Source: Gemmata palustris (GTDB taxonomy: Bacteria > Planctomycetota > Planctomycetia > Gemmatales > Gemmataceae). From it: a stretch of DNA of 64,000 nucleotides. The DNA lies in contig NZ_JAGKQQ010000001.1 of the NCBI RefSeq assembly GCF_017939745.1, forward strand, positions 1,922,001 through 1,986,000, read 5' to 3'. Within the stretch, counting starts at the first letter, position 1. Each line of letters begins with the position of its first letter. Positions 1 to 64,000 of the stretch are shown here, one piece after another. A model generated the notes under the pieces. That model was not told the origin of the DNA, ran no database searches, and saw only the letters and a list, made by a program, of their open reading frames with translations. Both the position numbers and the translations under genes were made by a program.

Positions 1-57
1 CTGGCCGGCACCGGGTTCGCGCTCGGTCAAGCGTGCCGGGCGATCGCGAGTGTCTAA
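1..57 (+). CDS. possible C-terminal end of an upstream gene (partial)
   Basis: Frame 1 is open from the window edge to a TAA at 55-57 and would encode the last 18 residues (LAGTGFALGQACRAIASV) of a gene that starts outside the window. It is too short to recognise. The 166 bases between it and the next gene show no other reading frame I trust. Confidence 0.25.
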   Translation: MAGTGFALGQACRAIASV

Positions 58-223
58 TCGGTTCTGGCCAAGGCTCTTTCGCTCTGACAGGAATCGCTCT
101 GTCAATGGAACCCGCCCCGTGATACTTCCGTGAACCTGAAACCCGCCCCGGCTGGAGCGTGTATGCTATGAGGGTGTGGCAACGTCGCCTCTTGCGTTGC
201 TGCGGTCTTGTGGAGGTGCGCGG

Positions 224-2152
224 ATGTCTCGGGCGGCTCACATCGGGTTGACGGGCGCGGTTCTCGCGATGGTCGGTGTTCTGGTCGGGTTCTCGGAGCC
301 GGCGCGCACGTCCGCCGCGGACCCGGACGTCAGCACGGACCGACTCAACAAGGAAATTGAGAACGTGAAGTTCGCCGCGGTCGACGGGAAAACGCCCGCG
401 CTCCGGGATTTCGCGGGCGAAAAGGGCACGGTCGTCGTGTTCCTCTCGTTCGACTGCCCGGTCTCGAACAGCTACGCGGGCGCCCTCGCGGAACTTCACA
501 AAACCTACGCCGCAAGGGGCGTCAAGTTCCTTGCACTCGTCCCGACGGACGACAGCGCGGAGCGGATCGCGAAGAAAAGCACAGAGTTCAAACTCCCCTT
601 CCCCGCCCTGTCTGACAGCAAACTCGCGGCGGCTGAAGCGTTCAAGGCGATCGTCACGCCGGAAGCGTTCGTCCTCGATCACAACCACGTCCTGCGGTAC
701 CGCGGACGGATCGACAATCAGTATTACGGCCGTCTGAAGAAGAACCCCCAGGTGACCGAACACGACCTGCGGGACGCACTCGAAGCGCTCACCGCGGGCA
801 AGAACGTGTCGGCCCCCGCGACGCGGGCCATCGGCTGTCACATTGACGCGAAAGAGCGGAAGGTCACCTCCGACACCGTTACCTACCACCGCGACGTGCA
901 GCCGATCCTCCAAAAACACTGCCAGAGCTGCCACCGACCCGGTGACGTGGGGCCGTTCGCGCTGATGACGTACAAACAGGCGCTCAACTGGGCCTCCGAC
1001 ATCGTCCACTACACACAGTCGAAGGAAATGCCGCCGTGGAAGCCGAGCGCGGGGCTGGAGTTCAAGAACGCCCGCAGTTTGACCGCACGCGAACTCGACA
1101 CGCTCGCGTTGTGGGAAAAGACCGGGTGCCCCGAGGGTGACCCGAAGGACGCCCCGCCGCCCGTCAAGTTCCCGGCCGGCTGGCGCCTGGGCGAACCGGA
1201 CCTCGTGGTCGAAGTGCCCGACGACTTCCATGTCGGCGCTGCCGGCAAGGACACGTTCCGCTGCTTCGTGCTCCCCACGGGGTTGAAGGAAGACAAGTAC
1301 GTGGTCGCTTACGAGGTGAGGCCGGGCAACGCGACCGTCGTTCACCACACGCTCAACTACTTCGACACCACCGGTAAGGCGCGCAAGCTCGAAACCGCCG
1401 AGCGCGAGCGCAAGAAACTCGCGGACGAACTGGATCGCGGTTCCGGTTACCCGGTGGCAATGGGCCTCGGCTTCATCCCGAACCAGGCGGATGCGCCGCG
1501 CCCCGAAATCCCGGCGGTCGGGTCGCTCGGCGGCTGGGCGCCGGGGCAACTCGGCACGCAATTCCCCGAGAGTTCCGGCGTGCTGCTGCCCAAGGAAGCG
1601 GAGATCGTGCTCCAGGTCCACTACCACCGCACCGGGAAGCCCGAAAAGGACCGCACGAAGGTCGGGCTGTACTTCGCGAAGAAGCCGGTCGAGAAGCCGT
1701 GGACCACGCTCGTCGTGGGGGGAATGTCACCGCTCACACTCATCCCCGCGGGCAAGGCCAAGCACGTCGAGAAAGGTTCCGCGTGGACCACCGCGGACGC
1801 GAACCTTCACAGCGTGATGCCGCACATGCACCTGCTCGGCCGGAGCGTGAAGGTGAGCCTGACCCCGCCGGGCGGCGAAACCGTCGTGCTCGTGGACATC
1901 AAGGACTGGGATTACAACTGGCAGGAATCGTACTGGTTCGCGAAACCCGTGTTCGCGAAGGCGGGTACCAGGATCGATGTGGAGGCCGTGTTCGATAACT
2001 CCGACAAGAACCCCCACAACCCCAGCAACCCGCCGAAACTCGTGCGGTTCGGCGAAGAGACCACGAATGAAATGCTGTTCGGGTTCCTCGGTGCCACGCC
2101 CGTCGGTAAGGAGCGCGTCCGCGTGCTGCGAACCGACCCCAACAAGAAGTAA
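224..2152 (+). CDS. secreted redoxin - cytochrome c - copper monooxygenase-like fusion protein
   Basis: This is a 642-residue exported protein with three parts. An N-terminal hydrophobic signal (residues about 4-25) is followed by a thioredoxin/AhpC-like redoxin domain (about 50-190) containing FLSFDCPVSNSYAG, so only one Cys of the usual pair is present. A c-type haem site CQSCH lies at residues 233-237. A C-terminal region carries spaced histidine motifs (VVHHTLNYF, QVHYHRTG, PHMHLLG) that resemble copper type II ascorbate-dependent monooxygenases. Such fusions are common in planctomycetes; the substrate is unknown. An in-frame GTG at 176 gives 16 extra residues. The ATG at 224 is preferred because GGAGG sits 7-11 bases upstream and the signal peptide then starts correctly. 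A strong hairpin follows the stop. Confidence 0.85.
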   Translation: MSRAAHIGLTGAVLAMVGVLVGFSEPARTSAADPDVSTDRLNKEIENVKFAAVDGKTPALRDFAGEKGTVVVFLSFDCPVSNSYAGALAELHKTYAARGVKFLALVPTDDSAERIAKKSTEFKLPFPALSDSKLAAAEAFKAIVTPEAFVLDHNHVLRYRGRIDNQYYGRLKKNPQVTEHDLRDALEALTAGKNVSAPATRAIGCHIDAKERKVTSDTVTYHRDVQPILQKHCQSCHRPGDVGPFALMTYKQALNWASDIVHYTQSKEMPPWKPSAGLEFKNARSLTARELDTLALWEKTGCPEGDPKDAPPPVKFPAGWRLGEPDLVVEVPDDFHVGAAGKDTFRCFVLPTGLKEDKYVVAYEVRPGNATVVHHTLNYFDTTGKARKLETAERERKKLADELDRGSGYPVAMGLGFIPNQADAPRPEIPAVGSLGGWAPGQLGTQFPESSGVLLPKEAEIVLQVHYHRTGKPEKDRTKVGLYFAKKPVEKPWTTLVVGGMSPLTLIPAGKAKHVEKGSAWTTADANLHSVMPHMHLLGRSVKVSLTPPGGETVVLVDIKDWDYNWQESYWFAKPVFAKAGTRIDVEAVFDNSDKNPHNPSNPPKLVRFGEETTNEMLFGFLGATPVGKERVRVLRTDPNKK

Positions 2153-2163
2153 GTGCAATTTGC

Positions 2164-2191
2164 CGAACCCCGCCCACAAGGGCGGGGTTCG
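2164..2191 (+). terminator. strong stem-loop after the redoxin fusion gene
   Basis: A perfect 12-bp stem (2164-2175 with 2180-2191) closes a 4-base ACAA loop. It begins 11 bases after the preceding stop codon. No T-tract follows, so it may be a 3'-end stabilising hairpin rather than a classical intrinsic terminator. Confidence 0.6.
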
Positions 2192-2323
2192 CCCCACACT
2201 TCCGCATTCCCCTCCGATAGAATCCTTCACAATCCGTTCACCGCGCAGCAGCACCGCCCAGATCGAGATGGAACGACCGCTCGAGCGTCTGGTAGGATAT
2301 TTCCCACCAACGGAGGAACTCCG

Positions 2324-3046
2324 ATGTACCGCTCATTGCTGGTCCCGGCGGCCCTGATCGCGCTATTCTCAACCGCTCCCGCCGCTCCGGTCCCGAACGA
2401 CCCAGCGGCGGTGCGCAAAGCACTGGACATCCAGTGGGCCGAACTGGAGAAGGACGAGCCGGCCGCGTCCAAGTCGCTCTTGGCACTCGCTGGGCGCCCG
2501 AAGGACGCGATCCCCTACCTGCGTGAGAACCTGAAGCCTCTAAAGCTCACCAAGGACCGGGTGCAACAGCTTCTGACCGACCTGGGGAGCGAGAAAGAAG
2601 CGGTGTGGAAGGGCGCGTTCCACGAACTGGAATACTTCGACCCCCGGTTAACCATCGATCTGGTGGGACTCATGGATCAGGTGACAGACGCCCCGGCGCG
2701 TCAGCGGTTGGTCACGGTCTTGAGTGGCCGGACCCTGGACTACCTGAACAAGCACTTGATGAACAAAGCGGTGACTCTGCGGGCGCTCGGTAAGGGGGAC
2801 GGGTACAACTTTCAGGCCGACGGGTCGTGGTGGGCCGAGCACCGGGTGGACCGGCTGAACGTCGGGGAGTTCGTGGGGTGCCCCAAGCGCAAGTGGACCC
2901 GGGCGGTCCGGGCGATTTCGTTACTCGAGTTCTTCGGCACCCCGGACGCGGTGGCGATCCTGAAGGATCTCTCGACGGGCCATCCCGACGCGCAGCCAAC
3001 CAAGATGGCCCAAGAAGCACTGGACCGACTCAAAGACAAGCCGTGA
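2324..3046 (+). CDS. secreted HEAT-like hypothetical protein
   Basis: A 240-residue protein with an N-terminal signal peptide (MYRSLLVPAALIALFSTAPAA) followed by alpha-helical repeats resembling HEAT units, with phrases such as AIPYLRENLKPLKL and DAVAILKDLSTGHPDA. The ATG at 2324 is chosen because GGAGGAA lies 6-12 bases upstream and it gives an intact signal peptide; the open frame extends further upstream to 2153 but lacks a start signal. The N-terminal part (PVPNDPAAVRKALDIQWAEL) resembles small periplasmic planctomycete proteins without assigned function. No catalytic motif is visible. Confidence 0.75.
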   Translation: MYRSLLVPAALIALFSTAPAAPVPNDPAAVRKALDIQWAELEKDEPAASKSLLALAGRPKDAIPYLRENLKPLKLTKDRVQQLLTDLGSEKEAVWKGAFHELEYFDPRLTIDLVGLMDQVTDAPARQRLVTVLSGRTLDYLNKHLMNKAVTLRALGKGDGYNFQADGSWWAEHRVDRLNVGEFVGCPKRKWTRAVRAISLLEFFGTPDAVAILKDLSTGHPDAQPTKMAQEALDRLKDKP

Positions 3047-3668
3047 CACCCCTCACAGGCTGGCGAGCACTAATGACCCGGTGGTCGGTAACCTTCATGC
3101 GCCACCAGCTCAGTGGCGCCCGGAGCCGCTTCAATCAATTTCGCAAAGTCGACATACTCGTGCAGCATCAACCCTCAGTTTTCGGGTGGCTCGGCTGACG
3201 CTGTATTCACGCGAATCCGCGCGTCCCACACCCGAACTCTTTGCCTTGATGATGCACGAGTGTACAATTAAAATGTAGCGCGGTTACGAGTTGCCCGAGT
3301 GTCTCCTCACGACACCAGCGCCGAGGTAAGTGAGGGCCACTTTTGTTACCGAGATGTTGGCCCAATGAACCCCGAAATCGCGGAGATGTTAGCACTTGTT
3401 AGCCCGCGGTAGCCGTTCGCATGAGGAGGTCAGGAAGCCAATAATGCCCGAAGTCCTGAAGCAATCAGAATTTGGTGCATTGTTCGCTCCCCGCCGCGTT
3501 CGCACGAGCCGACCCGGGGCCAAAAAGTTAGCAATTGTTACCCCAGTAGCCAACGTAGAGCGAAACGATCTAGCCAATATACTAATGATTGCAAGAATCG
3601 AACGAGTGTCCACTGAGATTCCGGAACCGAGATCAGCATTTTTAACGAAGAATCTACGGAGATCGCAC
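3047..3668. other. gene-free region with an imperfect direct repeat
   Basis: No convincing gene is seen. GC content drops in the second half. Two imperfect copies of a 25-27-base block, both beginning GTTAGCA and ending GTAGCC, occur at 3388-3414 and 3527-3551. The frame of the next gene is open from 3396, but this upstream translation looks non-coding. Confidence 0.4.
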
Positions 3669-4544
3669 ATGAGATTCCGCTACGCGCTCGTGCTCGCGGC
3701 GTTCTTGGGGCTGGTGCCCCTCGCCGCGTCGCGTGCGGACGATAAGGCCAAAGCCACCGCGGACGCGAAAGTGACCGCAAAAGCGGCGAAGGTCGAGGTA
3801 CCGTACCGCCTCACCGACACGAAGCACGTGATGGTGCGCACGAAGATCAACGGTAAGGGGCCGTTCAACCTCATCGTGGATACAGGCGCCCCGGCCGTGT
3901 TCATCACGAAGGGCGTTGCGAAGAAGGCCAAGGCCGAGGAAGGCGAAAAGGGCTGGGTCGATTTCGACTCGTTCGAGTTGGAAGGCGGACTGAAGGTCGA
4001 AAAGGCCCGTGGTCGGGTCGAAGACCTGATTCAACTTGATGGCATGAACGGGATGGGGTTAGCCGGCGTCGAGCTGCACGGCGTGATCGGCTACAACGTG
4101 CTCGCGCGGTTCCGCATCGAGTACGACCTCACCCGCGACAAACTGGTGTTCGAGCCGCTCGCGTTCGACCCGCCGCCGCTCCTTCCGCTCGGCGGCAAGG
4201 GCGGCGAGGGCATCCAGTCGATGGGACCGATGGTGAAAATGCTCACATCGCTCCTCGGCATCAAGCCGAACTTCGATATCGCCCCGCGCGGGTTCACCGG
4301 GATCGAGTTCGACGAGAAAGACGGCAAAGTCGTCGTCAAATCGGTCCTCACGGGCAGCCCCGCCGAAAAAGCCGGACTCAAGGTCGGCGATCGTATCACC
4401 AGCGTCAAAACGGACACGGTCGACTCGGGCAAAGACCTAGCGAAGGCGCTCGCGAAAGCCGGGGTCGGCACCAAGTGGCGGTTCCACGTCACACGCGACG
4501 GCAAAGAAGAAGAGATCGTGGTCGAACTCGGAAAGGGGCTTTAA
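3669..4544 (+). CDS. secreted aspartyl protease-like protein with C-terminal PDZ domain
   Basis: A 291-residue exported protein. After a signal peptide (MRFRYALVLAAFLGLVPLAASRA) comes a retropepsin-like single-domain aspartyl protease fold with the DTG catalytic motif in LIVDTGAPAVFI (about residue 77). The later GVIGYNVLARF block matches the hydrophobic flap/partner segment of this family. A PDZ domain (about 215-290, SPAEKAGLKVGDRI) would bind substrate C-termini. The ATG at 3669 has GGAGA 6 bases upstream. The next gene starts 2 bases after this stop and is a paralogue, so the two form a tandem duplicated operon. Confidence 0.8.
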   Translation: MRFRYALVLAAFLGLVPLAASRADDKAKATADAKVTAKAAKVEVPYRLTDTKHVMVRTKINGKGPFNLIVDTGAPAVFITKGVAKKAKAEEGEKGWVDFDSFELEGGLKVEKARGRVEDLIQLDGMNGMGLAGVELHGVIGYNVLARFRIEYDLTRDKLVFEPLAFDPPPLLPLGGKGGEGIQSMGPMVKMLTSLLGIKPNFDIAPRGFTGIEFDEKDGKVVVKSVLTGSPAEKAGLKVGDRITSVKTDTVDSGKDLAKALAKAGVGTKWRFHVTRDGKEEEIVVELGKGL

Positions 4545-4546
4545 TC

Positions 4547-5404
4547 ATGAAATTCGCACGTACACTTTCCCTGTTCACGGCTCTTGCTTTCGCACCGGTT
4601 GCCATTGCTGCGCCGCCGGAAAAGGAACCGCTGAAGAGCGACGAAAAGCCGATCGTGGTTCCGTTCGAGCTGCTGAAATCGCGACACATGGCGATTCAGG
4701 TGAAGATCAACGATAAGGGACCGTACCGCTTGATCTTCGACACCGGCGCCCCCACGAACCTCGTCAACAACAAGATCGCGAAGGCGTCCGGGATACTATC
4801 GAAGGAAGATAAGGGCGGGTTGCCGCTGTTCGGTGCCTCGATGGGCGCGAAGACCATCAAGAAGCTCGAAATCGGCGACCTGAAGCTCGAGGGGATGCCC
4901 ACGATGGTGATGGACCACCCCACGGTCGCGGCGATCGCGGACGTGGTCGGGCCGGTCGAGGGCATCATCGGGTTCCCGTTCTTCGCCCGTTACAAGATGA
5001 CCATCGACTACGAAAAGAAGGAAATGACACTCACCCCCAGCGGGTACGTCCCGGGCGACGCGATGCAGGGCCTGATGGACAAACTCATGGGCGCGTCCAA
5101 AGGCACCAAGCCGGAACCGAACGTGGTCGCCCCCGCTGCGGTGTGGGGATTTGACGTGTCCCGCGACAAGGACGACGAAGACGCGGGCGTGGTGGTCGGC
5201 AAAGTGCTCGCGAAGAGCCCCGCGGCAATCGGCGGACTGAAGGAAGGCGACCGACTGCTGACGCTCGACGGGCGCTGGACCGATACGATCGCCGACACTT
5301 TCCTGGCCGCGTCGCTCGTGAAGCCGGGCAAAGCCGTGACACTCGTCGTGAAGCGCGACGGCAAGGAGAAGAAGCTCACCGTCACCCCCGGCAAGGGTTT
5401 GTGA
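4547..5404 (+). CDS. secreted aspartyl protease-like protein with PDZ domain (paralogue of preceding gene)
   Basis: A 285-residue exported protein with the same layout as its neighbour: signal peptide (MKFARTLSLFTALAFAPVAIA), retropepsin-like domain with DTG in LIFDTGAPTNLV, GIIGFPFFARYK, and a C-terminal PDZ domain (SPAAIGGLKEGDRLL). The start at 4547 lies 2 bases beyond the upstream TAA, and its ribosome site AAGGGG lies inside the end of the upstream gene, so translation is probably coupled. The paralogues are quite divergent outside the motifs, suggesting an old duplication. A 7-bp hairpin at 5417-5446 follows the stop. Confidence 0.8.
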   Translation: MKFARTLSLFTALAFAPVAIAAPPEKEPLKSDEKPIVVPFELLKSRHMAIQVKINDKGPYRLIFDTGAPTNLVNNKIAKASGILSKEDKGGLPLFGASMGAKTIKKLEIGDLKLEGMPTMVMDHPTVAAIADVVGPVEGIIGFPFFARYKMTIDYEKKEMTLTPSGYVPGDAMQGLMDKLMGASKGTKPEPNVVAPAAVWGFDVSRDKDDEDAGVVVGKVLAKSPAAIGGLKEGDRLLTLDGRWTDTIADTFLAASLVKPGKAVTLVVKRDGKEKKLTVTPGKGL

Positions 5405-5493
5405 GAGCGTTTCGGCCTCTCCCTTCCTCCACATAGGTTGGGAGAGTTCCCGCTTGGGTGAGCTTCACGGACAACTTCAGGCAAGGCCCGCCC

Positions 5494-6042
5494 ATGCTGA
5501 AATGGTTCAAGCGCGTCCTGGGTGCTGAAGGTCACATCTCGCAACGAGCCATTGCTGCGCGAGTCCGCGATTCCGACCCCAATGTGCGCCAACAAGTGGC
5601 CGATCACCTCGGCGGGATCACAGAACCGTGGGCCTGCGACGAACTGTTTGTTCTGCTCAAAGACATGATGCCCGAGGTCCGCGACGCGGCACTCAACGCG
5701 CTCCGGCGCCAGGGGCCAAGTGCAACGACCGTGCTGATTCGGGCACTCGAATACGCCGACCCAAAGGTAGCAGTACCGGCCGCCGATGTGCTCGGAGAAT
5801 TGAAAGACCTCGACGCGGTTCGGCCACTACTTCTGGTGATGAAGTTCGGCTCACCCGAGACTCGGGCCGCGGCCTTTCGTGCTTTGATCTCCTACGGGCG
5901 CGCTGCGATTCCCGCACTGGCGCTCGCGCTGCAAGATCCCGATCCGTGGACCCAAACGCGCGGGGAGGAGATTCTCGCCGCGATCCGCGAGTCCATCCGA
6001 GCGCAAGAAAACACCGCGCCCGATTCGAGCAAAGGTGCGTGA
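5494..6042 (+). CDS. cytoplasmic HEAT-repeat protein
   Basis: A 182-residue protein without signal peptide, made almost entirely of HEAT-like helical pairs (DSDPNVRQQVADHL, DMMPEVRDAALNAL, YADPKVAVPAADVL, GSPETRAAAFRAL, DPDPWTQTRGEEIL). It is probably a protein-binding scaffold. The open frame starts at a GTG at 5458; the ATG at 5494 is favoured because MLKWFKRVL is a typical start for small planctomycete HEAT proteins and the preceding residues are not repeat-like. It is convergent with the next gene, separated by a large inverted repeat. Confidence 0.7.
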   Translation: MLKWFKRVLGAEGHISQRAIAARVRDSDPNVRQQVADHLGGITEPWACDELFVLLKDMMPEVRDAALNALRRQGPSATTVLIRALEYADPKVAVPAADVLGELKDLDAVRPLLLVMKFGSPETRAAAFRALISYGRAAIPALALALQDPDPWTQTRGEEILAAIRESIRAQENTAPDSSKGA

Positions 6043-6051
6043 GCTACCCCC

Positions 6052-6277
6052 GGGACCGCGGACGTCCGGTCCGCTGCTCTCCGTGCCATACGGCGCGGTG
6101 TTACTCTGCGAACCACTGCGACAGGCCACCTTTCAGGACCATCGCAACGAGCCGCGACCGCGAGGGAGCGGAACCGCGACTCCCGTCTATCGCACCGAGC
6201 CGCAGCGGACGTGCGGTACCTCTCGCTCCCTTGCGGTCGCGGCTCGTGACCACTGCGGACGGGGCGTCCGCGGTCCC
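6052..6277. repeat. large nested inverted repeat between convergent genes
   Basis: Two pairs of arms are nested. The outer arms are 6052-6072 and 6257-6277 (19 of 21 positions complementary). The inner arms are 6148-6170 and 6224-6246 (22 of 23 complementary), each reading GAGCCGCGACCGC and continuing. The whole 226-bp block lies between two stop codons and could act as a bidirectional terminator. The mirrored outer and inner arms also fit a small non-autonomous transposable element (MITE). No open reading frame inside it is convincing. Confidence 0.65.
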
Positions 6278-6289
6278 AGGAAAAGACGG

Positions 6290-7378
6290 TCATTCCTTGC
6301 GAATGCGCGCGTCGTGAGTAATGGTGTAGATCGGCTTCTGCGGGTTCGTGTCGCGGTCCATCCACGACACCTCGAAGCCCGTCCGCGTCGTTTGTGCTTG
6401 TACGCGACCGGGCAAGTCCTTCAACCCGAGGTCCGCCACGGTCGGCGTGTACTTGCCGTTCTTCTTGTGGTACGCGCGCTGGGCGTAGTAGCAGCGGTGG
6501 AGCGTGTCACGAATGTCCCAGTCCACATCGGGCTTGAATTTCGCCTCGCCCGGCTTGGCCGTGCTGAACTGGAGGAACCCCCAGCGCTCCGGCCGGTGCA
6601 TGTCGATCAACCCCTGCGGGGACCAGACCCAGTTGTGTTCGGGCTTGCCTTTCACTTTCTGCGTTTTGCCCCCGACGAGTTCCGTGTCCCATTCCACGCG
6701 CGAGAAATTGATGCGCCACTGGTCGCCGTCCTTCGGCGGCATCGGCCTCCCACTGAGCTCCTTGAGCCCCTTCCAGGGCCACTTGATTTCGATCGTCCAG
6801 CCGGTGTCCTTGTCGCGCGGGTCGTTCAGCGTGCCGTTCACCTTCACAGCGGTCTTCAGGCCCGTGATTTCCCAGGCATTCACGGCGTTTCCGCCGTCCT
6901 TGTACGGCTTCGTGAGGAGCAGGTCCCAGGTGGTGTTCAGCGCGTTCAGTTCGAGTTCGCCGTAGAGGTGGTTGTCGCCATCGGGGTCGAGAAAGACCTC
7001 GAAATCGTTATCAGCGAAGATGACCGAATCGTGCTCCTTGAGCGTGGCCCACACGTCCGGCTCTTCGAGTTCCGCCGCGATGTACAGCGCCTCATCGTCC
7101 CAGAGCATCTTCACCCGCGTGCGGAACCGCGGCTTGGGTTGCTTGTCGCCCTCGATGTCTGCGAACGTGTCCGTCCACGGGACCGCGTCCCAGGCCGCGT
7201 CCTTGAGGTCGCCATCAATCGCAACCGGCCCGGCGGCGCGGTAGCAAACGTAGCCCTTGGGGTGCGGGAACGGGGAGAGTACGTCGGGTTCGGCTGGTGC
7301 CGCACCGGTGGCGTGTGGCACCAGCGCGAGCCCAATAACGGAGCCGACCGCAATAACGGCCGCGAGCGAGCGAAGCAT
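6290..7378 (-). CDS. exported CBM9-like carbohydrate-binding family protein
   Basis: A 362-residue protein with an N-terminal signal peptide (MLRSLAAVIAVGSVIGLALVPHATG). The middle resembles the carbohydrate-binding module family 9 fold found in bacterial surface and DOMON-like proteins: AIDGDLKDAAWDAVPWTD, then VKMLWDDEALYIAAELEEP, then DNDFEVFLDPDGDNHLYGEL, then WTIEIKWPWKGL. The C-terminal RAYHKKNGKYTPTVADL segment is reminiscent of pilin-like tails. Ligand unknown. The long plus-strand frame covering this gene is its antisense shadow. Confidence 0.8.
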   Translation of the reverse strand: MLRSLAAVIAVGSVIGLALVPHATGAAPAEPDVLSPFPHPKGYVCYRAAGPVAIDGDLKDAAWDAVPWTDTFADIEGDKQPKPRFRTRVKMLWDDEALYIAAELEEPDVWATLKEHDSVIFADNDFEVFLDPDGDNHLYGELELNALNTTWDLLLTKPYKDGGNAVNAWEITGLKTAVKVNGTLNDPRDKDTGWTIEIKWPWKGLKELSGRPMPPKDGDQWRINFSRVEWDTELVGGKTQKVKGKPEHNWVWSPQGLIDMHRPERWGFLQFSTAKPGEAKFKPDVDWDIRDTLHRCYYAQRAYHKKNGKYTPTVADLGLKDLPGRVQAQTTRTGFEVSWMDRDTNPQKPIYTITHDARIRKE

Positions 7379-7420
7379 AGCAAGAGTCCCGTGCGAGGAG
7401 GACGGTTCTTGCCTTCAGAT

Positions 7421-8434
7421 TTAGTCGGTGTGCTTGAACAAGTCGAGGAACCGGTCCTCGTACCGTTTGAACAGCCCGAGCCGGTCGAGTTCGCGTTTCA
7501 GCTCGAACGCCTTGGTGCGGTCGGTCGCGGCGCGCGAAAACAGTTCCTCGATCCGCTGCACGGAGGTCTGCGAAACGGGCTCGTCCGGCCCCTCGTACCG
7601 GTACCCGATCCCCTCGTGTGCGGGGCCGCTCTCGCTCTCGGCTTCCTCCTCGTCGCCCGAAAAATCCTCGCCCCCCTCGTCCTCGTCCGCTTCCCCTTCG
7701 CCCTCCTCGCTCGGGCGCTCGTACTGGTCCTCGACGCGGGCGAGCAGTTCGCCCAATTGCTCCTCAACGGCCCGGGCCTGCTCCGCGAGTTCATCGAGAT
7801 CGAGTTCCACGCCCGTCAGCATCGTGAACGCTTCGAGGATCGCGAGCGACGCTTTTGGGAACGGAACCTGAGCGAACACCTGCGGCATCTCCCCGAGGAA
7901 GCAGTTCCCGCGGAGCCCGCTCGCGGCCGCGGCCCCGAGCAGCACGCCGTTCAGCCCCCCGATGTGCCCCTCTTCGAGAATGGTCACATCGAGCCGCCGC
8001 AGTTCCGCCACGCCGTCCTCGTCGGTGGCCGCGCCGAACACGCGCGACGGGTGCTCGGGGCGCATGTCCGTCGCCATCGCCGCGAACGTAATCACCCGCT
8101 CGACGCCCAGTTCGCGCGCGTACTCGATCACTTGCCGGCAGAACGGGAACTTGCCCACCGGGGGCTGGGCTTCGCCGAGAAAAACAACGAGGTCGTGCCG
8201 CTTGTCCGGGTCGGTCCACACGAAAAAGCGGTTCCGCGGCCGGCGAGCGGGTTGGATCACCCCGTCCTTTACTTCTACCTGGGTCACGTCGAACAGTTCA
8301 CCGGACTCGAACTCGGCCACGGCGGTCATGCCGAGTTTCGCGAGCAGATAAACGCCCGCGTTCAGGGCCACGTGCCCCATCCCGGGCCAAACGGCCACGA
8401 ACCACGGGTGCGTCAACTTCGGGATGTCGGGCAT
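7421..8434 (-). CDS. PAC2 family protein (proteasome assembly chaperone 2-like)
   Basis: A 337-residue cytoplasmic protein. Residues 1-240 match the PAC2 fold (WPGMGHVALNAGVYLLAKL, VVFLGEAQPPVG, GVERVITFAAMATDM, LLGAAAASGLRGNCFLGEMP), known from archaeal and bacterial PAC2/DUF75 proteins. An unusually acidic low-complexity linker (about 245-290, rich in E, D and G) separates it from a C-terminal helical tail. The family's role in bacteria is not settled. Only 42 bases separate it from the CBM9-like gene downstream, so they may share a transcript. It is divergent from the 1129-residue protein. Confidence 0.8.
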   Translation of the reverse strand: MPDIPKLTHPWFVAVWPGMGHVALNAGVYLLAKLGMTAVAEFESGELFDVTQVEVKDGVIQPARRPRNRFFVWTDPDKRHDLVVFLGEAQPPVGKFPFCRQVIEYARELGVERVITFAAMATDMRPEHPSRVFGAATDEDGVAELRRLDVTILEEGHIGGLNGVLLGAAAASGLRGNCFLGEMPQVFAQVPFPKASLAILEAFTMLTGVELDLDELAEQARAVEEQLGELLARVEDQYERPSEEGEGEADEDEGGEDFSGDEEEAESESGPAHEGIGYRYEGPDEPVSQTSVQRIEELFSRAATDRTKAFELKRELDRLGLFKRYEDRFLDLFKHTD

Positions 8435-8638
8435 GGCGAGCCGCTCCGGTTCCGGGCGCCGTGAATCACGAGCGCCTCACTTGAATCATACGCCCCGCGG
8501 CCACTGGTGCGTGACCGCTCAGCGTTTGACGGCCGCGCGCGGGCACTTGTGCCCGAACTTCGGGGGCAGAGGCTTGACCGGCGCCCGGGTTCCCGGATGA
8601 TCGTCGGTAGGCGCATTCGATTACCGTAGGAGCCGGCG

Positions 8639-11600
8639 TTGTCGCACGATTCGAGCATCGAACCGATTCTCCGCGCCGTCGAACCGGCCCTGAGGCTCGT
8701 GTCCGAGCGGCACTTGCGCCAGGTGCTGAACTTCCTGGCCGACCGCGGGCGCGCGCTGCCCACCCGCGCGGATTTGCCGCACTGGTTCAGTCGAACCGAC
8801 CTCGTCGCCGCGGACGTGCTGCCGCGCGCCGTGTTGGAGGGAACGGAGCCGCGCCTGCTGCTCGTGACCGACCCGAACGACCGGCTGATCGATAGCAAAC
8901 CGCGGGAAGAACAACTGCGTGTCTACTGGCGCGTGTTGTTCCGCGCGGCCGTGATGCGCGCGATCGATCAGCAACTCGCGTCGGGGAAATTGAGCCCGGA
9001 AACGTGTTCCGCACGCCTGAGTGCCTTCGGTCCGGGCGCGGCGCGCGAGATCCGCTACGTTCTGGAGAACGAGCACTTCGCCGCACCGGAAGCGAACGAC
9101 GTGGACCGTTACCGCGTGTTCTCAGCCGTGTACTTGGACCTCGACCACTTCACGACCCACGCGGCGGAGGAGTTCTTCCCCGCCCTGCCCCACGGCCACG
9201 CCGTCCGGGATCTGCTGTCGGACGGAATCACCCTCGCGGAACTCGCCACCGCGTCGCGCCCGGCGGGCGCAGCGGACCCGGAACGCGATCCGCCCCCGGA
9301 CGAGCGCTGGTGCGCCCCGTGCGCGCCTCGAACGCCTGCTCCGGGCGCTGCGGCGCGGGGCGATACGAGCGGGAAACTCCAGAAGGCGCTCGAAGCCGAA
9401 CAGAAGGGGAACCTCGTCCGCGCGGCGGTACTCCGCACGCAAGCGGCCGAGATCGGACAGGGCGAGAACTGCGAACGGGCCGTAGCGGGTGCCATCGCCG
9501 CACTCGGACAACTGGTGGACCGACTCGGCGACGTATTGGGGTGGGACCACGAAACACGCCAAGAGTGGCGACAGGCACTCGGGCCGCTCCTCCCGCTCGC
9601 GGCGGCGGGCATCTGGCCGCGCGCCGCGCGCTGTTTGTACGAACTGCAGCGCATCCCGGCGGACCTCGCGCGCGAAGTGTACGCCGTGGACCTACCGGAA
9701 GCGATCCGCACGCTCGGTCGGCGCCCGGTGCGCCGACACTTACCGCACGCGCGTCCGGTCATGCTGTTGATGGCGCTCAACAAGGCACACAAACAACTGC
9801 TCCGCGCCGGGTTGGACGAACAGGAGCAACTGCGCCTCGACCGCCTGATGCACCACGAGGTCCACCGGCGCGAGCACGCGATCCGCTACGAATTCGAGCC
9901 GATCATTGTGCGCGCGATCACGGACGCGGGGGTGGTGCCCGCCAACCGGGTCGAAGAAGTCGCACGCGACAAGCTCGTTGCGGAGTTGCTCGACCGCGTG
10001 TGCGATCGCGGGTTTCTGCGCATCGGCGACCTGCGCGACGCGGTCGCACGAAACCGGCTCAAACTCCCCGATCTCGCAGGGGTCGGCGAGTTCCTGACCG
10101 GCGACCCACTGTTGCGCGCGGACCGGAACCTCGCTTATGCGCTCGACGGTGTGTACCGGCGCGGCGAAATCTACCTCCGAATGATCCAGCGGTTCAGCTC
10201 GATCTTCTTCGGCACCCCGTGGGGCCGGGCGCTCACGCTGTACCTGCTCCTGCCGTTCGGCGGCGCGTTCTTCGCACTGATGTTCGCCGAAGAGTTGCGG
10301 CACATCGGCGGGAATGTAGTCGGGTTGGTGAGCCGGTCGTTCGAGTCGAAGCCAAAGGCTCAGGCCACCCCAGGTACGATGGTACCTGTGCCTAACGGCG
10401 GAACGGCGCCAGCAGCACAGTGGGAATGGGATTTCGACGAAGACACGCTCGAATTCTTTGAAGACGAGGTGGCGACCCCGACCGACTTCGACCCCGATAC
10501 ACTCGAGTTCGTCACGAAGAACGTCGAAGACCGCGTCGAACTCGTGACTAACGTGTTCACGTCGTCCGCACCGAAAAAGGGGGCGGTGTGGGAGTTCGAT
10601 GAGAACACACTCGAATTCCACGAGGTGGTGCCCCACGGTCACGGCACGGATCTCATCACTTGGCCCGCGATCCTGGGGCTAGGCATCTTCCTCCTACTGA
10701 TGTTCCACGCCCCCCCGTTCCGGCGGGCCGTGCTCGCGGGCGTGGGATTGGTATGGTGGGCCGTGCGGGGGGTCGTTTGGGATCTGCCGCACGCGGTCTG
10801 GCGGTCGCGGTCGTTGCGCGCGATCCGACTCAGCGGGACCGCCCGGTTCCTGTATCGCCACTTTTTCAGCCCGCTGCTCCTGAGCCTCATTTTGGTGGGG
10901 GTCTTTTTCGTACTCGGCTTGAGCCCACGGTTCCTGTTATGGTGGGGTTGGATCCTGTTTGTGACGCTGACGGTGTTTTACAACACGCCGTTCGGATGGA
11001 TGTTTCAGGACCGCATCGCGGAGGCATTGTCGGATTGGTGGCGCCTCGTCCGTTCCAACCTCGTGCCCGGCTTGATCGGCACGATCATCGACGTGTTCCG
11101 CACTCTGGCGAACTGGGTCGAACGACAGCTCTACGCTGTAGACGAGTGGATGCGGTTCCGCGGTGGCGATTCGCAAGGGTCGCTCGCCCTGAAAGCGCTC
11201 CTCGGGTTGATCTGGTTCCCGATCGCCTACGTGACACGATTCGCGTTCTATTTGCTGCTGGAACCGCAGGTGAACCCGGTCAAACACTTCCCGGTCGTCA
11301 CGGTCGGTCACAAGGTCGTGTGGCCGACGCTACCGGCGCTCGCAGAGATAATCGGGTGGGTGCCCGCCACGGTCATCATTAACGGGTGCCCCGGTGTGTT
11401 CGGGTTCGTCGCGTGGGAATTGAAGGAGAACTGGCGGTTGTACCGCGCGAACCGGTCGCCCGATCTCAAGCCGGTGATGCTCGGTTCGCACGGCGAGTCG
11501 ATGCGCGGGCTCCTGCGGCCCGGTTTCCACTCCGGGACCGTGCCCAAATTACATCGCAAGACGCGACACGCCCTGGACGCGGGTGATCGGGCGAAGGCGG

Positions 11601-12028
11601 CCCGTCTGCACCACGAACTGCAACACGCGGCCGAGGGCGTTCACCGGTTCATCGAGCGCGAACTCCTGCCCCTTTTGGCCGGTAACAAGGATTGGGGCGA
11701 AATTGCCGTCGAGGTGGGCGCGGTACGGTTCGGGTGCCAACGGGCGGAAGTCGAACTACGAGCACCCGCGCTGGGCCGTGACCCGTTCGTGATCGCGTTC
11801 GAGAACATCGGCGGCACGATCGAAGCGAGCATCCCGCACATGGGCTGGGCCGACAAACTGACGGAACCGCAGCGCGCCGTGTCCACGTTCGCGCTCCGGG
11901 GGCTCCTCGACATGGCCGCGGTCACACGGTTCGACGCTCACGAGCGCACGGCCGAACCCGGCCCCGAACGGGGCGCGGGTGCGCTCGCGCGCCGGGTGAC
12001 CTGGGCCGAATGGGTCGCCCGCTGGTGA
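8639..12028 (+). CDS. large multi-pass membrane protein of unknown function with TLEF repeats
   Basis: An 1129-residue protein starting with TTG, supported by AGGAG 6 bases upstream. Residues 1-520 are soluble, charged and helical. A first hydrophobic segment lies near 535-560 (ALTLYLLLPFGGAFFALMF). A variable linker (about 595-660) contains three copies of an acidic motif: FDEDTLEFFED, FDPDTLEFVTK and FDENTLEFHEV. Several further membrane segments follow (LITWPAILGLGIFLLLMF, LLLSLILVGVFFVLGL, FLLWWGWILFVTLTVFY). The C-terminal soluble region (about 950-1129) may be an accessory domain. I recognise no known family; such giant proteins are frequent in planctomycetes. It precedes a pseudokinase. 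Confidence 0.75.
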   Translation: MSHDSSIEPILRAVEPALRLVSERHLRQVLNFLADRGRALPTRADLPHWFSRTDLVAADVLPRAVLEGTEPRLLLVTDPNDRLIDSKPREEQLRVYWRVLFRAAVMRAIDQQLASGKLSPETCSARLSAFGPGAAREIRYVLENEHFAAPEANDVDRYRVFSAVYLDLDHFTTHAAEEFFPALPHGHAVRDLLSDGITLAELATASRPAGAADPERDPPPDERWCAPCAPRTPAPGAAARGDTSGKLQKALEAEQKGNLVRAAVLRTQAAEIGQGENCERAVAGAIAALGQLVDRLGDVLGWDHETRQEWRQALGPLLPLAAAGIWPRAARCLYELQRIPADLAREVYAVDLPEAIRTLGRRPVRRHLPHARPVMLLMALNKAHKQLLRAGLDEQEQLRLDRLMHHEVHRREHAIRYEFEPIIVRAITDAGVVPANRVEEVARDKLVAELLDRVCDRGFLRIGDLRDAVARNRLKLPDLAGVGEFLTGDPLLRADRNLAYALDGVYRRGEIYLRMIQRFSSIFFGTPWGRALTLYLLLPFGGAFFALMFAEELRHIGGNVVGLVSRSFESKPKAQATPGTMVPVPNGGTAPAAQWEWDFDEDTLEFFEDEVATPTDFDPDTLEFVTKNVEDRVELVTNVFTSSAPKKGAVWEFDENTLEFHEVVPHGHGTDLITWPAILGLGIFLLLMFHAPPFRRAVLAGVGLVWWAVRGVVWDLPHAVWRSRSLRAIRLSGTARFLYRHFFSPLLLSLILVGVFFVLGLSPRFLLWWGWILFVTLTVFYNTPFGWMFQDRIAEALSDWWRLVRSNLVPGLIGTIIDVFRTLANWVERQLYAVDEWMRFRGGDSQGSLALKALLGLIWFPIAYVTRFAFYLLLEPQVNPVKHFPVVTVGHKVVWPTLPALAEIIGWVPATVIINGCPGVFGFVAWELKENWRLYRANRSPDLKPVMLGSHGESMRGLLRPGFHSGTVPKLHRKTRHALDAGDRAKAARLHHELQHAAEGVHRFIERELLPLLAGNKDWGEIAVEVGAVRFGCQRAEVELRAPALGRDPFVIAFENIGGTIEASIPHMGWADKLTEPQRAVSTFALRGLLDMAAVTRFDAHERTAEPGPERGAGALARRVTWAEWVARW

Positions 12029-12118
12029 CGCGGTTCTTGCCCAATCTGTCCCCCGAACCCGGTTCCGCACGCTAGAATAGACGACACCTGCCTGCGCTGC
12101 CCTTCCCTGGGTCACCCG

Positions 12119-13579
12119 ATGCCCTCCGATTCGATTGCCGGCTTCTTCGATCACGCCAAGGCGAACCGCGTGCTGTTCCCCGATCAGGTGGAGCAGCTCA
12201 TTCGTCAGCCGGACGCCCCACAAACCGACCTCACCGCGCTGTGCTCGTACTTACTGGAAAAGGGCGTACTCACGCGGTTCCAGGCCGACGCGATCCGCGA
12301 GGGGCGCGGCCAGGATCTGAGTTTCGCCAATTACCCGGTGGTCGATGAGATCGGCCCGTGCCCGGGGGGAACCGCATACCGTGCCCTTCACCCGTCGCTC
12401 CGCACCCCGGTCGTCCTGCGGCGATTGAACACGAGTGCGTTCGGGCAAAACACTTCGACATCGGGCGTCATCAAACGCGCGCGCGCCTTTGGGATGCTCC
12501 CACACGCGAACCTGCTCCCGCTCCTTGATGCAGGAGAGTACCGCGGGGAAGCGTATGCCGTGCTGGAACAGCCCAGCGATGCGGCGGATCTCGGTTCGCT
12601 CTTGATCGAAATCGGCGGGGCCATGCCGGGGTTCCTCGCGGCCGAATACGGCTGGGCGGTCGCCGCGGCGCTGGGCACGATCCACGAGCGCGGCGGTTGG
12701 CACGGCGAGGTCCGACCCGGACTGGTGATCGTCGGCCCGCTCACGGCGAAAGCCTACCCCGACGGAACGACGAAGCGCCGGCCCGCGCACAACGCGACCG
12801 CGAAACTCGCCGAAACGGGACTGATCCCGGCCCACGCGCTGGGTACGCAAAACTTGCCGGTCCCCGATGTCCTGGCGTACCTCCCACCGGAGAGCTTGGA
12901 CGAGAACATTTACGACGCGCGTAGTGACCTTTACGGCTTGGGCGCGTCACTTTACCTGTTACTCGCAGGTCGGCCCCCGCACACCGCCGAAACGTTGAGC
13001 GAACTCGCGGACAAGATTCGCTCCGCGGAGCCCACCCCGCTCGAGCGACTGCGACCCGACGTTCCTTCCGAGTTTGCCGCGTTCGTCATGCGCATGATTG
13101 CGAAGCGACCCGAAGATCGGCCTCAGACTGCTCAGGAAGCACAAGACGCGCTGGCTCCCTTTTGTCGCGCGGGCATTCTTCCCCCTCCACCGCCACCCGC
13201 GGTGCCGATGGCCGTACCGGTTTCGTCGGTGACCTCCATTCCGGTCGTGCGCGAAGTCGCGATGCCCGTGGCGGTGCCGGTCGCCCCCCCGGAACCGGAC
13301 GGCTGGGGCGTGAACCCGGACGCCTTCGCCGAGGCCCAAGCTGCGTCCGCGGCCGATTCGGGGCAAACGCGCCGGAGAAAATTGTCCAGCAAGGACAAGA
13401 ATCGCTCGAGGCTGTTGATCGTGCTCGGGCTGTGCCTGCACCTGACGGCGTTCGGCACGCTCGCCGCGTGGGTGGGCGGGTACATCAGTTTCGATTCGAG
13501 CCCCGATCCGGTCGAGAAGAAAGACAAGGAAAAAGAGAAGCCCAAGGCGAAGCAGCCCCGCGAGAAACCCCAAAGCTAA
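12119..13579 (+). CDS. Hanks-type pseudokinase with C-terminal membrane segment
   Basis: A 486-residue protein. Residues 1-62 form a planctomycete pre-kinase domain (ending YLLEKGVLTRFQADAI). Residues about 68-350 have the shape of a Ser/Thr kinase, but every catalytic signature is lost. The glycine loop is IGPCPGGTAYRA. The ATP-binding lysine is Arg (VVLRRL, about 98-103). The catalytic loop reads HGEVRPGLVIV instead of HRDxKPxN (195-205), and DFG is replaced by AETG near 231. The late-lobe features are kept (SDLYGLGASLYLLLAGRPP, RPEDRPQTAQEA). A proline/valine-rich linker and one membrane helix (LLIVLGLCLHLTAFGTLAAW) follow. It is presumably an adaptor or allosteric sensor. The next gene starts 3 bases downstream. 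Confidence 0.8.
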   Translation: MPSDSIAGFFDHAKANRVLFPDQVEQLIRQPDAPQTDLTALCSYLLEKGVLTRFQADAIREGRGQDLSFANYPVVDEIGPCPGGTAYRALHPSLRTPVVLRRLNTSAFGQNTSTSGVIKRARAFGMLPHANLLPLLDAGEYRGEAYAVLEQPSDAADLGSLLIEIGGAMPGFLAAEYGWAVAAALGTIHERGGWHGEVRPGLVIVGPLTAKAYPDGTTKRRPAHNATAKLAETGLIPAHALGTQNLPVPDVLAYLPPESLDENIYDARSDLYGLGASLYLLLAGRPPHTAETLSELADKIRSAEPTPLERLRPDVPSEFAAFVMRMIAKRPEDRPQTAQEAQDALAPFCRAGILPPPPPPAVPMAVPVSSVTSIPVVREVAMPVAVPVAPPEPDGWGVNPDAFAEAQAASAADSGQTRRRKLSSKDKNRSRLLIVLGLCLHLTAFGTLAAWVGGYISFDSSPDPVEKKDKEKEKPKAKQPREKPQS

Positions 13580-13582
13580 CGC

Positions 13583-14401
13583 ATGATTCCCTGTATCTCG
13601 CAAGTGACAACGCTCCCCGGGTCGTTCGCGGACGACGTGGCGAACTACCCGGCCGGCGGATGCACGGCCATTGAAGTGTGGCTAACGAAGCTGGAAAAGC
13701 ACCTCGAAGCCGTCTCACCCGCGGACACGCGCATCGCGCTCGCGGACCGCGGAATCACCCTCGTCGCCGCCGCGAGCCAGGGCGGACTGCTTCTGTCGCA
13801 GGGCGAACAGCGCAAGGTCCATTTCGACCACTTCAAGCGCCGGCTCGAACTCTGTCAGCAGTTCGCGATCCCGACCCTTCTGCTCGTTACGGATTTCGGC
13901 CCGGCGACCGGCCACGCGCTGGACCCTCAGTTACTCGGTCGCGCGCTGGTGTCGCTCACGCAGGCCGCACAGTGGGCCGCCGGGTTCGGGGTGCGGCTCG
14001 CGCTCGAGTTCCGGGGAACCGAGACGTTCTGTTCGTGCCTCGACACGGCGCTTACGCTCGTCGAGCAATGTGGCGAGCCGAACGTCGGCGTGTGTTTGGA
14101 CGTGTTCCACTACTACAAGGGACCGAGCAAGCCCGAAGACCTGCAGCGCCTGACCGCACGGAACCTGTTTCACGTTCAGGTGTGTGACGTGGCCGGGGTG
14201 CCCCGCGAGCTCATGACGGACAGCGACCGCGTGATGCCGGGCGAAGGGGACTTCCGCCTCGAACCGCTCGTGCAAAGGCTCACGCAGATCGGGTACACCG
14301 GTGCCGTCTCCCTGGAACTGATGAACCCGGTGCTATGGGCGCTGAAAGCCACGCAGGTCACCGAACTCGGCATGACCGCCTTACGGCGGCTCCTGAAGTA
14401 A
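13583..14401 (+). CDS. sugar phosphate isomerase/epimerase family TIM-barrel protein
   Basis: A 272-residue cytoplasmic protein of the AP-endonuclease-2-like TIM-barrel superfamily. Typical segments are TAIEVWLTKLEKHL, ITLVAAASQGGLLL, IPTLLLVTDFGP, VRLALEFRGTETFCS, VGVCLDVFHYYKG, LFHVQVCDVAG and YTGAVSLELMNP. The conserved Glu, Asp and His residues of the metal site (LEF, LDVFHYY, HVQVCD, LEL) are present. Members isomerise or epimerise sugars or inositol derivatives; the substrate cannot be read from the sequence. It starts 3 bases after the pseudokinase stop and so is probably co-transcribed. Confidence 0.85.
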   Translation: MIPCISQVTTLPGSFADDVANYPAGGCTAIEVWLTKLEKHLEAVSPADTRIALADRGITLVAAASQGGLLLSQGEQRKVHFDHFKRRLELCQQFAIPTLLLVTDFGPATGHALDPQLLGRALVSLTQAAQWAAGFGVRLALEFRGTETFCSCLDTALTLVEQCGEPNVGVCLDVFHYYKGPSKPEDLQRLTARNLFHVQVCDVAGVPRELMTDSDRVMPGEGDFRLEPLVQRLTQIGYTGAVSLELMNPVLWALKATQVTELGMTALRRLLK

Positions 14402-14469
14402 CGAGTCACAATCACGTTTGCCGACTACCTCCAACGAAACGGTCGTTTTCTCACCACACGAGGGATACC

Positions 14470-15411
14470 ATGTTTCGCCGCGGGTTTACGCTGATCGAGT
14501 TACTGGTGGTGATCGCGATTGTTGCCGTCCTCATTGGACTGCTGCTCCCCGCGGTTCAGAAGGTGCGCGAGGCCGCGGCCCGCATGAAGTGCCAGAACAA
14601 CCTCAAGCAAATGGGACTCGCGATCCACGGGTACCACGACAGCTACCAATTCTTCCCCGCGTCCGGGTGGACGAAGGCCGGGGCCGGGAACCCGGCCGGG
14701 AAGTGGCACTCGTGGCGCACCGCCATCCTCCCGTATGTCGAGCAAGACAACTTGCGAAAGGTGTTCGATCTGAACTTCCACTGGTGGGAAGGCCCGAACC
14801 TGTCCGCGGCCGGTTACCGGGTTCCGATGTACGAGTGCCCCAGCACCGGTTCGCGAACGCCGATCACCGCGGCCCCGGCAAAACCGTCCCCGGCCCCCGG
14901 GCGCCCGGCGCTAACGTTCACCCAACCCCTGGCGCCAACCGACTACGAGGCGATCCAAGGGGTCCAACACGGGAGCATCAACCCGCACTTCTCCGCCCCG
15001 CTTTACACTGCCGACAACCGGTTCTCGGTCATGCACCGGGACTCGAAGAACGCAATGACGGCCATCAGCGACGGAACGTCATCGACCATCATGGTCGTGG
15101 AAGCGGCCGGGCGCCCGCTCGTGTACCGCGGGCGCGTGCCGAACACGGGGGTGACCAACGACCAGGGTATCGGTTGGGCGGACAACGAAGGGCCGTTCAG
15201 TTTCGACGGGTCGGCGGCCGACGGATCGGCCGAGGGGTGCGGGGTGAACTGCGCGTCGGTGATGAACAAACGAAACGACAACGAACCGTACTCGTTCCAC
15301 ACGGGCGGCGGGAACTTCCTGTTCGCAGACGGGCACGTCCAGTTCCTCCGCGAGGAACTGAGCCTCGCGACGTTCGCCGCACTCTGCACGCGCGCGGCCG
15401 GCGAGAACTGA
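14470..15411 (+). CDS. DUF1559 type IV pilin-like/secretion pseudopilin protein
   Basis: A 313-residue protein with the class III prepilin signal [20 protein letters not shown] at the N-terminus, a hydrophobic helix, and [20 protein letters not shown], the hallmark of the very large DUF1559 family of planctomycetes. The H-X9-DG box near the C-terminus (FHTGGGNFLFADGHVQFL) is present. It is processed by a prepilin peptidase and placed in the cell envelope; the biological role is unknown. The ATG at 14470 has GAGGGA just upstream. The frame is open upstream to 14335, but that overlaps the isomerase gene. Confidence 0.9.
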   Translation: MFRRGFTLIELLVVIAIVAVLIGLLLPAVQKVREAAARMKCQNNLKQMGLAIHGYHDSYQFFPASGWTKAGAGNPAGKWHSWRTAILPYVEQDNLRKVFDLNFHWWEGPNLSAAGYRVPMYECPSTGSRTPITAAPAKPSPAPGRPALTFTQPLAPTDYEAIQGVQHGSINPHFSAPLYTADNRFSVMHRDSKNAMTAISDGTSSTIMVVEAAGRPLVYRGRVPNTGVTNDQGIGWADNEGPFSFDGSAADGSAEGCGVNCASVMNKRNDNEPYSFHTGGGNFLFADGHVQFLREELSLATFAALCTRAAGEN

Positions 15412-15781
15412 GGTGCTGACGATTTGACGGACAGCCCAACTGCTTAAGATTGAAGTTCCCCACGAATGGTAGACAGCGGGAAAGCGGTGTAAACTCGGAT
15501 CACCAGGAGATACACCGATGGCAGGTAAGCGGAAGACATGCACCGCCGAGTTCAAGCTGTCCGCCGTGAAGATGGTGACCGAGCAGAAGCTGTCGGTCCC
15601 CCGGGCGGCCCGCCGGTTGGGGGTCGGCGAGAACCTGTTGCACACCTGGAAGAAGGCCCTCGCCAAGGACGGGGCCAACGCGTTCCCCGGATCGGGGCAC
15701 TTAACACCGCTCGAAGAGGAGAACCGCAAGCTGCGGGTGGAAGTGAAGCGACTGCAGGCGGAGCGCGACATCCTAAAAAAA
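15412..15781 (+). mobile_element. left part of an interrupted IS3-family insertion sequence
   Basis: This stretch holds the left end and the orfA gene of an IS3 relative. It is cut at 15781 by another insertion element. The remaining IS3 sequence resumes at 17447. The exact left tip is not defined; it should lie near TGACGGACAGCCCAA just after 15420, 5' of orfA. Confidence 0.7.
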
Positions 15782-15799
15782 CTAGGTCGGCAGACGTGA
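15518..15799 (+). pseudogene. IS3-family transposase OrfA, interrupted at its C-terminus
   Basis: A 93-residue helix-turn-helix protein (AEFKLSAVKMVTEQKLSVPRAARRLGV) followed by the leucine-zipper-like LEEENRKLRVEVKRLQAERDILKK that is typical of IS3 OrfA. AGGAG precedes the ATG. The last three residues before the stop come from the inserted element. If that element is removed, the frame reads ILKKATAFFASQPN and stops, the normal ending for this family, at the A7 run where IS3 elements shift frame into OrfB. Confidence 0.8.
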
Positions 15800-16398
15800 C
15801 TGGATGAGCTTGTTTTCCAGGGCTTTCAGGTAGCTCTCGGGATTGCGTCGGAAGCGTCTCCGCTCGACCCGGCGCTCGCGCCGCGTTTCCAACTCGGCCC
15901 GCAACCGCTTCCACGCGGCCCGATCCGCGGCGGCCAGGTCCGCCGCCGTCACTTCACGTGACCGCGTCGCCAACCCGGCGATCAGCTTGGCCGCGCCCCG
16001 CAGCACGAGCGACGGACTGGCGCCCTTACGGCCCGTCGCCCGTCGCTCGTGGTACCGGTGACTCCCGAACGCTCGCTCCAGGTCGTTATTGGTGCGCGGC
16101 AGGCCCGGCGTGTCGTAACAGGCGAACAGCCCGGGCCAGTAGCTCCGGCTCACCTTCACGAAGTGATCCACGGCCGCACCCAGGGCGCCGACCGACTCCC
16201 GGTGCCGCGTCATCGCCCCGAGCAACCCGCTCAACTGCGCCCGGACGGACGCACCGCCGAGTTCGACCTGGCCCAGGACGTGGGCGGCCCGATGCACCCA
16301 CCCGAACGCCAGGTACAATGGCGCGAACGCCCCGCCGGCCACACGCAACCCGTCCCGCAGTAGCGCCCGCAGACGGCTCAGCTCGGTCGGCAGCCCCC
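15782..16398 (-). CDS. DDE transposase, C-terminal part in the -1 frame
   Basis: This is the continuation of the transposase after the G-run. It contains the segment PRTNNDLERAFGSHRYHERRATG, whose Glu is the third catalytic residue of IS256/MULE-like enzymes, then a basic helical tail. The frame is open upstream to 16438, but the residues before about 16398 are out-of-frame translation. It either needs -1 slippage at AAGGGGGC or is the product of a one-base deletion. Confidence 0.65.
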
Positions 16399-17373
16399 TT
16401 CGGTCTCCGCCCTCCCGAGGCTCAACACGACCGCGCACAGCCGGGCGTGGAGCTTGAGCCCCGACGCCTCCAGGGGCGGGCGCCCGTCGTCGGTCAGGGC
16501 GCTCCGCACGGCCGAGCAGTACCCGCGCACCACGTCCGCTTCGGGGTCCGTTCGCCCCTCGACCTTGCGTTCGATCGCGCGCACCCCGCGGACCTTCTTC
16601 TTGAGCCCCACCTTGGCGTGCCGGTCGGCCTCGTAAATGGGCCGCGCGGCCTCACGCAGGAAGTGGAACTGGCACAACTGATGGGGCACACCGGGGAACG
16701 CCTTTGCGACCGCCTTGCGGATCGAGTGCTGGCCGTCGGACACCACGCCCGCAACCGGGACCGGGCAACTCGCCTTCACGGCCAACAGCAGGTCGGCGAG
16801 GTCCTGGTTCCGGGCCGACAACAGGCTCTTCGCGAGAAGGATCTCGCCGCTGAGCACGTCCCGGATGACCCACAGCACCTCGTGCCCGACATCGGGTTGC
16901 AGCCCGTCGAGGGCCAGGATCACCCTCTTCTGTGCGGTGAGTACCTTGTTCAGTCGGCGGTCGTCGGCCAGGGTCGTGGCGAACAACTCGTCGTACCGGT
17001 CGAGCAGGTTGGTGACGGTCCGCTCGGACACCGACACCTGGCGTCCGACGAGGTGGGTGTGGATCTCGGGAACAGAGCGGTGTTCGGCGTACCGGAGGCG
17101 GCCAACGAGGGCAACAACATCGAACCCGAACTCGTGCCGTGGCAACGCGAATGACCCCTCGACCTCGGGCCGGTAGGGCCGCTTGTGGGCGACGCACGCG
17201 GTGTTGTGGCAACGTCGGATGGTGAGGTTGAGGCGGGTGACGCCGGCCAAGGTGTGGAGGGTCCGGCGGTTGGCGTAGTCGGCGGTCATCGGCCGCACGC
17301 AGTGCGGGCAGTCGGTCCGCTCGGGTGTCAGGTCGTGGGTGATCGTCGGCCCGGCCGTCTTTGCGGTCTTCAC
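16378..17373 (-). CDS. DDE transposase, N-terminal and catalytic part (frame broken near the end)
   Basis: 331 codons starting with GTG, with AGGAGG 7 bases upstream. An N-terminal zinc-finger-like module (DCPHCVRPM ... RRCHNTACVAH) is followed by an RNase H-type transposase core: ILALDGLQPDVG (first Asp), VAGVVSDGQHSIRKAV (second Asp) and the C/H motif PHQLCQFHFL seen in MULE/IS256-type enzymes. The frame ends at GGCRPS, about 20 residues after a run of five G (16394-16398). The remainder of the protein continues in the -1 frame. One more G would fuse the two parts into a protein of roughly 530 residues. Confidence 0.75.
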   Translation of the reverse strand: MKTAKTAGPTITHDLTPERTDCPHCVRPMTADYANRRTLHTLAGVTRLNLTIRRCHNTACVAHKRPYRPEVEGSFALPRHEFGFDVVALVGRLRYAEHRSVPEIHTHLVGRQVSVSERTVTNLLDRYDELFATTLADDRRLNKVLTAQKRVILALDGLQPDVGHEVLWVIRDVLSGEILLAKSLLSARNQDLADLLLAVKASCPVPVAGVVSDGQHSIRKAVAKAFPGVPHQLCQFHFLREAARPIYEADRHAKVGLKKKVRGVRAIERKVEGRTDPEADVVRGYCSAVRSALTDDGRPPLEASGLKLHARLCAVVLSLGRAETEGGCRPS

Positions 17374-17446
17374 GGGTCATCCTCCTGGGACGACCCAAAG
17401 CCTATTGGATCAACCGCTGCCGATCCAGTCGCGATTGCCGGCCTAG

Positions 17447-17550
17447 AAAAAAAGCGACGGCGTTCTTCGCCAGCCAGCCGAACTGATCTTCGCCTGGATC
17501 GAGGAACGCAAGGGCGAGTGACCGATCGCGCAGATGTGTCCGGTGCTGGG
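17447..17550 (+). pseudogene. IS3-family OrfB remnant (right side of the interrupted IS3)
   Basis: After the duplicated A7 the sequence gives ATAFFASQPN (end of OrfA) and, in the next frame, LIFAWIEERKGE, a stop, then PIAQMCPVLGA. That pattern matches the start of IS3 OrfB, where a phrase like PVAxMCRVLGVSRSGYY is expected. An in-frame TGA and the abrupt end at about 17550 show it is dead. Confidence 0.55.
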
Positions 17551-17738
17551 CGCGTGCGCTCGACGGTCCGCACGCCTACCCCGAAGGCCCCGGCGATCTT
17601 CGTGTCCGGCTACCCCGGCCCGTGTTCGCCCGCGCGGTTGCGGATCGTTTTGGAGCCCTTTCCCCGACCCACTATCTCCTGCAACCGCCCGCGCTCCGCT
17701 TCGTCTAACCGCACCACGAACTTCGCCTTCCGTTCCAT
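17550..17738 (-). pseudogene. IS630-family transposase N-terminal remnant
   Basis: The minus-strand translation from the ATG at 17738 reads MERKAKFVVRLDEAERG and continues LQEIVGRGKGSKTIRNRA, then an in-frame TAG where Trp is expected, then PDTKIAGAFGVGVRTVERTR. This is the N-terminal helix-turn-helix of an IS630-type transposase. A few residues are missing after RNRA. Similarity stops at 17550, exactly where the IS3 remnant begins. Confidence 0.55.
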
Positions 17739-17779
17739 GACGGGCCTCCTCGGACTGCCAGGAAATCAGATCACAGGCG

Positions 17780-18022
17780 GCCCGTCAATCCAGACCGGTT
17801 GACCCACTAGTATTTGTCAGCGATTGTGTACGCGAACGGGTCCGCGCCGAAGTGGTAGTCGCCGTGAGCCACCAGCCGCCCGGTCGCGAGGTGCAGCCAC
17901 ACGTCCGAGTTCCGCGCGACGAACGCCTTCCGCGAGGAGCGCGAACGCGAGAACCAGCGCCACGGCGTTCGGCGGGCCGTGATCGGGGACGGGGGAGGTA
18001 CACCGGTTCCGACATCTCGCAA
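17780..18022 (-). pseudogene. fragment of a planctomycete membrane protein gene
   Basis: The minus strand encodes a hydrophobic stretch (NAVALVLAFALLAEG, one frame) that runs into ARNSDVWLHLATGRLVAHG and DYHFGADPFAYTIADKY in the next frame. An in-frame TAG then interrupts what would be KYWVNRSGL. The W-LHLATG-R and Y-FG-DPF-YT phrases recall large planctomycete polytopic membrane proteins with C-terminal TPRs. The frameshift, the stop and the lack of the rest make it a remnant. Confidence 0.45.
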
Positions 18023-18499
18023 ACTCAGGGTTCGTTTCTGCTAGTCGTGTGATGGTGGAAATGACTGCGTCAAAAAACTGGCCGCGGTTCCCGGTGTGGC
18101 ACCCCGATGAACATGACCGGTCTGGGGTTCGCCGCGGGTGCCCGGCACGTATTTCGAGGTGAGCGGGTTTGGTACACTTCCGCCGCGGGTGTGCCGCGTT
18201 CGCACATGCACGGCGCCCCCAACGTCGTGGCGGGGGACTTGGCGCGCCGGATTCGCGACACACCCGCGGCACGGAAATCGCGGCGAATTGCGAACGACGG
18301 GGCGGCGCGCCGGTACTTTCAGGTACTCGCGCCGGGCCGAAACCGCACCGTTTGTAACACCTCAGTGCCACCGATTGTTTCTCAGATTCTCGGTCGCGTT
18401 CGTCTTGGCCCCCGAGTTGCTTTTCCACCTGTAGCGCTCGCCACTGCCTACGGGAAGCTTCCTCCAGTTCGGTGCAGCGCCCCAATTTTGGAGAGCCCG
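18023..18499. other. gene-free region
   Basis: The plus frame is open through much of this stretch but gives an Arg/Ala-rich translation without known motifs, so I treat it as non-coding. It should hold the promoter of the following small cytochrome gene. Confidence 0.4.
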
Positions 18500-18946
18500 A
18501 TGAAGTCATCAGTTCGCTCCGCAGTGTGGGTCGGTGTCGCGGCCGCCGTGATGATCGGCGGAACCGGGCGCGCTGTTGATCCGCCGAAACCCAAAGACGA
18601 ATCGAAAAAGCCGACCGTGATGCAGCGGAAGCTGGCGCACGCGCAGAGGGTATTGGAGGGGCTGGCGACCAACGACTTCAAGAAGATCGATGTCGGGGCC
18701 GATGGGCTGATCGAGTGCGTCAAGGACTCCACTTGGAAGATCAACGAGACCGACAAGTACCTGCTGTACAGTAACGAATTCCTGCGCCGGTCCGAGGGCC
18801 TCAAGAAAGCCGCGAAGGACAAGAACACCGACGCCGCGGCCCTGGCCTACGTGGACCTCACGCTCACTTGTGTGCGGTGCCACCAGCACCTGCGGGAAGA
18901 GCGCATCAGTGCCGCCCCCGCACCCACGACCTTCGCAAACAAGTAA
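18500..18946 (+). CDS. small exported monohaem cytochrome c-like protein
   Basis: A 148-residue protein with signal peptide (MKSSVRSAVWVGVAAAVMIGGTGRA) and a single CVRCH haem site near the C-terminus (about residue 128). The helical body (MQRKLAHAQRVLEGLATNDFKK and DAAALAYVDLTLTCVRCHQHL) resembles the four-helix cytochrome c'/c556-like proteins of planctomycetes. It probably acts in the periplasm in electron transfer or ligand binding. GGAGAG precedes the ATG at 18500 by 5 bases. Upstream in-frame codons look non-coding. Confidence 0.8.
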   Translation: MKSSVRSAVWVGVAAAVMIGGTGRAVDPPKPKDESKKPTVMQRKLAHAQRVLEGLATNDFKKIDVGADGLIECVKDSTWKINETDKYLLYSNEFLRRSEGLKKAAKDKNTDAAALAYVDLTLTCVRCHQHLREERISAAPAPTTFANK

Positions 18947-19028
18947 CCAACGGGCACCGGTTCTCACACGGGTTGTGGGCGAACTCCCACCGCCACTCGC
19001 GCCCGTACCACCTCTTTCGGAGTACCAC

Positions 19029-19508
19029 ATGCTTCCCATCCGAACGATTCTGTTCCCCACGGACTTTTCCGCTTCGGCGGAGTCGGCGTTCGAGTTGGCT
19101 TGTGCGTTGGCCCGCGACTACAAAGCGACGCTGATCGTGGCTCACGTCCTCGCGCCCGGGCACGCCTTCGCAGCTAACGGGATGGGCGTGGCGGTACCGG
19201 TCGAGGAACCGCACGAAGCGCGGGCGCGTCTGGTGAAAGTTGGGATTGGGCGCGGTGTGTGTGTCGAGCACCGGTTGCCCGAAGGTGATCCGGCGGAGCA
19301 GATCCTCAAACTCGCGACGGACGCGAGTGCGGACGTGATCGTGATGGGCACTCACGGAACGAGTGGACTGGTGCGCTTACTCGTGGGGAGCGTGGCCGAG
19401 AGTGTGATGCGGAAGGCCCCGTGCCCTGTGCTCACCGTGCGCGGGCCGTTCCGCCACGCACTGGCACCCTCAGCGATCCGAGAGGTACAGGAAATCGCGT
19501 CGGTTTGA
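19029..19508 (+). CDS. universal stress protein (UspA family)
   Basis: A 159-residue cytoplasmic protein. The N-terminal strand MLPIRTILFPTDFSASAE and the ATP-binding signature GTHGTSGLVRLLVGSVAESV followed by CPVLTVR mark a nucleotide-binding Usp. The start at 19029 has CGGAG about 7 bases upstream. A strong intrinsic terminator follows 28 bases after the stop. Neighbouring DksA/TraR-like, BON-like and two-component genes suggest a stress island. Confidence 0.92.
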   Translation: MLPIRTILFPTDFSASAESAFELACALARDYKATLIVAHVLAPGHAFAANGMGVAVPVEEPHEARARLVKVGIGRGVCVEHRLPEGDPAEQILKLATDASADVIVMGTHGTSGLVRLLVGSVAESVMRKAPCPVLTVRGPFRHALAPSAIREVQEIASV

Positions 19509-19536
19509 TACGCGCCGCTTCGGAACGTTTGCACCC

Positions 19537-19569
19537 CGAAGGCTTCGCACTGCGAAGCCTTCGTTTTTT
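19537..19569 (+). terminator. intrinsic (rho-independent) terminator of the universal stress gene
   Basis: A perfect 13-bp stem, 19537-19549 with 19551-19563, is closed by a single base in the drawn pairing (in practice a small loop). It is followed directly by six T residues (19564-19569). It lies 28 bases after the usp stop codon. Confidence 0.9.
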
Positions 19570-19859
19570 AGCACATCATCGCCGAACCTCTCGTCACCTC
19601 GACCGGGTATTTCGCCCGGCGAAACATTCGCAGACCACCCGCTCTGGTTCGGCCAAAAATCGCTTGTGGCGCGCGCGTGCGGAACGGGCACGCGGTTGTG
19701 ACGCCCCCGCACACGTGCGCTGCCTTCCGAGGCGCTGTCGCCCTGCATATCCCTGCTTTTACAGCGTTTTAGTGAGGTTCTGCCCACCTCGACCGCTCCG
19801 GCATGGGCGTTGCTTTACTCCCGATCAAAATGCGGAACGCACACCTACGAGGGGCCGTC

Positions 19860-20252
19860 GTGACCCACGCACACTTGACCGCGCCTGCGCTGCAAACGTA
19901 CCAGCAGACATTGCGCGATCTGGTCGCGCGCCTGTCAGACGGCGTCGCGCGACTCGAAGCCGAGGGGTTACGCGGGCCGACGGGGGCGGAGCGGGGAGTC
20001 GACGACATGCCGGCACACGAGGCCGACCGCGCCACGCGCGAAACCGAAGAAGATGTGGCGCGCACGCTCCTCGTTCCCGAAGAGCACATTCTGGCCGAGG
20101 CGACCTCGGCCCTCGAGCGGATCGACGCGGGCACGTTCGGGGTTTGTGCCCGGTGCGGCCACGCGATCGCCAAAGCGCGGCTCGACGCCGTGCCTTACGC
20201 CCGCACGTGCATCCGGTGCGCACGCGGGGCGGATTACCGGTCCGCGGGCTGA
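19860..20252 (+). CDS. DksA/TraR-family C4 zinc finger protein
   Basis: A protein of about 130 residues with a helical N-terminal coiled-coil region and a C-terminal four-cysteine finger CARCGHAIAKARLDAVPYAR then TCIRCARG, the DksA/TraR signature. DksA-like proteins enter the RNA polymerase secondary channel and modulate transcription under stress; the acidic coiled-coil tip residues of true DksA are not obvious here, so the mode of action is uncertain. The frame is open from an ATG at 19803, but the GTG at 19860 has a good GAGGGG site 5 bases upstream and is preferred. Confidence 0.8.
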   Translation: MTHAHLTAPALQTYQQTLRDLVARLSDGVARLEAEGLRGPTGAERGVDDMPAHEADRATRETEEDVARTLLVPEEHILAEATSALERIDAGTFGVCARCGHAIAKARLDAVPYARTCIRCARGADYRSAG

Positions 20253-20344
20253 ACTACTTCACACGAACGAATTTTGACCGGAACCGCCCGCGCGCCACCA
20301 ACGGGCCGGTTCCGCATCACCCGATTGGTGGCGGGAGAAGACAC

Positions 20345-20545
20345 ATGACCATGCCAACGGGACTCGACGCCTCCGAGATCATCGCCATCTCCGCGATGTG
20401 CGCGATCGGCTGGTTGAGCGTCGCATCTGTGATCGGCGCGACGCTCGCGTGGTGGGTGTGTCGGGAGCGCGAGGCCGCGCCGGTACACGTTCCCGCGCCG
20501 GCTCTCGCACCCGAATCGACCCACGCCGCCCCGACGTATGCGTAG
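20345..20545 (+). CDS. small single-pass membrane protein
   Basis: A 66-residue protein starting at ATG 20345 with GGGAGAAG upstream. It has one membrane helix (IIAISAMCAIGWLSVASVIGA) and a proline/alanine-rich tail. It ends 20 bases before the convergent sigma-54 regulator gene. No family recognised. Confidence 0.55.
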   Translation: MTMPTGLDASEIIAISAMCAIGWLSVASVIGATLAWWVCREREAAPVHVPAPALAPESTHAAPTYA

Positions 20546-20565
20546 AACCGTGTGCCGCAGGGCGC

Positions 20566-21981
20566 CTACGGGCCCTCCGCGGCGAGCCGGTGCTTGTCGA
20601 TGAGGCGGTACAGCGTTCGGCGGCTCACCCCGAGCGCCTTGGCCGCCTGGACCTTGTTCCCGCCGTGGCGCCGGAGCACGTCCGCGACGTGGTGCTGCTC
20701 CACGCGATCGAGGTCGTCGGGGCTGGTGGCGCGGATCGGGGGCTCGACCCCCGGTCCCGATGTGCCGCCCGCCAGTACAGTTTCGGGCAGGTCGTCGGGC
20801 GTGATCGTGGTTCCTTCGGCGAGAATCTGGGCGCGCTCCAGAACGTTCGCGAGTTCGCGGATGTTCCCGGGCCAGTCGTGGGCGCACAGCGCGGCGCGGG
20901 CGGGCGGGTCGACGGTCATGAGCCCGCGCCCCACTTGCCGCGTGTGCAGGAAGTGGGCGATGAGTTCGGGAATGTCCTCGCGCCGGTCCTTTAGCGCCGG
21001 CAGGGTGATGGAAATCACGTTCAGCCGGAAGAACAGATCCTCGCGGAAGCGCCCGGCCGCTTGCTCGGCTTCCAGCGGTTTGTTGGTGGCCGCGACCACG
21101 CGCACGTCGGCGCGCTTCTCCTGGGTGCTCCCGACGCGCCGGTAGTGCCCGTCTTCCAGTACGCGGAGCAGCTTCGCCTGGAGCGCCGGTCCCATCTCGG
21201 CCACTTCGTCGACGAACAGCGTGCCGCCCTCGGCGACCTCGAAGAGGCCCGGCTTGGCGCGGTCGGCCCCGGTGAACGCGCCCCTCTCGTGGCCGAACAG
21301 CTCGCTCTCGAGCAGGCTCTCTTGCAGCGTGGCGCAGTTCACGGTGACGAGCGGCTTGTCGCGCCGGGCGCTGTTGCCGTGGAGCGCCCGGGCGATCAGC
21401 TCCTTACCGGTCCCGCTCGGCCCGCGCACGAGCACCCCCGCGTTCGTCGGGGCCACCTTCTCGATCATCTGGACGATCTTCCGCACGGCCGGGCTCTGGC
21501 CCACGATGCGGTAGCGCTCGGACTCGAACGTGAGGCGCTGGACGAAGTGCCGGAGCCGGACGTTCTCGACCCGTAGCCGGCGCACCTCCAGCGCCCGGTC
21601 CAGAACGGGCATCACCTGTTGGAGCCGGAACGGTTTCAGGACGTAGTCGAACGCCCCGGCCTTCATCGCCTCGACCGCGGTCTGGATCGTGCCCTGCCCG
21701 GTCATGATGACCCCCACGAGGTGCGGGTCGATCTCCAGGCCCCGGCGCAGGAGCTGGATCCCGTCGGTCCCCGGCATCATCAGGTCCGACAGGAGCAGGT
21801 CGAACTCGCCGGCCCGCAGCGCGTCCGGCACGAGCGCCGGGTCCGAGAGCCCCCGGACCTCGAACCCCTCGTCGGTGAGCGACTCGCACAGGGCGCGCAT
21901 CAGCTCCACTTCGTCGTCCACCACGAGCACGCGGCCGCGCGGCTTCTTGTCGTCGGTACCGGTCATAGGCGCTTCACTCAT
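20566..21981 (-). CDS. NtrC-family sigma-54-dependent response regulator
   Basis: A 471-residue regulator. The receiver domain (about 15-130) keeps the acidic pair VVDDE, the phospho-acceptor Asp in LLLSDLMMPGTDG and the Lys in LKPF. The AAA+ domain (about 155-385) has Walker A GPSGTGKE, the sigma-54 contact loop GAFTGA, Walker B GGTLFVDEV and the arginine-finger region FREDLFFRL. A FIS-type DNA-binding helix-turn-helix closes the protein (KVQAAKALGVSRRTLYRL). It starts 22 bases after its partner kinase and would activate sigma-54 promoters after phosphorylation. Confidence 0.95.
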   Translation of the reverse strand: MSEAPMTGTDDKKPRGRVLVVDDEVELMRALCESLTDEGFEVRGLSDPALVPDALRAGEFDLLLSDLMMPGTDGIQLLRRGLEIDPHLVGVIMTGQGTIQTAVEAMKAGAFDYVLKPFRLQQVMPVLDRALEVRRLRVENVRLRHFVQRLTFESERYRIVGQSPAVRKIVQMIEKVAPTNAGVLVRGPSGTGKELIARALHGNSARRDKPLVTVNCATLQESLLESELFGHERGAFTGADRAKPGLFEVAEGGTLFVDEVAEMGPALQAKLLRVLEDGHYRRVGSTQEKRADVRVVAATNKPLEAEQAAGRFREDLFFRLNVISITLPALKDRREDIPELIAHFLHTRQVGRGLMTVDPPARAALCAHDWPGNIRELANVLERAQILAEGTTITPDDLPETVLAGGTSGPGVEPPIRATSPDDLDRVEQHHVADVLRRHGGNKVQAAKALGVSRRTLYRLIDKHRLAAEGP

Positions 21982-22003
21982 CGGTGCGTTTACGGCGGGA
22001 GCG

Positions 22004-23317
22004 TCAGTCGCGCAGGCGCGCGACGTTCGTGTCCGGGCGGACCGGCAGCGTGACGCGGATCGTGGTCCCCGCGTTCACCCGGCTCTCGACCTCGAGCGTG
22101 CCGTTGTGCTGGTGCACGATGCGCCGGCAGATGGCCAGCCCGAGCCCGGTCCCCTTGCCGTCCTCTTTGGTGGTGAAGAACGGCTCGAACACCCGGTCCT
22201 GGAGCTCGGCGGGAATCCCCACGCCCGAGTCCGTCACCTCGATCACCACCGCCGGCGCCCCACCGGGCAGGTGCCCGGGGCGCACGCGCGGCACGAGCGT
22301 CCCGCCCCCGGGCATCGCGTCGACCGCGTTGGTGAACAGGTTCAGGAACACTTGGCGCAAGTGCTGGCGGTCCGCGTGGATCGTGGTGACCTTGCGGTCG
22401 AACTCCGGCAGCACCCGGACGCCGTGCTTCCGCAAGTGGTGCCCGATCAGCTCGACCGTTTTGGTGACCTCTTCGCAGACGTCCACAGTAGACACCTGCT
22501 CGCGCCCGGCGCGACTGAACTGGAGCAGGTTGGCGACCAGCCCGGCCATGCGCTCGACCTCGCCCCCGACGATCTCCAGGGGCTTGCGCCGGGGGTCTTC
22601 CGGGAGCGTTTTGGCGATCAGCCCCTCGATGCGCAGGCTCACCGTGCCCAGGGGGTTGTTCAGCTCGTGGGCGATGCTCGCGGCCAGTTCCCCGACCCCG
22701 GCGAGCTTGGCCGCCTGCCACAACTGCTGCGTGGTGGCGCGCAGCTCTTCGGTCCGGGTCTGGAGCTCGGTTAATGCCTGTTCGCGCTGGCTGGCCGTTT
22801 CCCGGAGCCGCTCGTCCGCCCGGGCGCGCGCCTCGGCGAGCTCGGCCTGGGAGCGGAGGTGCTCCAGTTCCCGTTGGGCCGCCTCGAACCGCTTGCGCTC
22901 GGTCACGTCGCGGACAATGGCCGTGAAGAGCATTTCCGGGCCGGTGCCGAACTTCGAGATCGAGATCTCGGCCGGGAACTCGGACCCGTCCCTGCGCTTG
23001 CCGAACACTTCCCGGCGCTCGCCCATCAACCGGGCCGGGGCCGGGGCGCGGGCGAACTCCTCGACCTGCCCCGGGTGCGGGTGCCGGAACCGCTCGGGGA
23101 GCAGGAGCTCGAGCGGGCGCCCGAGCACCTCTTCCGGCTCGTACCCGAACAGTTTGGCCGCGCCGCGGTTGAACAGGACGATCTCGTGCCGCACGTCGGC
23201 GGTCACGACCCCGTCTTCGGTGATGTCGAGGATCTCGGCCAGTTGGTCGAGGGAAATACGTGCGATCACAGCGCTCCTGCGCCCCGCGTTGTCGGACCGA
23301 ATGACGGTGCAATTCAT
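22004..23317 (-). CDS. PAS-domain soluble sensor histidine kinase
   Basis: A 437-residue cytoplasmic kinase without membrane segments. A PAS domain (about 20-140) with typical ITEDGVVTADVRHEIVLFN and GRPLELLLPERFR is followed by a coiled coil (about 140-205) and a HisKA phospho-acceptor helix with His in ASIAHELNNPLG. The HATPase_c domain has N (LFTNAVDAM), G1 (DSGVGIP), F (FEPFFTTK) and G2 (GTGLGLAI) boxes. Partner of the adjacent NtrC-type regulator. The signal sensed by the PAS domain is unknown. Confidence 0.95.
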   Translation of the reverse strand: MNCTVIRSDNAGRRSAVIARISLDQLAEILDITEDGVVTADVRHEIVLFNRGAAKLFGYEPEEVLGRPLELLLPERFRHPHPGQVEEFARAPAPARLMGERREVFGKRRDGSEFPAEISISKFGTGPEMLFTAIVRDVTERKRFEAAQRELEHLRSQAELAEARARADERLRETASQREQALTELQTRTEELRATTQQLWQAAKLAGVGELAASIAHELNNPLGTVSLRIEGLIAKTLPEDPRRKPLEIVGGEVERMAGLVANLLQFSRAGREQVSTVDVCEEVTKTVELIGHHLRKHGVRVLPEFDRKVTTIHADRQHLRQVFLNLFTNAVDAMPGGGTLVPRVRPGHLPGGAPAVVIEVTDSGVGIPAELQDRVFEPFFTTKEDGKGTGLGLAICRRIVHQHNGTLEVESRVNAGTTIRVTLPVRPDTNVARLRD

Positions 23318-23382
23318 AGATGGTTCCCGATCCGCGCGCGCGTGTCAACAACGGGGAGCTTCCAAACTCCGGGCGCGGGCGC

Positions 23383-23490
23383 CTAGCGCGGGGGCGCCTT
23401 GCGGAGCAAGATGTGCGTGAACGCGACGAGGAACGTGAGCAACACGGCGCCGAAGCCGAGCATGATCGAGGCTTGAACCAAGGTTTGCAT
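23383..23490 (-). CDS. 35-residue single-helix membrane protein
   Basis: A short reading frame with ATG at 23490 and GGGAG about 7 bases upstream, encoding MQTLVQASIMLGFGAVLLTF then LVAFTHILLRKAPPR. It is one long hydrophobic helix with a positive C-terminus, consistent with an inner membrane miniprotein. It lies 65 bases upstream of the PAS kinase in the same direction, so it is probably the first gene of that operon. Confidence 0.5.
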   Translation of the reverse strand: MQTLVQASIMLGFGAVLLTFLVAFTHILLRKAPPR

Positions 23491-23620
23491 CGTGGGCTCC
23501 CGGAGTTGGTGGTCGCTGGGGGCCATCGCAATCCGGGTGCCAGCCGTTTGTGCGCCCGGGGGACGCGGTTGTACCGAGGTTTCGGACTCCGCGCGCCTTC
23601 AGACGGTGGCGGTCACGGGG

Positions 23621-23732
23621 CCGGGTGTGCCGCCCCGACACACCCGGTGTTCCTCGGAGTGTGCGGTTCGGTCACACCCGCCGTGCCAGCTTAGGGTAAT
23701 CACAGCGGAGTTGTGCCGGCGCACCCCGGCAC
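23621..23732. repeat. cluster of hairpins upstream of divergent genes
   Basis: At least two perfect hairpins are present: a 9-bp stem at 23621-23629 with 23639-23647, and a 7-bp stem at 23713-23719 with 23726-23732. A weaker GTGTG/CACAC hairpin lies between them. The block sits in the shared upstream region of the minus-strand kinase operon and the plus-strand BON-like gene, where operators would be expected. Confidence 0.4.
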
Positions 23733-23789
23733 GAGTGTTGCTTTGAGCCAAACAAAATTCGTCGGGGCACAAAACGGCGGGACGTGACA

Positions 23790-24053
23790 ATGAGCGCTGC
23801 GCTCGCGTGTGACAACGATTCGGGGCGCGGGCTCCGAGAGTGGGCGGCCGAGATTTGTCACGACCACCGTAACCACCTGCGCGAACTGTGGTTCAAGGTC
23901 GTGCCGCGGGGCATTGTCATCTGCGGGTCGGCGCGGACCTATTACGGCAAGCAGCTCGCACTGTACGAACTGCGCCGCCGGTGCAGCGTGCCGGTGGTCG
24001 CGAACCAGATCGAAGTCGAAGACCCATCGCCCAATACGAACGTCCCAATCTAA
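23790..24053 (+). CDS. BON-like domain small protein
   Basis: An 87-residue protein. The segment GIVICGSARTYYGKQLALYE followed by SVPVVANQIEVED matches the shape of a BON domain: a short strand with a GTA-like turn, a helix, and the closing VVNQIEV strand. No signal peptide is visible. BON domains bind phospholipids or other proteins at membranes. The frame begins with GTG at 23784, two codons before the ATG used here. It is followed closely by another small frame. Confidence 0.6.
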   Translation: MSAALACDNDSGRGLREWAAEICHDHRNHLRELWFKVVPRGIVICGSARTYYGKQLALYELRRRCSVPVVANQIEVEDPSPNTNVPI

Positions 24054-24076
24054 CCGAGTCGGAGGTCGGCTCCCCG

Positions 24077-24226
24077 GTGCGGCGCACGGGTCTGACCATC
24101 GTGTACGAGGGCGAGACCCCGCCCAATGAGCTGCTCGCCCGGCTCACGCCCAAGGACGGCGGGCCGAGACCGCTCATCATCACCTTCGGGTCCGAGCACG
24201 TCGACCCACCGACCGAAGTGCCGTGA
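24077..24226 (+). CDS. small hypothetical protein
   Basis: A 49-residue frame starting with GTG at 24077, with a perfect GGAGGT 10 bases upstream and only 23 bases after the BON-like stop. The translation (RRTGLTIVYEGETPPNELLA, LIITFGSEHVDPP) has alternating strands and looks protein-like, but no family is recognised. Confidence 0.4.
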   Translation: MRRTGLTIVYEGETPPNELLARLTPKDGGPRPLIITFGSEHVDPPTEVP

Positions 24227-24283
24227 GCGGACGTCACGTCGGACGGGAAGGGAACCCGTCACGACTCGAGTAACGCCTTCCCG

Positions 24284-25405
24284 TTACCCGGTCACCCCGC
24301 ACTTCCGCACCAGCCACATCTTTACGACCTGCGTGAGCAGGACGTACCCGAAGAGGATCAGTGCGAGGATCGGCCAGTACAGCACCGGCAGTGGGGCGAA
24401 CCCGAGCAGTGGACCGACCGGGGAGAACGGCAGCGACGCCCCGACGAGCATTACCGCGCCCGTGGTCGCGATCAGTGGCCGACTCGCCCGACTCTGGAAG
24501 AACGGAATGCGGTTCGTGCGGATGACGTGGATGACCAGGGTCTGTGTCAGCAGGGACTCGACGAACCACGCGGTCTGGAACACCGACGCGTTGGCCGGAG
24601 CCCAGCACCCGAAGACGTACAGCATGACGAAGAACGTGACGTAGTCGAAGACCGAGCTGCACGGCCCGATGAACAGGATGTACCGGGTGATCTGGGCGAT
24701 GGACCACGGCCGCGGTTCGGCCACCTGCTCCGGGTCCACGTCGTCGGTCGGGATCGCCACCTGGGACAAGTCGTACAACAGGTTGTTGGCCAGGATCTGG
24801 ATCGGGAGCATCGGCACGAACGGCAGGAACGCGCTCGCGCCGAGGACACTGAACATGTTCCCGAAGTTCGAACTCGCCCCCATCCGGACGTACTTCAGGA
24901 TGTTCGCGAACACCTTCCGCCCCTGCCGCACCCCCTCTTCCAGCACCAGCAGGTCCTTCTCCAGCAGGATCACGTCCGCCGACTCCTTGGCGATGTCGGT
25001 CGCGGTATCCACCGAGACGCCGACGGCGGCGGCCCGCAGCGCCGGGGCGTCGTTGATCCCGTCGCCCAGGAACCCGACGACATGCCCGGCCCCTTGCAAG
25101 CACCGGATCACCCGCCGCTTGTGGGCCGGAGACAGTCGGGCGAACAGCGTCGTCTTGTCCGCCGCCGCCGCCAGTTCCGCGTCGGACATCCCCTCGACCT
25201 GACCGCCCACCAAGACCGCGTCCGTGGCGATGCCCACCTCCCGGCAGATCTTCCGGCTGACGAGCTCGTTGTCCCCGGTCAGCACCTTGACGGCGACCCC
25301 GCCCGTCCGGAGCGCGGCGATCGCGGCGCGGGCCGTGTCCTTGGGCGGGTCGAGAAACGCCACGTACCCGCGCAGCGTCAGGTCCCGCTCGTCCTCTTTT
25401 TTCAA
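24284..25405 (-). CDS. Mg2+-type P-type ATPase, C-terminal half (separate frame)
   Basis: 373 codons from a TTG at 25405. This is the C-terminal half of a type IIIB P-type ATPase (MgtA/MgtB family): LRGYVAFLDPPKDTARAAI, KVLTGDNELVSRKI, GHVVGFLGDGINDAPALR (the hinge GDGxND), then six membrane segments with FVPMLPIQILANNLLYDLSQ. The frame overlaps the N-terminal half by four bases (TTGA). The two halves together match the whole family length without a gap, so this is one gene split by a net -1 shift, or two translationally coupled subunits. Confidence 0.8.
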   Translation of the reverse strand: MKKEDERDLTLRGYVAFLDPPKDTARAAIAALRTGGVAVKVLTGDNELVSRKICREVGIATDAVLVGGQVEGMSDAELAAAADKTTLFARLSPAHKRRVIRCLQGAGHVVGFLGDGINDAPALRAAAVGVSVDTATDIAKESADVILLEKDLLVLEEGVRQGRKVFANILKYVRMGASSNFGNMFSVLGASAFLPFVPMLPIQILANNLLYDLSQVAIPTDDVDPEQVAEPRPWSIAQITRYILFIGPCSSVFDYVTFFVMLYVFGCWAPANASVFQTAWFVESLLTQTLVIHVIRTNRIPFFQSRASRPLIATTGAVMLVGASLPFSPVGPLLGFAPLPVLYWPILALILFGYVLLTQVVKMWLVRKCGVTG

Positions 25406-26967
25406 TAGGACGGCCGGGCGCCGAAGTCGCGGTACGCGACCGCGAGCACGCGGAACCCGTCGGCACTGAGCCGGTCGAATTCCTCTTTGAGGTCCGCCCG
25501 GAACATCGGGCTGACGGGCCGAATCTCCCCGTCGAGTTCAAAGTTCGCGCACCGCTCGTAGAGCGCCTCCGGCGCGCCCTTGCAGATCAGCCGGTGCCCG
25601 CCCCCGGGCCGTTTGACCACGACCGACATCATCCGGTGGGAGAAGTCGAACGGGATCTCATCGACCTTGGCGTAGTCCGCGAACGACGGGTGCGCGTGGA
25701 CCTCGGCGTGCGACAGTATCGCCCGGTCCATCAGGTTCTTCAGCCCGGTTTGGAAGTGGCTGTTGAGGTACGCGAGGAGCAGCACCTCGTCGTCCTCTTT
25801 CAGGGTCACGTCGCAGTGCTTCTCCAGGACGATCCGGTCCTGGGTCAGGGTGCCGGTCTTGTCCGTACACAAGACGTCCATTGCCCCCAGGTTCTGGATC
25901 GCGTTCAGCCGCTTGACGATTACCCGCTTGCGGGACATCCCGATCGCGCCCTTGGACAGGCAGACGGCGACGATCATCGGGAGCATCTCCGGGGTCATCC
26001 CGACCGCGACCGCCATCGCGAAGAAGAACGCCCCGGCCCAGTCCCCCTTCGTCAGCCCGTTGACGAGGAAAACCGTCGGGACCATGGCGAAGATGAAGTA
26101 GATCATCAGCCACGTGAACCGGGTCATCCCGCGGTCGAAGCTGGTCGGCGGCGGCTGCTCGACCAGGGCGGCGGAGATGCTCCCGAGGCAGGTCGTCAGC
26201 CCGGTGGCCACGACGACGGCGGCCGCCGCCCCGCTCTCGACACTGGTGCCCAAGTAGCAGACGTTGGTCCGTTCGAGCGGCGACCGGCCGGCGGTGTCCT
26301 CCCGCGCGCCGAACTTCTCCACCGGGAACGACTCCCCGGTCAAACTGCCCTGGGTGACGAACAGGTCTTTGCACACGAGCAGCCGGATGTCGGCCGGGAT
26401 CATATCTCCGGCGGCGAGTTCGACCACGTCCCCCCGCACCAGATCCGCGATCGGCACCTCGCGCGCCTGCCCGCCGCGGCGAACGGTCGCGTGAACGCTG
26501 ATCATCGCCCGGAGTCGGGCGGCGGCAGAGTCGGCGCGGGCCTCCTGGACGAACCGCACCACGACCCCGAGGAGCACCATCAGGAGGATGGCGCACCCGG
26601 CGCGGAGGTCGCCGGTGAGGAACGACGAGGCGGACAGCACGACCAGCAGGATGACGAGCGGGTTGACGAGTGCCTTGCGGAGCAGGCGGATGCGTGGGTG
26701 GCGCTCGTCGCGGGCCACGACGTTCGGGCCGTTCTCCCGCAACCGCCGCCCGGCTTCCTCGTCCGACAGCCCCGCCGCCGAGGTGCCGAACCGTTGTAAC
26801 ACCGCGTCGGGGTCGGCAGCAGATGCCTCGACGAGCAGTGGCGAGACGTGGTGGGCCGTCGCGACCGGGTGCGGTTCGTGCGGGAGCCGCTTGGGTAGAA
26901 CGGGTGTCGGCAACGGTGGCACGGATTCACCCTCGATCGGTGTGGCGGGCGGCTCCCCGCAGCTCAT
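25402..26967 (-). CDS. Mg2+-type P-type ATPase, N-terminal half (separate frame)
   Basis: About 521 residues from the ATG at 26967 (a TTG at 27045 is an alternative start). It holds the actuator domain (SLTGESFPVEK), the first membrane helices (VVLSASSFLTGDLRAGCAIL), the ion-pathway helix AVAVGMTPEMLPMIVAV and the phosphorylation site LCTDKTGTLTQD, all typical of MgtA/MgtB magnesium importers. The frame stops with TGA immediately after DFGARPSY, where homologues continue into RDLxLRGYxAFLDPPK. All catalytic residues are present across the two halves. Confidence 0.8.
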   Translation of the reverse strand: MSCGEPPATPIEGESVPPLPTPVLPKRLPHEPHPVATAHHVSPLLVEASAADPDAVLQRFGTSAAGLSDEEAGRRLRENGPNVVARDERHPRIRLLRKALVNPLVILLVVLSASSFLTGDLRAGCAILLMVLLGVVVRFVQEARADSAAARLRAMISVHATVRRGGQAREVPIADLVRGDVVELAAGDMIPADIRLLVCKDLFVTQGSLTGESFPVEKFGAREDTAGRSPLERTNVCYLGTSVESGAAAAVVVATGLTTCLGSISAALVEQPPPTSFDRGMTRFTWLMIYFIFAMVPTVFLVNGLTKGDWAGAFFFAMAVAVGMTPEMLPMIVAVCLSKGAIGMSRKRVIVKRLNAIQNLGAMDVLCTDKTGTLTQDRIVLEKHCDVTLKEDDEVLLLAYLNSHFQTGLKNLMDRAILSHAEVHAHPSFADYAKVDEIPFDFSHRMMSVVVKRPGGGHRLICKGAPEALYERCANFELDGEIRPVSPMFRADLKEEFDRLSADGFRVLAVAYRDFGARPSY

Positions 26968-27134
26968 GCCCCATAGACTTACGGAAAGCACCCGGTTGAA
27001 GCTTGTGAGCCCGACCCCGTAAGGCGTCTCGAGACCGGCTTTCAATTACCCCCAACTTGATCGTTCAGTTCAAAGCCGAGGTACAGGTTAGACCTCATTC
27101 ACGATAGTGGGGTGGGTGTTCCGCCCCTTGTGGT

Positions 27135-27386
27135 GTGACCGACGCCGACGGGCTCTTCCGGATGTCCATTAATAAGGAGGGCGACGGAGCCGCGGAGGGG
27201 GAGTACGTGGTCACGTTCATCTGGCAGTCGGACCCCAACTCGGAAAAGGCCGCGGACCTATTCGCCGGTAAATACCGCGTACCGAAGACGTCCAAGTTCC
27301 GCGCGAAAATGGGTACCGGGCCGACCGAACTGGAACCGTTCGAGCTGGCCGCCGAGCCGACTCAGGCCAAGAGGTTCGTGAAGTAG
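27135..27386 (+). pseudogene. truncated carboxypeptidase-regulatory-like lipoprotein
   Basis: 83 codons from a GTG without a ribosome site. The translation TDADGLFRMSINKEGDGAAE, GEYVVTFIWQ, LFAGKYRVPKTSKF, ELEPFELA matches the C-terminal two thirds of the small transthyretin-like lipoproteins abundant in Gemmata, which normally begin with a lipoprotein signal and a KVTYKGKPV strand. Both are missing here, so it is a remnant. The following 255 bases hold no gene I can support. Confidence 0.5.
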
Positions 27387-27641
27387 CGGGCGATCACCTC
27401 GGTTCCCCTCGCCGGGCGCCCGCGCGTCGTGGCTCTCGGGAGCACGATTCGCGGATGTCGCAGTTCTCCCGTCCCAGCGACTCGATCGGCACCCGTTCAC
27501 CAAACTACCACTTCCTTGCAATGCGTCGCAGATCATTTGCCAGAGTGAATTCATGTCGCGCATGCGGCCAGTTCGTGCCCTCCATTCCGCCCAAATGACC
27601 ACAGATACCGTTGATCCGCGAGGTTTGTGCGGGCGACACTT

Positions 27642-27899
27642 TTACGCAAGATCATGCCGTTCCGGGGCAATCGGGCCGCCTTTGTCGAGATCGAGTCGGG
27701 CGAAAACGTTCTTGCTCCTGGTAAGCTCTTCTCGCGACACGAACCCGTCCCGATCCATTATCTGGAACCAGTCCGGACCGTTGCCACCGAGTGGGCGTCC
27801 GGATGTCCGCGGCTGACGATGAACGTCAGTTGGCGCGGCAACTTGGTCGTAGCGAGTTCCCCGGAGGCAGCGCGCTCGACCGCCGAGACGCGCCGCCAA
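27642..27899 (-). pseudogene. decayed EF-hand protein remnant
   Basis: The minus strand encodes GGNGPDWFQIMDRDGFVSRE and ELTRSKNVFARLDLDKGGPI, a pair of degenerate EF-hand loops in the context GNGPDWFxxMDRNxDGxVS known from secreted planctomycete EF-hand proteins. Calcium ligands are partly lost (DRDGF is too short). The preceding strand RQLTFIVSRGHP lies in another frame, so the gene is frameshifted. The 208 bases up to the P450 gene are otherwise empty. Confidence 0.45.
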
Positions 27900-28107
27900 A
27901 TAGCCCCCAGCTCGCGCAGCCCCGGGCGAAATTACTTGCGAGTGGCTGTATCAGCCATTAAATTCACACCACACATTACATTTAGACGATTCCACTCCCG
28001 GATAGAGAAACGGGCCGCGGATCGGTTCGTTTCGTCGTTCCGCTCTCGCGTAGCCGGTTCTGGTGAGCCGGTCGGCGACCGCCCCTCGTTTCCTCGGAGC
28101 AGACCGG

Positions 28108-29496
28108 ATGCTCGCCCGATTGCACCGCACGATCAACGACCACAAGCACGCGCGCCTGAAACACATTCCCGGGCCGACCCCGCGGTTCCCGTTCGGGACC
28201 GCGCCCGCGTTCTTCGGGCGGTGGCCGTGGGAGCTGTGCGCGGAGTACGGGCACCGGTACGGCGGGATCACCCTGGTCTGGCTGTTCAACAAACCGGCGG
28301 TCGTACTCAACGACCCGCACCTGATCGGCGAGGTGCTCGACACGCGCGCCGCGGAGTTCTACAAGGGCGCGCCCGTCGACGCGCTCAAACCGGTCATCAC
28401 GCGGCCCAGCCTGTTCATCACCAACTTCGGGCGCGGGTGGGAAGAGGCGCGGCGCGACAACCCGCTCTCCACGATCCCACTCGACGAATGGCTCTCCCGA
28501 CAGGTCGAACCGCTCCGCGCGGTGGTCGCTGAAACGGTGGGGCGGTGGGCCGGCCGGTCGCACGAACCGGTCGATCTGTATTGGGACGTGCAGCGCCTGG
28601 TGTTCGATGTGTTCGCGCGGGCGTTCTGGGGGCGCGTCTTCCCGCCGAACCGGTTCCACTGGTTCCGGACCCTGGCCCGCACCGGTACGGGTCGGATGGC
28701 CCTCCCGAAGCAGGTCTTTCCGCTCCACCCGTTCTTCCACTCGGCCCGCGAGAACTGGTACGGCACGTTCACGCGGGCCGTCGCAGAGGCGCGCGCGAAC
28801 CCGGACCCGGCCGCACCCGACTTGCTCAACTGCGTGCTCGCGCGGGGTACGTCGCTATCGGACGCGGCCCTCGCGGAAGCGCTCGCGACGAACTTCTTCG
28901 GCGGGGTGTTCTCGTGTAGCAGCACGGTCAACACCACCCTGTACCTTCTCGCGAAACACGCGGAGGAAGGGGCCAAGGTCGCGCGGGCGGTGCGGGACGA
29001 ACTGCCCGACGGGTTCGACCGCGCCGCGCTCGATGCGGTCCGGCCGCTCGAGTTCGCGATCCGCGAGTCGATGCGGTACTACCCGGCGGTGCCGATCTAC
29101 TTCCGCAACACGGCGCGCGGGCGCGAGGTGAAACTCGGTTCGCACGTGCTCCCGCCCGACACGCTGATCTTCATCTCCAACTGGTACCTCCACAAGTTTG
29201 CGCCGCACTGGGCGGAACCGGAGCGGTTCGCGCCGGAGCGCTGGGACAACGGCGGCGCGGAGGCGAACCCGTATGGCAGCGGGCACTTTTTCCCGTTCGG
29301 GCGCGGGCCGCGCGCGTGCGTCGGGGCCGCGTTCGGACAGTTCGTTCACCGACTCGTGCTCGCGACGATCTACCGCGAGAGCGAGCCGGACGTGGACGTC
29401 TCCCGGCCGTACCAGCAGTCGTTTTTCTTCGCGGTGATGATGCCCAAGGGCATGAGGGCGCGGTTCCGGCCGCGGGCACCGGTCACAGCGTCTTGA
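28108..29496 (+). CDS. cytochrome P450 with an atypical I-helix
   Basis: A 462-residue soluble P450. The proline-rich start HIPGPTPRFPFG, the ExxR motif (E320-R323, ESMR), the PERF-like PERFAPERW and the haem loop FGRGPRACVG with thiolate Cys404 are all present. The oxygen-activation motif of the I-helix is altered: where monooxygenases have AGxE/DTT, this protein has N262-FFGG-VFSCSS, with Phe replacing the acid and Ser/Cys replacing the threonines. P450s lacking that pair often rearrange peroxides (CYP74, thromboxane and prostacyclin synthases) rather than insert oxygen. The ATG at 28108 has CGGAG upstream; a GTG at 28063 is possible. It overlaps the convergent di-haem gene by 14 bases. Confidence 0.92.
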   Translation: MLARLHRTINDHKHARLKHIPGPTPRFPFGTAPAFFGRWPWELCAEYGHRYGGITLVWLFNKPAVVLNDPHLIGEVLDTRAAEFYKGAPVDALKPVITRPSLFITNFGRGWEEARRDNPLSTIPLDEWLSRQVEPLRAVVAETVGRWAGRSHEPVDLYWDVQRLVFDVFARAFWGRVFPPNRFHWFRTLARTGTGRMALPKQVFPLHPFFHSARENWYGTFTRAVAEARANPDPAAPDLLNCVLARGTSLSDAALAEALATNFFGGVFSCSSTVNTTLYLLAKHAEEGAKVARAVRDELPDGFDRAALDAVRPLEFAIRESMRYYPAVPIYFRNTARGREVKLGSHVLPPDTLIFISNWYLHKFAPHWAEPERFAPERWDNGGAEANPYGSGHFFPFGRGPRACVGAAFGQFVHRLVLATIYRESEPDVDVSRPYQQSFFFAVMMPKGMRARFRPRAPVTAS

Positions 29497-31138
29497 GGTA
29501 CTCGACCAGCGCCCAGCGATCGCCGTCGGCGAGGCCGGTCCCGTACTCGTGCCCGCGGTTCGAGTACCCGGGCAGCGCGGTGTCGTACTTGTACCCGTGC
29601 TCGAACGGCCCGGTGCGGTGGCCGACGTGCTTGGGATCGAACTCCCGGTGCCCCAGGTAAAACGACTTCATCCGCTTCTCCGGCGGCAGGAGCAGCTCGT
29701 ACAGGTTCGCCACCGACCCGTTGTGCAGGTACGGGGCCGTGGACCACACACCGGTCAGGGGCGTGGCCTTGTAAGCGTGTAGGGCGCTCACCAGTTGCTG
29801 CAGTTCCGCCGGGGTCTTGGGCAATTGAGGCAGCGGGCGGTCGCCGAGCAATCGCGCGCGGTCGGCGGGAGTCTTCGCCGCCCGGTCGAGGTCCGCCTCG
29901 GTGATCCGCGTGAGGGTCGCGAGGAACTGGATCGCTGCCGGCACTTCTTGCTGCCCTTCAAACATGGTCCCCTTGAATACGGGTGCGAGAGCACCGGGCA
30001 CGGCGGTTCGTCTCGTGAAGTACTCGGCGTAGAGCGGGTCCGTGCCCACCTCTTTCAACGGGGTCGCGGTCGTCTTGATGAGCTTTCGGCCGCCGGCCTT
30101 CGCTTCCACAGTCGGGTACGGCGCGAGCGGGTGGCACGTCGCGCACTTCTGGTCCTGGTAGATTTTCTCGCCGCGCTTCGCTAGGTCGCGGTCGATCTTA
30201 CCCAGCACGTCCTCCGGCCACGCCGGTGGCGTCAACATCGAGGTGTAATCGTACACCTTCGCGAGCGTGTTCAGGTCCGCGCTGGATTCAAACGTTAATT
30301 TTCCGTCCGGGCCGGCGGTTGCCCGCGCGCGGCCGAAGACGATGATGACCTCGCCCACCTGTCTCAGGGTGACGCTCTCGACCGATGCGTTCCACAGCAG
30401 TCGGTCGTACCGGTTCGTGGACCAGATGCTCGGGTAACTGACCGGGGTGCTGGGAACGCGGTAGTTGTCGGGGGTGCCCGGGGCGGTGCCGGTAATGGTG
30501 TTGAGCAGCACCCCAAGGGCGTCCCAAACACCGTACCCACCGGGGTGTGATGGCCGACTGGTGGCCTCCCAGTCGGCCATCACCCGGAGCTGTTCGCGCA
30601 ACTCGGTCGCCAGCACCTTCGCGCGCTCGGGAGTGTGCTTTTCGCCGAGCACCCGGCGGGCGAACCGGTCGAACTTCGCCGGCTGTGCGAGGGTCGCCTT
30701 CACCGCGGTGACTAAAGTGGACTGGAACCCGAGGGCGTCGGCGAGTGCGGTTCCGCCGTCGACCCGCACCGTCTTGCCCTTATAAGTGAACTGCCCGGTG
30801 TGGCACGCCGCGCACGTCAGCCCGAACCAGTCCTTTCCGTCCTTCCCGCGCCCCTTGGTGAACCCGACCGGCAGCCCATCAGGGTTGAACTTGTTCACTG
30901 CGGCCGGGATGTAGCGGAACGATTCGATGTGGGCGTCATCGCGGAACGGCTTCTCGGCCCACGGCTGTTCGAGCGCGAGGAACCAAGAGTACGGCATCAC
31001 CTCCGAACCCTGCGGCAGTGCGTAGTACGCCGCGCGCTCGTCGCCGCTCCACCCCTGGTCGAGGTAGATCGGGTCCGCCCCGCGCGCGCGAACGGCCACC
31101 GGAGCGAGGAGTGTCAGCGCCAGTGCGAACCGGATCAT
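29483..31138 (-). CDS. exported di-haem cytochrome c, RoxA/MauG-CcpA superfamily-like
   Basis: A 551-residue periplasmic protein with signal peptide (MIRFALALTLLAPVAVRARG) and two haem sites, CAACH (109-113) and CATCH (332-336). The opening YLDQGWSGDERAAYYALPQG, MPYSWFLALEQPW, FRDDAHIE and NPDGLPVGFTKG resembles RoxA/RoxB rubber oxygenases, relatives of bacterial di-haem peroxidases that cleave polyisoprenoid double bonds oxidatively. The conserved C-terminal YLHNGSVANLYELLLP is typical of the superfamily. Substrate unknown. CAGGAG precedes the ATG; the frame extends to 31180 without a start signal. It follows the catalase-like gene by 16 bases. Confidence 0.85.
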   Translation of the reverse strand: MIRFALALTLLAPVAVRARGADPIYLDQGWSGDERAAYYALPQGSEVMPYSWFLALEQPWAEKPFRDDAHIESFRYIPAAVNKFNPDGLPVGFTKGRGKDGKDWFGLTCAACHTGQFTYKGKTVRVDGGTALADALGFQSTLVTAVKATLAQPAKFDRFARRVLGEKHTPERAKVLATELREQLRVMADWEATSRPSHPGGYGVWDALGVLLNTITGTAPGTPDNYRVPSTPVSYPSIWSTNRYDRLLWNASVESVTLRQVGEVIIVFGRARATAGPDGKLTFESSADLNTLAKVYDYTSMLTPPAWPEDVLGKIDRDLAKRGEKIYQDQKCATCHPLAPYPTVEAKAGGRKLIKTTATPLKEVGTDPLYAEYFTRRTAVPGALAPVFKGTMFEGQQEVPAAIQFLATLTRITEADLDRAAKTPADRARLLGDRPLPQLPKTPAELQQLVSALHAYKATPLTGVWSTAPYLHNGSVANLYELLLPPEKRMKSFYLGHREFDPKHVGHRTGPFEHGYKYDTALPGYSNRGHEYGTGLADGDRWALVEYLKTL

Positions 31139-31154
31139 GGATAGGCTCCTGGTG

Positions 31155-32099
31155 TTACTTTGATCGGCGCGCGGTCGCACTCATCTCGTACACCGCTTTC
31201 CGGCCGCGGTTGATGCCCCCGAGCGGGCGGTGTTCAGCCGGAGCGTGCCACAACGAAAACGCCAGCGCGTCCGCCAGAGCTTCCCGCTCCGCGGTGTCGA
31301 ACTCTTGAACCGGGAGCGTGAGAACGGCGACCGGGACCGCGTCCCCGCCCCACGCGGCGGTCGGATCTTCCACGGGATCGGAGATCGGGTCGCGCTGCGG
31401 TTGCACGCAGAAGTCGAACGTGGCGGGCCGGGCGGAGAGGTGCGTGGCGAGCGCGGCCCGAAGGAAGTCGGGCGTGTCGGGTGGGATGCGCTGAACCGCG
31501 AGGTTCTGCGGCCGCGGGAGCAACTGGTACTTCACCGCACGGTCCCCGAGGGCATACGGGGTGCCACTGAAGTACCGCGGTTCGAGCGGCGACGGCTCGG
31601 CCGGACGAACGAACCCGCCCAGCAGCACCGCCTCGACCGGGTACTCGGCCGCGAGCAGGCGGTCGTGTTCGGCCGGGGAAGCACCGGATGTGAGGAGGTC
31701 GACGTGCCGCGAGAACACACCGACCGTTCGGCGCACGTCGGCCGCGAAGAACGTCTCGTGATCGACGAGTAAGAAGTCGTGATCCGCGACCGGGTTGAGC
31801 ACCTTGATCCCGATCCCGTGAACGTCCGGTAGGCGGTCGTCTTCGGCGAACCCGTTTGAAAAGCGGACCCAGCACGCGAAACTGTTCGGGGCCGCGAACA
31901 GGCCGACGCGCAGCGGGGGCGGGACGTCGGCGCGAACGGTGAACGTTCCGCGGACCAGACCGTGCCCCTTGGCGTGCTGCCCGCGCCGGGGCCGGGCCGG
32001 ATCACCGAGGCGCGACTGAAGGGCCACGAGGTCCGCGATCGCTGCTGTCTCGTTCGGTGGAACCTGTTCGAGCGGCGAGGGGGCGACGGGCGGGGTCAT
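31155..32099 (-). CDS. catalase-related haem protein (mini-catalase / allene-oxide-synthase-like family)
   Basis: A 314-residue protein, shorter than true catalases. The distal histidine motif QHAKGHGLVRGTFTV (His42), WVRFSNGF (79-84), PDVHGIGIKVLNP and the proximal tyrosine region RYFSGTPYALGDRAVKY (175-191) place it in the catalase-like superfamily with SrpA and catalase-related allene oxide synthases. The distal Asn of real catalases seems replaced (VDHETFF where NNTPxFF is expected), which argues against plain catalase activity. Its ATG overlaps the upstream kinase stop (ATGA), so it is translationally coupled to that regulator. No signal peptide. Confidence 0.85.
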   Translation of the reverse strand: MTPPVAPSPLEQVPPNETAAIADLVALQSRLGDPARPRRGQHAKGHGLVRGTFTVRADVPPPLRVGLFAAPNSFACWVRFSNGFAEDDRLPDVHGIGIKVLNPVADHDFLLVDHETFFAADVRRTVGVFSRHVDLLTSGASPAEHDRLLAAEYPVEAVLLGGFVRPAEPSPLEPRYFSGTPYALGDRAVKYQLLPRPQNLAVQRIPPDTPDFLRAALATHLSARPATFDFCVQPQRDPISDPVEDPTAAWGGDAVPVAVLTLPVQEFDTAEREALADALAFSLWHAPAEHRPLGGINRGRKAVYEMSATARRSK

Positions 32100-35000
32100 G
32101 TGGGCACCGCGGTGTTGAGTTCGTCGAGCACGGCACGTGCGTCGCGCAAGTCCGGGGTGCTCAGCCCCTCGGTGAAGTGCGAGTAAACGGCCGCGAGCAG
32201 GGCGCGGGCTTCGGCAGCGCGCCCGACGCGGCGCCACAGCCGGGCCAGACTCGTCGCCCCCCGCAGTTCCCACGACCGCGCCCCCTGGCGCTGTGAAACC
32301 CCCAAACAGCGGAGGAACGCGGCCTCCGCCGCAGTCGGGTCCGGGGGAGCGGTGGCGAGCGCGACCTCACCCGCGAGGCGGTGCAGTTCGGCCTCGTAGA
32401 CGCGGTTGTTCGTCCGCTCACAGGCGGCCAGCCCCGCTTCGATCTCGGTCCGCGCGACCTCCGGGCGCCCGGACCGGAGGTGGATCTCGGCGAGGAACCC
32501 GTGGTACTCGGAGAGCGACTTCCGCGAGCTCGTTGTGTGGTACAGAGTCAGCCCCGCGCTGACCTGTGCCAGCGCCTGATCCGGCCGGTCGGCGACCATG
32601 TGCCCGGTGCCGCGGCTGATGATCCCCAGCGCCTTCCAGAACGCGAACCCCTGTTCCTCGGACACGGCCACGCACTCGTTCCCGTACCGGATGCCGCCCT
32701 CGCCGTCCCGCAGGAGGTAGGCGAGCCAGCCGGCGTGGTGCAGCGCATAGGCGTGGCTGAACGGGTGGCCCAGGCCCCGCGCGAATTCAACCGCCTCGCG
32801 CATTCGGGCCGCGGCCTCGTCCGGGAAGCCGAGGTACCACGCCGAAAGCCCGGCGTAGCACCGGTACGCCATGCCGACGTTCTGCCCGGTGTGAGCGGAG
32901 TGCGCGAGCGCGGCGCCGGCATCCTCCAGTTCCCGGCACCGGGCGGCGGCAGCCCGGCACCGGGCGAACTCTCCGCGGAACAGACTCGTGATCGTCACCG
33001 CGAAATCTGCCTCGACCCGCATCCCGCGGTCGGCACGTCGGTCGGCCAGTTCGCACAGTTCGCCCGCCAACCGGTTCGCTTCGTCCAGTTCGTCCCGGAT
33101 CAGGCGCAGCGCCCAGTTGCCCCAAATGACGTGGAACAACGGGGCCGATGGCCCGAGCCGCTCGCACAGTTCCCGGGCGCGCGCGTGAACCGACTCCAGG
33201 TCCGGGTGGGCGTACCCGCGGGCGGTCATGAGGGCGACCGCGAGGGGAACCTGGAACTGAAGTTCCCGGGCGTTCCGGTCCGGCGACTCTGGCTGCGTGG
33301 CGAGCACGCCGAGCCCGCGCCGCAAGTGTGCGATCGCCTCGGCGTTAGCGAACGCTGCCCGCGCGCGGCGCCCGGCCCTCAGCCAGTAGTCGATCGCCCG
33401 GTCCGCTTCGCCCGCCTCGGTGAAGTGCCGGGCGAGCAGTTCCGGCTGCGTCTGGGCCACCTCCGGGAACCGCTCCTCCAGTTTCTCCGCCACGGCCTTG
33501 TGGAACTGCTGTCGGCGCTTCTTTACCATCGACTGGTACGCTGCGTCCTGGATCAGGGCGTGCTTGAACGTGTACGTCGTTCGCGGCAATGAGCCCTTGC
33601 TGAACAGCAGCCCGGCTCCGACCAATTTGTCGAGTTCAACTCGCAAAGCCTGTTCGTCTAACTCGGACGCCGCCCGGATGACCGCGTGCGCGAACGTCCG
33701 CCCGATCACCGCGCCGAGTTGCACCACCGCCTTGTCGCTCGCCATCCGGTCGAGCCGCGCCAGCAGTAGGTCGCGGAGGGTGGTCGGGATGTCGGCACCG
33801 ACCTCGTCCGCGGGCGCGCCGCGCTCGACCAGTAGCCGCGTGAATTCCTCCACGAACAACGGGACACCGTCGGTCCGCTCCGCGATCTGGTCCGCGACCG
33901 TCTGCGGGATCGCCCGATCCCCAGTTTGCGCGCGGATCATTTCGGCGATCTGTCCCCGGGTCAGCCGGTTCAGTGCGACCACCGTCTGAACGGCCTTCCC
34001 CTTCCACGGCGGGTCGTATTCCGGGCGGAACGTGAACACCGCGAGTACGCGGGCCTCGCCGCCGCGCTCGACGAACTGCGCGAGCAGCGCCTCCGTGGAC
34101 GGATCGACCCAGTGCATGTCCTCGACGACAAACAAAAGCGGGGTGAAGGCGGCGCGGGCGATCAGCCAGTTGAGTACCGCGTCCTGGGTCTTCTCGCGCT
34201 GCCGCTCCGGGGTGAGCGCGAGGAGCGGCAGCCGGTCACCGGTCGGGACCGATAGCACCGCGGCCAGGAGCGCCTGGTCTTCGGCGTCGTGGACGCCCTC
34301 TTCGCGGAGCCGCGCCAGAAGGAGATCGAGGCGCTCTGCCGCGTCGGGTTCGCGGCTCAGTCGGTAGGCGCGGTCGAAGTACTCGATCACCGGGTAGAAC
34401 GGGCTCCCCTGGTGGTACGGGGAGCAGAACCACTCGATCACCGCGCCCCCGACCGAGGCCGAGCGCGTCGACTCGAACGCCGGGGCGTCGACTTCCTGTA
34501 CAACGTGGTCGCGCAACACGCGGACGAGCCGTGATTTCCCCAACCCCGGGTCCGCGACGAGCAAAATGACGTTCTGCACCCCTTCGGCCGTGAGTTCCCA
34601 CCGCTCTTTGAGCAGCTCGACCTCGCGGTCGCGGCCGACGAGCGGGGTGAGCCGTGCCGGGTCCGTGGCATCGACGCGGTTGCGCGCAGTTCGTTCGGCT
34701 CGCACGACGAAAACGGGCACCTGCGGGAGCCCGCGGGGGCGGACCGCACCGAACGGCTCGCAGTCGAAGAAGCCGTCCACGAGTTGGAACGTCGCGTGAG
34801 AAACTGTCACCCCGGAGGCCGTTCCCTGTGACAGCAGCGCCGATGCGACCGTGACCACGTCCCCGACCACGACGGGCGGCGCGGGCGGGTGCTCGGTGAC
34901 CACGGCCGGCCCGGTGCCGACCGCGACCGCCGCGCACCGTTCGCTAAGCGCCAGAGCCGCGCGAACGGCCTGGCGCGGCGCGTCCTCGCGCGCGACCGGG

Positions 35001-36262
35001 TACCCGAAGCAGGCCAGGAACGCGGTGCCGGACACTTGCAACGGCAGCCCGCCGTGTGCGACGGCCACTTCCGCGCACGCCGTCTGGAACGCGGTCACCT
35101 GTTCCATCGGGTCTTCGTCGTTCTCTCCCGCCTCCCACAAACACTGGAGGATCGTGACCTGCCGCCACTCGGCCCGTGCGCCGCGTGCTACGGCCGGGGG
35201 TACCGGTTTCGGCGCGGGAACCACTGCCGGAGCCGGCTTCGGCACCGACACGACCGGCACCGGAATCGCAGGGAGCGCGGGCAGGAGCCCGACCGCCCGG
35301 CGGAGCGCGTCGGTGAAGTCGGCGGCCGTCGTGTAGCGGTCGCCCGGGAGCTTCGCCATCCCCTTCAGACAGACGCGCTCCAGTTCCGGCGACACGTCGG
35401 GCCGGAGCTGGCGCAGCGGTTGGGGCTCGTCTTCCCGCACCTGGCGCATGACGTCGCTCCGGGTGCGCCCGCGAAACGGCGACCGCCCGCAGAGCATCGC
35501 GTAGAGGGTCGCGGCCAATCCGTAAACGTCGGTGCGACCGTCGGGCCGGTGCCCGCGCCCCCCGGCCTGTTCCGGCGACATGAACGACGGCGTACCGGCC
35601 ACGACCCCGAGTTCGTTCTCCGTGTCCAGGTCCGAGAGCGCCAGCCCGAAGTCGATCAGCACCGGGCGCCGGTCCTCCGCGAACACAATGTTCGACGGCT
35701 TCACGTCGCGGTGAACGATGCTCCGCGCGTGGGCGTGAGCCAGTGCGTCCCCGACCGCGGCAGCGATCCCAACCGCCTCGGCGGGCGCCGGCCGGTACTC
35801 GTCGAGCCAGTGAGAAAGGCTCGGTCCCGCGAGCAGTTCGGACACGACGAAGCAGCACCGCCCGGCGACCGCGACGTCGTACACCGTGACGATCCCGGCG
35901 TGCCGGAGCTGTGCGAGCGCGCGGGCCTCGCGGAGGAGCCGGTCCGTGTCGGCCGTCACGCTCCACGACACCTTCAGCGCGACCTGGCGATTCAGGCGCC
36001 GGTCGCGCGCGTGGTAGACGGTCCCGAACCCGCCGTGCCCGAGTTGTGTACCGACTTCGTAGCGGTCGCCGAACGCGGCTTCTAACTCCGCGGAAGCCGC
36101 GGACACAGCGGCCGACGGGTCCGGCACGCTACCCGTATGGTTCCCGGTCGGGGCGCCCGTAGGCAGTAAGTGCTCACCGGCCCCCGAAGGCTCCGGATGG
36201 GGAAGGGACGTGGTTCGATCGGCGGTGGCTTCGTCCGGTTTGTGTGGGGGCGGTGGTAGCAC
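32096..36262 (-). CDS. Ser/Thr kinase - degenerate cyclase - AAA ATPase - TPR regulator
   Basis: A 1388-residue protein starting with GTG. Residues 69-325 form an active-looking Hanks kinase (Lys97 in VALKV, HRDVKPSN 184-191, DFG 204-206). Residues about 365-525 resemble a class III nucleotide cyclase, but the metal Asp positions are lost (VTILQCLWEAG and VSGTAFLACFGYP), so it should be catalytically dead. An AAA/STAND-type ATPase follows (LVGRDREVELL, Walker A ADPGLGKSR at 570-578, FVVEDMHWVDPS). The last 450 residues are TPR-like helices. This layout is known from large bacterial signal integrators. Its stop overlaps the start of the catalase-like gene. Confidence 0.9.
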   Translation of the reverse strand: MLPPPPHKPDEATADRTTSLPHPEPSGAGEHLLPTGAPTGNHTGSVPDPSAAVSAASAELEAAFGDRYEVGTQLGHGGFGTVYHARDRRLNRQVALKVSWSVTADTDRLLREARALAQLRHAGIVTVYDVAVAGRCCFVVSELLAGPSLSHWLDEYRPAPAEAVGIAAAVGDALAHAHARSIVHRDVKPSNIVFAEDRRPVLIDFGLALSDLDTENELGVVAGTPSFMSPEQAGGRGHRPDGRTDVYGLAATLYAMLCGRSPFRGRTRSDVMRQVREDEPQPLRQLRPDVSPELERVCLKGMAKLPGDRYTTAADFTDALRRAVGLLPALPAIPVPVVSVPKPAPAVVPAPKPVPPAVARGARAEWRQVTILQCLWEAGENDEDPMEQVTAFQTACAEVAVAHGGLPLQVSGTAFLACFGYPVAREDAPRQAVRAALALSERCAAVAVGTGPAVVTEHPPAPPVVVGDVVTVASALLSQGTASGVTVSHATFQLVDGFFDCEPFGAVRPRGLPQVPVFVVRAERTARNRVDATDPARLTPLVGRDREVELLKERWELTAEGVQNVILLVADPGLGKSRLVRVLRDHVVQEVDAPAFESTRSASVGGAVIEWFCSPYHQGSPFYPVIEYFDRAYRLSREPDAAERLDLLLARLREEGVHDAEDQALLAAVLSVPTGDRLPLLALTPERQREKTQDAVLNWLIARAAFTPLLFVVEDMHWVDPSTEALLAQFVERGGEARVLAVFTFRPEYDPPWKGKAVQTVVALNRLTRGQIAEMIRAQTGDRAIPQTVADQIAERTDGVPLFVEEFTRLLVERGAPADEVGADIPTTLRDLLLARLDRMASDKAVVQLGAVIGRTFAHAVIRAASELDEQALRVELDKLVGAGLLFSKGSLPRTTYTFKHALIQDAAYQSMVKKRRQQFHKAVAEKLEERFPEVAQTQPELLARHFTEAGEADRAIDYWLRAGRRARAAFANAEAIAHLRRGLGVLATQPESPDRNARELQFQVPLAVALMTARGYAHPDLESVHARARELCERLGPSAPLFHVIWGNWALRLIRDELDEANRLAGELCELADRRADRGMRVEADFAVTITSLFRGEFARCRAAAARCRELEDAGAALAHSAHTGQNVGMAYRCYAGLSAWYLGFPDEAAARMREAVEFARGLGHPFSHAYALHHAGWLAYLLRDGEGGIRYGNECVAVSEEQGFAFWKALGIISRGTGHMVADRPDQALAQVSAGLTLYHTTSSRKSLSEYHGFLAEIHLRSGRPEVARTEIEAGLAACERTNNRVYEAELHRLAGEVALATAPPDPTAAEAAFLRCLGVSQRQGARSWELRGATSLARLWRRVGRAAEARALLAAVYSHFTEGLSTPDLRDARAVLDELNTAVPT

Positions 36263-36409
36263 GGGGCGTCACTCTGGTCCGCCCCGCGGCGGGATTGTGT
36301 TTGGTGTGCAAGTGCTAGTTTATTGTGTGAGAGTAACTGGAGCGAAGGCGGCTGTCTAGGACCATTCACAAGTGATTTCAGCGAATCTGGCGCGACCTGG
36401 GTTAACAGA

Positions 36410-36437
36410 TTGTGTCAACCGAAAGGTCGGTTACACT
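36410..36437 (+). promoter_or_regulatory. candidate promoter with palindromic spacer for the hydrolase gene
   Basis: TTGTGT (36410-36415) and TACACT (36432-36437) are 16 bases apart and resemble -35 and -10 boxes. The spacer carries an inverted repeat AACCG-N6-CGGTT (36417-36421 and 36428-36432), a possible operator. It lies in the 239-base region shared by the divergent kinase and hydrolase genes. Confidence 0.3.
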
Positions 36438-36501
36438 CTACCAGCATTCCGGCTGTTTTTTATTCCACAATCGTGGTTCCACACGGACCCGAGGGGAAAC
36501 T

Positions 36502-37842
36502 ATGCCCCGATTCGCCCCGACCGATCGACGGGCCGCCTACGACCTCGTCTGTTTCGATTCCGGCGGAAGCGAGCGCACCGACGATCCGAACGGCCTCATG
36601 TCCGATCTGGTCCTCCGCACCCTCGCGCCGGACGACTCCGGGGTCACGGACGTGTTCGTTCTCAGCCACGGGTGGATGGGAGACGTCCCGTCCGCCCGGG
36701 CACAGTACGACAAGTGGGTCGAGGCGATGACCGCCTGCACCGCGGACGTCGCGCGCATGAACCAGGCGCGCCCGGGCTTCAAGCCGCACGTGATCGGCAT
36801 TCACTGGCCGAGCATGCCGTGGGGCGACGAGTCGTTCGGCGAGGGGGGATCGTTCACGGTCCCGATCGACGGCGCCCCCGCGGACGACCCGGTTCAGGCG
36901 ATGGTCGACGATTACGCGGCGCGCATCGCCGACACGCCCGCGGCGCGCGACGCGATCCGGCGCATCGTCGTTGGCGCGATGGACGACGTGGAGCCGGAGG
37001 CGCTGCCACCGGACGTGTTCGCGGCGTACCGGCAGTTGAACCTCGAAGCCGACCTCGGCATCGGCGGGGTCGGCGCGGGTCCGGGCGGCGACCGCTCCGG
37101 GTTCGACCCGGAGGGCGTGTACCAGTCGCTCCGCGAGGACGCGCCGAGCTTCGGCCTCTTTAGTGGCGGGGGGATCTTCGGCGTGCTGCGGACGCTCTCG
37201 TTCTGGCGCATGAAGGACCGCGCGCGGTGGTTCGGCGAATCGGTCGGCTCGAGGTTCCTCGCGCGGATGATGCAGGCGGCCCCGCGGAACCTGCGGTTCC
37301 ACCTGATGGGGCACAGTTTCGGGTGCATCGTGATGTCCGCGGCGCTCGCGGGGCCGAAGGGCCGCGGCCGCGTGGCGCGCCCGGTGGACTCGCTCGCGCT
37401 GGTCCAGGGCGCGCTGTCGATCTGGTCGTACTGCGACGACATCCCCGCGACGCCGGGTCAACCGGGCTACTTCAACAAAGTGTTTTCCGACAAGCGCGTG
37501 CGCGGGCCGATCATCTCGACGCGGTCGGTGTTCGACACGGCGACCGGGAGGTGGTACCCGCTGGGCGCGGGGGTGGCGGGCCAGGTGGCGTTCGCGGCGC
37601 CGGGCGAGTTGCCGAAGTACGGAGCGGTGGGTTCGCACGGCATCCAGGGGCCGGGCACGAACGCGACCGACCTCGCGCTGCTCCCGGCAACGACCGACTA
37701 CAACTTCGTGCCGGGCGCGGCGTACAACCTGGAGTGCAGCGAGGTGATCCGCGAGGGGAGCGGGCGCGGCGGCGCGCACAACGACATCTGTCGCCCCGAG
37801 GTGGCGCACGCGGTGTGGCAGGCGGCGCTGACCGCGGGGTGA
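36502..37842 (+). CDS. alpha/beta-hydrolase (lipase/esterase-like)
   Basis: A 446-residue protein without signal peptide. It starts with the strand-turn VFVLSHGWMGD (oxyanion hole region), has the nucleophile elbow HLMGHSFGCIV with Ser272, and a likely catalytic His in RGGAHNDIC (His426), arranged as in alpha/beta-hydrolases. About 130 residues between the first strand and the elbow form a cap-like insertion. Substrate unknown; a role in releasing fatty acids from membrane lipids is possible given the lipoxygenase nearby, but that is inference. GAGGGGAAA precedes the ATG at 36502. It converges with the CHAT-STAND gene, leaving 12 bases between stops. Confidence 0.8.
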   Translation: MPRFAPTDRRAAYDLVCFDSGGSERTDDPNGLMSDLVLRTLAPDDSGVTDVFVLSHGWMGDVPSARAQYDKWVEAMTACTADVARMNQARPGFKPHVIGIHWPSMPWGDESFGEGGSFTVPIDGAPADDPVQAMVDDYAARIADTPAARDAIRRIVVGAMDDVEPEALPPDVFAAYRQLNLEADLGIGGVGAGPGGDRSGFDPEGVYQSLREDAPSFGLFSGGGIFGVLRTLSFWRMKDRARWFGESVGSRFLARMMQAAPRNLRFHLMGHSFGCIVMSAALAGPKGRGRVARPVDSLALVQGALSIWSYCDDIPATPGQPGYFNKVFSDKRVRGPIISTRSVFDTATGRWYPLGAGVAGQVAFAAPGELPKYGAVGSHGIQGPGTNATDLALLPATTDYNFVPGAAYNLECSEVIREGSGRGGAHNDICRPEVAHAVWQAALTAG

Positions 37843-37854
37843 CCGCCGGACCGG

Positions 37855-40800
37855 TCATCTTTCGGGAGTGGCACGCCCCACCAGCGGCCCACCGAGCGCG
37901 TCGAGCCGCCGGTACCGCTTGTGCCATTCCTCGGCCGTGAGCAGGTCGGAGGCTCCGGTGAGTCCGATCTGGAGCCCCGTCATGACTTCGACCCAGAGCT
38001 TGACCCTTTCGACCTCGTCGGGCACCGGCTCCACCGTGGCCCAGCACCGCGCGCGCCGGTCCCAGCTCCCGGTCAGAATCCACTTACCGTCCTGGCTGTA
38101 CACCACCTCACTCACCCCCTCGCCGTGGAACAGCGGGGGCGAGATCGGTTTGCCGGTTTCCGCGTCCCAGGCTCGTGCGGTGCGGTCGTAGCTCGCGGTG
38201 AGCACGCGCGAGCCATCAGCACTGGCCGTCACCCCCCACACCTGAGCCGAGTGCAGCAGCGCGGTCTCGCGGACCGACCGGCCGGGGATGTCCCACATCT
38301 GCACCATGTTAAAGTTGGTGCCAGAGAGCACCAGCCGCCCGTTCGGGCTGAACCGGGACAGTTGCACGCCGACGGGGTTATGGAGCACGTGTTCCTCGCG
38401 TGCGGTCGCCGCGTCCCAGACGCCGCGGACACGGGAACTCTGAGTCAGGAGCCGGGTTCCGTCCGGGCAGAAGCTCACCGCACGGATCTTGTCGGTTCCG
38501 CCCCGGATCGTGTGGGCGATCGGGTGCCCCACCGCCTCCCCGGTGTCCGAGCGCCAGAGGAGCACCTGACCGGGCTCGTTGATCGTCGCCACGACCGAAC
38601 GGTCGGGGCTGAATGCCACGCGCACGACCCGCAGCATGGTCGTCTCGTCGTCGTTGTGCGCCGCGTCGGGACCGACCCCGCCCGGGACGACGAACGGCGC
38701 CCCGGCCTGTTTGGTGAGCAGGTTCTTCACCCGGTAAGTCAGATCGGGGAGCCGCACGAGGGCGGTGGCCCCGTCGTCGGCCACTCCGACGAGCGCTTCC
38801 CCGGCGACCGGAACAACCGGGCGCGCGGTCGCCGCGTCCCAAACAAACTGGTTAAAGTGCTGGTCCTGGGCGATCACTCGTTCGCCGTCGGAACTGATCC
38901 GAACCTGGGTGAGCGGGTGGGAGTTCTCTTTTTTCCGGGGCGGCGTGAACTGGTGCTTCCATTTATCGGGCGCGTCGGTGTTCCAGAGGTACGCCGACCC
39001 GTTACGGCACCCAGTCGCCAGGGTCTTGTCGCTCGGCCCGAACGCTACCGAAAGCACCGCGTCGGTGTGAACGAACTCGCGCTGCGCTTTCTGCGTGAGC
39101 GGGCGCCGCCAGAGCCGCATGGTGCCGTCGCGGTTGAACGTGAATACGCTCCGATCCTTACGGAACCCCGCCCCGACCACAAGCCCCTGTGGTGACAGGC
39201 GCTCGCTCGTCACGGGGTTCGAGAGGTCGTGAGAGGGTTCTTGCCCATGCGAGAACTCGGCGTCATCAGTCGGAGCGCGCGAAGAATCCGGGAAGTGCAA
39301 AAGCTCGACGTCACCGGACGAGCGGGACATGAACATCGTGCCCGGCTCCTCGGGGTCGAAGGCGGTCCAGTTGGCCGGCTCGTGGTCCTTCTGACTGTTG
39401 GTGAGAATTTTTTTCTCGTGCCGGTCGTAGATCGCGACTGCGAACCCGCCGACCGCGAGGTACCGCCCGCCGGGGTCGGGGCTGACGCCGACGGAGGTCA
39501 CCGGATTTTTCATCGTGCGCGACCAGGCGAGTTCCCGCGTGGACAGGTTCAAGAACCGTGCGACCCCGGCCGCGCGCCGCTCGGCCCCAACGCGGGCCAC
39601 GGCCGCCACGTCCGGGAGCAGCGGGCGGTTCGGGCGCCGGGAGCAGCCGGTCAGCAGCATCCCGCCGTCGGGAGTAAACGCCAGATCGTGGACCGGCCCC
39701 TCGTGCTTGTACGGTTGCCCCAGCGCCTCCCCCGTTGTCACGCTCCAGAGCCGGGCCTCTCCGTGGGCCATCCCGAGGGCAAGGGCTTGTCGGTCGGGCC
39801 TGATAGCGGCGATCAGGATCTCGCCCTGGGCCGGCACACCGGGGGCGGTTGCCGTTTCAAACACGCGCCCCACCGGGGCACCCGTGGTGCCGTTCCAGAG
39901 CCGGGCGGTGTGTGACCCGTAGGTGAGCACGACCCACTCGTTCCCGGCCCGCATGACCTCGCCCCATACCGCGTTCCGCTCGCCCGGTTTCATGGGCGGC
40001 CCGAGTGGGTGGCCCGTGTCCGCGTCGAACAGTTGGGCCGTTCCCGGGGCGACGGCGATCAGGACCGCCTGTCCGTCGGGGCTGGCCGCGATGCCCGGAC
40101 CGGGGAACTGTCGCGCCCCGTCCAGGCACATCAGGTACCAGGCCCACGCGGACAGGTTGGTGCGAATGACCCGGCGCAGGGCTTCGGCCTCCGGCGGGCA
40201 GGTTTCGAGGCTCTTGGCGATGCTGAGCATACCGATCCGGGGCCGGCCGCGCTCGCACAGATCTATACCGCGGTCTAGAAGTAGGGCGGCGGACCGCTCC
40301 TGTACCCGTCGCTCCTCGCGCTCGGCTTTCTCCTTCTCGCGCTTGGCCTTCTCCTCTTCGCGCTCGGCCTTCTCTTTTTCCGCCTCGGCTCGGGCCGCGT
40401 TCTTGTTCGCTTTGGACTCGTTGGTCTGGGCCAGTGATGCCTGCCCGTCGGCGTAGAACGCCAGGGCGCACGCCGACAGCGTGAGTGCCACCAGCACCGC
40501 CGTTACCAGTTGCCGGCGGCGCTGGTGGCGCGTGAGCATGTCGCGCATCGCCCGTGCGAACTCCTGCTGCACGGGCACGAGCCGCGGGTTACTGGTGCTG
40601 ATCCACGCGAGGTAGTTCCGGGCCACGTCGGTACCGGGCAGCGCATACCGGCTCTGGGCCGGGGTGCCCGCGAAGCCCACCTCCCACTTCTCCGCGGCCG
40701 TGCGGAACTCCTCGCGCATCGCCCGGCCCTGCGGGTCTTCGGCCAGCCACCCGCGGAGCCGGTCCCAGTTGTGAATCAGCGCCTCGTGCGACAGATCGAC

Positions 40801-43002
40801 GAGCGATTTCGACATGTCCTCCGGGTCGGTGCGGATCGTCAGCAGCCGCTCGCCCACGAGGAAATCGATCACCGCCCGCGCCGCCTCCGGGGCGCCTGTT
40901 TCCGCCTGGAGCCCCTCGCGCGAGCGCGGCTGGCGCGTGCCCTGCGCGCTGACGAGTGCGGTGACGATCTGCTCCACGAGGTGGCGCCCCCCGGCCCCGA
41001 ACTCGGGCGCGGTGGCGCTCGCCTGGAACACCGCCTCCGCGTGCTGCGCGATCGCCCGGCCCATCCCGCCGATCTCGTCGAATTCCGCGTGCGTGAACTC
41101 CGTCACGCCCTTCTCGACCGCCTTCAGCCACAACCGCTCGAGCGCGAATTGCAACAGCGGGAGCGGCGCCCCGCCCTTGTTGCGGTCGAGCAACGGGTCG
41201 GCGAGGATGCGATCGAGCAGCCCGACCGCGTGCGCCGGGTTGCCGTCGGCGAGCGGCCCTTGAAACGTGTACCCGCAGTGCTCGGCCGGTCCCGCAACGA
41301 TGCCGCGCAGGTCGTCCGCGCCGGGCGGCCGGAGCACCCAGGGCCGCTGAATGCGCGGGCCGAGTTCCGGCGCGGACGCGGACTGCCCCAGGAACTCACT
41401 CCGCATTCCGATGACGAGCCGGAACCGGTCGCGCTGCTGATCGACGGCCTGTGCGAGTACCTCGTTCATCATCCGCACTTCGTTCACGTCACGCGCGAGC
41501 GTAAACACTTCCTCGAACTGGTCGAACACCACGATCAACGGCTGTGCGTCCGCTCGCAGTGCGGCCCGCAGCGCGGACGGCGTGGGTTCCCCGGTGGTAC
41601 CTGTAAGCGCTGACAGGAGCGCTTGCGCGGGGCGGTACCCCGGACGGAGCGAGACGATGCGCCACTTGTCCGAGCCGGCCAGCCCGTCGCGCCGGATCGC
41701 GTGAACCAGCCCCGCTTGCAGCAGCGACGTTTTGCCACTGCCCGAGTCGCCGACCACCCCGAGGACCGGCTCGGTGCGCAAAATCTGAAGCAGCTCCGCG
41801 ACCTCGACTTTGCGGCCGAAGAACAGGTCGGCGTCCTGTTCACCGAAACTCGAAAGGCCGCGGTACGGGCTGACGAACTGGAACGCGGCCCGCTGCTGCG
41901 TGCCACCGAGCGCGCCGGGGCGCGCCCACAGTTCGAGGAACGCCCAACACCAGTCGGTTTCCGGGCGCTCCGCGGTGAGTGCTTCCTCGGGCGGTTTGCC
42001 CGCCGCGAGTTGACGGTAGAACCCGACGGCCGCGTCCGTGCTGTGCTCGGCGTCGAGCGGGAACGTGGACGCGACCACCGCCGCCATGTTCCCGCTGCGC
42101 GGGTTGAGCAACTGCTGGGCGACCCCGCCGAAGCCCCCGCGCCCGGCCGTCTGACCGGCCTTACACACTTGCAGGAACGCCAGTGGCGTTTGGCCCGCGC
42201 CGCACCACTCGCCGAGTTCGCTCGCGGTCGTTTCGGCCGGTGCGCCGTCGTCCGTGCAAAGCAGCACCCCTGCCCCGTGCCCGTGGGCGAGCAGGTGGAA
42301 CACGTCGAACTCGCCCGCGAGTGCCTGGCGGAGTGCGCTGCGAGTGGTCTTCGTGTACGGGGCGAACACCGCGGGATCAGCGGTTTCCGGATTCGGGGCG
42401 ATTGCGGCAAGTGGTTTCGGGCCGCTCGGACCGCAAACGACGAGGTCGATTTCCTTGTGAACCGCCGCTGCGAACTTTTGCAACCGGAGGGGCGCATCGA
42501 ACGGCGGAACGTCCGCGCTCCTCGGCTCCGCGACCGCGATCACGACCCGGAGCCGCCCGCGGAGCTTCAGCGTGCGCGGCGAGCACCGGCGCAGGATGCG
42601 AACGAACTCGACCGGGCGCTTCTTCCCGCGAAACAGGAACCAGTCGTCGTGCGGCTCGCAGAGCAGACCATAAGGGAGATCGCGAACGGCTTCGGTCGTG
42701 GCGTCGATGAGCAGGCGGATCGACTGGCCCTTGCGGTCAGCCCGGGCGAGCACCTCGGCCCACTTCTTCGCGTTCTCCGGTTGGCCGAGTAGCGCCGCGA
42801 ACAGATCCTTTCCGAGCTGCCGGGCCGCGTCCGGCGGGAGGTCCGCTCCCTGCGCGAGATACGGCACCCACTCGGCGATGCTCGGCGGCAGTTCGGTGAG
42901 CACGTCGCCCTCGGTGTCGCCGAGGTCTTCGGTAAAAAGTTCGGCGCGGAACTGCTCACCGTACTGCGAAACCGCGAGCCGGACGTGGTAGGGCGCAGGC
43001 AT
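37855..43002 (-). CDS. CHAT caspase-fold protease - STAND NTPase - TM - WD40 protein
   Basis: A 1715-residue protein. The N-terminal CHAT domain has the His in FHLLAHGHG (His240) and the Cys in FLQVCKAGQ (Cys280), a caspase-like dyad. A STAND-type NTPase follows, opening with SPYRGLSSFGEQDADLFFGR, with Walker A GDSGSGKTS (418-426) and Walker B LIVVFDQFEE (489-498), then a winged-helix-like region. A single membrane segment near 826-850 (LVTAVLVALTLSACALAFYA) leads into a charged Lys/Glu coiled coil (about 855-900) and a WD40 beta-propeller (about 960-1660). This is a classic sensor-switch-protease layout from bacterial conflict and programmed-death-like systems. The repeats would bind the trigger and the NTPase would unleash the protease. 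Confidence 0.92.
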   Translation of the reverse strand: MPAPYHVRLAVSQYGEQFRAELFTEDLGDTEGDVLTELPPSIAEWVPYLAQGADLPPDAARQLGKDLFAALLGQPENAKKWAEVLARADRKGQSIRLLIDATTEAVRDLPYGLLCEPHDDWFLFRGKKRPVEFVRILRRCSPRTLKLRGRLRVVIAVAEPRSADVPPFDAPLRLQKFAAAVHKEIDLVVCGPSGPKPLAAIAPNPETADPAVFAPYTKTTRSALRQALAGEFDVFHLLAHGHGAGVLLCTDDGAPAETTASELGEWCGAGQTPLAFLQVCKAGQTAGRGGFGGVAQQLLNPRSGNMAAVVASTFPLDAEHSTDAAVGFYRQLAAGKPPEEALTAERPETDWCWAFLELWARPGALGGTQQRAAFQFVSPYRGLSSFGEQDADLFFGRKVEVAELLQILRTEPVLGVVGDSGSGKTSLLQAGLVHAIRRDGLAGSDKWRIVSLRPGYRPAQALLSALTGTTGEPTPSALRAALRADAQPLIVVFDQFEEVFTLARDVNEVRMMNEVLAQAVDQQRDRFRLVIGMRSEFLGQSASAPELGPRIQRPWVLRPPGADDLRGIVAGPAEHCGYTFQGPLADGNPAHAVGLLDRILADPLLDRNKGGAPLPLLQFALERLWLKAVEKGVTEFTHAEFDEIGGMGRAIAQHAEAVFQASATAPEFGAGGRHLVEQIVTALVSAQGTRQPRSREGLQAETGAPEAARAVIDFLVGERLLTIRTDPEDMSKSLVDLSHEALIHNWDRLRGWLAEDPQGRAMREEFRTAAEKWEVGFAGTPAQSRYALPGTDVARNYLAWISTSNPRLVPVQQEFARAMRDMLTRHQRRRQLVTAVLVALTLSACALAFYADGQASLAQTNESKANKNAARAEAEKEKAEREEEKAKREKEKAEREERRVQERSAALLLDRGIDLCERGRPRIGMLSIAKSLETCPPEAEALRRVIRTNLSAWAWYLMCLDGARQFPGPGIAASPDGQAVLIAVAPGTAQLFDADTGHPLGPPMKPGERNAVWGEVMRAGNEWVVLTYGSHTARLWNGTTGAPVGRVFETATAPGVPAQGEILIAAIRPDRQALALGMAHGEARLWSVTTGEALGQPYKHEGPVHDLAFTPDGGMLLTGCSRRPNRPLLPDVAAVARVGAERRAAGVARFLNLSTRELAWSRTMKNPVTSVGVSPDPGGRYLAVGGFAVAIYDRHEKKILTNSQKDHEPANWTAFDPEEPGTMFMSRSSGDVELLHFPDSSRAPTDDAEFSHGQEPSHDLSNPVTSERLSPQGLVVGAGFRKDRSVFTFNRDGTMRLWRRPLTQKAQREFVHTDAVLSVAFGPSDKTLATGCRNGSAYLWNTDAPDKWKHQFTPPRKKENSHPLTQVRISSDGERVIAQDQHFNQFVWDAATARPVVPVAGEALVGVADDGATALVRLPDLTYRVKNLLTKQAGAPFVVPGGVGPDAAHNDDETTMLRVVRVAFSPDRSVVATINEPGQVLLWRSDTGEAVGHPIAHTIRGGTDKIRAVSFCPDGTRLLTQSSRVRGVWDAATAREEHVLHNPVGVQLSRFSPNGRLVLSGTNFNMVQMWDIPGRSVRETALLHSAQVWGVTASADGSRVLTASYDRTARAWDAETGKPISPPLFHGEGVSEVVYSQDGKWILTGSWDRRARCWATVEPVPDEVERVKLWVEVMTGLQIGLTGASDLLTAEEWHKRYRRLDALGGPLVGRATPER

Positions 43003-43068
43003 AAGTGACCGGGTTCCGGGGACGGGAGTCGGCGCCCCGGTCGCGCGGCGCTCCGCGCGAAGGACACG

Positions 43069-44544
43069 TCACTTCAACAAATCGGTCCGCAGTTTCACGG
43101 CCGGGTCGCCGAGGATAACGTAATTCTGCGCGTCGTTTCGTTCGACCCAGGTCGCGGCGATTTCTTGAGGAGAGAGTTTCGGTTCTTTGCTCGATTCGTC
43201 CAGCGCGCCCGCCAGGGCCGTCGAAAGCACCGCGTAGCGCTCGCTGAAGTTCTTCGTCGCGTGCCCGACCGGTTCGCCGGACATGATGCGGGCGAGAAAA
43301 TCGCGAAACTGCCCGATCTGCGTTCCGGCCCCGGTCGGGCGGATCGAATACCCCCACGCGCGCTCAACGTGCCCGAGTACGGCGAGTGCCGCGCCGTTGG
43401 GGTGCGACAGTAACCGTTGCGGGAGCGCGGCGACGAACGGCGCCGAGGCGATGTCCACCGGTCCGCGCCCGCGGTCGGTGAGAAACGCATCGGTCGCGGG
43501 CGTGCCGGCGCCGTAGCACGCGAACAGGAACGCGACGATTCCGCCCACGTTCGCACCGTCTTCGATTTCGGCCGCGGTCAGGTAATGCGCCGGCGTCACC
43601 TGCCCGAACCCGGCCCAATCTTGTGCGAGCAGCGCGCCCTGCGCCGGCCGCTGGCGCGGGTCGTCCTTCGGCCACCCCATCCCGTGCGACGCGGTGAACA
43701 GCACCGCGGGCGGCGCGGTCCCGGTCGTCGGGTGCAACGTCTCGAGCAGTTTCGCCTTCGTCGCGTCTGCGGCGCGGAAGCACCTCGAGCGGAACCCTTT
43801 CTCGGTGGCGACCGGCGCCTCCGCGGGCTGGTCGCCCGCGGCCGGCACGCCGTCCATCAGTGGACGGATGAGCGAATCGGCGCTCATTTGCGTGGAGCGG
43901 TCCGCGGCGTGTCGCGGACCCCAATAAGTGACTTCCTTCGCGTTCTTGACGCTCGAAGCCGTTTCATACGCTGCGACACTCTCCGCGTACCGTCGGTACT
44001 GCTCCGGGGCATCGAAGCAGAGGCGCCCGACCGCGTACTCGACGTCGAGCAGGTACTGGAAGTCGAACGGGATCTCGGCCGGCCCGCCGACGAGCGTGAC
44101 GTAGTACGGGACTTTCGTCGGCGCGACCGTGCCCGGCGCCACGCCGTGGCGCGCGAGCCACTTCTTCATCGTTTCGCCGGGCCGGTACTCGAGCACCTTA
44201 CACCGGTCGGGCGGAACAACAGACTTGCGGCGGTCGATGAGCGGTTGAACCGCGGCTCTGAGTTCCGGTGGGGCGCCCGCGGGGAGCACAATCGCCCACC
44301 CGGCGCGCGCCGGGTTGACCGGATCGACGTCCATCGGGAGGCCGAGTTTCGGTCGTTTGAAGACGCTCGCGATGGCTCTGAGCCACGTCGTGAGGGCACT
44401 TTCCGCGGGGCGCCCGCTCGCGATGTTGACGGCCTGAGCCGGCGTGATCGGCGACACGAGGTACTCGCCCGTCGCACCGTTGATGCCGTTGAGGACGATA
44501 TCGTCTTCGTTCACGGAAGGTGTCTTCCAGTCTGGCGCGCTCAT
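43069..44544 (-). CDS. caspase-fold cysteine protease, C25 (gingipain)-like
   Basis: A 491-residue protein without signal peptide. The core shows VLFTASHGMGW (His287) and GIVAFLFACYGAG (Cys343), the His-Cys dyad at the ends of adjacent strands as in C25/caspase-like peptidases. The C-terminal NYVILGDPAVKLR is a typical gingipain-family closing block. About 280 residues precede the core and may carry substrate or partner binding. The open frame reaches 44658; the ATG at 44544 is chosen because upstream residues overlap the lipoxygenase gene. It lies 66 bases before the CHAT-STAND gene and 88 bases after the lipoxygenase, in the same direction. Confidence 0.8.
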   Translation of the reverse strand: MSAPDWKTPSVNEDDIVLNGINGATGEYLVSPITPAQAVNIASGRPAESALTTWLRAIASVFKRPKLGLPMDVDPVNPARAGWAIVLPAGAPPELRAAVQPLIDRRKSVVPPDRCKVLEYRPGETMKKWLARHGVAPGTVAPTKVPYYVTLVGGPAEIPFDFQYLLDVEYAVGRLCFDAPEQYRRYAESVAAYETASSVKNAKEVTYWGPRHAADRSTQMSADSLIRPLMDGVPAAGDQPAEAPVATEKGFRSRCFRAADATKAKLLETLHPTTGTAPPAVLFTASHGMGWPKDDPRQRPAQGALLAQDWAGFGQVTPAHYLTAAEIEDGANVGGIVAFLFACYGAGTPATDAFLTDRGRGPVDIASAPFVAALPQRLLSHPNGAALAVLGHVERAWGYSIRPTGAGTQIGQFRDFLARIMSGEPVGHATKNFSERYAVLSTALAGALDESSKEPKLSPQEIAATWVERNDAQNYVILGDPAVKLRTDLLK

Positions 44545-44632
44545 GGAACGAGGGCGCTTCACGGGTGGTAAATTGACCGCGGCTACCCCATCGGCTGAGA
44601 GCGCGCGACCCACGGCTACCGCACCGAGGAAT

Positions 44633-46369
44633 TTAAATGTTGATGCTCTGCGGGACACCCGATGGCAGCATAAACGGGTACGGCCGGCGGTGCCGATTTC
44701 GTTCCGTGATAGTGGCCTCGATCTCGTCCATCTTCGCGGCGAAGCGCGCCGCCAATTCGTTAATGCGTGGTTCGCCGAAGTACCCCGGCTCGTAGTGCCC
44801 CAACCGCGTGTAGTGCGCCGTTCCGAGCATAAAGCCGGTGTTCATCTGGAGCGCGGCCTGGTCCCGGGGTGGCAGCATCGCCATGTAGTCGGCTTCTGTA
44901 GCACCGGTCTTGCTCGTGGGCGCGGGGGCGTAACCCGCGAGCGGCATCGCGGGGGCGTAACTCATGATGTCGTATTGCGGGAAGTTCACCGCCGCGTGCT
45001 GCGCGCTCGCGGTGAAAATCACAAGCGCGGTCACGTCGACCAGTTCCGCGAAGGTGCGGGCCGGTTCGATCCCGTTGATGCGCCCGCCGGTCTTCGCGGA
45101 CGCCTCCGTGAGCCACGCCGCGACTTCGATGTCCGCCGCGACTTCGGCATCGGACCGGTAGAAGCACCGCAGATACGTCGCGACCCACTCGCGAACGGCC
45201 TCCCAGTGCAGGAGGGCGTCGTCGCGGTAAGAGTAACTCGGCAAGGTGGCCGTGTTATCGACCCCGCGGCGCCGGAACGACGCCGGTGGCAGCAGATCCA
45301 TGAACGCATGGCCCTGCACCCCCCATGCACTAAGCCCCAGCGCCGCGGAGATCTTCGCGCCGAGGAGCCGGTCTATGACGCCGTCGGGCGAAATCAGTTT
45401 GAGGCGCGCGAGGTGGTTGATCGCGAGCGTGCCGCCGAAGTGCGGTTGGAGCAGCACATTGAGCGGGTGATTCGGACCGAACTGCCGGTGCGCCGCGACC
45501 ACAAACGGCTCGACCGTCAGGTGCGTGCGCCCGAGGTGCGTGATCGCCTCGTGGTAGTTCCCGTCGGCGATTTCCACGATCGTCTTGGCGATCCGCCAGT
45601 TGTAGCCGTCGTCCGGCGTGAAGATCGGGTTTTCCGGCCCCGGTCGCTGCTTGCACTGGATCGCGACCGGGACCAGTTTTCGCGTGTCCGTGTTCACCGC
45701 GAACAGCGCGAGTGGGGCGTAGAGGTACTTCGGCAGCCCACACGGGCTCACCCCAGTTTCGACCCCGTCAAGTTTCTGGTAGTCCACCAGAAACAGCCGC
45801 CCATCCGCCCCGGCCGCCGCGAGGGCGTCGCCGGGCAGCGCCACCTGAAAGTGCGCGTCCGTGACCGGGAACCGATCGTCCGGTTTGTCGATCCGGTGAA
45901 TCATCACCGGGTTCGGCCCGGCGAGCCGCAACTCCGCGAACGTGCTGTCGAATTCAAAGTCCTTCGCGATCGGCGGCAGCCCGATGACGTGGAAGAGCGC
46001 GTTGTAGTCGTCGATCGTTTGCAACCGACGGGCGTCCGCCGCCGCCCCGATCACGGCACCCACCGCGGCGCCGACGGCGCGAACGGCGGTCGACCCGGCG
46101 AGCACCATGTCGGTGATCGGGGTGTCCATCACGCGCAGGCGCCGGCGCAGCGCGGAATCCGCGTCGGCCTGGTTCGCCACGTTCGTCATGATCTTGCCGA
46201 GAACGAGCGTGGTGAAGTCGATGGGGAACCGGTCGCGGCTGGGCACTTCCCCGACGAACGCGAGCGGCGAAACGTAGTCGTGGTTGTATGTGTACTCACG
46301 CAGTTTCGCGGTCCGCCCCGCGGCACGGGTTTCCGGGTCCGGATCGAACGCGGGTAGAAATGCACTCAT
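44633..46369 (-). CDS. lipoxygenase (iron-dependent, PLAT-less)
   Basis: A 578-residue lipoxygenase catalytic domain. All five iron ligands are visible: His278 and His283 in HEAITHLGRTH, His458 and Asn462 in FTASAQHAAVNFPQYD, and the C-terminal Ile578 (PQSINI). Further family blocks are NWRIAKTIVEIADGNYH, PHFGGTLAINHLARLKLISP, SYSYRDDALLHWEAV and FGEPRINELAARF. Lipoxygenases add oxygen to polyunsaturated fatty acids to give hydroperoxides. There is no N-terminal PLAT domain and no signal peptide, so it should act in the cytoplasm or at the inner membrane. The ATG at 46369 starts MSAFLPAFDPDP; an upstream frame to 46447 looks non-coding. It is first in a three-gene run with two caspase-fold proteases. 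Confidence 0.95.
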   Translation of the reverse strand: MSAFLPAFDPDPETRAAGRTAKLREYTYNHDYVSPLAFVGEVPSRDRFPIDFTTLVLGKIMTNVANQADADSALRRRLRVMDTPITDMVLAGSTAVRAVGAAVGAVIGAAADARRLQTIDDYNALFHVIGLPPIAKDFEFDSTFAELRLAGPNPVMIHRIDKPDDRFPVTDAHFQVALPGDALAAAGADGRLFLVDYQKLDGVETGVSPCGLPKYLYAPLALFAVNTDTRKLVPVAIQCKQRPGPENPIFTPDDGYNWRIAKTIVEIADGNYHEAITHLGRTHLTVEPFVVAAHRQFGPNHPLNVLLQPHFGGTLAINHLARLKLISPDGVIDRLLGAKISAALGLSAWGVQGHAFMDLLPPASFRRRGVDNTATLPSYSYRDDALLHWEAVREWVATYLRCFYRSDAEVAADIEVAAWLTEASAKTGGRINGIEPARTFAELVDVTALVIFTASAQHAAVNFPQYDIMSYAPAMPLAGYAPAPTSKTGATEADYMAMLPPRDQAALQMNTGFMLGTAHYTRLGHYEPGYFGEPRINELAARFAAKMDEIEATITERNRHRRPYPFMLPSGVPQSINI

Positions 46370-46747
46370 CGGGTGAACTACTTGGGTATCGGTCCGGGCG
46401 CTGAGCAGTTCGGACCCGAACCGAAACCGAGCGGTTCGCGCTCCCACCGATCTTGCTCTCAGCCGTTTTCGAGTCGATGCTAATGTCTGAGCTCGCTGGG
46501 TTCAAGTAAATACCGGCTACGATCGGTTCGCGTCGGTTCCTGTCAGAATTGGTCTACACGATTCGGTATCAGGGCCGCCAGCGCTCAGCTACACTAGTAG
46601 ACACGCCGAACGCTCCCACACGGTACCGGAACGATTTCGGCGAGGGTGCAAGTGCCACAAGTACGAAACGAAGGACTTCGGATCAGCTCGGAGGGCCGTG
46701 GCCCCGTAGCGGATCGATCGGCACCTGTCCTTCAAGGGGGACCGCAG
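46370..46747. other. divergent intergenic region
   Basis: This separates the lipoxygenase operon from the DUF1559 gene, and no gene is seen. It is comparatively AT-rich around 46470-46600 and should carry promoters for both directions. No clear operator palindrome was found by eye. Confidence 0.4.
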
Positions 46748-47578
46748 ATGCGCCGAACGGCCCTCACCCTCATCGAACTGCTCGTTGTCATCGCTATCGT
46801 TGCGGTTCTGATCGGGCTCTTGCTGCCCGCGGTGCAGAAGGTCCGAGAGGCCGCGGCCCGGATCAAGTGCGCCAACAACCTCAAGCAGATCGGGTTGGCG
46901 CTGCACAGCCACCACGACGCGGTGGGCTACTTCCCGACCGGCGGGACGTCATTCGCCCCGCCCCCGACCTACGTCAACGGGGTTCCCGCGGCCCCGCCCG
47001 CACAGAACGCGGGGTGGGCGTTCCAGCTCCTGCCGTTCATCGAGCAAGACGCGCTGCACCGGAGCCCGGCCGCCGTGCTGACTACCCCGGTCCCGCTTTA
47101 CTTCTGCCCGGCCCGCCGCGGGCCGACGGTCGTAGCCCAGTCGTTCGGGCCGCGCGCGGGGGGCGACTACGCCGCCGCAACGGGCACCGGGGGCACGGCC
47201 GGAGAAACCGGCCCGTACTTCGGGGTGATCGTGCGGAACCCGTTGCGCACCACAACCGCGAGCGTCACGGACGGGCTGAGCACCACCCTGGTCGTCAGCG
47301 AGAAGCGGCTCCACCCGGACCGGTACGCCACGGGCGACTGGTGCGACGACCAGGGGTTCACGGACGGCTGGGACAACGACATCATCGCCATCACCTCCCG
47401 CCCGTTCGGGCGCGACGAGCGCAAGGAAATGGACTACGAGTTCGGCTCCGCGCACCCGTCCGGCGCGAACACGGTGTTCGGCGACGGGAGCGTCCGGCAC
47501 CTGCGGTACGGGCTGGCCCCGGGCACGCTCGACGCACTGGGCGACCGGCGCGACGAGCAGGTCGTCCCCCCGGAGTGA
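46748..47578 (+). CDS. DUF1559 type IV pilin-like protein
   Basis: A 276-residue protein with a prepilin-type N-terminus ([20 protein letters not shown]), then [20 protein letters not shown], and a C-terminal [15 protein letters not shown] box, the DUF1559 signature. It is shorter than the copy at 14.5 kb. Exported and probably processed by prepilin peptidase. The ATG at 46748 has GGGG about 10 bases upstream; the frame is open to 46646 without a start signal. Confidence 0.9.
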
Positions 47579-47794
47579 TACCGAACGCCCCGGCGCAGCG
47601 CCTGAACCCGGCCCCCGGCGCACGCGCTCACGTTTGAGGCACGCGGACCCACGCGCTTCACTTCGATACCCTCTGCCCCGAACACCACACCGAAGCTCGT
47701 CGCGTGTTCGGTATGTGGCCACCGGGTCCGGTCGTTCCAATATCATGAACCACCCCGGTATCGTCTGTCCCCCCGACCCATTTCCAAGGTCGCA

Positions 47795-50700
47795 ATGCAC
47801 CCCTCCCGCATCGCCGCGCTGTTCGCGTTCTTCGCCCTCGTTTCCGCGGGCTCGGCCGTTGATCCCGCCGCGGGTCCGAAAGCGGCCACGGAACCCGACC
47901 TGCCCGACGGCACCGATGCCGCCCGCAAGCAGATCGCGACGTTCAAAGTCCCGGCCGGGTTGAAAGTCGAGCTGTTCGCCGCGGAACCGATGCTCGCGAG
48001 CCCGGTCGCCATCGGCCTCGACGAGAAGAATCGCGTGTTCGTTGCCGAGGAGTACCGCTTCAACCGGGGTACCGAAGAGAACCGCAGCCGCAGCTTCCTC
48101 CTCGACGACGACCTGCAGATCCGCACCCCCGAAGAGCGCCTTGCGATGTACCGCAAGCACGCCAACAAGTTCGACGGCGGCATGGACTGGTTCACCAAGC
48201 ACAGTGACCAGGTCCGCCTCCTCGAGGACACTAAGGGCACGGGCCGGGCCGACAAGAGCACGGTCTTCGCGGGCGGCTTCAACGCCCCCCTCGACGGCCT
48301 CGCGGCCGGGGTCATGGCCACTAACGGCGACGTCTATTTCACCTGCATTCCGAACCTGTGGAAGCTCAAGGACACCAGGGGCGAGGGCAAGGCCGACGTG
48401 CGCGAGGCGCTGCTCACCGGGTTCGGCGTGAACTGTGCGTTCCTCGGTCACGACCTGCACGGCCTCGCCTGGGGGCCTGACGGGAAACTCTATTTCAGCG
48501 TCGGCGACCGCGGCTTCCACGTCACCAGCAAAGAGGGCGCCACGCACAGCGGGCCGCGAACGGGTGCGGTGTTCCGCTGTAACCCGGACGGCACCGAGTT
48601 CGAGGTCGTTCACCGCGGCTTGCGGAACCCGCAGGAGCTCGCGTTCGACCAGTACGGCAACCTGTTCGCCGACGACAACAACTGCGACAAGGGCGACCAC
48701 GCCCGCCTCGTGTACGTGGTCGAGGACGGCAACAGTGGCTGGAACATGCCGTACCAAACGATCCCGGGGCCGTACACCACCGGACCGTGGTTCGCGGAAC
48801 GGCTCTGGCACCTGCCGCACAGCGGGCAACCCGCGTACATCGTGCCCCCTGTCGGCAAAATCGGCACCGGGCCGAGCGGGTTCCTGTTCACGAGCGGAAC
48901 GAGTCTGCCGGACCGCTACAAGAACAGCTTCGTGATGTGCAATTACACCAGCGGTCCCGACGCCGGGTTGGAAGCGTTCCGAGTGAAGGCGAAGGGGGCC
49001 GGCTTCGAGATCGAGGACTACCACGACTTCTTCAAACCGATCAAGGCGACCGACGCCGAGTTCGGCTACGACGGCAAGCTGTACGTCGCGGATTTCGTGA
49101 ACCTCGATTGGGGCGGCAAGAGCCTCGGCGGTCGCATCTACACGGTGTTCGACCCCGCGAAGCTCGACGCCCCCGTCGTGAAAGACACGAAGAAATTGTT
49201 TGCCGAGGGCTTCGACAAGCGGAGCGCCGACGAACTCACAAAGTTGCTGGGGCACGCCGACCAGCGCGTGCGCCAGCGGGTGCAGTTCGCGCTCGTGGAG
49301 CGAGCCGGACGAACGCCCGCGATCTGCGCGACGCTGGAAAAGGTCGCCGCGAAGAACGAGAGCCAGTTCGCGCGAATCCACGCGCTGTGGGCGCTCGGGC
49401 AGCTCGCGCGCAAGAACCCTGTTGCGGTCGGTCCGATCACGGCCCGGCTCACCGACGCTGACGATGAAGTCCGCGCTCAGGCCGCGAAGTTGGTCGGTGA
49501 CGTCGGAACCGGCGCGGCCGCGGCCACACTCGTCGAGCGCCTCACCGATGCGAACCCGCGGGTGCGGTTCTTCGCGGCACAGTCGCTCGGCAAGTTGAAA
49601 CACAAGCCGGCCGTCGGCCCCCTGTTCGACGTGCTGAAAGCGAACAAGGACGAAGACACCTTCATCCGCCACGCCTGCGTCGCGGCCCTGACCCGCATCG
49701 CGGACGCCGATTCCGTTGCGGCCCGGTCCGGCGATCCGAGCGCGGCCGTGCGCATGGCCGTCGTGCTGGTTCAGCGCAAGCTCGCCGACAAGCGGGTCGC
49801 GAACCTCTTGGCCGACGCCGACCCGCTGGTGCGCACCGAAGCCGCACGCGCGATTCACGACCTCCCGATGGACGACCTGCTGCCCCCGCTGGCGGCACAA
49901 CTCGCGAAACTGGTAGCTTCGCCGATCGCGGATAGCGACGCGCTCGCGCGTCGCGCGATCAACGCGAACTACCGGCTCGGTGGAACCGAACACGCGCGGG
50001 TCGTTCTCGCGGCCGTGACCTGCCCGACGCTCTCGACGGCGGTCCGGGCCGAAGCCCTCGCGGCCCTGAAAGACTGGTCGAACCCGCCCCCGCGCGACCG
50101 CGTCACCGGCTTCTGGCGGACCGAGAAGACGCGCGACGCGGCGATCGTTCGCGGCGTCGTCGAGAGCGGACTCGAAGCGCTCCTCGCCGGCACGACCGGT
50201 CGGCTCCAAACGGACGCGGTCGGGTTGGTCGTCGCGGTCGGGGCGCGGGCCGATGAAGCCCGGTTCGCTTCACTCGCGGGCGACCCCAAGGCCGATCCGA
50301 ACTTGCGCGTCGCGGCGGTACGGTTCTTCGCAGGTCACAAGTCGAAGCAGGCGGACGCGGTACTCACGGCCGCGCTGAAAAGCAACGCGCCGCTGGTGCG
50401 GGCCGAGGCGCGCGAACTCGTCGCGAAATCCGATCCGGCCCGCGGGGTGCCGCTGCTCGACGAAGTGCTCGCCGATGAAGCTGCTTCGACGCGCGAACGG
50501 CAGCAGGCACTCGCCGCGGTCGCCACATTGAAGACCCCGGCCGCGGAACGAGTCCTCGACGCCTGGACGTACCGCCTTGCGGCCGGTGAGGTGCCGGCCG
50601 ATCTGCAAGTTGATATGCTCGACGCGCTGAAGTCGGCCCCGTCGCCGCTACGGGATCGGTTGCGGTTGAAGTTCGAGTCCGCGTTGCCACAGGATCCCGT

Positions 50701-51151
50701 TGGCAAGTTCAAGGTGAGCCTGACGGGGGGCGACGCCGACGCGGGGCGCGACGTGTTCTTCAACCATACGGCGGCCCAGTGCGTGCGGTGCCACACGATC
50801 AACGGGTCCGGTGGCACGGCCGGCCCGGACCTGACGAAAGTGGTGGCACGCACCCCGGTCAAGACGCGCGAGCACTTACTGGAATCGCTGGTGCTCCCGA
50901 GCGCGAAAATCGCGACCGGGTTCGGCACGGTCACGCTCGCGCTGGCGGACGGGCGCACGATCGGCGGTACGCTGTTGTCGGAAGAGAAGGGCGCGCTCGT
51001 CGTGCAAACGCCGGACGGCAAGAAAGTGACCGTGCAAGCCGACGAGATCGAGCGGCGCTCCACGTCGCTCTCGCCGATGCCGGCGGTCGATCGCACGCTG
51101 ACGACCCGCGAGATGCGTGACCTGATCGAGTTCCTGATGACACTGAAGTAG
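47795..51151 (+). CDS. PVC-type haem-binding protein: beta-propeller, HEAT repeats and cytochrome c domain
   Basis: A 1118-residue exported protein. After a signal peptide comes the PVC dehydrogenase-like propeller (FKVPAGLKVELFAAEPMLAS, HGLAWGPDGKLYFSVGDRGF, LRNPQELAFDQYGNLFADDN), then HEAT repeats (about 475-900), then a cytochrome c domain with CVRCH in AAQCVRCHTINGSGG and a C-terminal Ig-like tail (LADGRTIGGTLLSEEKGALV). Such proteins are a hallmark of Planctomycetes and Verrucomicrobia and may oxidise sugars in the periplasm, though activity is unproven. AAGGT precedes the ATG. Confidence 0.93.
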   Translation: MHPSRIAALFAFFALVSAGSAVDPAAGPKAATEPDLPDGTDAARKQIATFKVPAGLKVELFAAEPMLASPVAIGLDEKNRVFVAEEYRFNRGTEENRSRSFLLDDDLQIRTPEERLAMYRKHANKFDGGMDWFTKHSDQVRLLEDTKGTGRADKSTVFAGGFNAPLDGLAAGVMATNGDVYFTCIPNLWKLKDTRGEGKADVREALLTGFGVNCAFLGHDLHGLAWGPDGKLYFSVGDRGFHVTSKEGATHSGPRTGAVFRCNPDGTEFEVVHRGLRNPQELAFDQYGNLFADDNNCDKGDHARLVYVVEDGNSGWNMPYQTIPGPYTTGPWFAERLWHLPHSGQPAYIVPPVGKIGTGPSGFLFTSGTSLPDRYKNSFVMCNYTSGPDAGLEAFRVKAKGAGFEIEDYHDFFKPIKATDAEFGYDGKLYVADFVNLDWGGKSLGGRIYTVFDPAKLDAPVVKDTKKLFAEGFDKRSADELTKLLGHADQRVRQRVQFALVERAGRTPAICATLEKVAAKNESQFARIHALWALGQLARKNPVAVGPITARLTDADDEVRAQAAKLVGDVGTGAAAATLVERLTDANPRVRFFAAQSLGKLKHKPAVGPLFDVLKANKDEDTFIRHACVAALTRIADADSVAARSGDPSAAVRMAVVLVQRKLADKRVANLLADADPLVRTEAARAIHDLPMDDLLPPLAAQLAKLVASPIADSDALARRAINANYRLGGTEHARVVLAAVTCPTLSTAVRAEALAALKDWSNPPPRDRVTGFWRTEKTRDAAIVRGVVESGLEALLAGTTGRLQTDAVGLVVAVGARADEARFASLAGDPKADPNLRVAAVRFFAGHKSKQADAVLTAALKSNAPLVRAEARELVAKSDPARGVPLLDEVLADEAASTRERQQALAAVATLKTPAAERVLDAWTYRLAAGEVPADLQVDMLDALKSAPSPLRDRLRLKFESALPQDPVGKFKVSLTGGDADAGRDVFFNHTAAQCVRCHTINGSGGTAGPDLTKVVARTPVKTREHLLESLVLPSAKIATGFGTVTLALADGRTIGGTLLSEEKGALVVQTPDGKKVTVQADEIERRSTSLSPMPAVDRTLTTREMRDLIEFLMTLK

Positions 51152-51189
51152 CCGTCGCCGACGACGAACGGGACTTGGTCCGGCGCGGT

Positions 51190-51216
51190 CCCGCGTGTGA
51201 CGAGGCGGGCTTTTTT
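51190..51216 (+). terminator. possible intrinsic terminator after the PVC gene
   Basis: A 5-bp CCCGC/GCGGG stem (51190-51194 with 51205-51209) is followed by C and six T (51211-51216). It lies 38 bases after the stop codon. The short stem makes it moderate. Confidence 0.45.
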
Positions 51217-51217
51217 C

Positions 51218-51996
51218 GGTAGTGACCCACGAGTCGGGATTGCCATAAGGTGTTGGGATGCCGAACGCAACTCGCCCTCGGGCACCGATTCCGCCGTGCC
51301 CCCGATGCGGGGCGACCCATGTGGTCCGCAATGGGCTCACCCACTCGGGTACGCCGGGGTTCCGGTGCCGTGGGTGCGACCGGCGATTCGTCGCCGCTCC
51401 GAAGACCGGACCGGTTCCCGACGCGACCAAGGATCTGATCCGCCGCCTGCTGGCCGAGCGGGTCGGGATCCGGGCCATCGCCCGGGTCGTCGGGGTGTCC
51501 CGGTCGTGGCTCCAGGGGTTCGTCAACGCGCTGTACCGGGAGGGCACCCCGCACGACCCCGGGTTGCCCCCAAAAAGTCCGGCCCGGTCGTAATCGAGGC
51601 CGACGAATTGTGGAGCTTCGTGGGATCCAAGGCCGACGTGCATTGGGTCTGGGTGGCCCTCGACGCGGACACCCGCGATGGTCGTGGGCGATCGGTCCGC
51701 GGGCACCGCCCGGCGCCTCTGGAGCGCGCTCCCGCGCGGGTACCGAACCGGGGTCATTGTGTTCACCGACTTCCTGGCCTCGTACCGAGCCGTGATCCCC
51801 GCTCCTCGGCACCGAGCCGCGGGCAAGGGCACCGGGTACACCGCACACATCGAGCGCTTCGGGCTTACGCTGAGATCGAGGTGCGCGCGATTCGCCCGTA
51901 AGACCCGGACGTGCTCCAAGTGCCCGAGGAATCACCTCGGCGCGCTATGGTACTTCATCCGACTGTACAGCCAATCCCGACCGTAGGACCAATACC
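51218..51996 (+). mobile_element. IS1-like insertion sequence, 779 bp, inactive
   Basis: The ends 51218-51244 and 51970-51996 are inverted repeats identical at 19 of 27 positions, both beginning GGTA and sharing GTCGGGATTG. The length matches IS1 (about 770 bp). Inside are InsA-like and InsB-like frames. No clear target duplication was found at the flanks. Confidence 0.75.
51258..51986 (+). pseudogene. IS1-family transposase (InsA/InsB) with one extra frameshift
   Basis: The first frame gives a zinc-binding InsA-type protein (PPCPRCGATHVVRNG, PGFRCRGCDRRFV, then a helix-turn-helix VGIRAIARVVGVSRSWL). A canonical slippery heptamer C CCA AAA (51569-51575) allows -1 shifting into InsB (VVIEADELWSFVGSKADVHW). 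Near 51680 a second shift of reading frame occurs without a slippery signal before VVGDRSAGTARRLWSALPRG, VIVFTDFLASYRAV and NHLGALWYFIRLY. The second shift makes the element inactive. Confidence 0.75.
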
Positions 51997-52140
51997 CGTC
52001 TTCGAGCACCGCGAGGTGTTGGTCACCGCTTGACGGGTCATCCCGTCCAGGTGTGCGCAGAGTTGCCCGATCGTCTGCCCGTTATCCGCGTGCAAACGAT
52101 CGAGTAGCAACCGGCGGCCGGGGTCGGCGGCATCGGGATG
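51997..52140 (-). pseudogene. ArsR-family regulator N-terminal remnant cut by the IS1-like element
   Basis: The minus strand encodes DAADPGRRLLLDRLHADNGQ then TIGQLCAHLDGMTRQAVT, the winged-helix N-terminus of an ArsR-type repressor. After one base shift it continues HLAVLEDG and then stops at the IS1-like terminal repeat at 51996. The remainder of the gene is not found on the other side of the element. Confidence 0.5.
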
Positions 52141-52304
52141 ACCGGTAAGGAAACACTCACCTGGAAGAAGTTCGATTGAACCCTCCCGCTTGTGGCACCG
52201 GAGATTCCAGGTGAACGCGAGCGGCGTGAGGTCGGCCCGGCGATGTGGTTGGCGAACGGCCGGCGAGAACGAACGAAGTCTTTCTGACAGGATTAACAAG
52301 ATCA

Positions 52305-52361
52305 ACGGGATCAAGATCCGACGCGATCCACTGTGTGAATCCTGTCGGATCTTGATCCCGT
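52305..52361. repeat. 18-bp perfect inverted repeat with 9-base periodic flank
   Basis: Arms 52305-52322 and 52344-52361 are perfectly complementary (ACGGGATCAAGATCCGAC and its mirror). The left arm belongs to a 9-base periodic stretch beginning at about 52288 (GGATTAACA, AGATCAACG, GGATCAAGA). This GACAGGATTAACA type of repeat is dispersed in many bacterial genomes. It follows the stop codon of the convergent regulator gene. Confidence 0.6.
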
Positions 52362-52388
52362 CTCAATCTCTCACGCACCGGCGACCAC

Positions 52389-53894
52389 TCACCCCGCCCG
52401 GCGCTGGCGCTCTTCTTCGTACTTGTGCAGTTTATTGTAGAGCGTCTTCAGGCTGATCCCCAACTCGTCGGACGTCTTCTGCTTGTTCATCCCGTTCTTC
52501 GCGTACACCTGAAGGATGTACTCCATTTCCACGTCCGCCAGCGATTTCGTCGGCCCACCTGTACCTTGGTCGCCCTGGGTCGCCGGGAAGGGTAACGATG
52601 TCGGCGCGTTCCCGGGGAATGGGGCGGGGTAGGCGCTCGGCGCAGGCGCGCTGTGAGTAACCGGGAATGCCATCGGAATCGTCGCGGACGTCTTCGGGTA
52701 CACCATGTCGCGGGGCAGCGCTTCCGGCGTGATGAGCCCGCCGCCGGACACGATCCAGGCGTACTCCATCGCGTTCGTCAGCTCCCGCACGTTCCCCTTG
52801 TAATCATGGTTGAGCATGATCCGGAGCGCTTCGGGGGTCAGCAGGTGGGCCACGTTCTCCACCGGGCGCTTGGCGTGCTTGGCGAGCAGGTGCCGGGCCA
52901 GTTCGGGGATGTCCTCGCGCCGGTCCCGGAGCGGCGGCAGGTGAACGTGGAACATGTTCAGCCGGAACAGCAGATCCTCGCGGAACGTTCCCTCTTCAAT
53001 CATCTTCCGCAGGTCTTTGTTCGTCGCGCTGATGACCCGCACGTCCACGGTAATGGGCTGGCTCTCGCCCAGTCGCTGGATCTCGCCCGCTTCGAGAACC
53101 CGGAGCAGTTTCACCTGAAGATTCTTGTCCAGTTCCCCGAGTTCGTCGAGGAACAGGGTGCCGCCGTTCGCGACCTCGAAGAACCCCTTGTGGTCCTTGT
53201 CCGCGCCGGTGAAAGCGCCCTTCTTGTGGCCGAACAGTTGGCTCTCGGCGAGGGTCTGCGTGAGCGCCCCGCAGTTCACTGGGACGAACGGCATGTCGGC
53301 GCGCTTGCTCTTCGTGTACAGCGAGCGCGCGACGACCTCTTTCCCGGTGCCGGTTTCGCCGGTGATGAGCACCCGGCCGTCGGTCGGCCCGACGCGGTCG
53401 ATGAACTGCTGCACCGGCGTCATGGCGGCGCTGGCCCCGATCAGCCCGGACGGGCCTTCGGCCGCCTCGACGCGGCTCTCGAGGGCCGCGGTCTTGTTCT
53501 TGAGTTTCCGCTTCTCCTGAATGCGGATCAGCAGCGCCTCGATGTCGGTGAGCTTGCACGGCTTGGTGAGGTAGTCGAACGCGCCGAGCCGGAGCGCTTC
53601 GACGGCGGTCTCCGTGCTGCCGTACCCGGTCATGATGACGGCTTCGGTGTCCGGCGCGACCTGCTTGAGCGCGGCGAGCACCTGGAGCCCCGCCTTGTCG
53701 TGCTCCATCCGCATGTCGAGGATGGCCGCGTCGAACGTCTGCTTCTTGACCGTCTCGATGCCGCTCTTGCTGTCCGCACAGGTCGTGACCTCGTGCCCGA
53801 ACCGGGGCAGTTCGGACTTCATGAACTCCCGCAGGTGGGCTTCATCGTCGACGAACAGGATTCGCAGGCGGTTGTGTGCGGGTGTGGTTGCCAC
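52389..53894 (-). CDS. NtrC-family sigma-54-dependent response regulator
   Basis: A 501-residue regulator. The receiver domain has LFVDDEAHLREF, the phospho-Asp in AAILDMRMEHD and Lys in YLTKPCK. The AAA+ domain carries Walker A GETGTGKE, the GAFTGAD loop and GGTLFLDELGEL. A proline/serine-rich linker leads to a FIS-like DNA-binding tail (NKQKTSDELGISLKTLYNKL). The GTG at 53894 is preferred because GGAG lies 7 bases upstream; the frame is open to a GTG at 53912. It lies 86 bases downstream of its partner kinase, with a hairpin between them. Confidence 0.95.
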   Translation of the reverse strand: MATTPAHNRLRILFVDDEAHLREFMKSELPRFGHEVTTCADSKSGIETVKKQTFDAAILDMRMEHDKAGLQVLAALKQVAPDTEAVIMTGYGSTETAVEALRLGAFDYLTKPCKLTDIEALLIRIQEKRKLKNKTAALESRVEAAEGPSGLIGASAAMTPVQQFIDRVGPTDGRVLITGETGTGKEVVARSLYTKSKRADMPFVPVNCGALTQTLAESQLFGHKKGAFTGADKDHKGFFEVANGGTLFLDELGELDKNLQVKLLRVLEAGEIQRLGESQPITVDVRVISATNKDLRKMIEEGTFREDLLFRLNMFHVHLPPLRDRREDIPELARHLLAKHAKRPVENVAHLLTPEALRIMLNHDYKGNVRELTNAMEYAWIVSGGGLITPEALPRDMVYPKTSATIPMAFPVTHSAPAPSAYPAPFPGNAPTSLPFPATQGDQGTGGPTKSLADVEMEYILQVYAKNGMNKQKTSDELGISLKTLYNKLHKYEEERQRRAG

Positions 53895-53941
53895 TCGCGG
53901 TCTCCGTTTCACGATCCGAACTTGGGGGCGGCGGAGCTTAG

Positions 53942-53968
53942 ACGGGCTTGCAGGATTTACAAGCCCGT
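53942..53968 (-). terminator. hairpin between histidine kinase and response regulator
   Basis: A perfect 9-bp stem (53942-53950 with 53960-53968, ACGGGCTTG) with a 9-base loop lies in the kinase-regulator gap. No T-tract follows in the direction of transcription, so it may attenuate or process the message rather than end it. Confidence 0.35.
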
Positions 53969-53980
53969 TTCAGCCGCCCA

Positions 53981-55603
53981 TCATGCCGCGGTGCGGCTGC
54001 CGGGAAATGTCAGCACAGTGGGCGCCGGTTCCGAGTCGCCCTCGCTCCCCGGCGCATCCGATACACCTGGTGCGAGCTGCAGCGGGATGCGAACGGTGAA
54101 CGTGCTCCCGGTGCCCGGTCCGGCACTGGCGGCCGTGATCGTCCCGCCGTGCTGGTCCACGATCTGGTGGCTGATAAACAGCCCCAGCCCGGTCCCCTTC
54201 CCCGTGCGGCTCTTGGTGTAGAACGGCTCGAAGATGTTCTGCAACACCTCCGGCGCCATGCCGCACCCGGTGTCCGCGAAGATCAGTTCCGCGTACCCGC
54301 CGGCGGTCCCGAGCGTGATCCCCAACTGACCGCCGTCTTCCATGCTGTCGAGCGCGTTCACCACGAGGTTCAAAATCACACTCTTCAAGTCTTGTGCGTT
54401 AACGGGGGCGACGATGTACCCGGCCGGCTCGAAGGCGACGCCCTTCCCGCGGCTCGACGGCAGGTGCCGCGCGACTTCGAGGACGCCGCGGACCAGGCCG
54501 GTGAGGTCGGCCGGATCCTTCGTGCGCTCCCCCGTGCGGCTGAAGTCGAGCAACTTCTGTGTGATGTCCTTACACCGCAGCGCTTCCTGTTGAATCATCT
54601 TCAGGTAGCGCGTGAGGACTTCGGTTTCCGCGGGCGGCGCGGTGCTGGACGCGAGCACGTCTTGCAACCGGCGCTCGAGCGCTTCGGAACAGAAGAGGAT
54701 GCTCGCGAGCGGGTTGTTGATTTCGTGCGCGACGCCCGCGGCGAGGAACCCGACGGACACCATGCGCTCGGACCGCACGAGCTGCCGGCTCCGCTCGTTC
54801 ACCTGGCGGGCGAGGTCCGCGTAGACCGCGTGCAGGCGGGCGACCATCGCGTTGAACTCGTCCGCGAGCTCCTGGAGCTCGTCGCCGGAAGTGAGCGTGA
54901 GGGGCTGATCGAACGTCCCGCTCTGAACGCGCTGGACCCCGGCTTGCAGCTCGCGGATCGGGGCGAACATCCACACGCGGAAGTAGTACAGCATCGTCGC
55001 GACGAGCGCCAGCGCCCAGACCATCGCGAACCCGACCACCCAGGCGGTCCGCCGGATCGCGCCGAAAGATTCCTGGCCGCTCTTCTGAATGTCGTCGAGA
55101 AGTGCGTGACGTAAATTTTCCGCAGTGCGCCGGGCGCTCCCGTACTCTCTACGAACCTGTTCCTGATCCCGGACCGCTACAGTTGTGCTACCACTTTGTG
55201 GCTTTTGTATTACGTCATTGACTTCTTTCTGAAGCGCATCCAGATTTCTGTTTAATTCCGGTATAAGAAATGACTCCTGAGCGCCATCATCGGGGTCGTA
55301 CCCCGCCTGAACATTTTTCTTATTCGCTTGGTCGAAACCGTAAGTTCCGTTCAGAAGTGCCCGGGTGGAATCTATGGCCAAAAGGCAACCGTCACCGTTG
55401 TTAGGGTCGCCCTGGTCAAAAGTGTTCAACGCACCAATCATCTGAGTCACGATCGCCAGCTCACTAACCTTGCGATCGATCGTCTTTACGCTCACATAAT
55501 ACGTGTAAATGCCGTAAGCCGTGCCGCTCGCCAATAGCCCAATGCTCCCGGCCACGAGGACCAGGCCCAGCATCAGTTTGTGGCGCAATCGGCGGCGAGC
55601 CAC
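53981..55603 (-). CDS. membrane-bound sensor histidine kinase with HAMP domain
   Basis: A 540-residue kinase. TM1 lies near residues 8-33 (LMLGLVLVAGSIGLLASGTA). A periplasmic sensor of about 150 residues (about 36-185) follows, then TM2 (VVGFAMVWALALVATMLYYF), a HAMP domain, HisKA with His in GVAHEINNPLASI, and HATPase_c (NLVVNALDSMEDGG, DTGCGMAPE, FEPFYTK, GTGLGLFI). The GTG at 55603 is chosen because AGGAGGT sits 6 bases upstream and TM1 then begins after a short basic N-terminus; a long upstream frame to 55990 is not used. The sensor part has noticeably lower GC than the rest. Confidence 0.93.
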   Translation of the reverse strand: MARRRLRHKLMLGLVLVAGSIGLLASGTAYGIYTYYVSVKTIDRKVSELAIVTQMIGALNTFDQGDPNNGDGCLLAIDSTRALLNGTYGFDQANKKNVQAGYDPDDGAQESFLIPELNRNLDALQKEVNDVIQKPQSGSTTVAVRDQEQVRREYGSARRTAENLRHALLDDIQKSGQESFGAIRRTAWVVGFAMVWALALVATMLYYFRVWMFAPIRELQAGVQRVQSGTFDQPLTLTSGDELQELADEFNAMVARLHAVYADLARQVNERSRQLVRSERMVSVGFLAAGVAHEINNPLASILFCSEALERRLQDVLASSTAPPAETEVLTRYLKMIQQEALRCKDITQKLLDFSRTGERTKDPADLTGLVRGVLEVARHLPSSRGKGVAFEPAGYIVAPVNAQDLKSVILNLVVNALDSMEDGGQLGITLGTAGGYAELIFADTGCGMAPEVLQNIFEPFYTKSRTGKGTGLGLFISHQIVDQHGGTITAASAGPGTGSTFTVRIPLQLAPGVSDAPGSEGDSEPAPTVLTFPGSRTAA

Positions 55604-56027
55604 GCAACGACCTCCTGTCAAGTCGCACCCGTCCATGAGTGCGGCCCCACGCCCCGGAATGATTTCGGGACCGTGAAGGCGGCGGACTCTACCAAGTGCG
55701 TTCTTACAAAACGAGAGCAACTTTTTCCGATGCCACCGGAACCCGGCGACCGGGAGGGTCGATTCAAGTTCGGCCCGTTTTAAAGGCGATTGGATGTAGC
55801 AGAGCCGAAGGGCACAGTCCCTAATCGGGCGGCGGAACGCAAGAGTTGCAAAGATTCGGGCCGAATCGCACCGGATCGCGGAATTTTCGCCCACTTGACT
55901 CGCCCGGACCTGAACGCACGCGCCCTCCCTAATATTTGGGCGCGCCACAGTTGGGGTTGCCCCGCGCGGCGCGAACCCGCTACATCTCAATTTCTGCCCG
56001 TCCCGCGCTCGCGCGCAAGGAGAACCG
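55604..56027. other. divergent intergenic region
   Basis: 424 bases between the histidine kinase and kdsA. The minus frame is open through it, but its translation lacks domain signals. Expected to hold both promoters; none is certain by eye. Confidence 0.4.
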
Positions 56028-56918
56028 ATGGAGCCGCACCCCCCTATGAGCGTCGTGACCGTGGGGTCTTATCAGATCGGCGCCGGCAACCCGTTGCTGT
56101 GGATCTGCGGTCCGTGTGTGATCGAATCACACGCCCTGACGCTGCGCATCGCGGAAACGCTCCGCGGGTACGCGGACAAGCTCTCGCTCCCGCTCGTGTT
56201 CAAGGCCTCCTTCGACAAGGCGAACCGGAGTTCCGGCAAGTCGTTTCGCGGGCCGGGGCTTCACGAGGGCCTTAAAACTCTGGAAGCCGTTAAACGAGCA
56301 ACCGGCTTGCCGGTAACCACCGACATTCACGAGTGCGCACAAGCGGCCCCGGCCGCAGAAGTGTGCGACGTGCTTCAAGTTCCGGCGTTCCTCGCGCGCC
56401 AAACCGACTTGCTGGAAGCGTGCGGCCGGACCGGGCGCGTGGTGAACGTCAAAAAGGGGCAATTCATGTCCCCGTGGGATATGAAGAACGTGGTCGCGAA
56501 GCTCTCCGAGTTCGGGAGCCGAAACGTGCTCCTGACCGAGCGCGGCACGACCTTCGGTTACGGGTTGCTGGTCAACGACATGCGATCCGTGCCGTGGATG
56601 CAAGAAACCGGTGCTCCGGTGATCTTCGACGCCACCCACAGCGTACAGAGACCGGGAGCGCTCGGGGACCGCACGGGGGGGGACCGCGACATGGTGCCGG
56701 TCCTGACCCGCGCCGCGGTCGCCGCCGGGTGCGACGGGGTGTTCCTCGAAACGCACCCGAACCCGGACGAGGCGAAGAGCGACGGGCCGAACATGCTCCC
56801 GCTCGACGCGCTGCCCGAGTTGTTCACGCGGTGCCTGCGAATCCGAGCCGCCCTCAGTAACGCTGTTTCCCAGGGTTCGGGGTCCAAATTCCCGGCGGAT
56901 GACAAGAAAGCGTCGTGA
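56028..56918 (+). CDS. kdsA: 3-deoxy-D-manno-octulosonate 8-phosphate synthase (KDO-8-P synthase), class II
   Basis: A 296-residue enzyme that condenses phosphoenolpyruvate with arabinose 5-phosphate to KDO 8-phosphate for lipopolysaccharide. Signatures are [95 protein letters not shown] and [19 protein letters not shown]. The Cys in GPC (where E. coli has Asn) marks the metal-dependent class II. AAGGAG precedes the ATG. Presence of kdsA supports an outer membrane with KDO-type sugars. Confidence 0.97.
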
Positions 56919-57023
56919 CGGTGAACGTCGGCCGGACGCGAAACACGTTGGTCCGTCGCGGGGCGTCGAACTCGAACTTGCAACAGGAACTCTGCCAAGC
57001 CACTGCCACACGAGCCAACCCGC

Positions 57024-58886
57024 ATGACCCCCGACCACTGGCCCGACGCCCGCTCCCGCCGACCACTCGCCGCTCTCACCCTCGCCGCACTGTTCGTGGT
57101 CGGCGCCGTACTCACCGGAGCGAGCGGGTGTACGAAGCCGCCGAGCGGCGTGAAGAATAATGAGGAACCCGTCACCGCGAAGGGTGATCCCTGGAAGGTC
57201 GCCGGTCAGCGGTTGAAAAAGGAAACCGATTGGGCCGCGTGCCGGACCGCCCTCGGTGGGTTGGCGACCGACCTGAACACCCAAACCAAAGACGCGCTCC
57301 CCGCGCTGTCGGAAGCGGAATTCACGAAACTCGCGCACCTCGTGCCGCTCTCCCCCGACGATCGCGAGGAGGTTCGCGCCACCACGTTCAGCGCACACGA
57401 CAGCGTTTACCTCTCGGACTGTTTGTACTTGCGCGATTCGGCGGATTCTCTGGCACTCAACGGGTTCCCGCCGGACCAGCGCGCGGAACGGGCGTTCGCC
57501 TGGGTGTGCCGACAAGTCTACCTACAGCCGTGGATGCGGGTCGCGGGCCGCTCCGACGGTGCCAGCGCGCTCCCCCCGACCGCGGTATTGCGGCGCGGGT
57601 TCGGCTCCGGGCTCGAGCGGATGTACGTTTTCCTAGCGCTGCTCCAACAACTCGAACTCGACGGGTGCCTGATCGGTGGGCCGGACGCGGGGGAGCAACC
57701 GGCCGGGCTGCCGCTGGTGACTCACGATAACAAGGCCTTCATAAGCGGCGCCCCGCGCGGCCCGTTCTGGGCGGTCGGTGTGCGGATCGGCTCCGACGTG
57801 AAACTCTTCGACCCGTGGCGCGGGCAACCCTTCCCGGTCACACTCGCGCAACTCAAAGCGAACCCCGACGCCGCAAAAGCGTGGTTCGCGGACCCGGCCA
57901 ACATCAGCGGCGCAACGCTTGAAGACGCGAAAAAGGCAACCGCGTTCCTCGCGGTGCCCGTAAACGCACTCGCCCCGCGCATGGCTCTGGTGGAATCCAA
58001 ACTGAAGAGCGAACTCGGCGCGAAGCTGGCTTTTAACGCGAAGGCGCTGCAGGACTCGTTCCCGGACCCGAAGCCCGCGTTCTGGAACCCGCAGGACAAG
58101 CCGAGCCAACCGGACGCGTTCGCCTACGGGCACGCGAGCCGCTCGCTGCTCCCACTCGACATGGGCGGCACCGATCGCGGTCCGCCCTCCGCCCGATTGT
58201 TCGATGCGTTCCGGCGCGAGCAACTCCCGACGAGCGTGTTCAAACTCCCGGACGCCCTCGCGCCCGTGCCCGCCCGGGCGCGCCTCGGTGGGACCGCGGC
58301 GGCGGTCCTCGGAATTTCGTTCATCGAACCGCCCAACCCGCGCGAGCGCATCCAGCGCGGTCAGTTCCAGGACGCGGCGAAAGACCTCGTGGCGAAACAG
58401 GAAACGTTCGCCAACGGTTTAGAGCGCCTCCGCCTGAACAAGGACGCGGACCAGCAGATCAAGGAGTGGATCGAGCTCATCAACGGCCTTTATCAGGAAC
58501 TCGGGCGCGCCCAACTGAATGCGGATAAGGTCACAGAGGCGAACATCGTCGGCCAGATCGACAACAATTGGAAACACGCCGGTGTACAGTTTCTCGTGGA
58601 CCGGGCGTCGTCCGAAGTCGGTCTCGCGGAATCGACGTACCTCCTCGCGCTGTGCAAGCACGAACTCGCGGAACGGAGCCAGGCCCGCGCGGACACTGCG
58701 GTGGGGGCCGAGGCAGATCGTCTGAGGTCCGATGCCACGGATTCGTGGAAGACGGCCCTCTCCGCGTGGCGCACCTACGAGCAGCATTCCGTCGCACACG
58801 CCGGGTTTCCCGGTCGCGCGGCACACGCTCGGGCACTCGCCGGCCGCGCCGCGCAACTCGCGAACCCGCTGCCGCCGAAGAAGTAG
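57024..58886 (+). CDS. lipoprotein with transglutaminase-like region
   Basis: A 620-residue predicted lipoprotein: N-terminal hydrophobic segment with lipobox LTGASGC, then a region around 155-230 (RAFAWVCRQVYLQPW, LRRGFGSGLERMYVFLALLQ, LDGCLIGGP) that resembles planctomycete transglutaminase-like proteins, where an arginine/glycine strand precedes the helix. The usual catalytic Cys-His-Asp triad is not evident to me. The C-terminal 200 residues are helical and TPR-like. It follows kdsA by 105 bases in the same direction. Confidence 0.7.
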   Translation: MTPDHWPDARSRRPLAALTLAALFVVGAVLTGASGCTKPPSGVKNNEEPVTAKGDPWKVAGQRLKKETDWAACRTALGGLATDLNTQTKDALPALSEAEFTKLAHLVPLSPDDREEVRATTFSAHDSVYLSDCLYLRDSADSLALNGFPPDQRAERAFAWVCRQVYLQPWMRVAGRSDGASALPPTAVLRRGFGSGLERMYVFLALLQQLELDGCLIGGPDAGEQPAGLPLVTHDNKAFISGAPRGPFWAVGVRIGSDVKLFDPWRGQPFPVTLAQLKANPDAAKAWFADPANISGATLEDAKKATAFLAVPVNALAPRMALVESKLKSELGAKLAFNAKALQDSFPDPKPAFWNPQDKPSQPDAFAYGHASRSLLPLDMGGTDRGPPSARLFDAFRREQLPTSVFKLPDALAPVPARARLGGTAAAVLGISFIEPPNPRERIQRGQFQDAAKDLVAKQETFANGLERLRLNKDADQQIKEWIELINGLYQELGRAQLNADKVTEANIVGQIDNNWKHAGVQFLVDRASSEVGLAESTYLLALCKHELAERSQARADTAVGAEADRLRSDATDSWKTALSAWRTYEQHSVAHAGFPGRAAHARALAGRAAQLANPLPPKK

Positions 58887-58913
58887 AGCCGCGGAGGTTC
58901 CGCGCCACCAGAT

Positions 58914-59885
58914 TCATAGGTGATGCGCGGACCCGTCGGGACCGAACCGCACGCGCCCCGGCTTCCACCGGGGCGCGCGAACGTCCTCTCCCTTCGCGAC
59001 ACCGAGCACGGCCTCGGCGAGGTTGAAATCCGCGAGCGCGCGGAGCCCGATGTACGATGTGGTGAGCCGCGGGTTGATCTCGATAGCGTAATCGCCCGAG
59101 CCATCAGGCGCGTCGCCCAGTACCAGATCGACGCCCACGAATCCGAGCAACTCGGGCACGCACTCCACCGCAGCACGGCCGAGTTTCACGGCGCGGGCCG
59201 CGAGGTCGTCCGGGATCGGCAACTCCCCCCCCCTGTATTTGAATCGCCCGTCGCTACTCAGTAATTGGAAAGCGGGCAGAAGGGGTAAGTGCCCGCGCGG
59301 GCCGCACAGGAACGCGACACTCGCCGCGCGCCCGGGCACGAACTCCTGAAGGATCATCGAGTGCGCGGGTGTGCGGGCCGCGAGCGCGGGCGCCAACTCG
59401 AACCGGTCGCGGATCAGAAACGTGTCCGTCGATCCGGCCCCGTCGCGCGGCTTCCACACCACCGGAAAGGCTTCACACGGGGTCGGGGCGCGGTCCGTTG
59501 TCGCCGGCGTGCGCACGCCGTGCGCACGCCAGTGGGCCGCGAGCGCGAGCTTATCTGAGGTGAGGGCAACGGCTCCCACCGATGACCCGAGCAGCGCACT
59601 CACCGATTGGCGCACCGCGCGACAGTCGCGATCGAGTTGTCCGTCCGTTTCGGGCGCGATCACGAGTGACCAATCGCTTCGCTCCGCAACGCGCTGGAGC
59701 TCGCGTTCGTGATCGTTCCCTTCAAATCGATCGAGTGTTTCGACCGTAACTCCCGCCACGCGAGCGAAATCTTCGGCCACCGCGTCCCGCATCGCGGAGC
59801 CTTCGCGGTACATCCCGTGATCGGGCGAATCGGGTTCGCGCCCGGTACCGGTTGCGGTCATGTACTCGTAAACGAACACGCGCAT
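58914..59885 (-). CDS. ATP-grasp ligase, COG1821 / tyramine-glutamate ligase-like
   Basis: A 323-residue protein starting MRVFVYEYMTATG, the typical opening of COG1821 ATP-grasp enzymes. The ATP-grasp core includes FPVVWKPRDGAGSTDTFLI, SMILQEFVPGRAASVAFLCG, VGVDLVLGD and YAIEINPRLTTSYIGLR, with metal-binding Glu and Asn in EINPR. Characterised relatives (MfnD) ligate glutamate to tyramine in methanofuran synthesis. Since planctomycetes carry archaeal-like C1 genes, a methanofuran-type role is possible (inference). The frame extends to an ATG at 59924; the ATG at 59885 fits the family start better. Confidence 0.8.
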   Translation of the reverse strand: MRVFVYEYMTATGTGREPDSPDHGMYREGSAMRDAVAEDFARVAGVTVETLDRFEGNDHERELQRVAERSDWSLVIAPETDGQLDRDCRAVRQSVSALLGSSVGAVALTSDKLALAAHWRAHGVRTPATTDRAPTPCEAFPVVWKPRDGAGSTDTFLIRDRFELAPALAARTPAHSMILQEFVPGRAASVAFLCGPRGHLPLLPAFQLLSSDGRFKYRGGELPIPDDLAARAVKLGRAAVECVPELLGFVGVDLVLGDAPDGSGDYAIEINPRLTTSYIGLRALADFNLAEAVLGVAKGEDVRAPRWKPGRVRFGPDGSAHHL

Positions 59886-61146
59886 CGGGAATTTCCACTT
59901 CATTTCGGAGACGGCTTGCGGCATACTCTATTCACTACCGACCTCCAGCGCTCGCAACTCTCCCACCGCGCGAGCCTTTTAAGGTTCTCCGTGTCCGCGC
60001 CCGATTCCGCCCGCTTTTGCGACGGCCTTTCGCGCCGCGAATCGCGCACCATCGGTTCGCTCGGCGCCTTCTGTCTCACGCGCCCGAAACGGCTCCGCGC
60101 CCGAGAACAAGACCCGGGTCGTTCGCGCGCCCGAGCGCCTAAAAGACGAGCCTGATTCTACTGTTCCGGCTCGGCGCGCCCGGCAACAAGAGACGCGGGA
60201 TCCGAAACCAGACGCGGGCACGATCTGCACCGCCCCCCGATCTCGTCATCGGCGAAGACGAGTCGCCTCACGGATAAGATCGCGGTCCTCCGCGCGTGCC
60301 CGACCAACGACAAGGCCCACAGTGCCTGCGGCTAATTACATGACCACGGATTGACACATTTCACGAATGTAATTGAAGTGCCCCGCTTCGTGGGGAAAAT
60401 CAGTGTCGGATGGGTCTCACGGTCATCAACTGGTACGGACGCGGAGCAAGTTGGCGTCAGCCACGACCCGCACACCCGAGAGAGACATTTGTCACCGTCT
60501 CCAGAAAACCGCGGCGCAGCGACTGGCTGATCTCGGTATCGTCTTCCACCATCTGCAGTTGCATCGCAAAAGCCCCCAGCGCACTCCCGCTGAATCGAAC
60601 CGCTCGAGAGCGCCCTGGGTGGAGATGGTAACCCTTCCGCCGAAACACCGGCTTAGAGATCGCGGTCGTGCCAGTCTGGTCGTCTGGCACCCATTTACCC
60701 CCCAGTTCGACACGAATCACGCGCAATATGAACAATTGATCACATCGCACTCCATAAGCCCTAAAACTGCGCAATCGATCGGGTCAAAAACAGGGACCAA
60801 AGTTTCACGCGGGCTGAGAAAGTGCAGAGCCGAGCGACACGTCTTCTGGGTTCCGAAGCCCACTTTTCATGGTCTTCGCAAATCTTGTGCGCAAAGGATT
60901 TACGCTGGCGGATCAGCCGGAAGTTGCCAATCGCATTTCTGTCTCGAACGGGTTTCTTTATCGAATGAAATTCCGGTTAGGTGCTAGGTTTAGAGGCAGA
61001 TCGCTCGGAGGGCCGGATCTGTCGGTGGCTAATCGCATTGGTCCGAAGATTGCATTACTCGAAATATTAAGCCGGAATGTGGACTTACGAAACCGCACTG
61101 GTTTGGTGTTCTAACCAGTACCGGGAACCAGCGAGCGAAAAAATCT
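59886..61146. other. mostly gene-free region, partly AT-rich
   Basis: The stretch left of the ATP-grasp gene is GC-rich and empty. From about 60320 to 61140 GC drops well below the rest of the window. Apart from the response-regulator remnant at 60457-60564, no coding signal is convincing; longer frames here are repetitive in Arg/Ser or lack starts. Confidence 0.4.
60457..60564 (-). pseudogene. N-terminal fragment of an OmpR-type response regulator
   Basis: The minus strand from 60564 reads MQLQMVEDDTEISQSLRRGF then LETVTN and degenerates. The first 22 residues match the opening of OmpR/CzcR-type receivers (VEDDxEIxxSLxRGF). No receiver core follows, so it is a fragment. Such regulators often sit beside RND efflux operons like the one that follows. 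Confidence 0.45.
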
Positions 61147-62274
61147 ATGAAAGTCTCGTCGACCCTGGCCGTCAGTCTGGCGCTGATTTCCCTTTCTCTA
61201 CCCGCTTGCGAGCGCACGCACGCGGAGGAGAAGGAGCAGCACCAGGAGCACCAAAAGATCGTGGTCACCAGCCCTCAGGCAAAGGACGTCGTTCTCACCC
61301 AGCAATACGTCTGCCAGATCCGCTCTCAGCGCAACATCGAAGTCCGTGCTTTGCAGGAAGGCTATCTCGAGCCGATCCCGGTCAGGGAGGGCCAGACGGT
61401 GAGTACGGGCGACGTGCTGTTCAGGGTGGTACCCACGCTGTACAAGGCGAAGTTGGACGCCGAGCGGGCCGAGGCCCAGTTCGCGCGGGTGGAGCGCGAT
61501 AACGCCAAGAGATTGTGCGATCAGAAAGTGATCTCGATTCAGGAGGTGGCACTGTACGAGGCTAAACTGGCCAAGGCCGAGGCCCGGGCGGAACAGGCGG
61601 CGGCCGAACTGAACTTTACCGTGGTCACCGCACGGTTCGACGGCATCATCGACCGCTTGTACCAGCAGCAGGGCAGTTTGGTGAAAAAGGAGGACCTCCT
61701 CACGACCTTGTCCGACAACAGCGTGATGTGGGTTTATTTCAACGTCCCCGAGGCCCGCTACCTCGACTACAAAATGCACCAGGGTAAGAGTCAGGAGAAC
61801 GGGCAGCTCAAACTCTTGGATTCGCGAATCGAACTCGTGCTGGCGGACGGTAGCAAGTTCGATCAGTCCGCCGGCGACACCGTCACCATCGAGGGAAAAT
61901 TCAACAACGAGACCGGGAACATCCCCTTCCGCGCGGATTTTCCGAACCCGGAGCGCCTGCTGCGCCACGGTCAGACCGGCAGCGTGTTGATTCACCAAAC
62001 GGTCCACAACGCCATCGTCATCCCGCAGCGGGCGACGTTCGAGGTTCTCGACAAGCGGTACGTGTACGTCGTCGGTGAGGACCACGTGGTGCACCAGCGC
62101 CTGATCACGATCCAGCACGAAATGGACGACGTCTTTATCATCAAGAGCGGAATCGGTGTGGACGAGAAGATCATACTCGAGGGGGGCCGGCAGGTTCACG
62201 AGGGCGAGAAGGTGGAGTACGAGTTCCGTAAGTCGGCAGAAGCTCTGGCGAACCAAAAAAATCACGCGGAATAG
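61147..62274 (+). CDS. RND efflux periplasmic adaptor (membrane fusion protein)
   Basis: A 375-residue HlyD/AcrA-type adaptor. N-terminal lipoprotein-like signal (LALISLSLPAC), then the barrel-sandwich halves (VRALQEGYLEPIPVREGQTV and FDGIIDRLYQQQGSLVKKED), an alpha-helical hairpin, and a beta-barrel (VMWVYFNVPEARYL). The C-terminal GVDEKIILEGGRQVHEGEKV is characteristic. It anchors in the inner membrane or periplasm and couples the pump to an outer membrane channel. Followed after 55 bases by the pump gene. Confidence 0.92.
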   Translation: MKVSSTLAVSLALISLSLPACERTHAEEKEQHQEHQKIVVTSPQAKDVVLTQQYVCQIRSQRNIEVRALQEGYLEPIPVREGQTVSTGDVLFRVVPTLYKAKLDAERAEAQFARVERDNAKRLCDQKVISIQEVALYEAKLAKAEARAEQAAAELNFTVVTARFDGIIDRLYQQQGSLVKKEDLLTTLSDNSVMWVYFNVPEARYLDYKMHQGKSQENGQLKLLDSRIELVLADGSKFDQSAGDTVTIEGKFNNETGNIPFRADFPNPERLLRHGQTGSVLIHQTVHNAIVIPQRATFEVLDKRYVYVVGEDHVVHQRLITIQHEMDDVFIIKSGIGVDEKIILEGGRQVHEGEKVEYEFRKSAEALANQKNHAE

Positions 62275-62329
62275 TACCCGTTTCCCGCCGCTCCCTGAAT
62301 ACGGAACCTAACGAGATTATCTCAGAACC

Positions 62330-64000
62330 ATGTTCACACAGATCCTCCATCGGCCGGCACTGGCGATCGTCATCTCGATCCTCCTCTTGTTCCTGGGCGT
62401 GCTGGGGATCAAGACCCTTCCGGTCGCACAGTTCCCCAACGTCGCGCCGCCGACCGTTCAGGTGTCCATTGCGTATCCGGGGGCCAGTGCCAACGTTTTG
62501 GTCGATTCGGTTCTGATTCCGTTGGAGCAATCCATCAACGGCGTCCAGAACATGCGGTACATGGTCTCCTCCGCTACCAGCGCCGGTGAGGCGGCGATCC
62601 TGATCTACTTCGAGCCGGGCACGGACCCCGACATCAACGTCGTGAACGTGCAGAACCGGGTCAACATCATGCTGAGCCGGCTCCCGCCGCTGGTGGTGCG
62701 GGAGGGGATTCTCGTCAGCCAGGTCGTCCCCAGCATGCTGATGTACGTGAACATTTTCAGCACGGACCCGAACGCCGACCAGAAGGACCTGTTCAACTTC
62801 ACCAACGTCAACGTCATGCCCGTGCTCAAGCGGATCCAGGGCATGGGCATTCCCAGAAACCTCGGCAACCGCACGTTCGCGATGCGGATCTGGCTGAACC
62901 CCGACCTCATGCGCGCCCGCGCGATATCCACCGAAGATGTCATGAAGGCCCTGGCGGAGCAGAGTATAATTGGCTCGCCCGGGCGAATCGGCCAAGCAAC
63001 GGGTCAGACGTCGCAGTCCATCGAGTACGTCTTGACCTATAAGGGGCGATACAACAAGGCGGACGATTACGGAAACATCATTCTGAGGGCGAACGCCAAC
63101 GGCGAGATCCTGCGACTCCACCAGGTCTGTGGCGTCCCGGACCCGATCAAGCCCGACGTCCGGAAAGCGCTGCCGGCCGTCATCGGCGGCGCCGGCGCGG
63201 CGGTTCTACCTAAGTCCCCACCGCCCGGCATCGAGCTGGGCTCCGAGTTCTTCGATATTTACTCGGACATCAACGGTCACCCCGCGGCGTCCATCATTCT
63301 CAAGCAAAGTCCCGGCTCCAACGCCGCGGTGGTCATTGAGGAAATCAAGAAGGAACTCGAGCAAATTAAGAAGGAATCGTTCCCGCCCGGCATGGACTAC
63401 GAACTCGCCTACGACGTTTCCCGCTTCCTCGACGCCTCTATCGAAAAGGTGCTGCACACGCTGCTCGAGGCGTTCATTTTAGTGTCTCTGGTGGTCTACA
63501 TGTTTCTCGGGGATCTGCGGTCCACGCTGATCCCGATCCTCGCGGTTCCGGTGTCCCTCGTCGGGACCTTCTTTGTTTTGCAGTTGATGGGTTTGTCGAT
63601 CAACCTGATCACGCTCTTCGCACTGGTCCTCGCGATCGGGGTCGTGGTGGACGACGCGATCGTGGTGGTCGAAGCGGTCCACGCCAAGATGGGCGAAAAG
63701 CACCTGTCGCCGTACCGAGCGACGATGGAAGTGCTCCACGAGATCAGCGGCGCGATCATCGCCATCACCCTGGTGATGACGGCCGTCTTCGTTCCGGTGA
63801 CGTTCATTCCCGGGCCGGTCGGCACCTTCTACCGCCAGTTCGGGATCACGATGGCCACGTCCATCGTTCTCTCCGGTCTGGTGGCCCTGACGCTGACGCC
63901 CGTGCTCTGTGCGATGATCCTCAAGCCCCACGCCGGCGGCCACTCGAACCATACGAACCACACGACCCACGCAAAAAAGCGGCTCGGACTACAAGTCGTT
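62330..64000 (+). CDS. RND efflux pump inner membrane protein (AcrB/HAE1 type), partial
   Basis: The first 557 codons of an AcrB-like proton-driven pump run off the window without a stop. The first membrane helix (ALAIVISILLLFLGVLGIKT) is followed by the porter domain (QVSIAYPGASANVLVDSVL, VQNRVNIMLSRLPPLVVREG). TM2-TM4 include INLITLFALVLAIGVVVDDA with the proton-relay Asp pair. Compared with typical relatives, about 30 extra residues are inserted near residues 266-300 (PDPIKPDVRKALPAVIGGAG), between LRL and LGSEFFDIYSDI. An outer channel gene probably follows outside the window. Confidence 0.93.
   Translation, partial: MFTQILHRPALAIVISILLLFLGVLGIKTLPVAQFPNVAPPTVQVSIAYPGASANVLVDSVLIPLEQSINGVQNMRYMVSSATSAGEAAILIYFEPGTDPDINVVNVQNRVNIMLSRLPPLVVREGILVSQVVPSMLMYVNIFSTDPNADQKDLFNFTNVNVMPVLKRIQGMGIPRNLGNRTFAMRIWLNPDLMRARAISTEDVMKALAEQSIIGSPGRIGQATGQTSQSIEYVLTYKGRYNKADDYGNIILRANANGEILRLHQVCGVPDPIKPDVRKALPAVIGGAGAAVLPKSPPPGIELGSEFFDIYSDINGHPAASIILKQSPGSNAAVVIEEIKKELEQIKKESFPPGMDYELAYDVSRFLDASIEKVLHTLLEAFILVSLVVYMFLGDLRSTLIPILAVPVSLVGTFFVLQLMGLSINLITLFALVLAIGVVVDDAIVVVEAVHAKMGEKHLSPYRATMEVLHEISGAIIAITLVMTAVFVPVTFIPGPVGTFYRQFGITMATSIVLSGLVALTLTPVLCAMILKPHAGGHSNHTNHTTHAKKRLGLQVV

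Follow-up and report, generated by a model that had tools for sequence, protein, structure and literature searches.

A lipoxygenase gene of Gemmata palustris in a conserved planctomycete cluster: a candidate entry enzyme for a regulated oxylipin pathway

Lipoxygenases are the enzyme class behind the lipid hormones of animals and plants. The bacterial members have been placed by a 2024 review in the Cyanobacteria and Proteobacteria and tied there, without proof, to multicellularity (PMC11011848). The window examined here, by which we mean the whole 64,000-nucleotide stretch of the Gemmata palustris genome that was analysed (contig NZ_JAGKQQ010000001.1, positions 1,922,001 to 1,986,000; host genome of 9.23 Mb in 3 contigs), carries a lipoxygenase gene of its own. 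The question that this locus raises is whether the product is a functional enzyme and, if so, whether it works alone or together with the proteins encoded around it. The gene, called LOX1 below, is:

44633..46369, minus strand: LOX1, lipoxygenase of 578 aa with an ATG start (Pfam match, phmmer search of the PDB, 92-row alignment)

Identity, metal site and substrate of the lipoxygenase

The preliminary description of this locus had called a complete lipoxygenase at 44633-46369, and these coordinates are exact for the ATG-initiated 578-aa open reading frame that runs from 46369 to 44633 on the minus strand; a plus-strand open reading frame over the same bases (44444-46357) was discarded as an antisense shadow. 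Completeness is borne out by the Pfam profile search, which matched LOX1 to PF00305 with an E-value of 3.9e-56 (191.3 bits against a cut-off of 23.6), and by the full set of five iron ligands, His278, His283, His458, Asn462 and the C-terminal Ile578, all of which are present as had been proposed. His278, His283, His458 and Asn462 are invariant across 92 aligned bacterial lipoxygenases, while 81 of these proteins end in Ile, 10 in Val and 1 in Thr. Phmmer searches of the PDB matched LOX1 to 8x8f (E 1e-111), Pseudomonas aeruginosa LoxA (4g32, E 3e-107) and 5med (E 3e-97), with human 5-LOX (3o8y, E 7e-71) ranking after these bacterial structures. The same Pfam search gave no PLAT match for LOX1, in keeping with the earlier claim; the lack of this domain is the usual state of bacterial lipoxygenases and is no distinguishing mark of LOX1. 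Judged from its sequence, the identity of the enzyme is near certain, and LOX1 is predicted to be a working bacterial mini-lipoxygenase that acts as a dioxygenase on polyunsaturated fatty acids.

The block at residues 451-467 had been likened to animal 5-lipoxygenase as nearly identical. It is indeed 5-LOX-like, but the segment matches LoxA better still (58 bits, against 40 for 5-LOX), so the block is better read as a general lipoxygenase motif, and a special kinship of LOX1 to animal 5-LOX is ruled out. By alignment, the residue that we take to be the Coffa-Brash site of R/S stereo-control (Ala542 in the soybean enzyme) is Ala321 in LOX1, and S oxygenation is predicted because alanine occupies this site. 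The N-terminus (MSAFLPAFDPDPETRAAGRTAKLREYTY), read by eye, is without a hydrophobic signal, and an export signal of the LoxA type was not found in it, so that LOX1 appears to be intracellular, as first suggested.

It had also been stated that the assignment would fall if polyunsaturated substrates were absent from the host and its prey. C18:2 and C18:3 have been reported among the minor fatty acids of Gemmata algarum (PMC10817699), a different species in which they were called by GC retention time, and the host genome encodes eight fatty-acid-desaturase loci, one of which carries HDGGHH, HVVYHH and QVVHH boxes. Present evidence therefore does not point to such a lack, though neither observation proves a substrate in this strain, and the presence of a polyunsaturated substrate in the host is plausible. 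A polyunsaturated fatty acid synthase is not claimed, since the best PfaA-like hit in the host reaches 835 bits against a cut-off of 1010.

Distribution of lipoxygenases and the conserved block

Bacterial lipoxygenases proved to be as rare as had been asserted: 8 of 95 Gemmataceae genomes encode one, as do 7 of 392 genomes sampled from the phylum as a whole. When 84,980 species genomes were scanned with one motif, at least 341 relatives were confirmed. Judged by the lipoxygenase sequence, Gemmata sp. IIL30 is the nearest named relative, at 97% identity. The host itself encodes two lipoxygenases that are about 50% identical to each other. The second, LOX2 (G000:C1:3052647-3053915; loci L002 and L029), has Ser at the stereo-control site, and its gene is followed by a sulfotransferase gene. 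In a 92-row tree of bacterial sequences only, the planctomycete lipoxygenases group together (25 rows, SH-aLRT 87), and this group is joined by three Acidobacteria/Schlesneria rows with an SH-aLRT of 99. The planctomycete clade adjoins cyanobacterial sequences, and a few distant planctomycete lipoxygenases lie outside it. A fully supported LOX1 clade comprises the window gene and its counterparts in IIL30, Zavarzinella formosa, UBA6172 and genome G087. One further planctomycete open reading frame, of 1413 aa (L040:6531-10772), includes a lipoxygenase part and may encode a fusion protein.

Comparison with IIL30 by blastn places LOX1 at one end of a conserved block with the following content:

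27922..46526, no strand assigned: conserved 18.6-kb block (blastn against Gemmata sp. IIL30)
28063..29496, plus strand: cytochrome P450 (Pfam p450, E 7.6e-41; start codon approximate)
29483..31138, minus strand: di-haem cytochrome c peroxidase, RoxA-like (NF040606; N-terminal signal-like segment, two CxxCH motifs)
31155..32102, minus strand: catalase-related haem-type protein, 315 aa (PDB 3e4w)
32096..36262, minus strand: KinCyc, 1388 aa, start codon uncertain (Pfam and TIGR03903)
36502..37842, plus strand: conserved protein of undefined family, with GHSFG in Gemmata and GHGFG in Zavarzinella (no match in Pfam or PDB searches)
37855..43002, minus strand: CHAT-nSTAND1-WD40 protein, 1715 aa (Pfam)
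43069..44514, minus strand: C25-like protease, 481 aa from a GTG at 44514 common to relatives (PF01364 and alignment)

The block is collinear with IIL30 at 93-94% nucleotide identity, and the homology ends abruptly about 150 bp beyond the first and last genes; the genes that flank it in the window lie on other contigs in IIL30 and are 86-94% identical. Recent horizontal transfer, as might be read from the identity of the block, is rejected because these unrelated flanking genes are highly similar too; what counts is the cohesion of the block amid rearrangement. At the block ends, a search for the terminal repeats of a mobile element returned only 9-10 bp matches of chance size. Zavarzinella keeps the same order, namely LOX, the C25-like gene, the CHAT gene, the gene for the 36502-37842 protein, KinCyc, the peroxidase and the P450, without the catalase-like gene, and G087 keeps LOX, C25-like and CHAT. 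The 36502-37842 protein, for which the structure model reached a pLDDT of 33 from a 3-row alignment, is possibly an alpha/beta hydrolase; a lipase role is weakened by the loss of the motif serine in Zavarzinella. A minus-strand open reading frame at 36460-37809 was dropped as an antisense shadow of this plus-strand gene.

Several features lie outside the block. An IS1-type element at 51218-51996 has its InsA zinc ribbon at 51258-51593 and DDE_Tnp_IS1 at 51678-51986 in another frame, is bounded by imperfect 25-nt terminal inverted repeats, and has related copies in IIL30. A P-type cation ATPase at 24284-27045 is split into two overlapping open reading frames in different frames, which may reflect a frameshift, a pseudogene or a sequence error. 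Histidine kinase/NtrC-type regulator pairs at 20566-23317 and 52389-55990 flank the block and are not conserved beside it in relatives.

LOX1 had been described as the gene that opens a protease operon. This is fair, because LOX1, the C25-like gene and the CHAT gene form a same-strand run with gaps of 118 bp (LOX1 stop to C25-like start) and 66 bp (C25-like to CHAT gene), and LOX1 does head a run with two clan-CD-type proteases, but the run is only part of a larger cluster. The C25-like protein matches PF01364 over its C-terminal part only (29.3 bits against a cut-off of 23), and His325 and Cys381 (in the numbering of the longer, 529-aa reading frame) are invariant in an alignment of 5 relatives; with both the profile match and the catalytic His/Cys pair, which serve as the marks of the C25 family, it is a putative member. 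The structure model of this protein, built from a 5-row alignment, was unusable. The 1715-aa protein matches CHAT (E 2.7e-9), nSTAND1 (E 1.9e-86) and WD40 (E 3e-32) in Pfam. The co-directional unit of LOX1, the C25-like gene and the CHAT-nSTAND1-WD40 gene is kept in four other genomes. Protease partners are thus present in the LOX1 operon as described, yet the most widely kept partner of these lipoxygenases is the kinase/cyclase/AAA protein KinCyc, and the P450 and the di-haem peroxidase also recur.

The kinase/cyclase protein and the haem enzymes

KinCyc is composed of a Ser/Thr kinase (Pkinase, E 4e-40), a degenerate cyclase-like region, an AAA_16 ATPase (E 4e-16) and a TPR-like C-terminus. 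It matches the TOMM_kin_cyc equivalog TIGR03903 with an E-value of 8e-164 and 547.3 bits, below the cut-off of 705.75. The host genome holds exactly two full-length matches to TIGR03903, 42 further hits covering the kinase domain only, and these two lie 8.7 kb from LOX1 and 9.4 kb downstream of LOX2, on the same strand; the chance of both being so near lipoxygenases is, as a rough estimate, about 3e-5. Across 95 Gemmataceae, KinCyc (called at an E-value below 1e-190) is present in 8 of 8 genomes with a lipoxygenase and in 2 of 87 without (Fisher p 4e-10, uncorrected for ancestry). The co-occurrence holds where the two genes are unlinked, at about 190 kb in G087, at about 900 kb in G010 and on different contigs in G017. 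Among planctomycete-clade lipoxygenase loci, 14 of 25, window included, have KinCyc, or its kinase part at a contig end, on the same strand and no more than 10 kb away, and it is often the very next gene; several of these loci are cut by contig ends. The Schlesneria lipoxygenase loci have no KinCyc nearby. The association of lipoxygenase with KinCyc thus appears strong, on phylogenetic as well as positional grounds. Full-length KinCyc without a lipoxygenase was seen among Gemmataceae only in G063 (L146) and G092 (L147), and the next gene in G063 belongs to the acetoacetate-decarboxylase family.

The di-haem peroxidase matches NCBIfam NF040606 with 514 bits against a cut-off of 150 and carries its haem motifs as CAACH at 109 and CATCH at 332. 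The catalase-like protein has 3e4w as its nearest structure in the PDB (E 9.6e-8) and reaches 17.4 bits against Pfam Catalase PF00199, under the gathering cut-off of 25; besides being absent from Zavarzinella, its gene is frameshifted in IIL30 (L126:7215-8281), by decay or assembly error. For the P450, alignment of six lipoxygenase-linked members showed Phe, Tyr or Val in place of the I-helix acid, with Ser kept at the alcohol position, whereas the usual pair, E-T, is intact in a control P450 from L109. P450s that act on fatty-acid hydroperoxides (CYP74-type) need no oxygen activation. Since the acid is gone, the linked P450s would fit use of the lipoxygenase product; the missing residue is consistent with hydroperoxide use and is not proof of it.

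Similar partners are found around other lipoxygenases. A distant planctomycete (L051) has the order LOX-P450-KinCyc-peroxidase, a P450 directly follows LOX in L053 and likewise in L119, from the cyanobacterium Acaryochloris, a peroxidase follows KinCyc in L060, and LOX is immediately preceded by a catalase-like gene in Manganitrophus (L112) and a member of the Pyrinomonadaceae (L116). The Acaryochloris P450 (L119:11617-13152) has the same atypical I-helix, and its gene begins some 110 bp downstream of the lipoxygenase gene. No P450 or peroxidase was found in the stretch read around LOX2. The haem partners, as read from these gene orders, are not constant, and this counts against the pathway proposed below. 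A large protein of TIR-nSTAND1 type is encoded upstream of the lipoxygenase in two Schlesneria loci (L061:4816-9702 and L064:3210-8096; domains were scanned in L061, and L064 was assigned by similarity).

Proposed pathway, rival explanations and known systems

We lean, if only slightly, towards LOX1 catalysing the first step of a regulated oxylipin pathway, in which haem enzymes would convert the hydroperoxide and KinCyc and the protease module would exert control. LOX1 is predicted to oxygenate a free C18-type polyunsaturated fatty acid in the cytosol, giving an S-hydroperoxide, which the P450, together with the catalase-like protein where present, would rearrange. The di-haem peroxidase, apparently secreted, would work in the periplasm on related fatty acids, like the diol synthases of P. 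aeruginosa. KinCyc would sense a cue and switch the pathway. In clusters of the LOX1 branch, a second layer of control, by proteolysis, may come from the CHAT-nSTAND1-WD40 and C25-like proteases, whose genes share an operon with the lipoxygenase. The product, which we infer together with the purpose of the cluster, would serve in signalling or as a defensive lipid. This order of lipoxygenase and haem enzymes is favoured on the basis of the P450 I-helix and of two precedents: periplasmic di-haem peroxidases of P. aeruginosa make oxylipins used in cell-to-cell signalling (PMC6377657), and Acaryochloris has a catalase-lipoxygenase fusion (PMC11719350). LOX1 and the di-haem peroxidase may not share a substrate pool, because the peroxidase appears to be exported and LOX1 does not.

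The genes might alternatively form an immunity or cell-death module, with the CHAT-nSTAND1-WD40 protein sensing an invader and activating the C25-like protease while the lipoxygenase peroxidises the membrane lipids of its own cell in a ferroptosis-type manner. The conservation of the co-directional unit speaks for this reading, as do the patchy distribution, the TIR-nSTAND1-type genes upstream of the two Schlesneria lipoxygenases and the definition of nSTAND1 in bacterial apoptosis and immunity systems (PMC8195603). We nevertheless consider it unlikely, given that only the LOX1 clade has the protease-STAND pair, KinCyc without proteases being the rule for planctomycete lipoxygenases in the main, that the metabolic haem enzymes would be superfluous for an effector, and that no PADLOC model matches the lipoxygenase, the C25-like or the CHAT protein. 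The PADLOC search likewise gave no match for the catalase-like and 36502-37842 proteins, and for KinCyc it gave generic kinase models only. Limited credence, slightly more than for the immunity module itself, may be given to a planctomycete lipoxygenase system gated by both kinase and STAND/protease proteins, in which a signalling protein and a CHAT/C25 protease relay would turn on intracellular lipid dioxygenation, giving either a true bacterial oxylipin that carries messages or a lipid that kills in the manner of ferroptosis; were it true, regulated lipoxygenase signalling or death would exist outside eukaryotes.

As doubtful as the immunity module is a role in foreign-lipid chemistry, where the lipoxygenase and haem enzymes would oxidise, detoxify or degrade polyunsaturated fatty acids of algae or other eukaryotes, taken as food or met as neighbours. 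The di-haem enzyme carries an export signal, and in Burkholderia thailandensis an active lipoxygenase has been reported where polyunsaturated fatty acids were not detected (PMC11011848); but the lipoxygenase here is without an export signal, its co-occurrence with a signalling protein is strict, and no uptake or beta-oxidation genes were recognised in the block. That LOX1 stands alone, its neighbours being adjacent by chance, as the heavy rearrangement of Gemmata genomes and the variation of some partners might suggest, is very improbable and largely refuted by the collinear 18.6-kb block with its flanks scattered in IIL30, by the recurrence of the same partners around distant lipoxygenases and by the co-occurrence statistics for KinCyc.

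LOX1 adds a new member to a known family, and the conserved cluster is undescribed in the freely accessible literature that was searched. Targeted literature searches found no paper on a planctomycete lipoxygenase, nothing was returned on a bacterial gene cluster of lipoxygenase and catalase-related genes, and the STAND conflict-system literature searched does not mention lipoxygenase. For the role of bacterial lipoxygenases the cluster provides a testable handle, with a named regulator, downstream enzymes and cultured hosts (Gemmata and Zavarzinella formosa). If the oxylipin pathway is real, a complete and regulated one would be present in a phylum for which none is described in the papers searched, and one could then ask whether lipid hydroperoxides serve bacteria as messengers or as a signal to die.

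The proposed pathway resembles the diol-synthase operon and oxylipin quorum system of P. aeruginosa (PA2077/PA2078/OdsR), where oxylipin enzymes of the di-haem peroxidase type are likewise clustered with a regulator (PMC6377657). There, however, the oxygenases are haem enzymes acting on oleic acid under a LysR-type regulator, whereas in the window a lipoxygenase leads and the regulator is of the kinase/AAA type; the window peroxidase is likened to PA2077/PA2078 by analogy from the literature. Catalase-related allene oxide synthase/lipoxygenase fusions of corals and Acaryochloris also couple a catalase-related haem protein to a lipoxygenase, but the catalase-like protein of the window is encoded by a separate gene, has weak similarity to catalase and is missing or broken in relatives. 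The window P450 is like the CYP74 clan (allene oxide synthases and hydroperoxide lyases of plants and animals) in adjoining a lipoxygenase and in its atypical I-helix; its haem loop (FPFGRGPRACVG), however, is without the nine-residue insertion that serves as the CYP74 criterion (PMC8124189), and membership of CYP74 is rejected by sequence.

KinCyc shares its domain order with the TOMM kinase/cyclase fusion proteins (TIGR03903) over nearly its whole length, but it scores below the required value and is linked to a lipoxygenase, no TOMM genes having been recognised nearby, where no dedicated search for them was made. In the nSTAND1 conflict and apoptosis systems a CHAT or TIR effector is fused to nSTAND1, as it is here, while lipoxygenase is not mentioned in the two descriptions searched and PADLOC gave no match. 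The bacterial mini-lipoxygenases (the Cyanothece CspLOX2 type, 5med; LoxA, 4g32; and 8x8f) have in common with LOX1 the catalytic domain, the five ligands and the absence of PLAT. LOX1 differs from the secreted LoxA in having no signal peptide, and from the known mini-lipoxygenases as a whole in belonging to a separate planctomycete clade and to a conserved multi-gene cluster.
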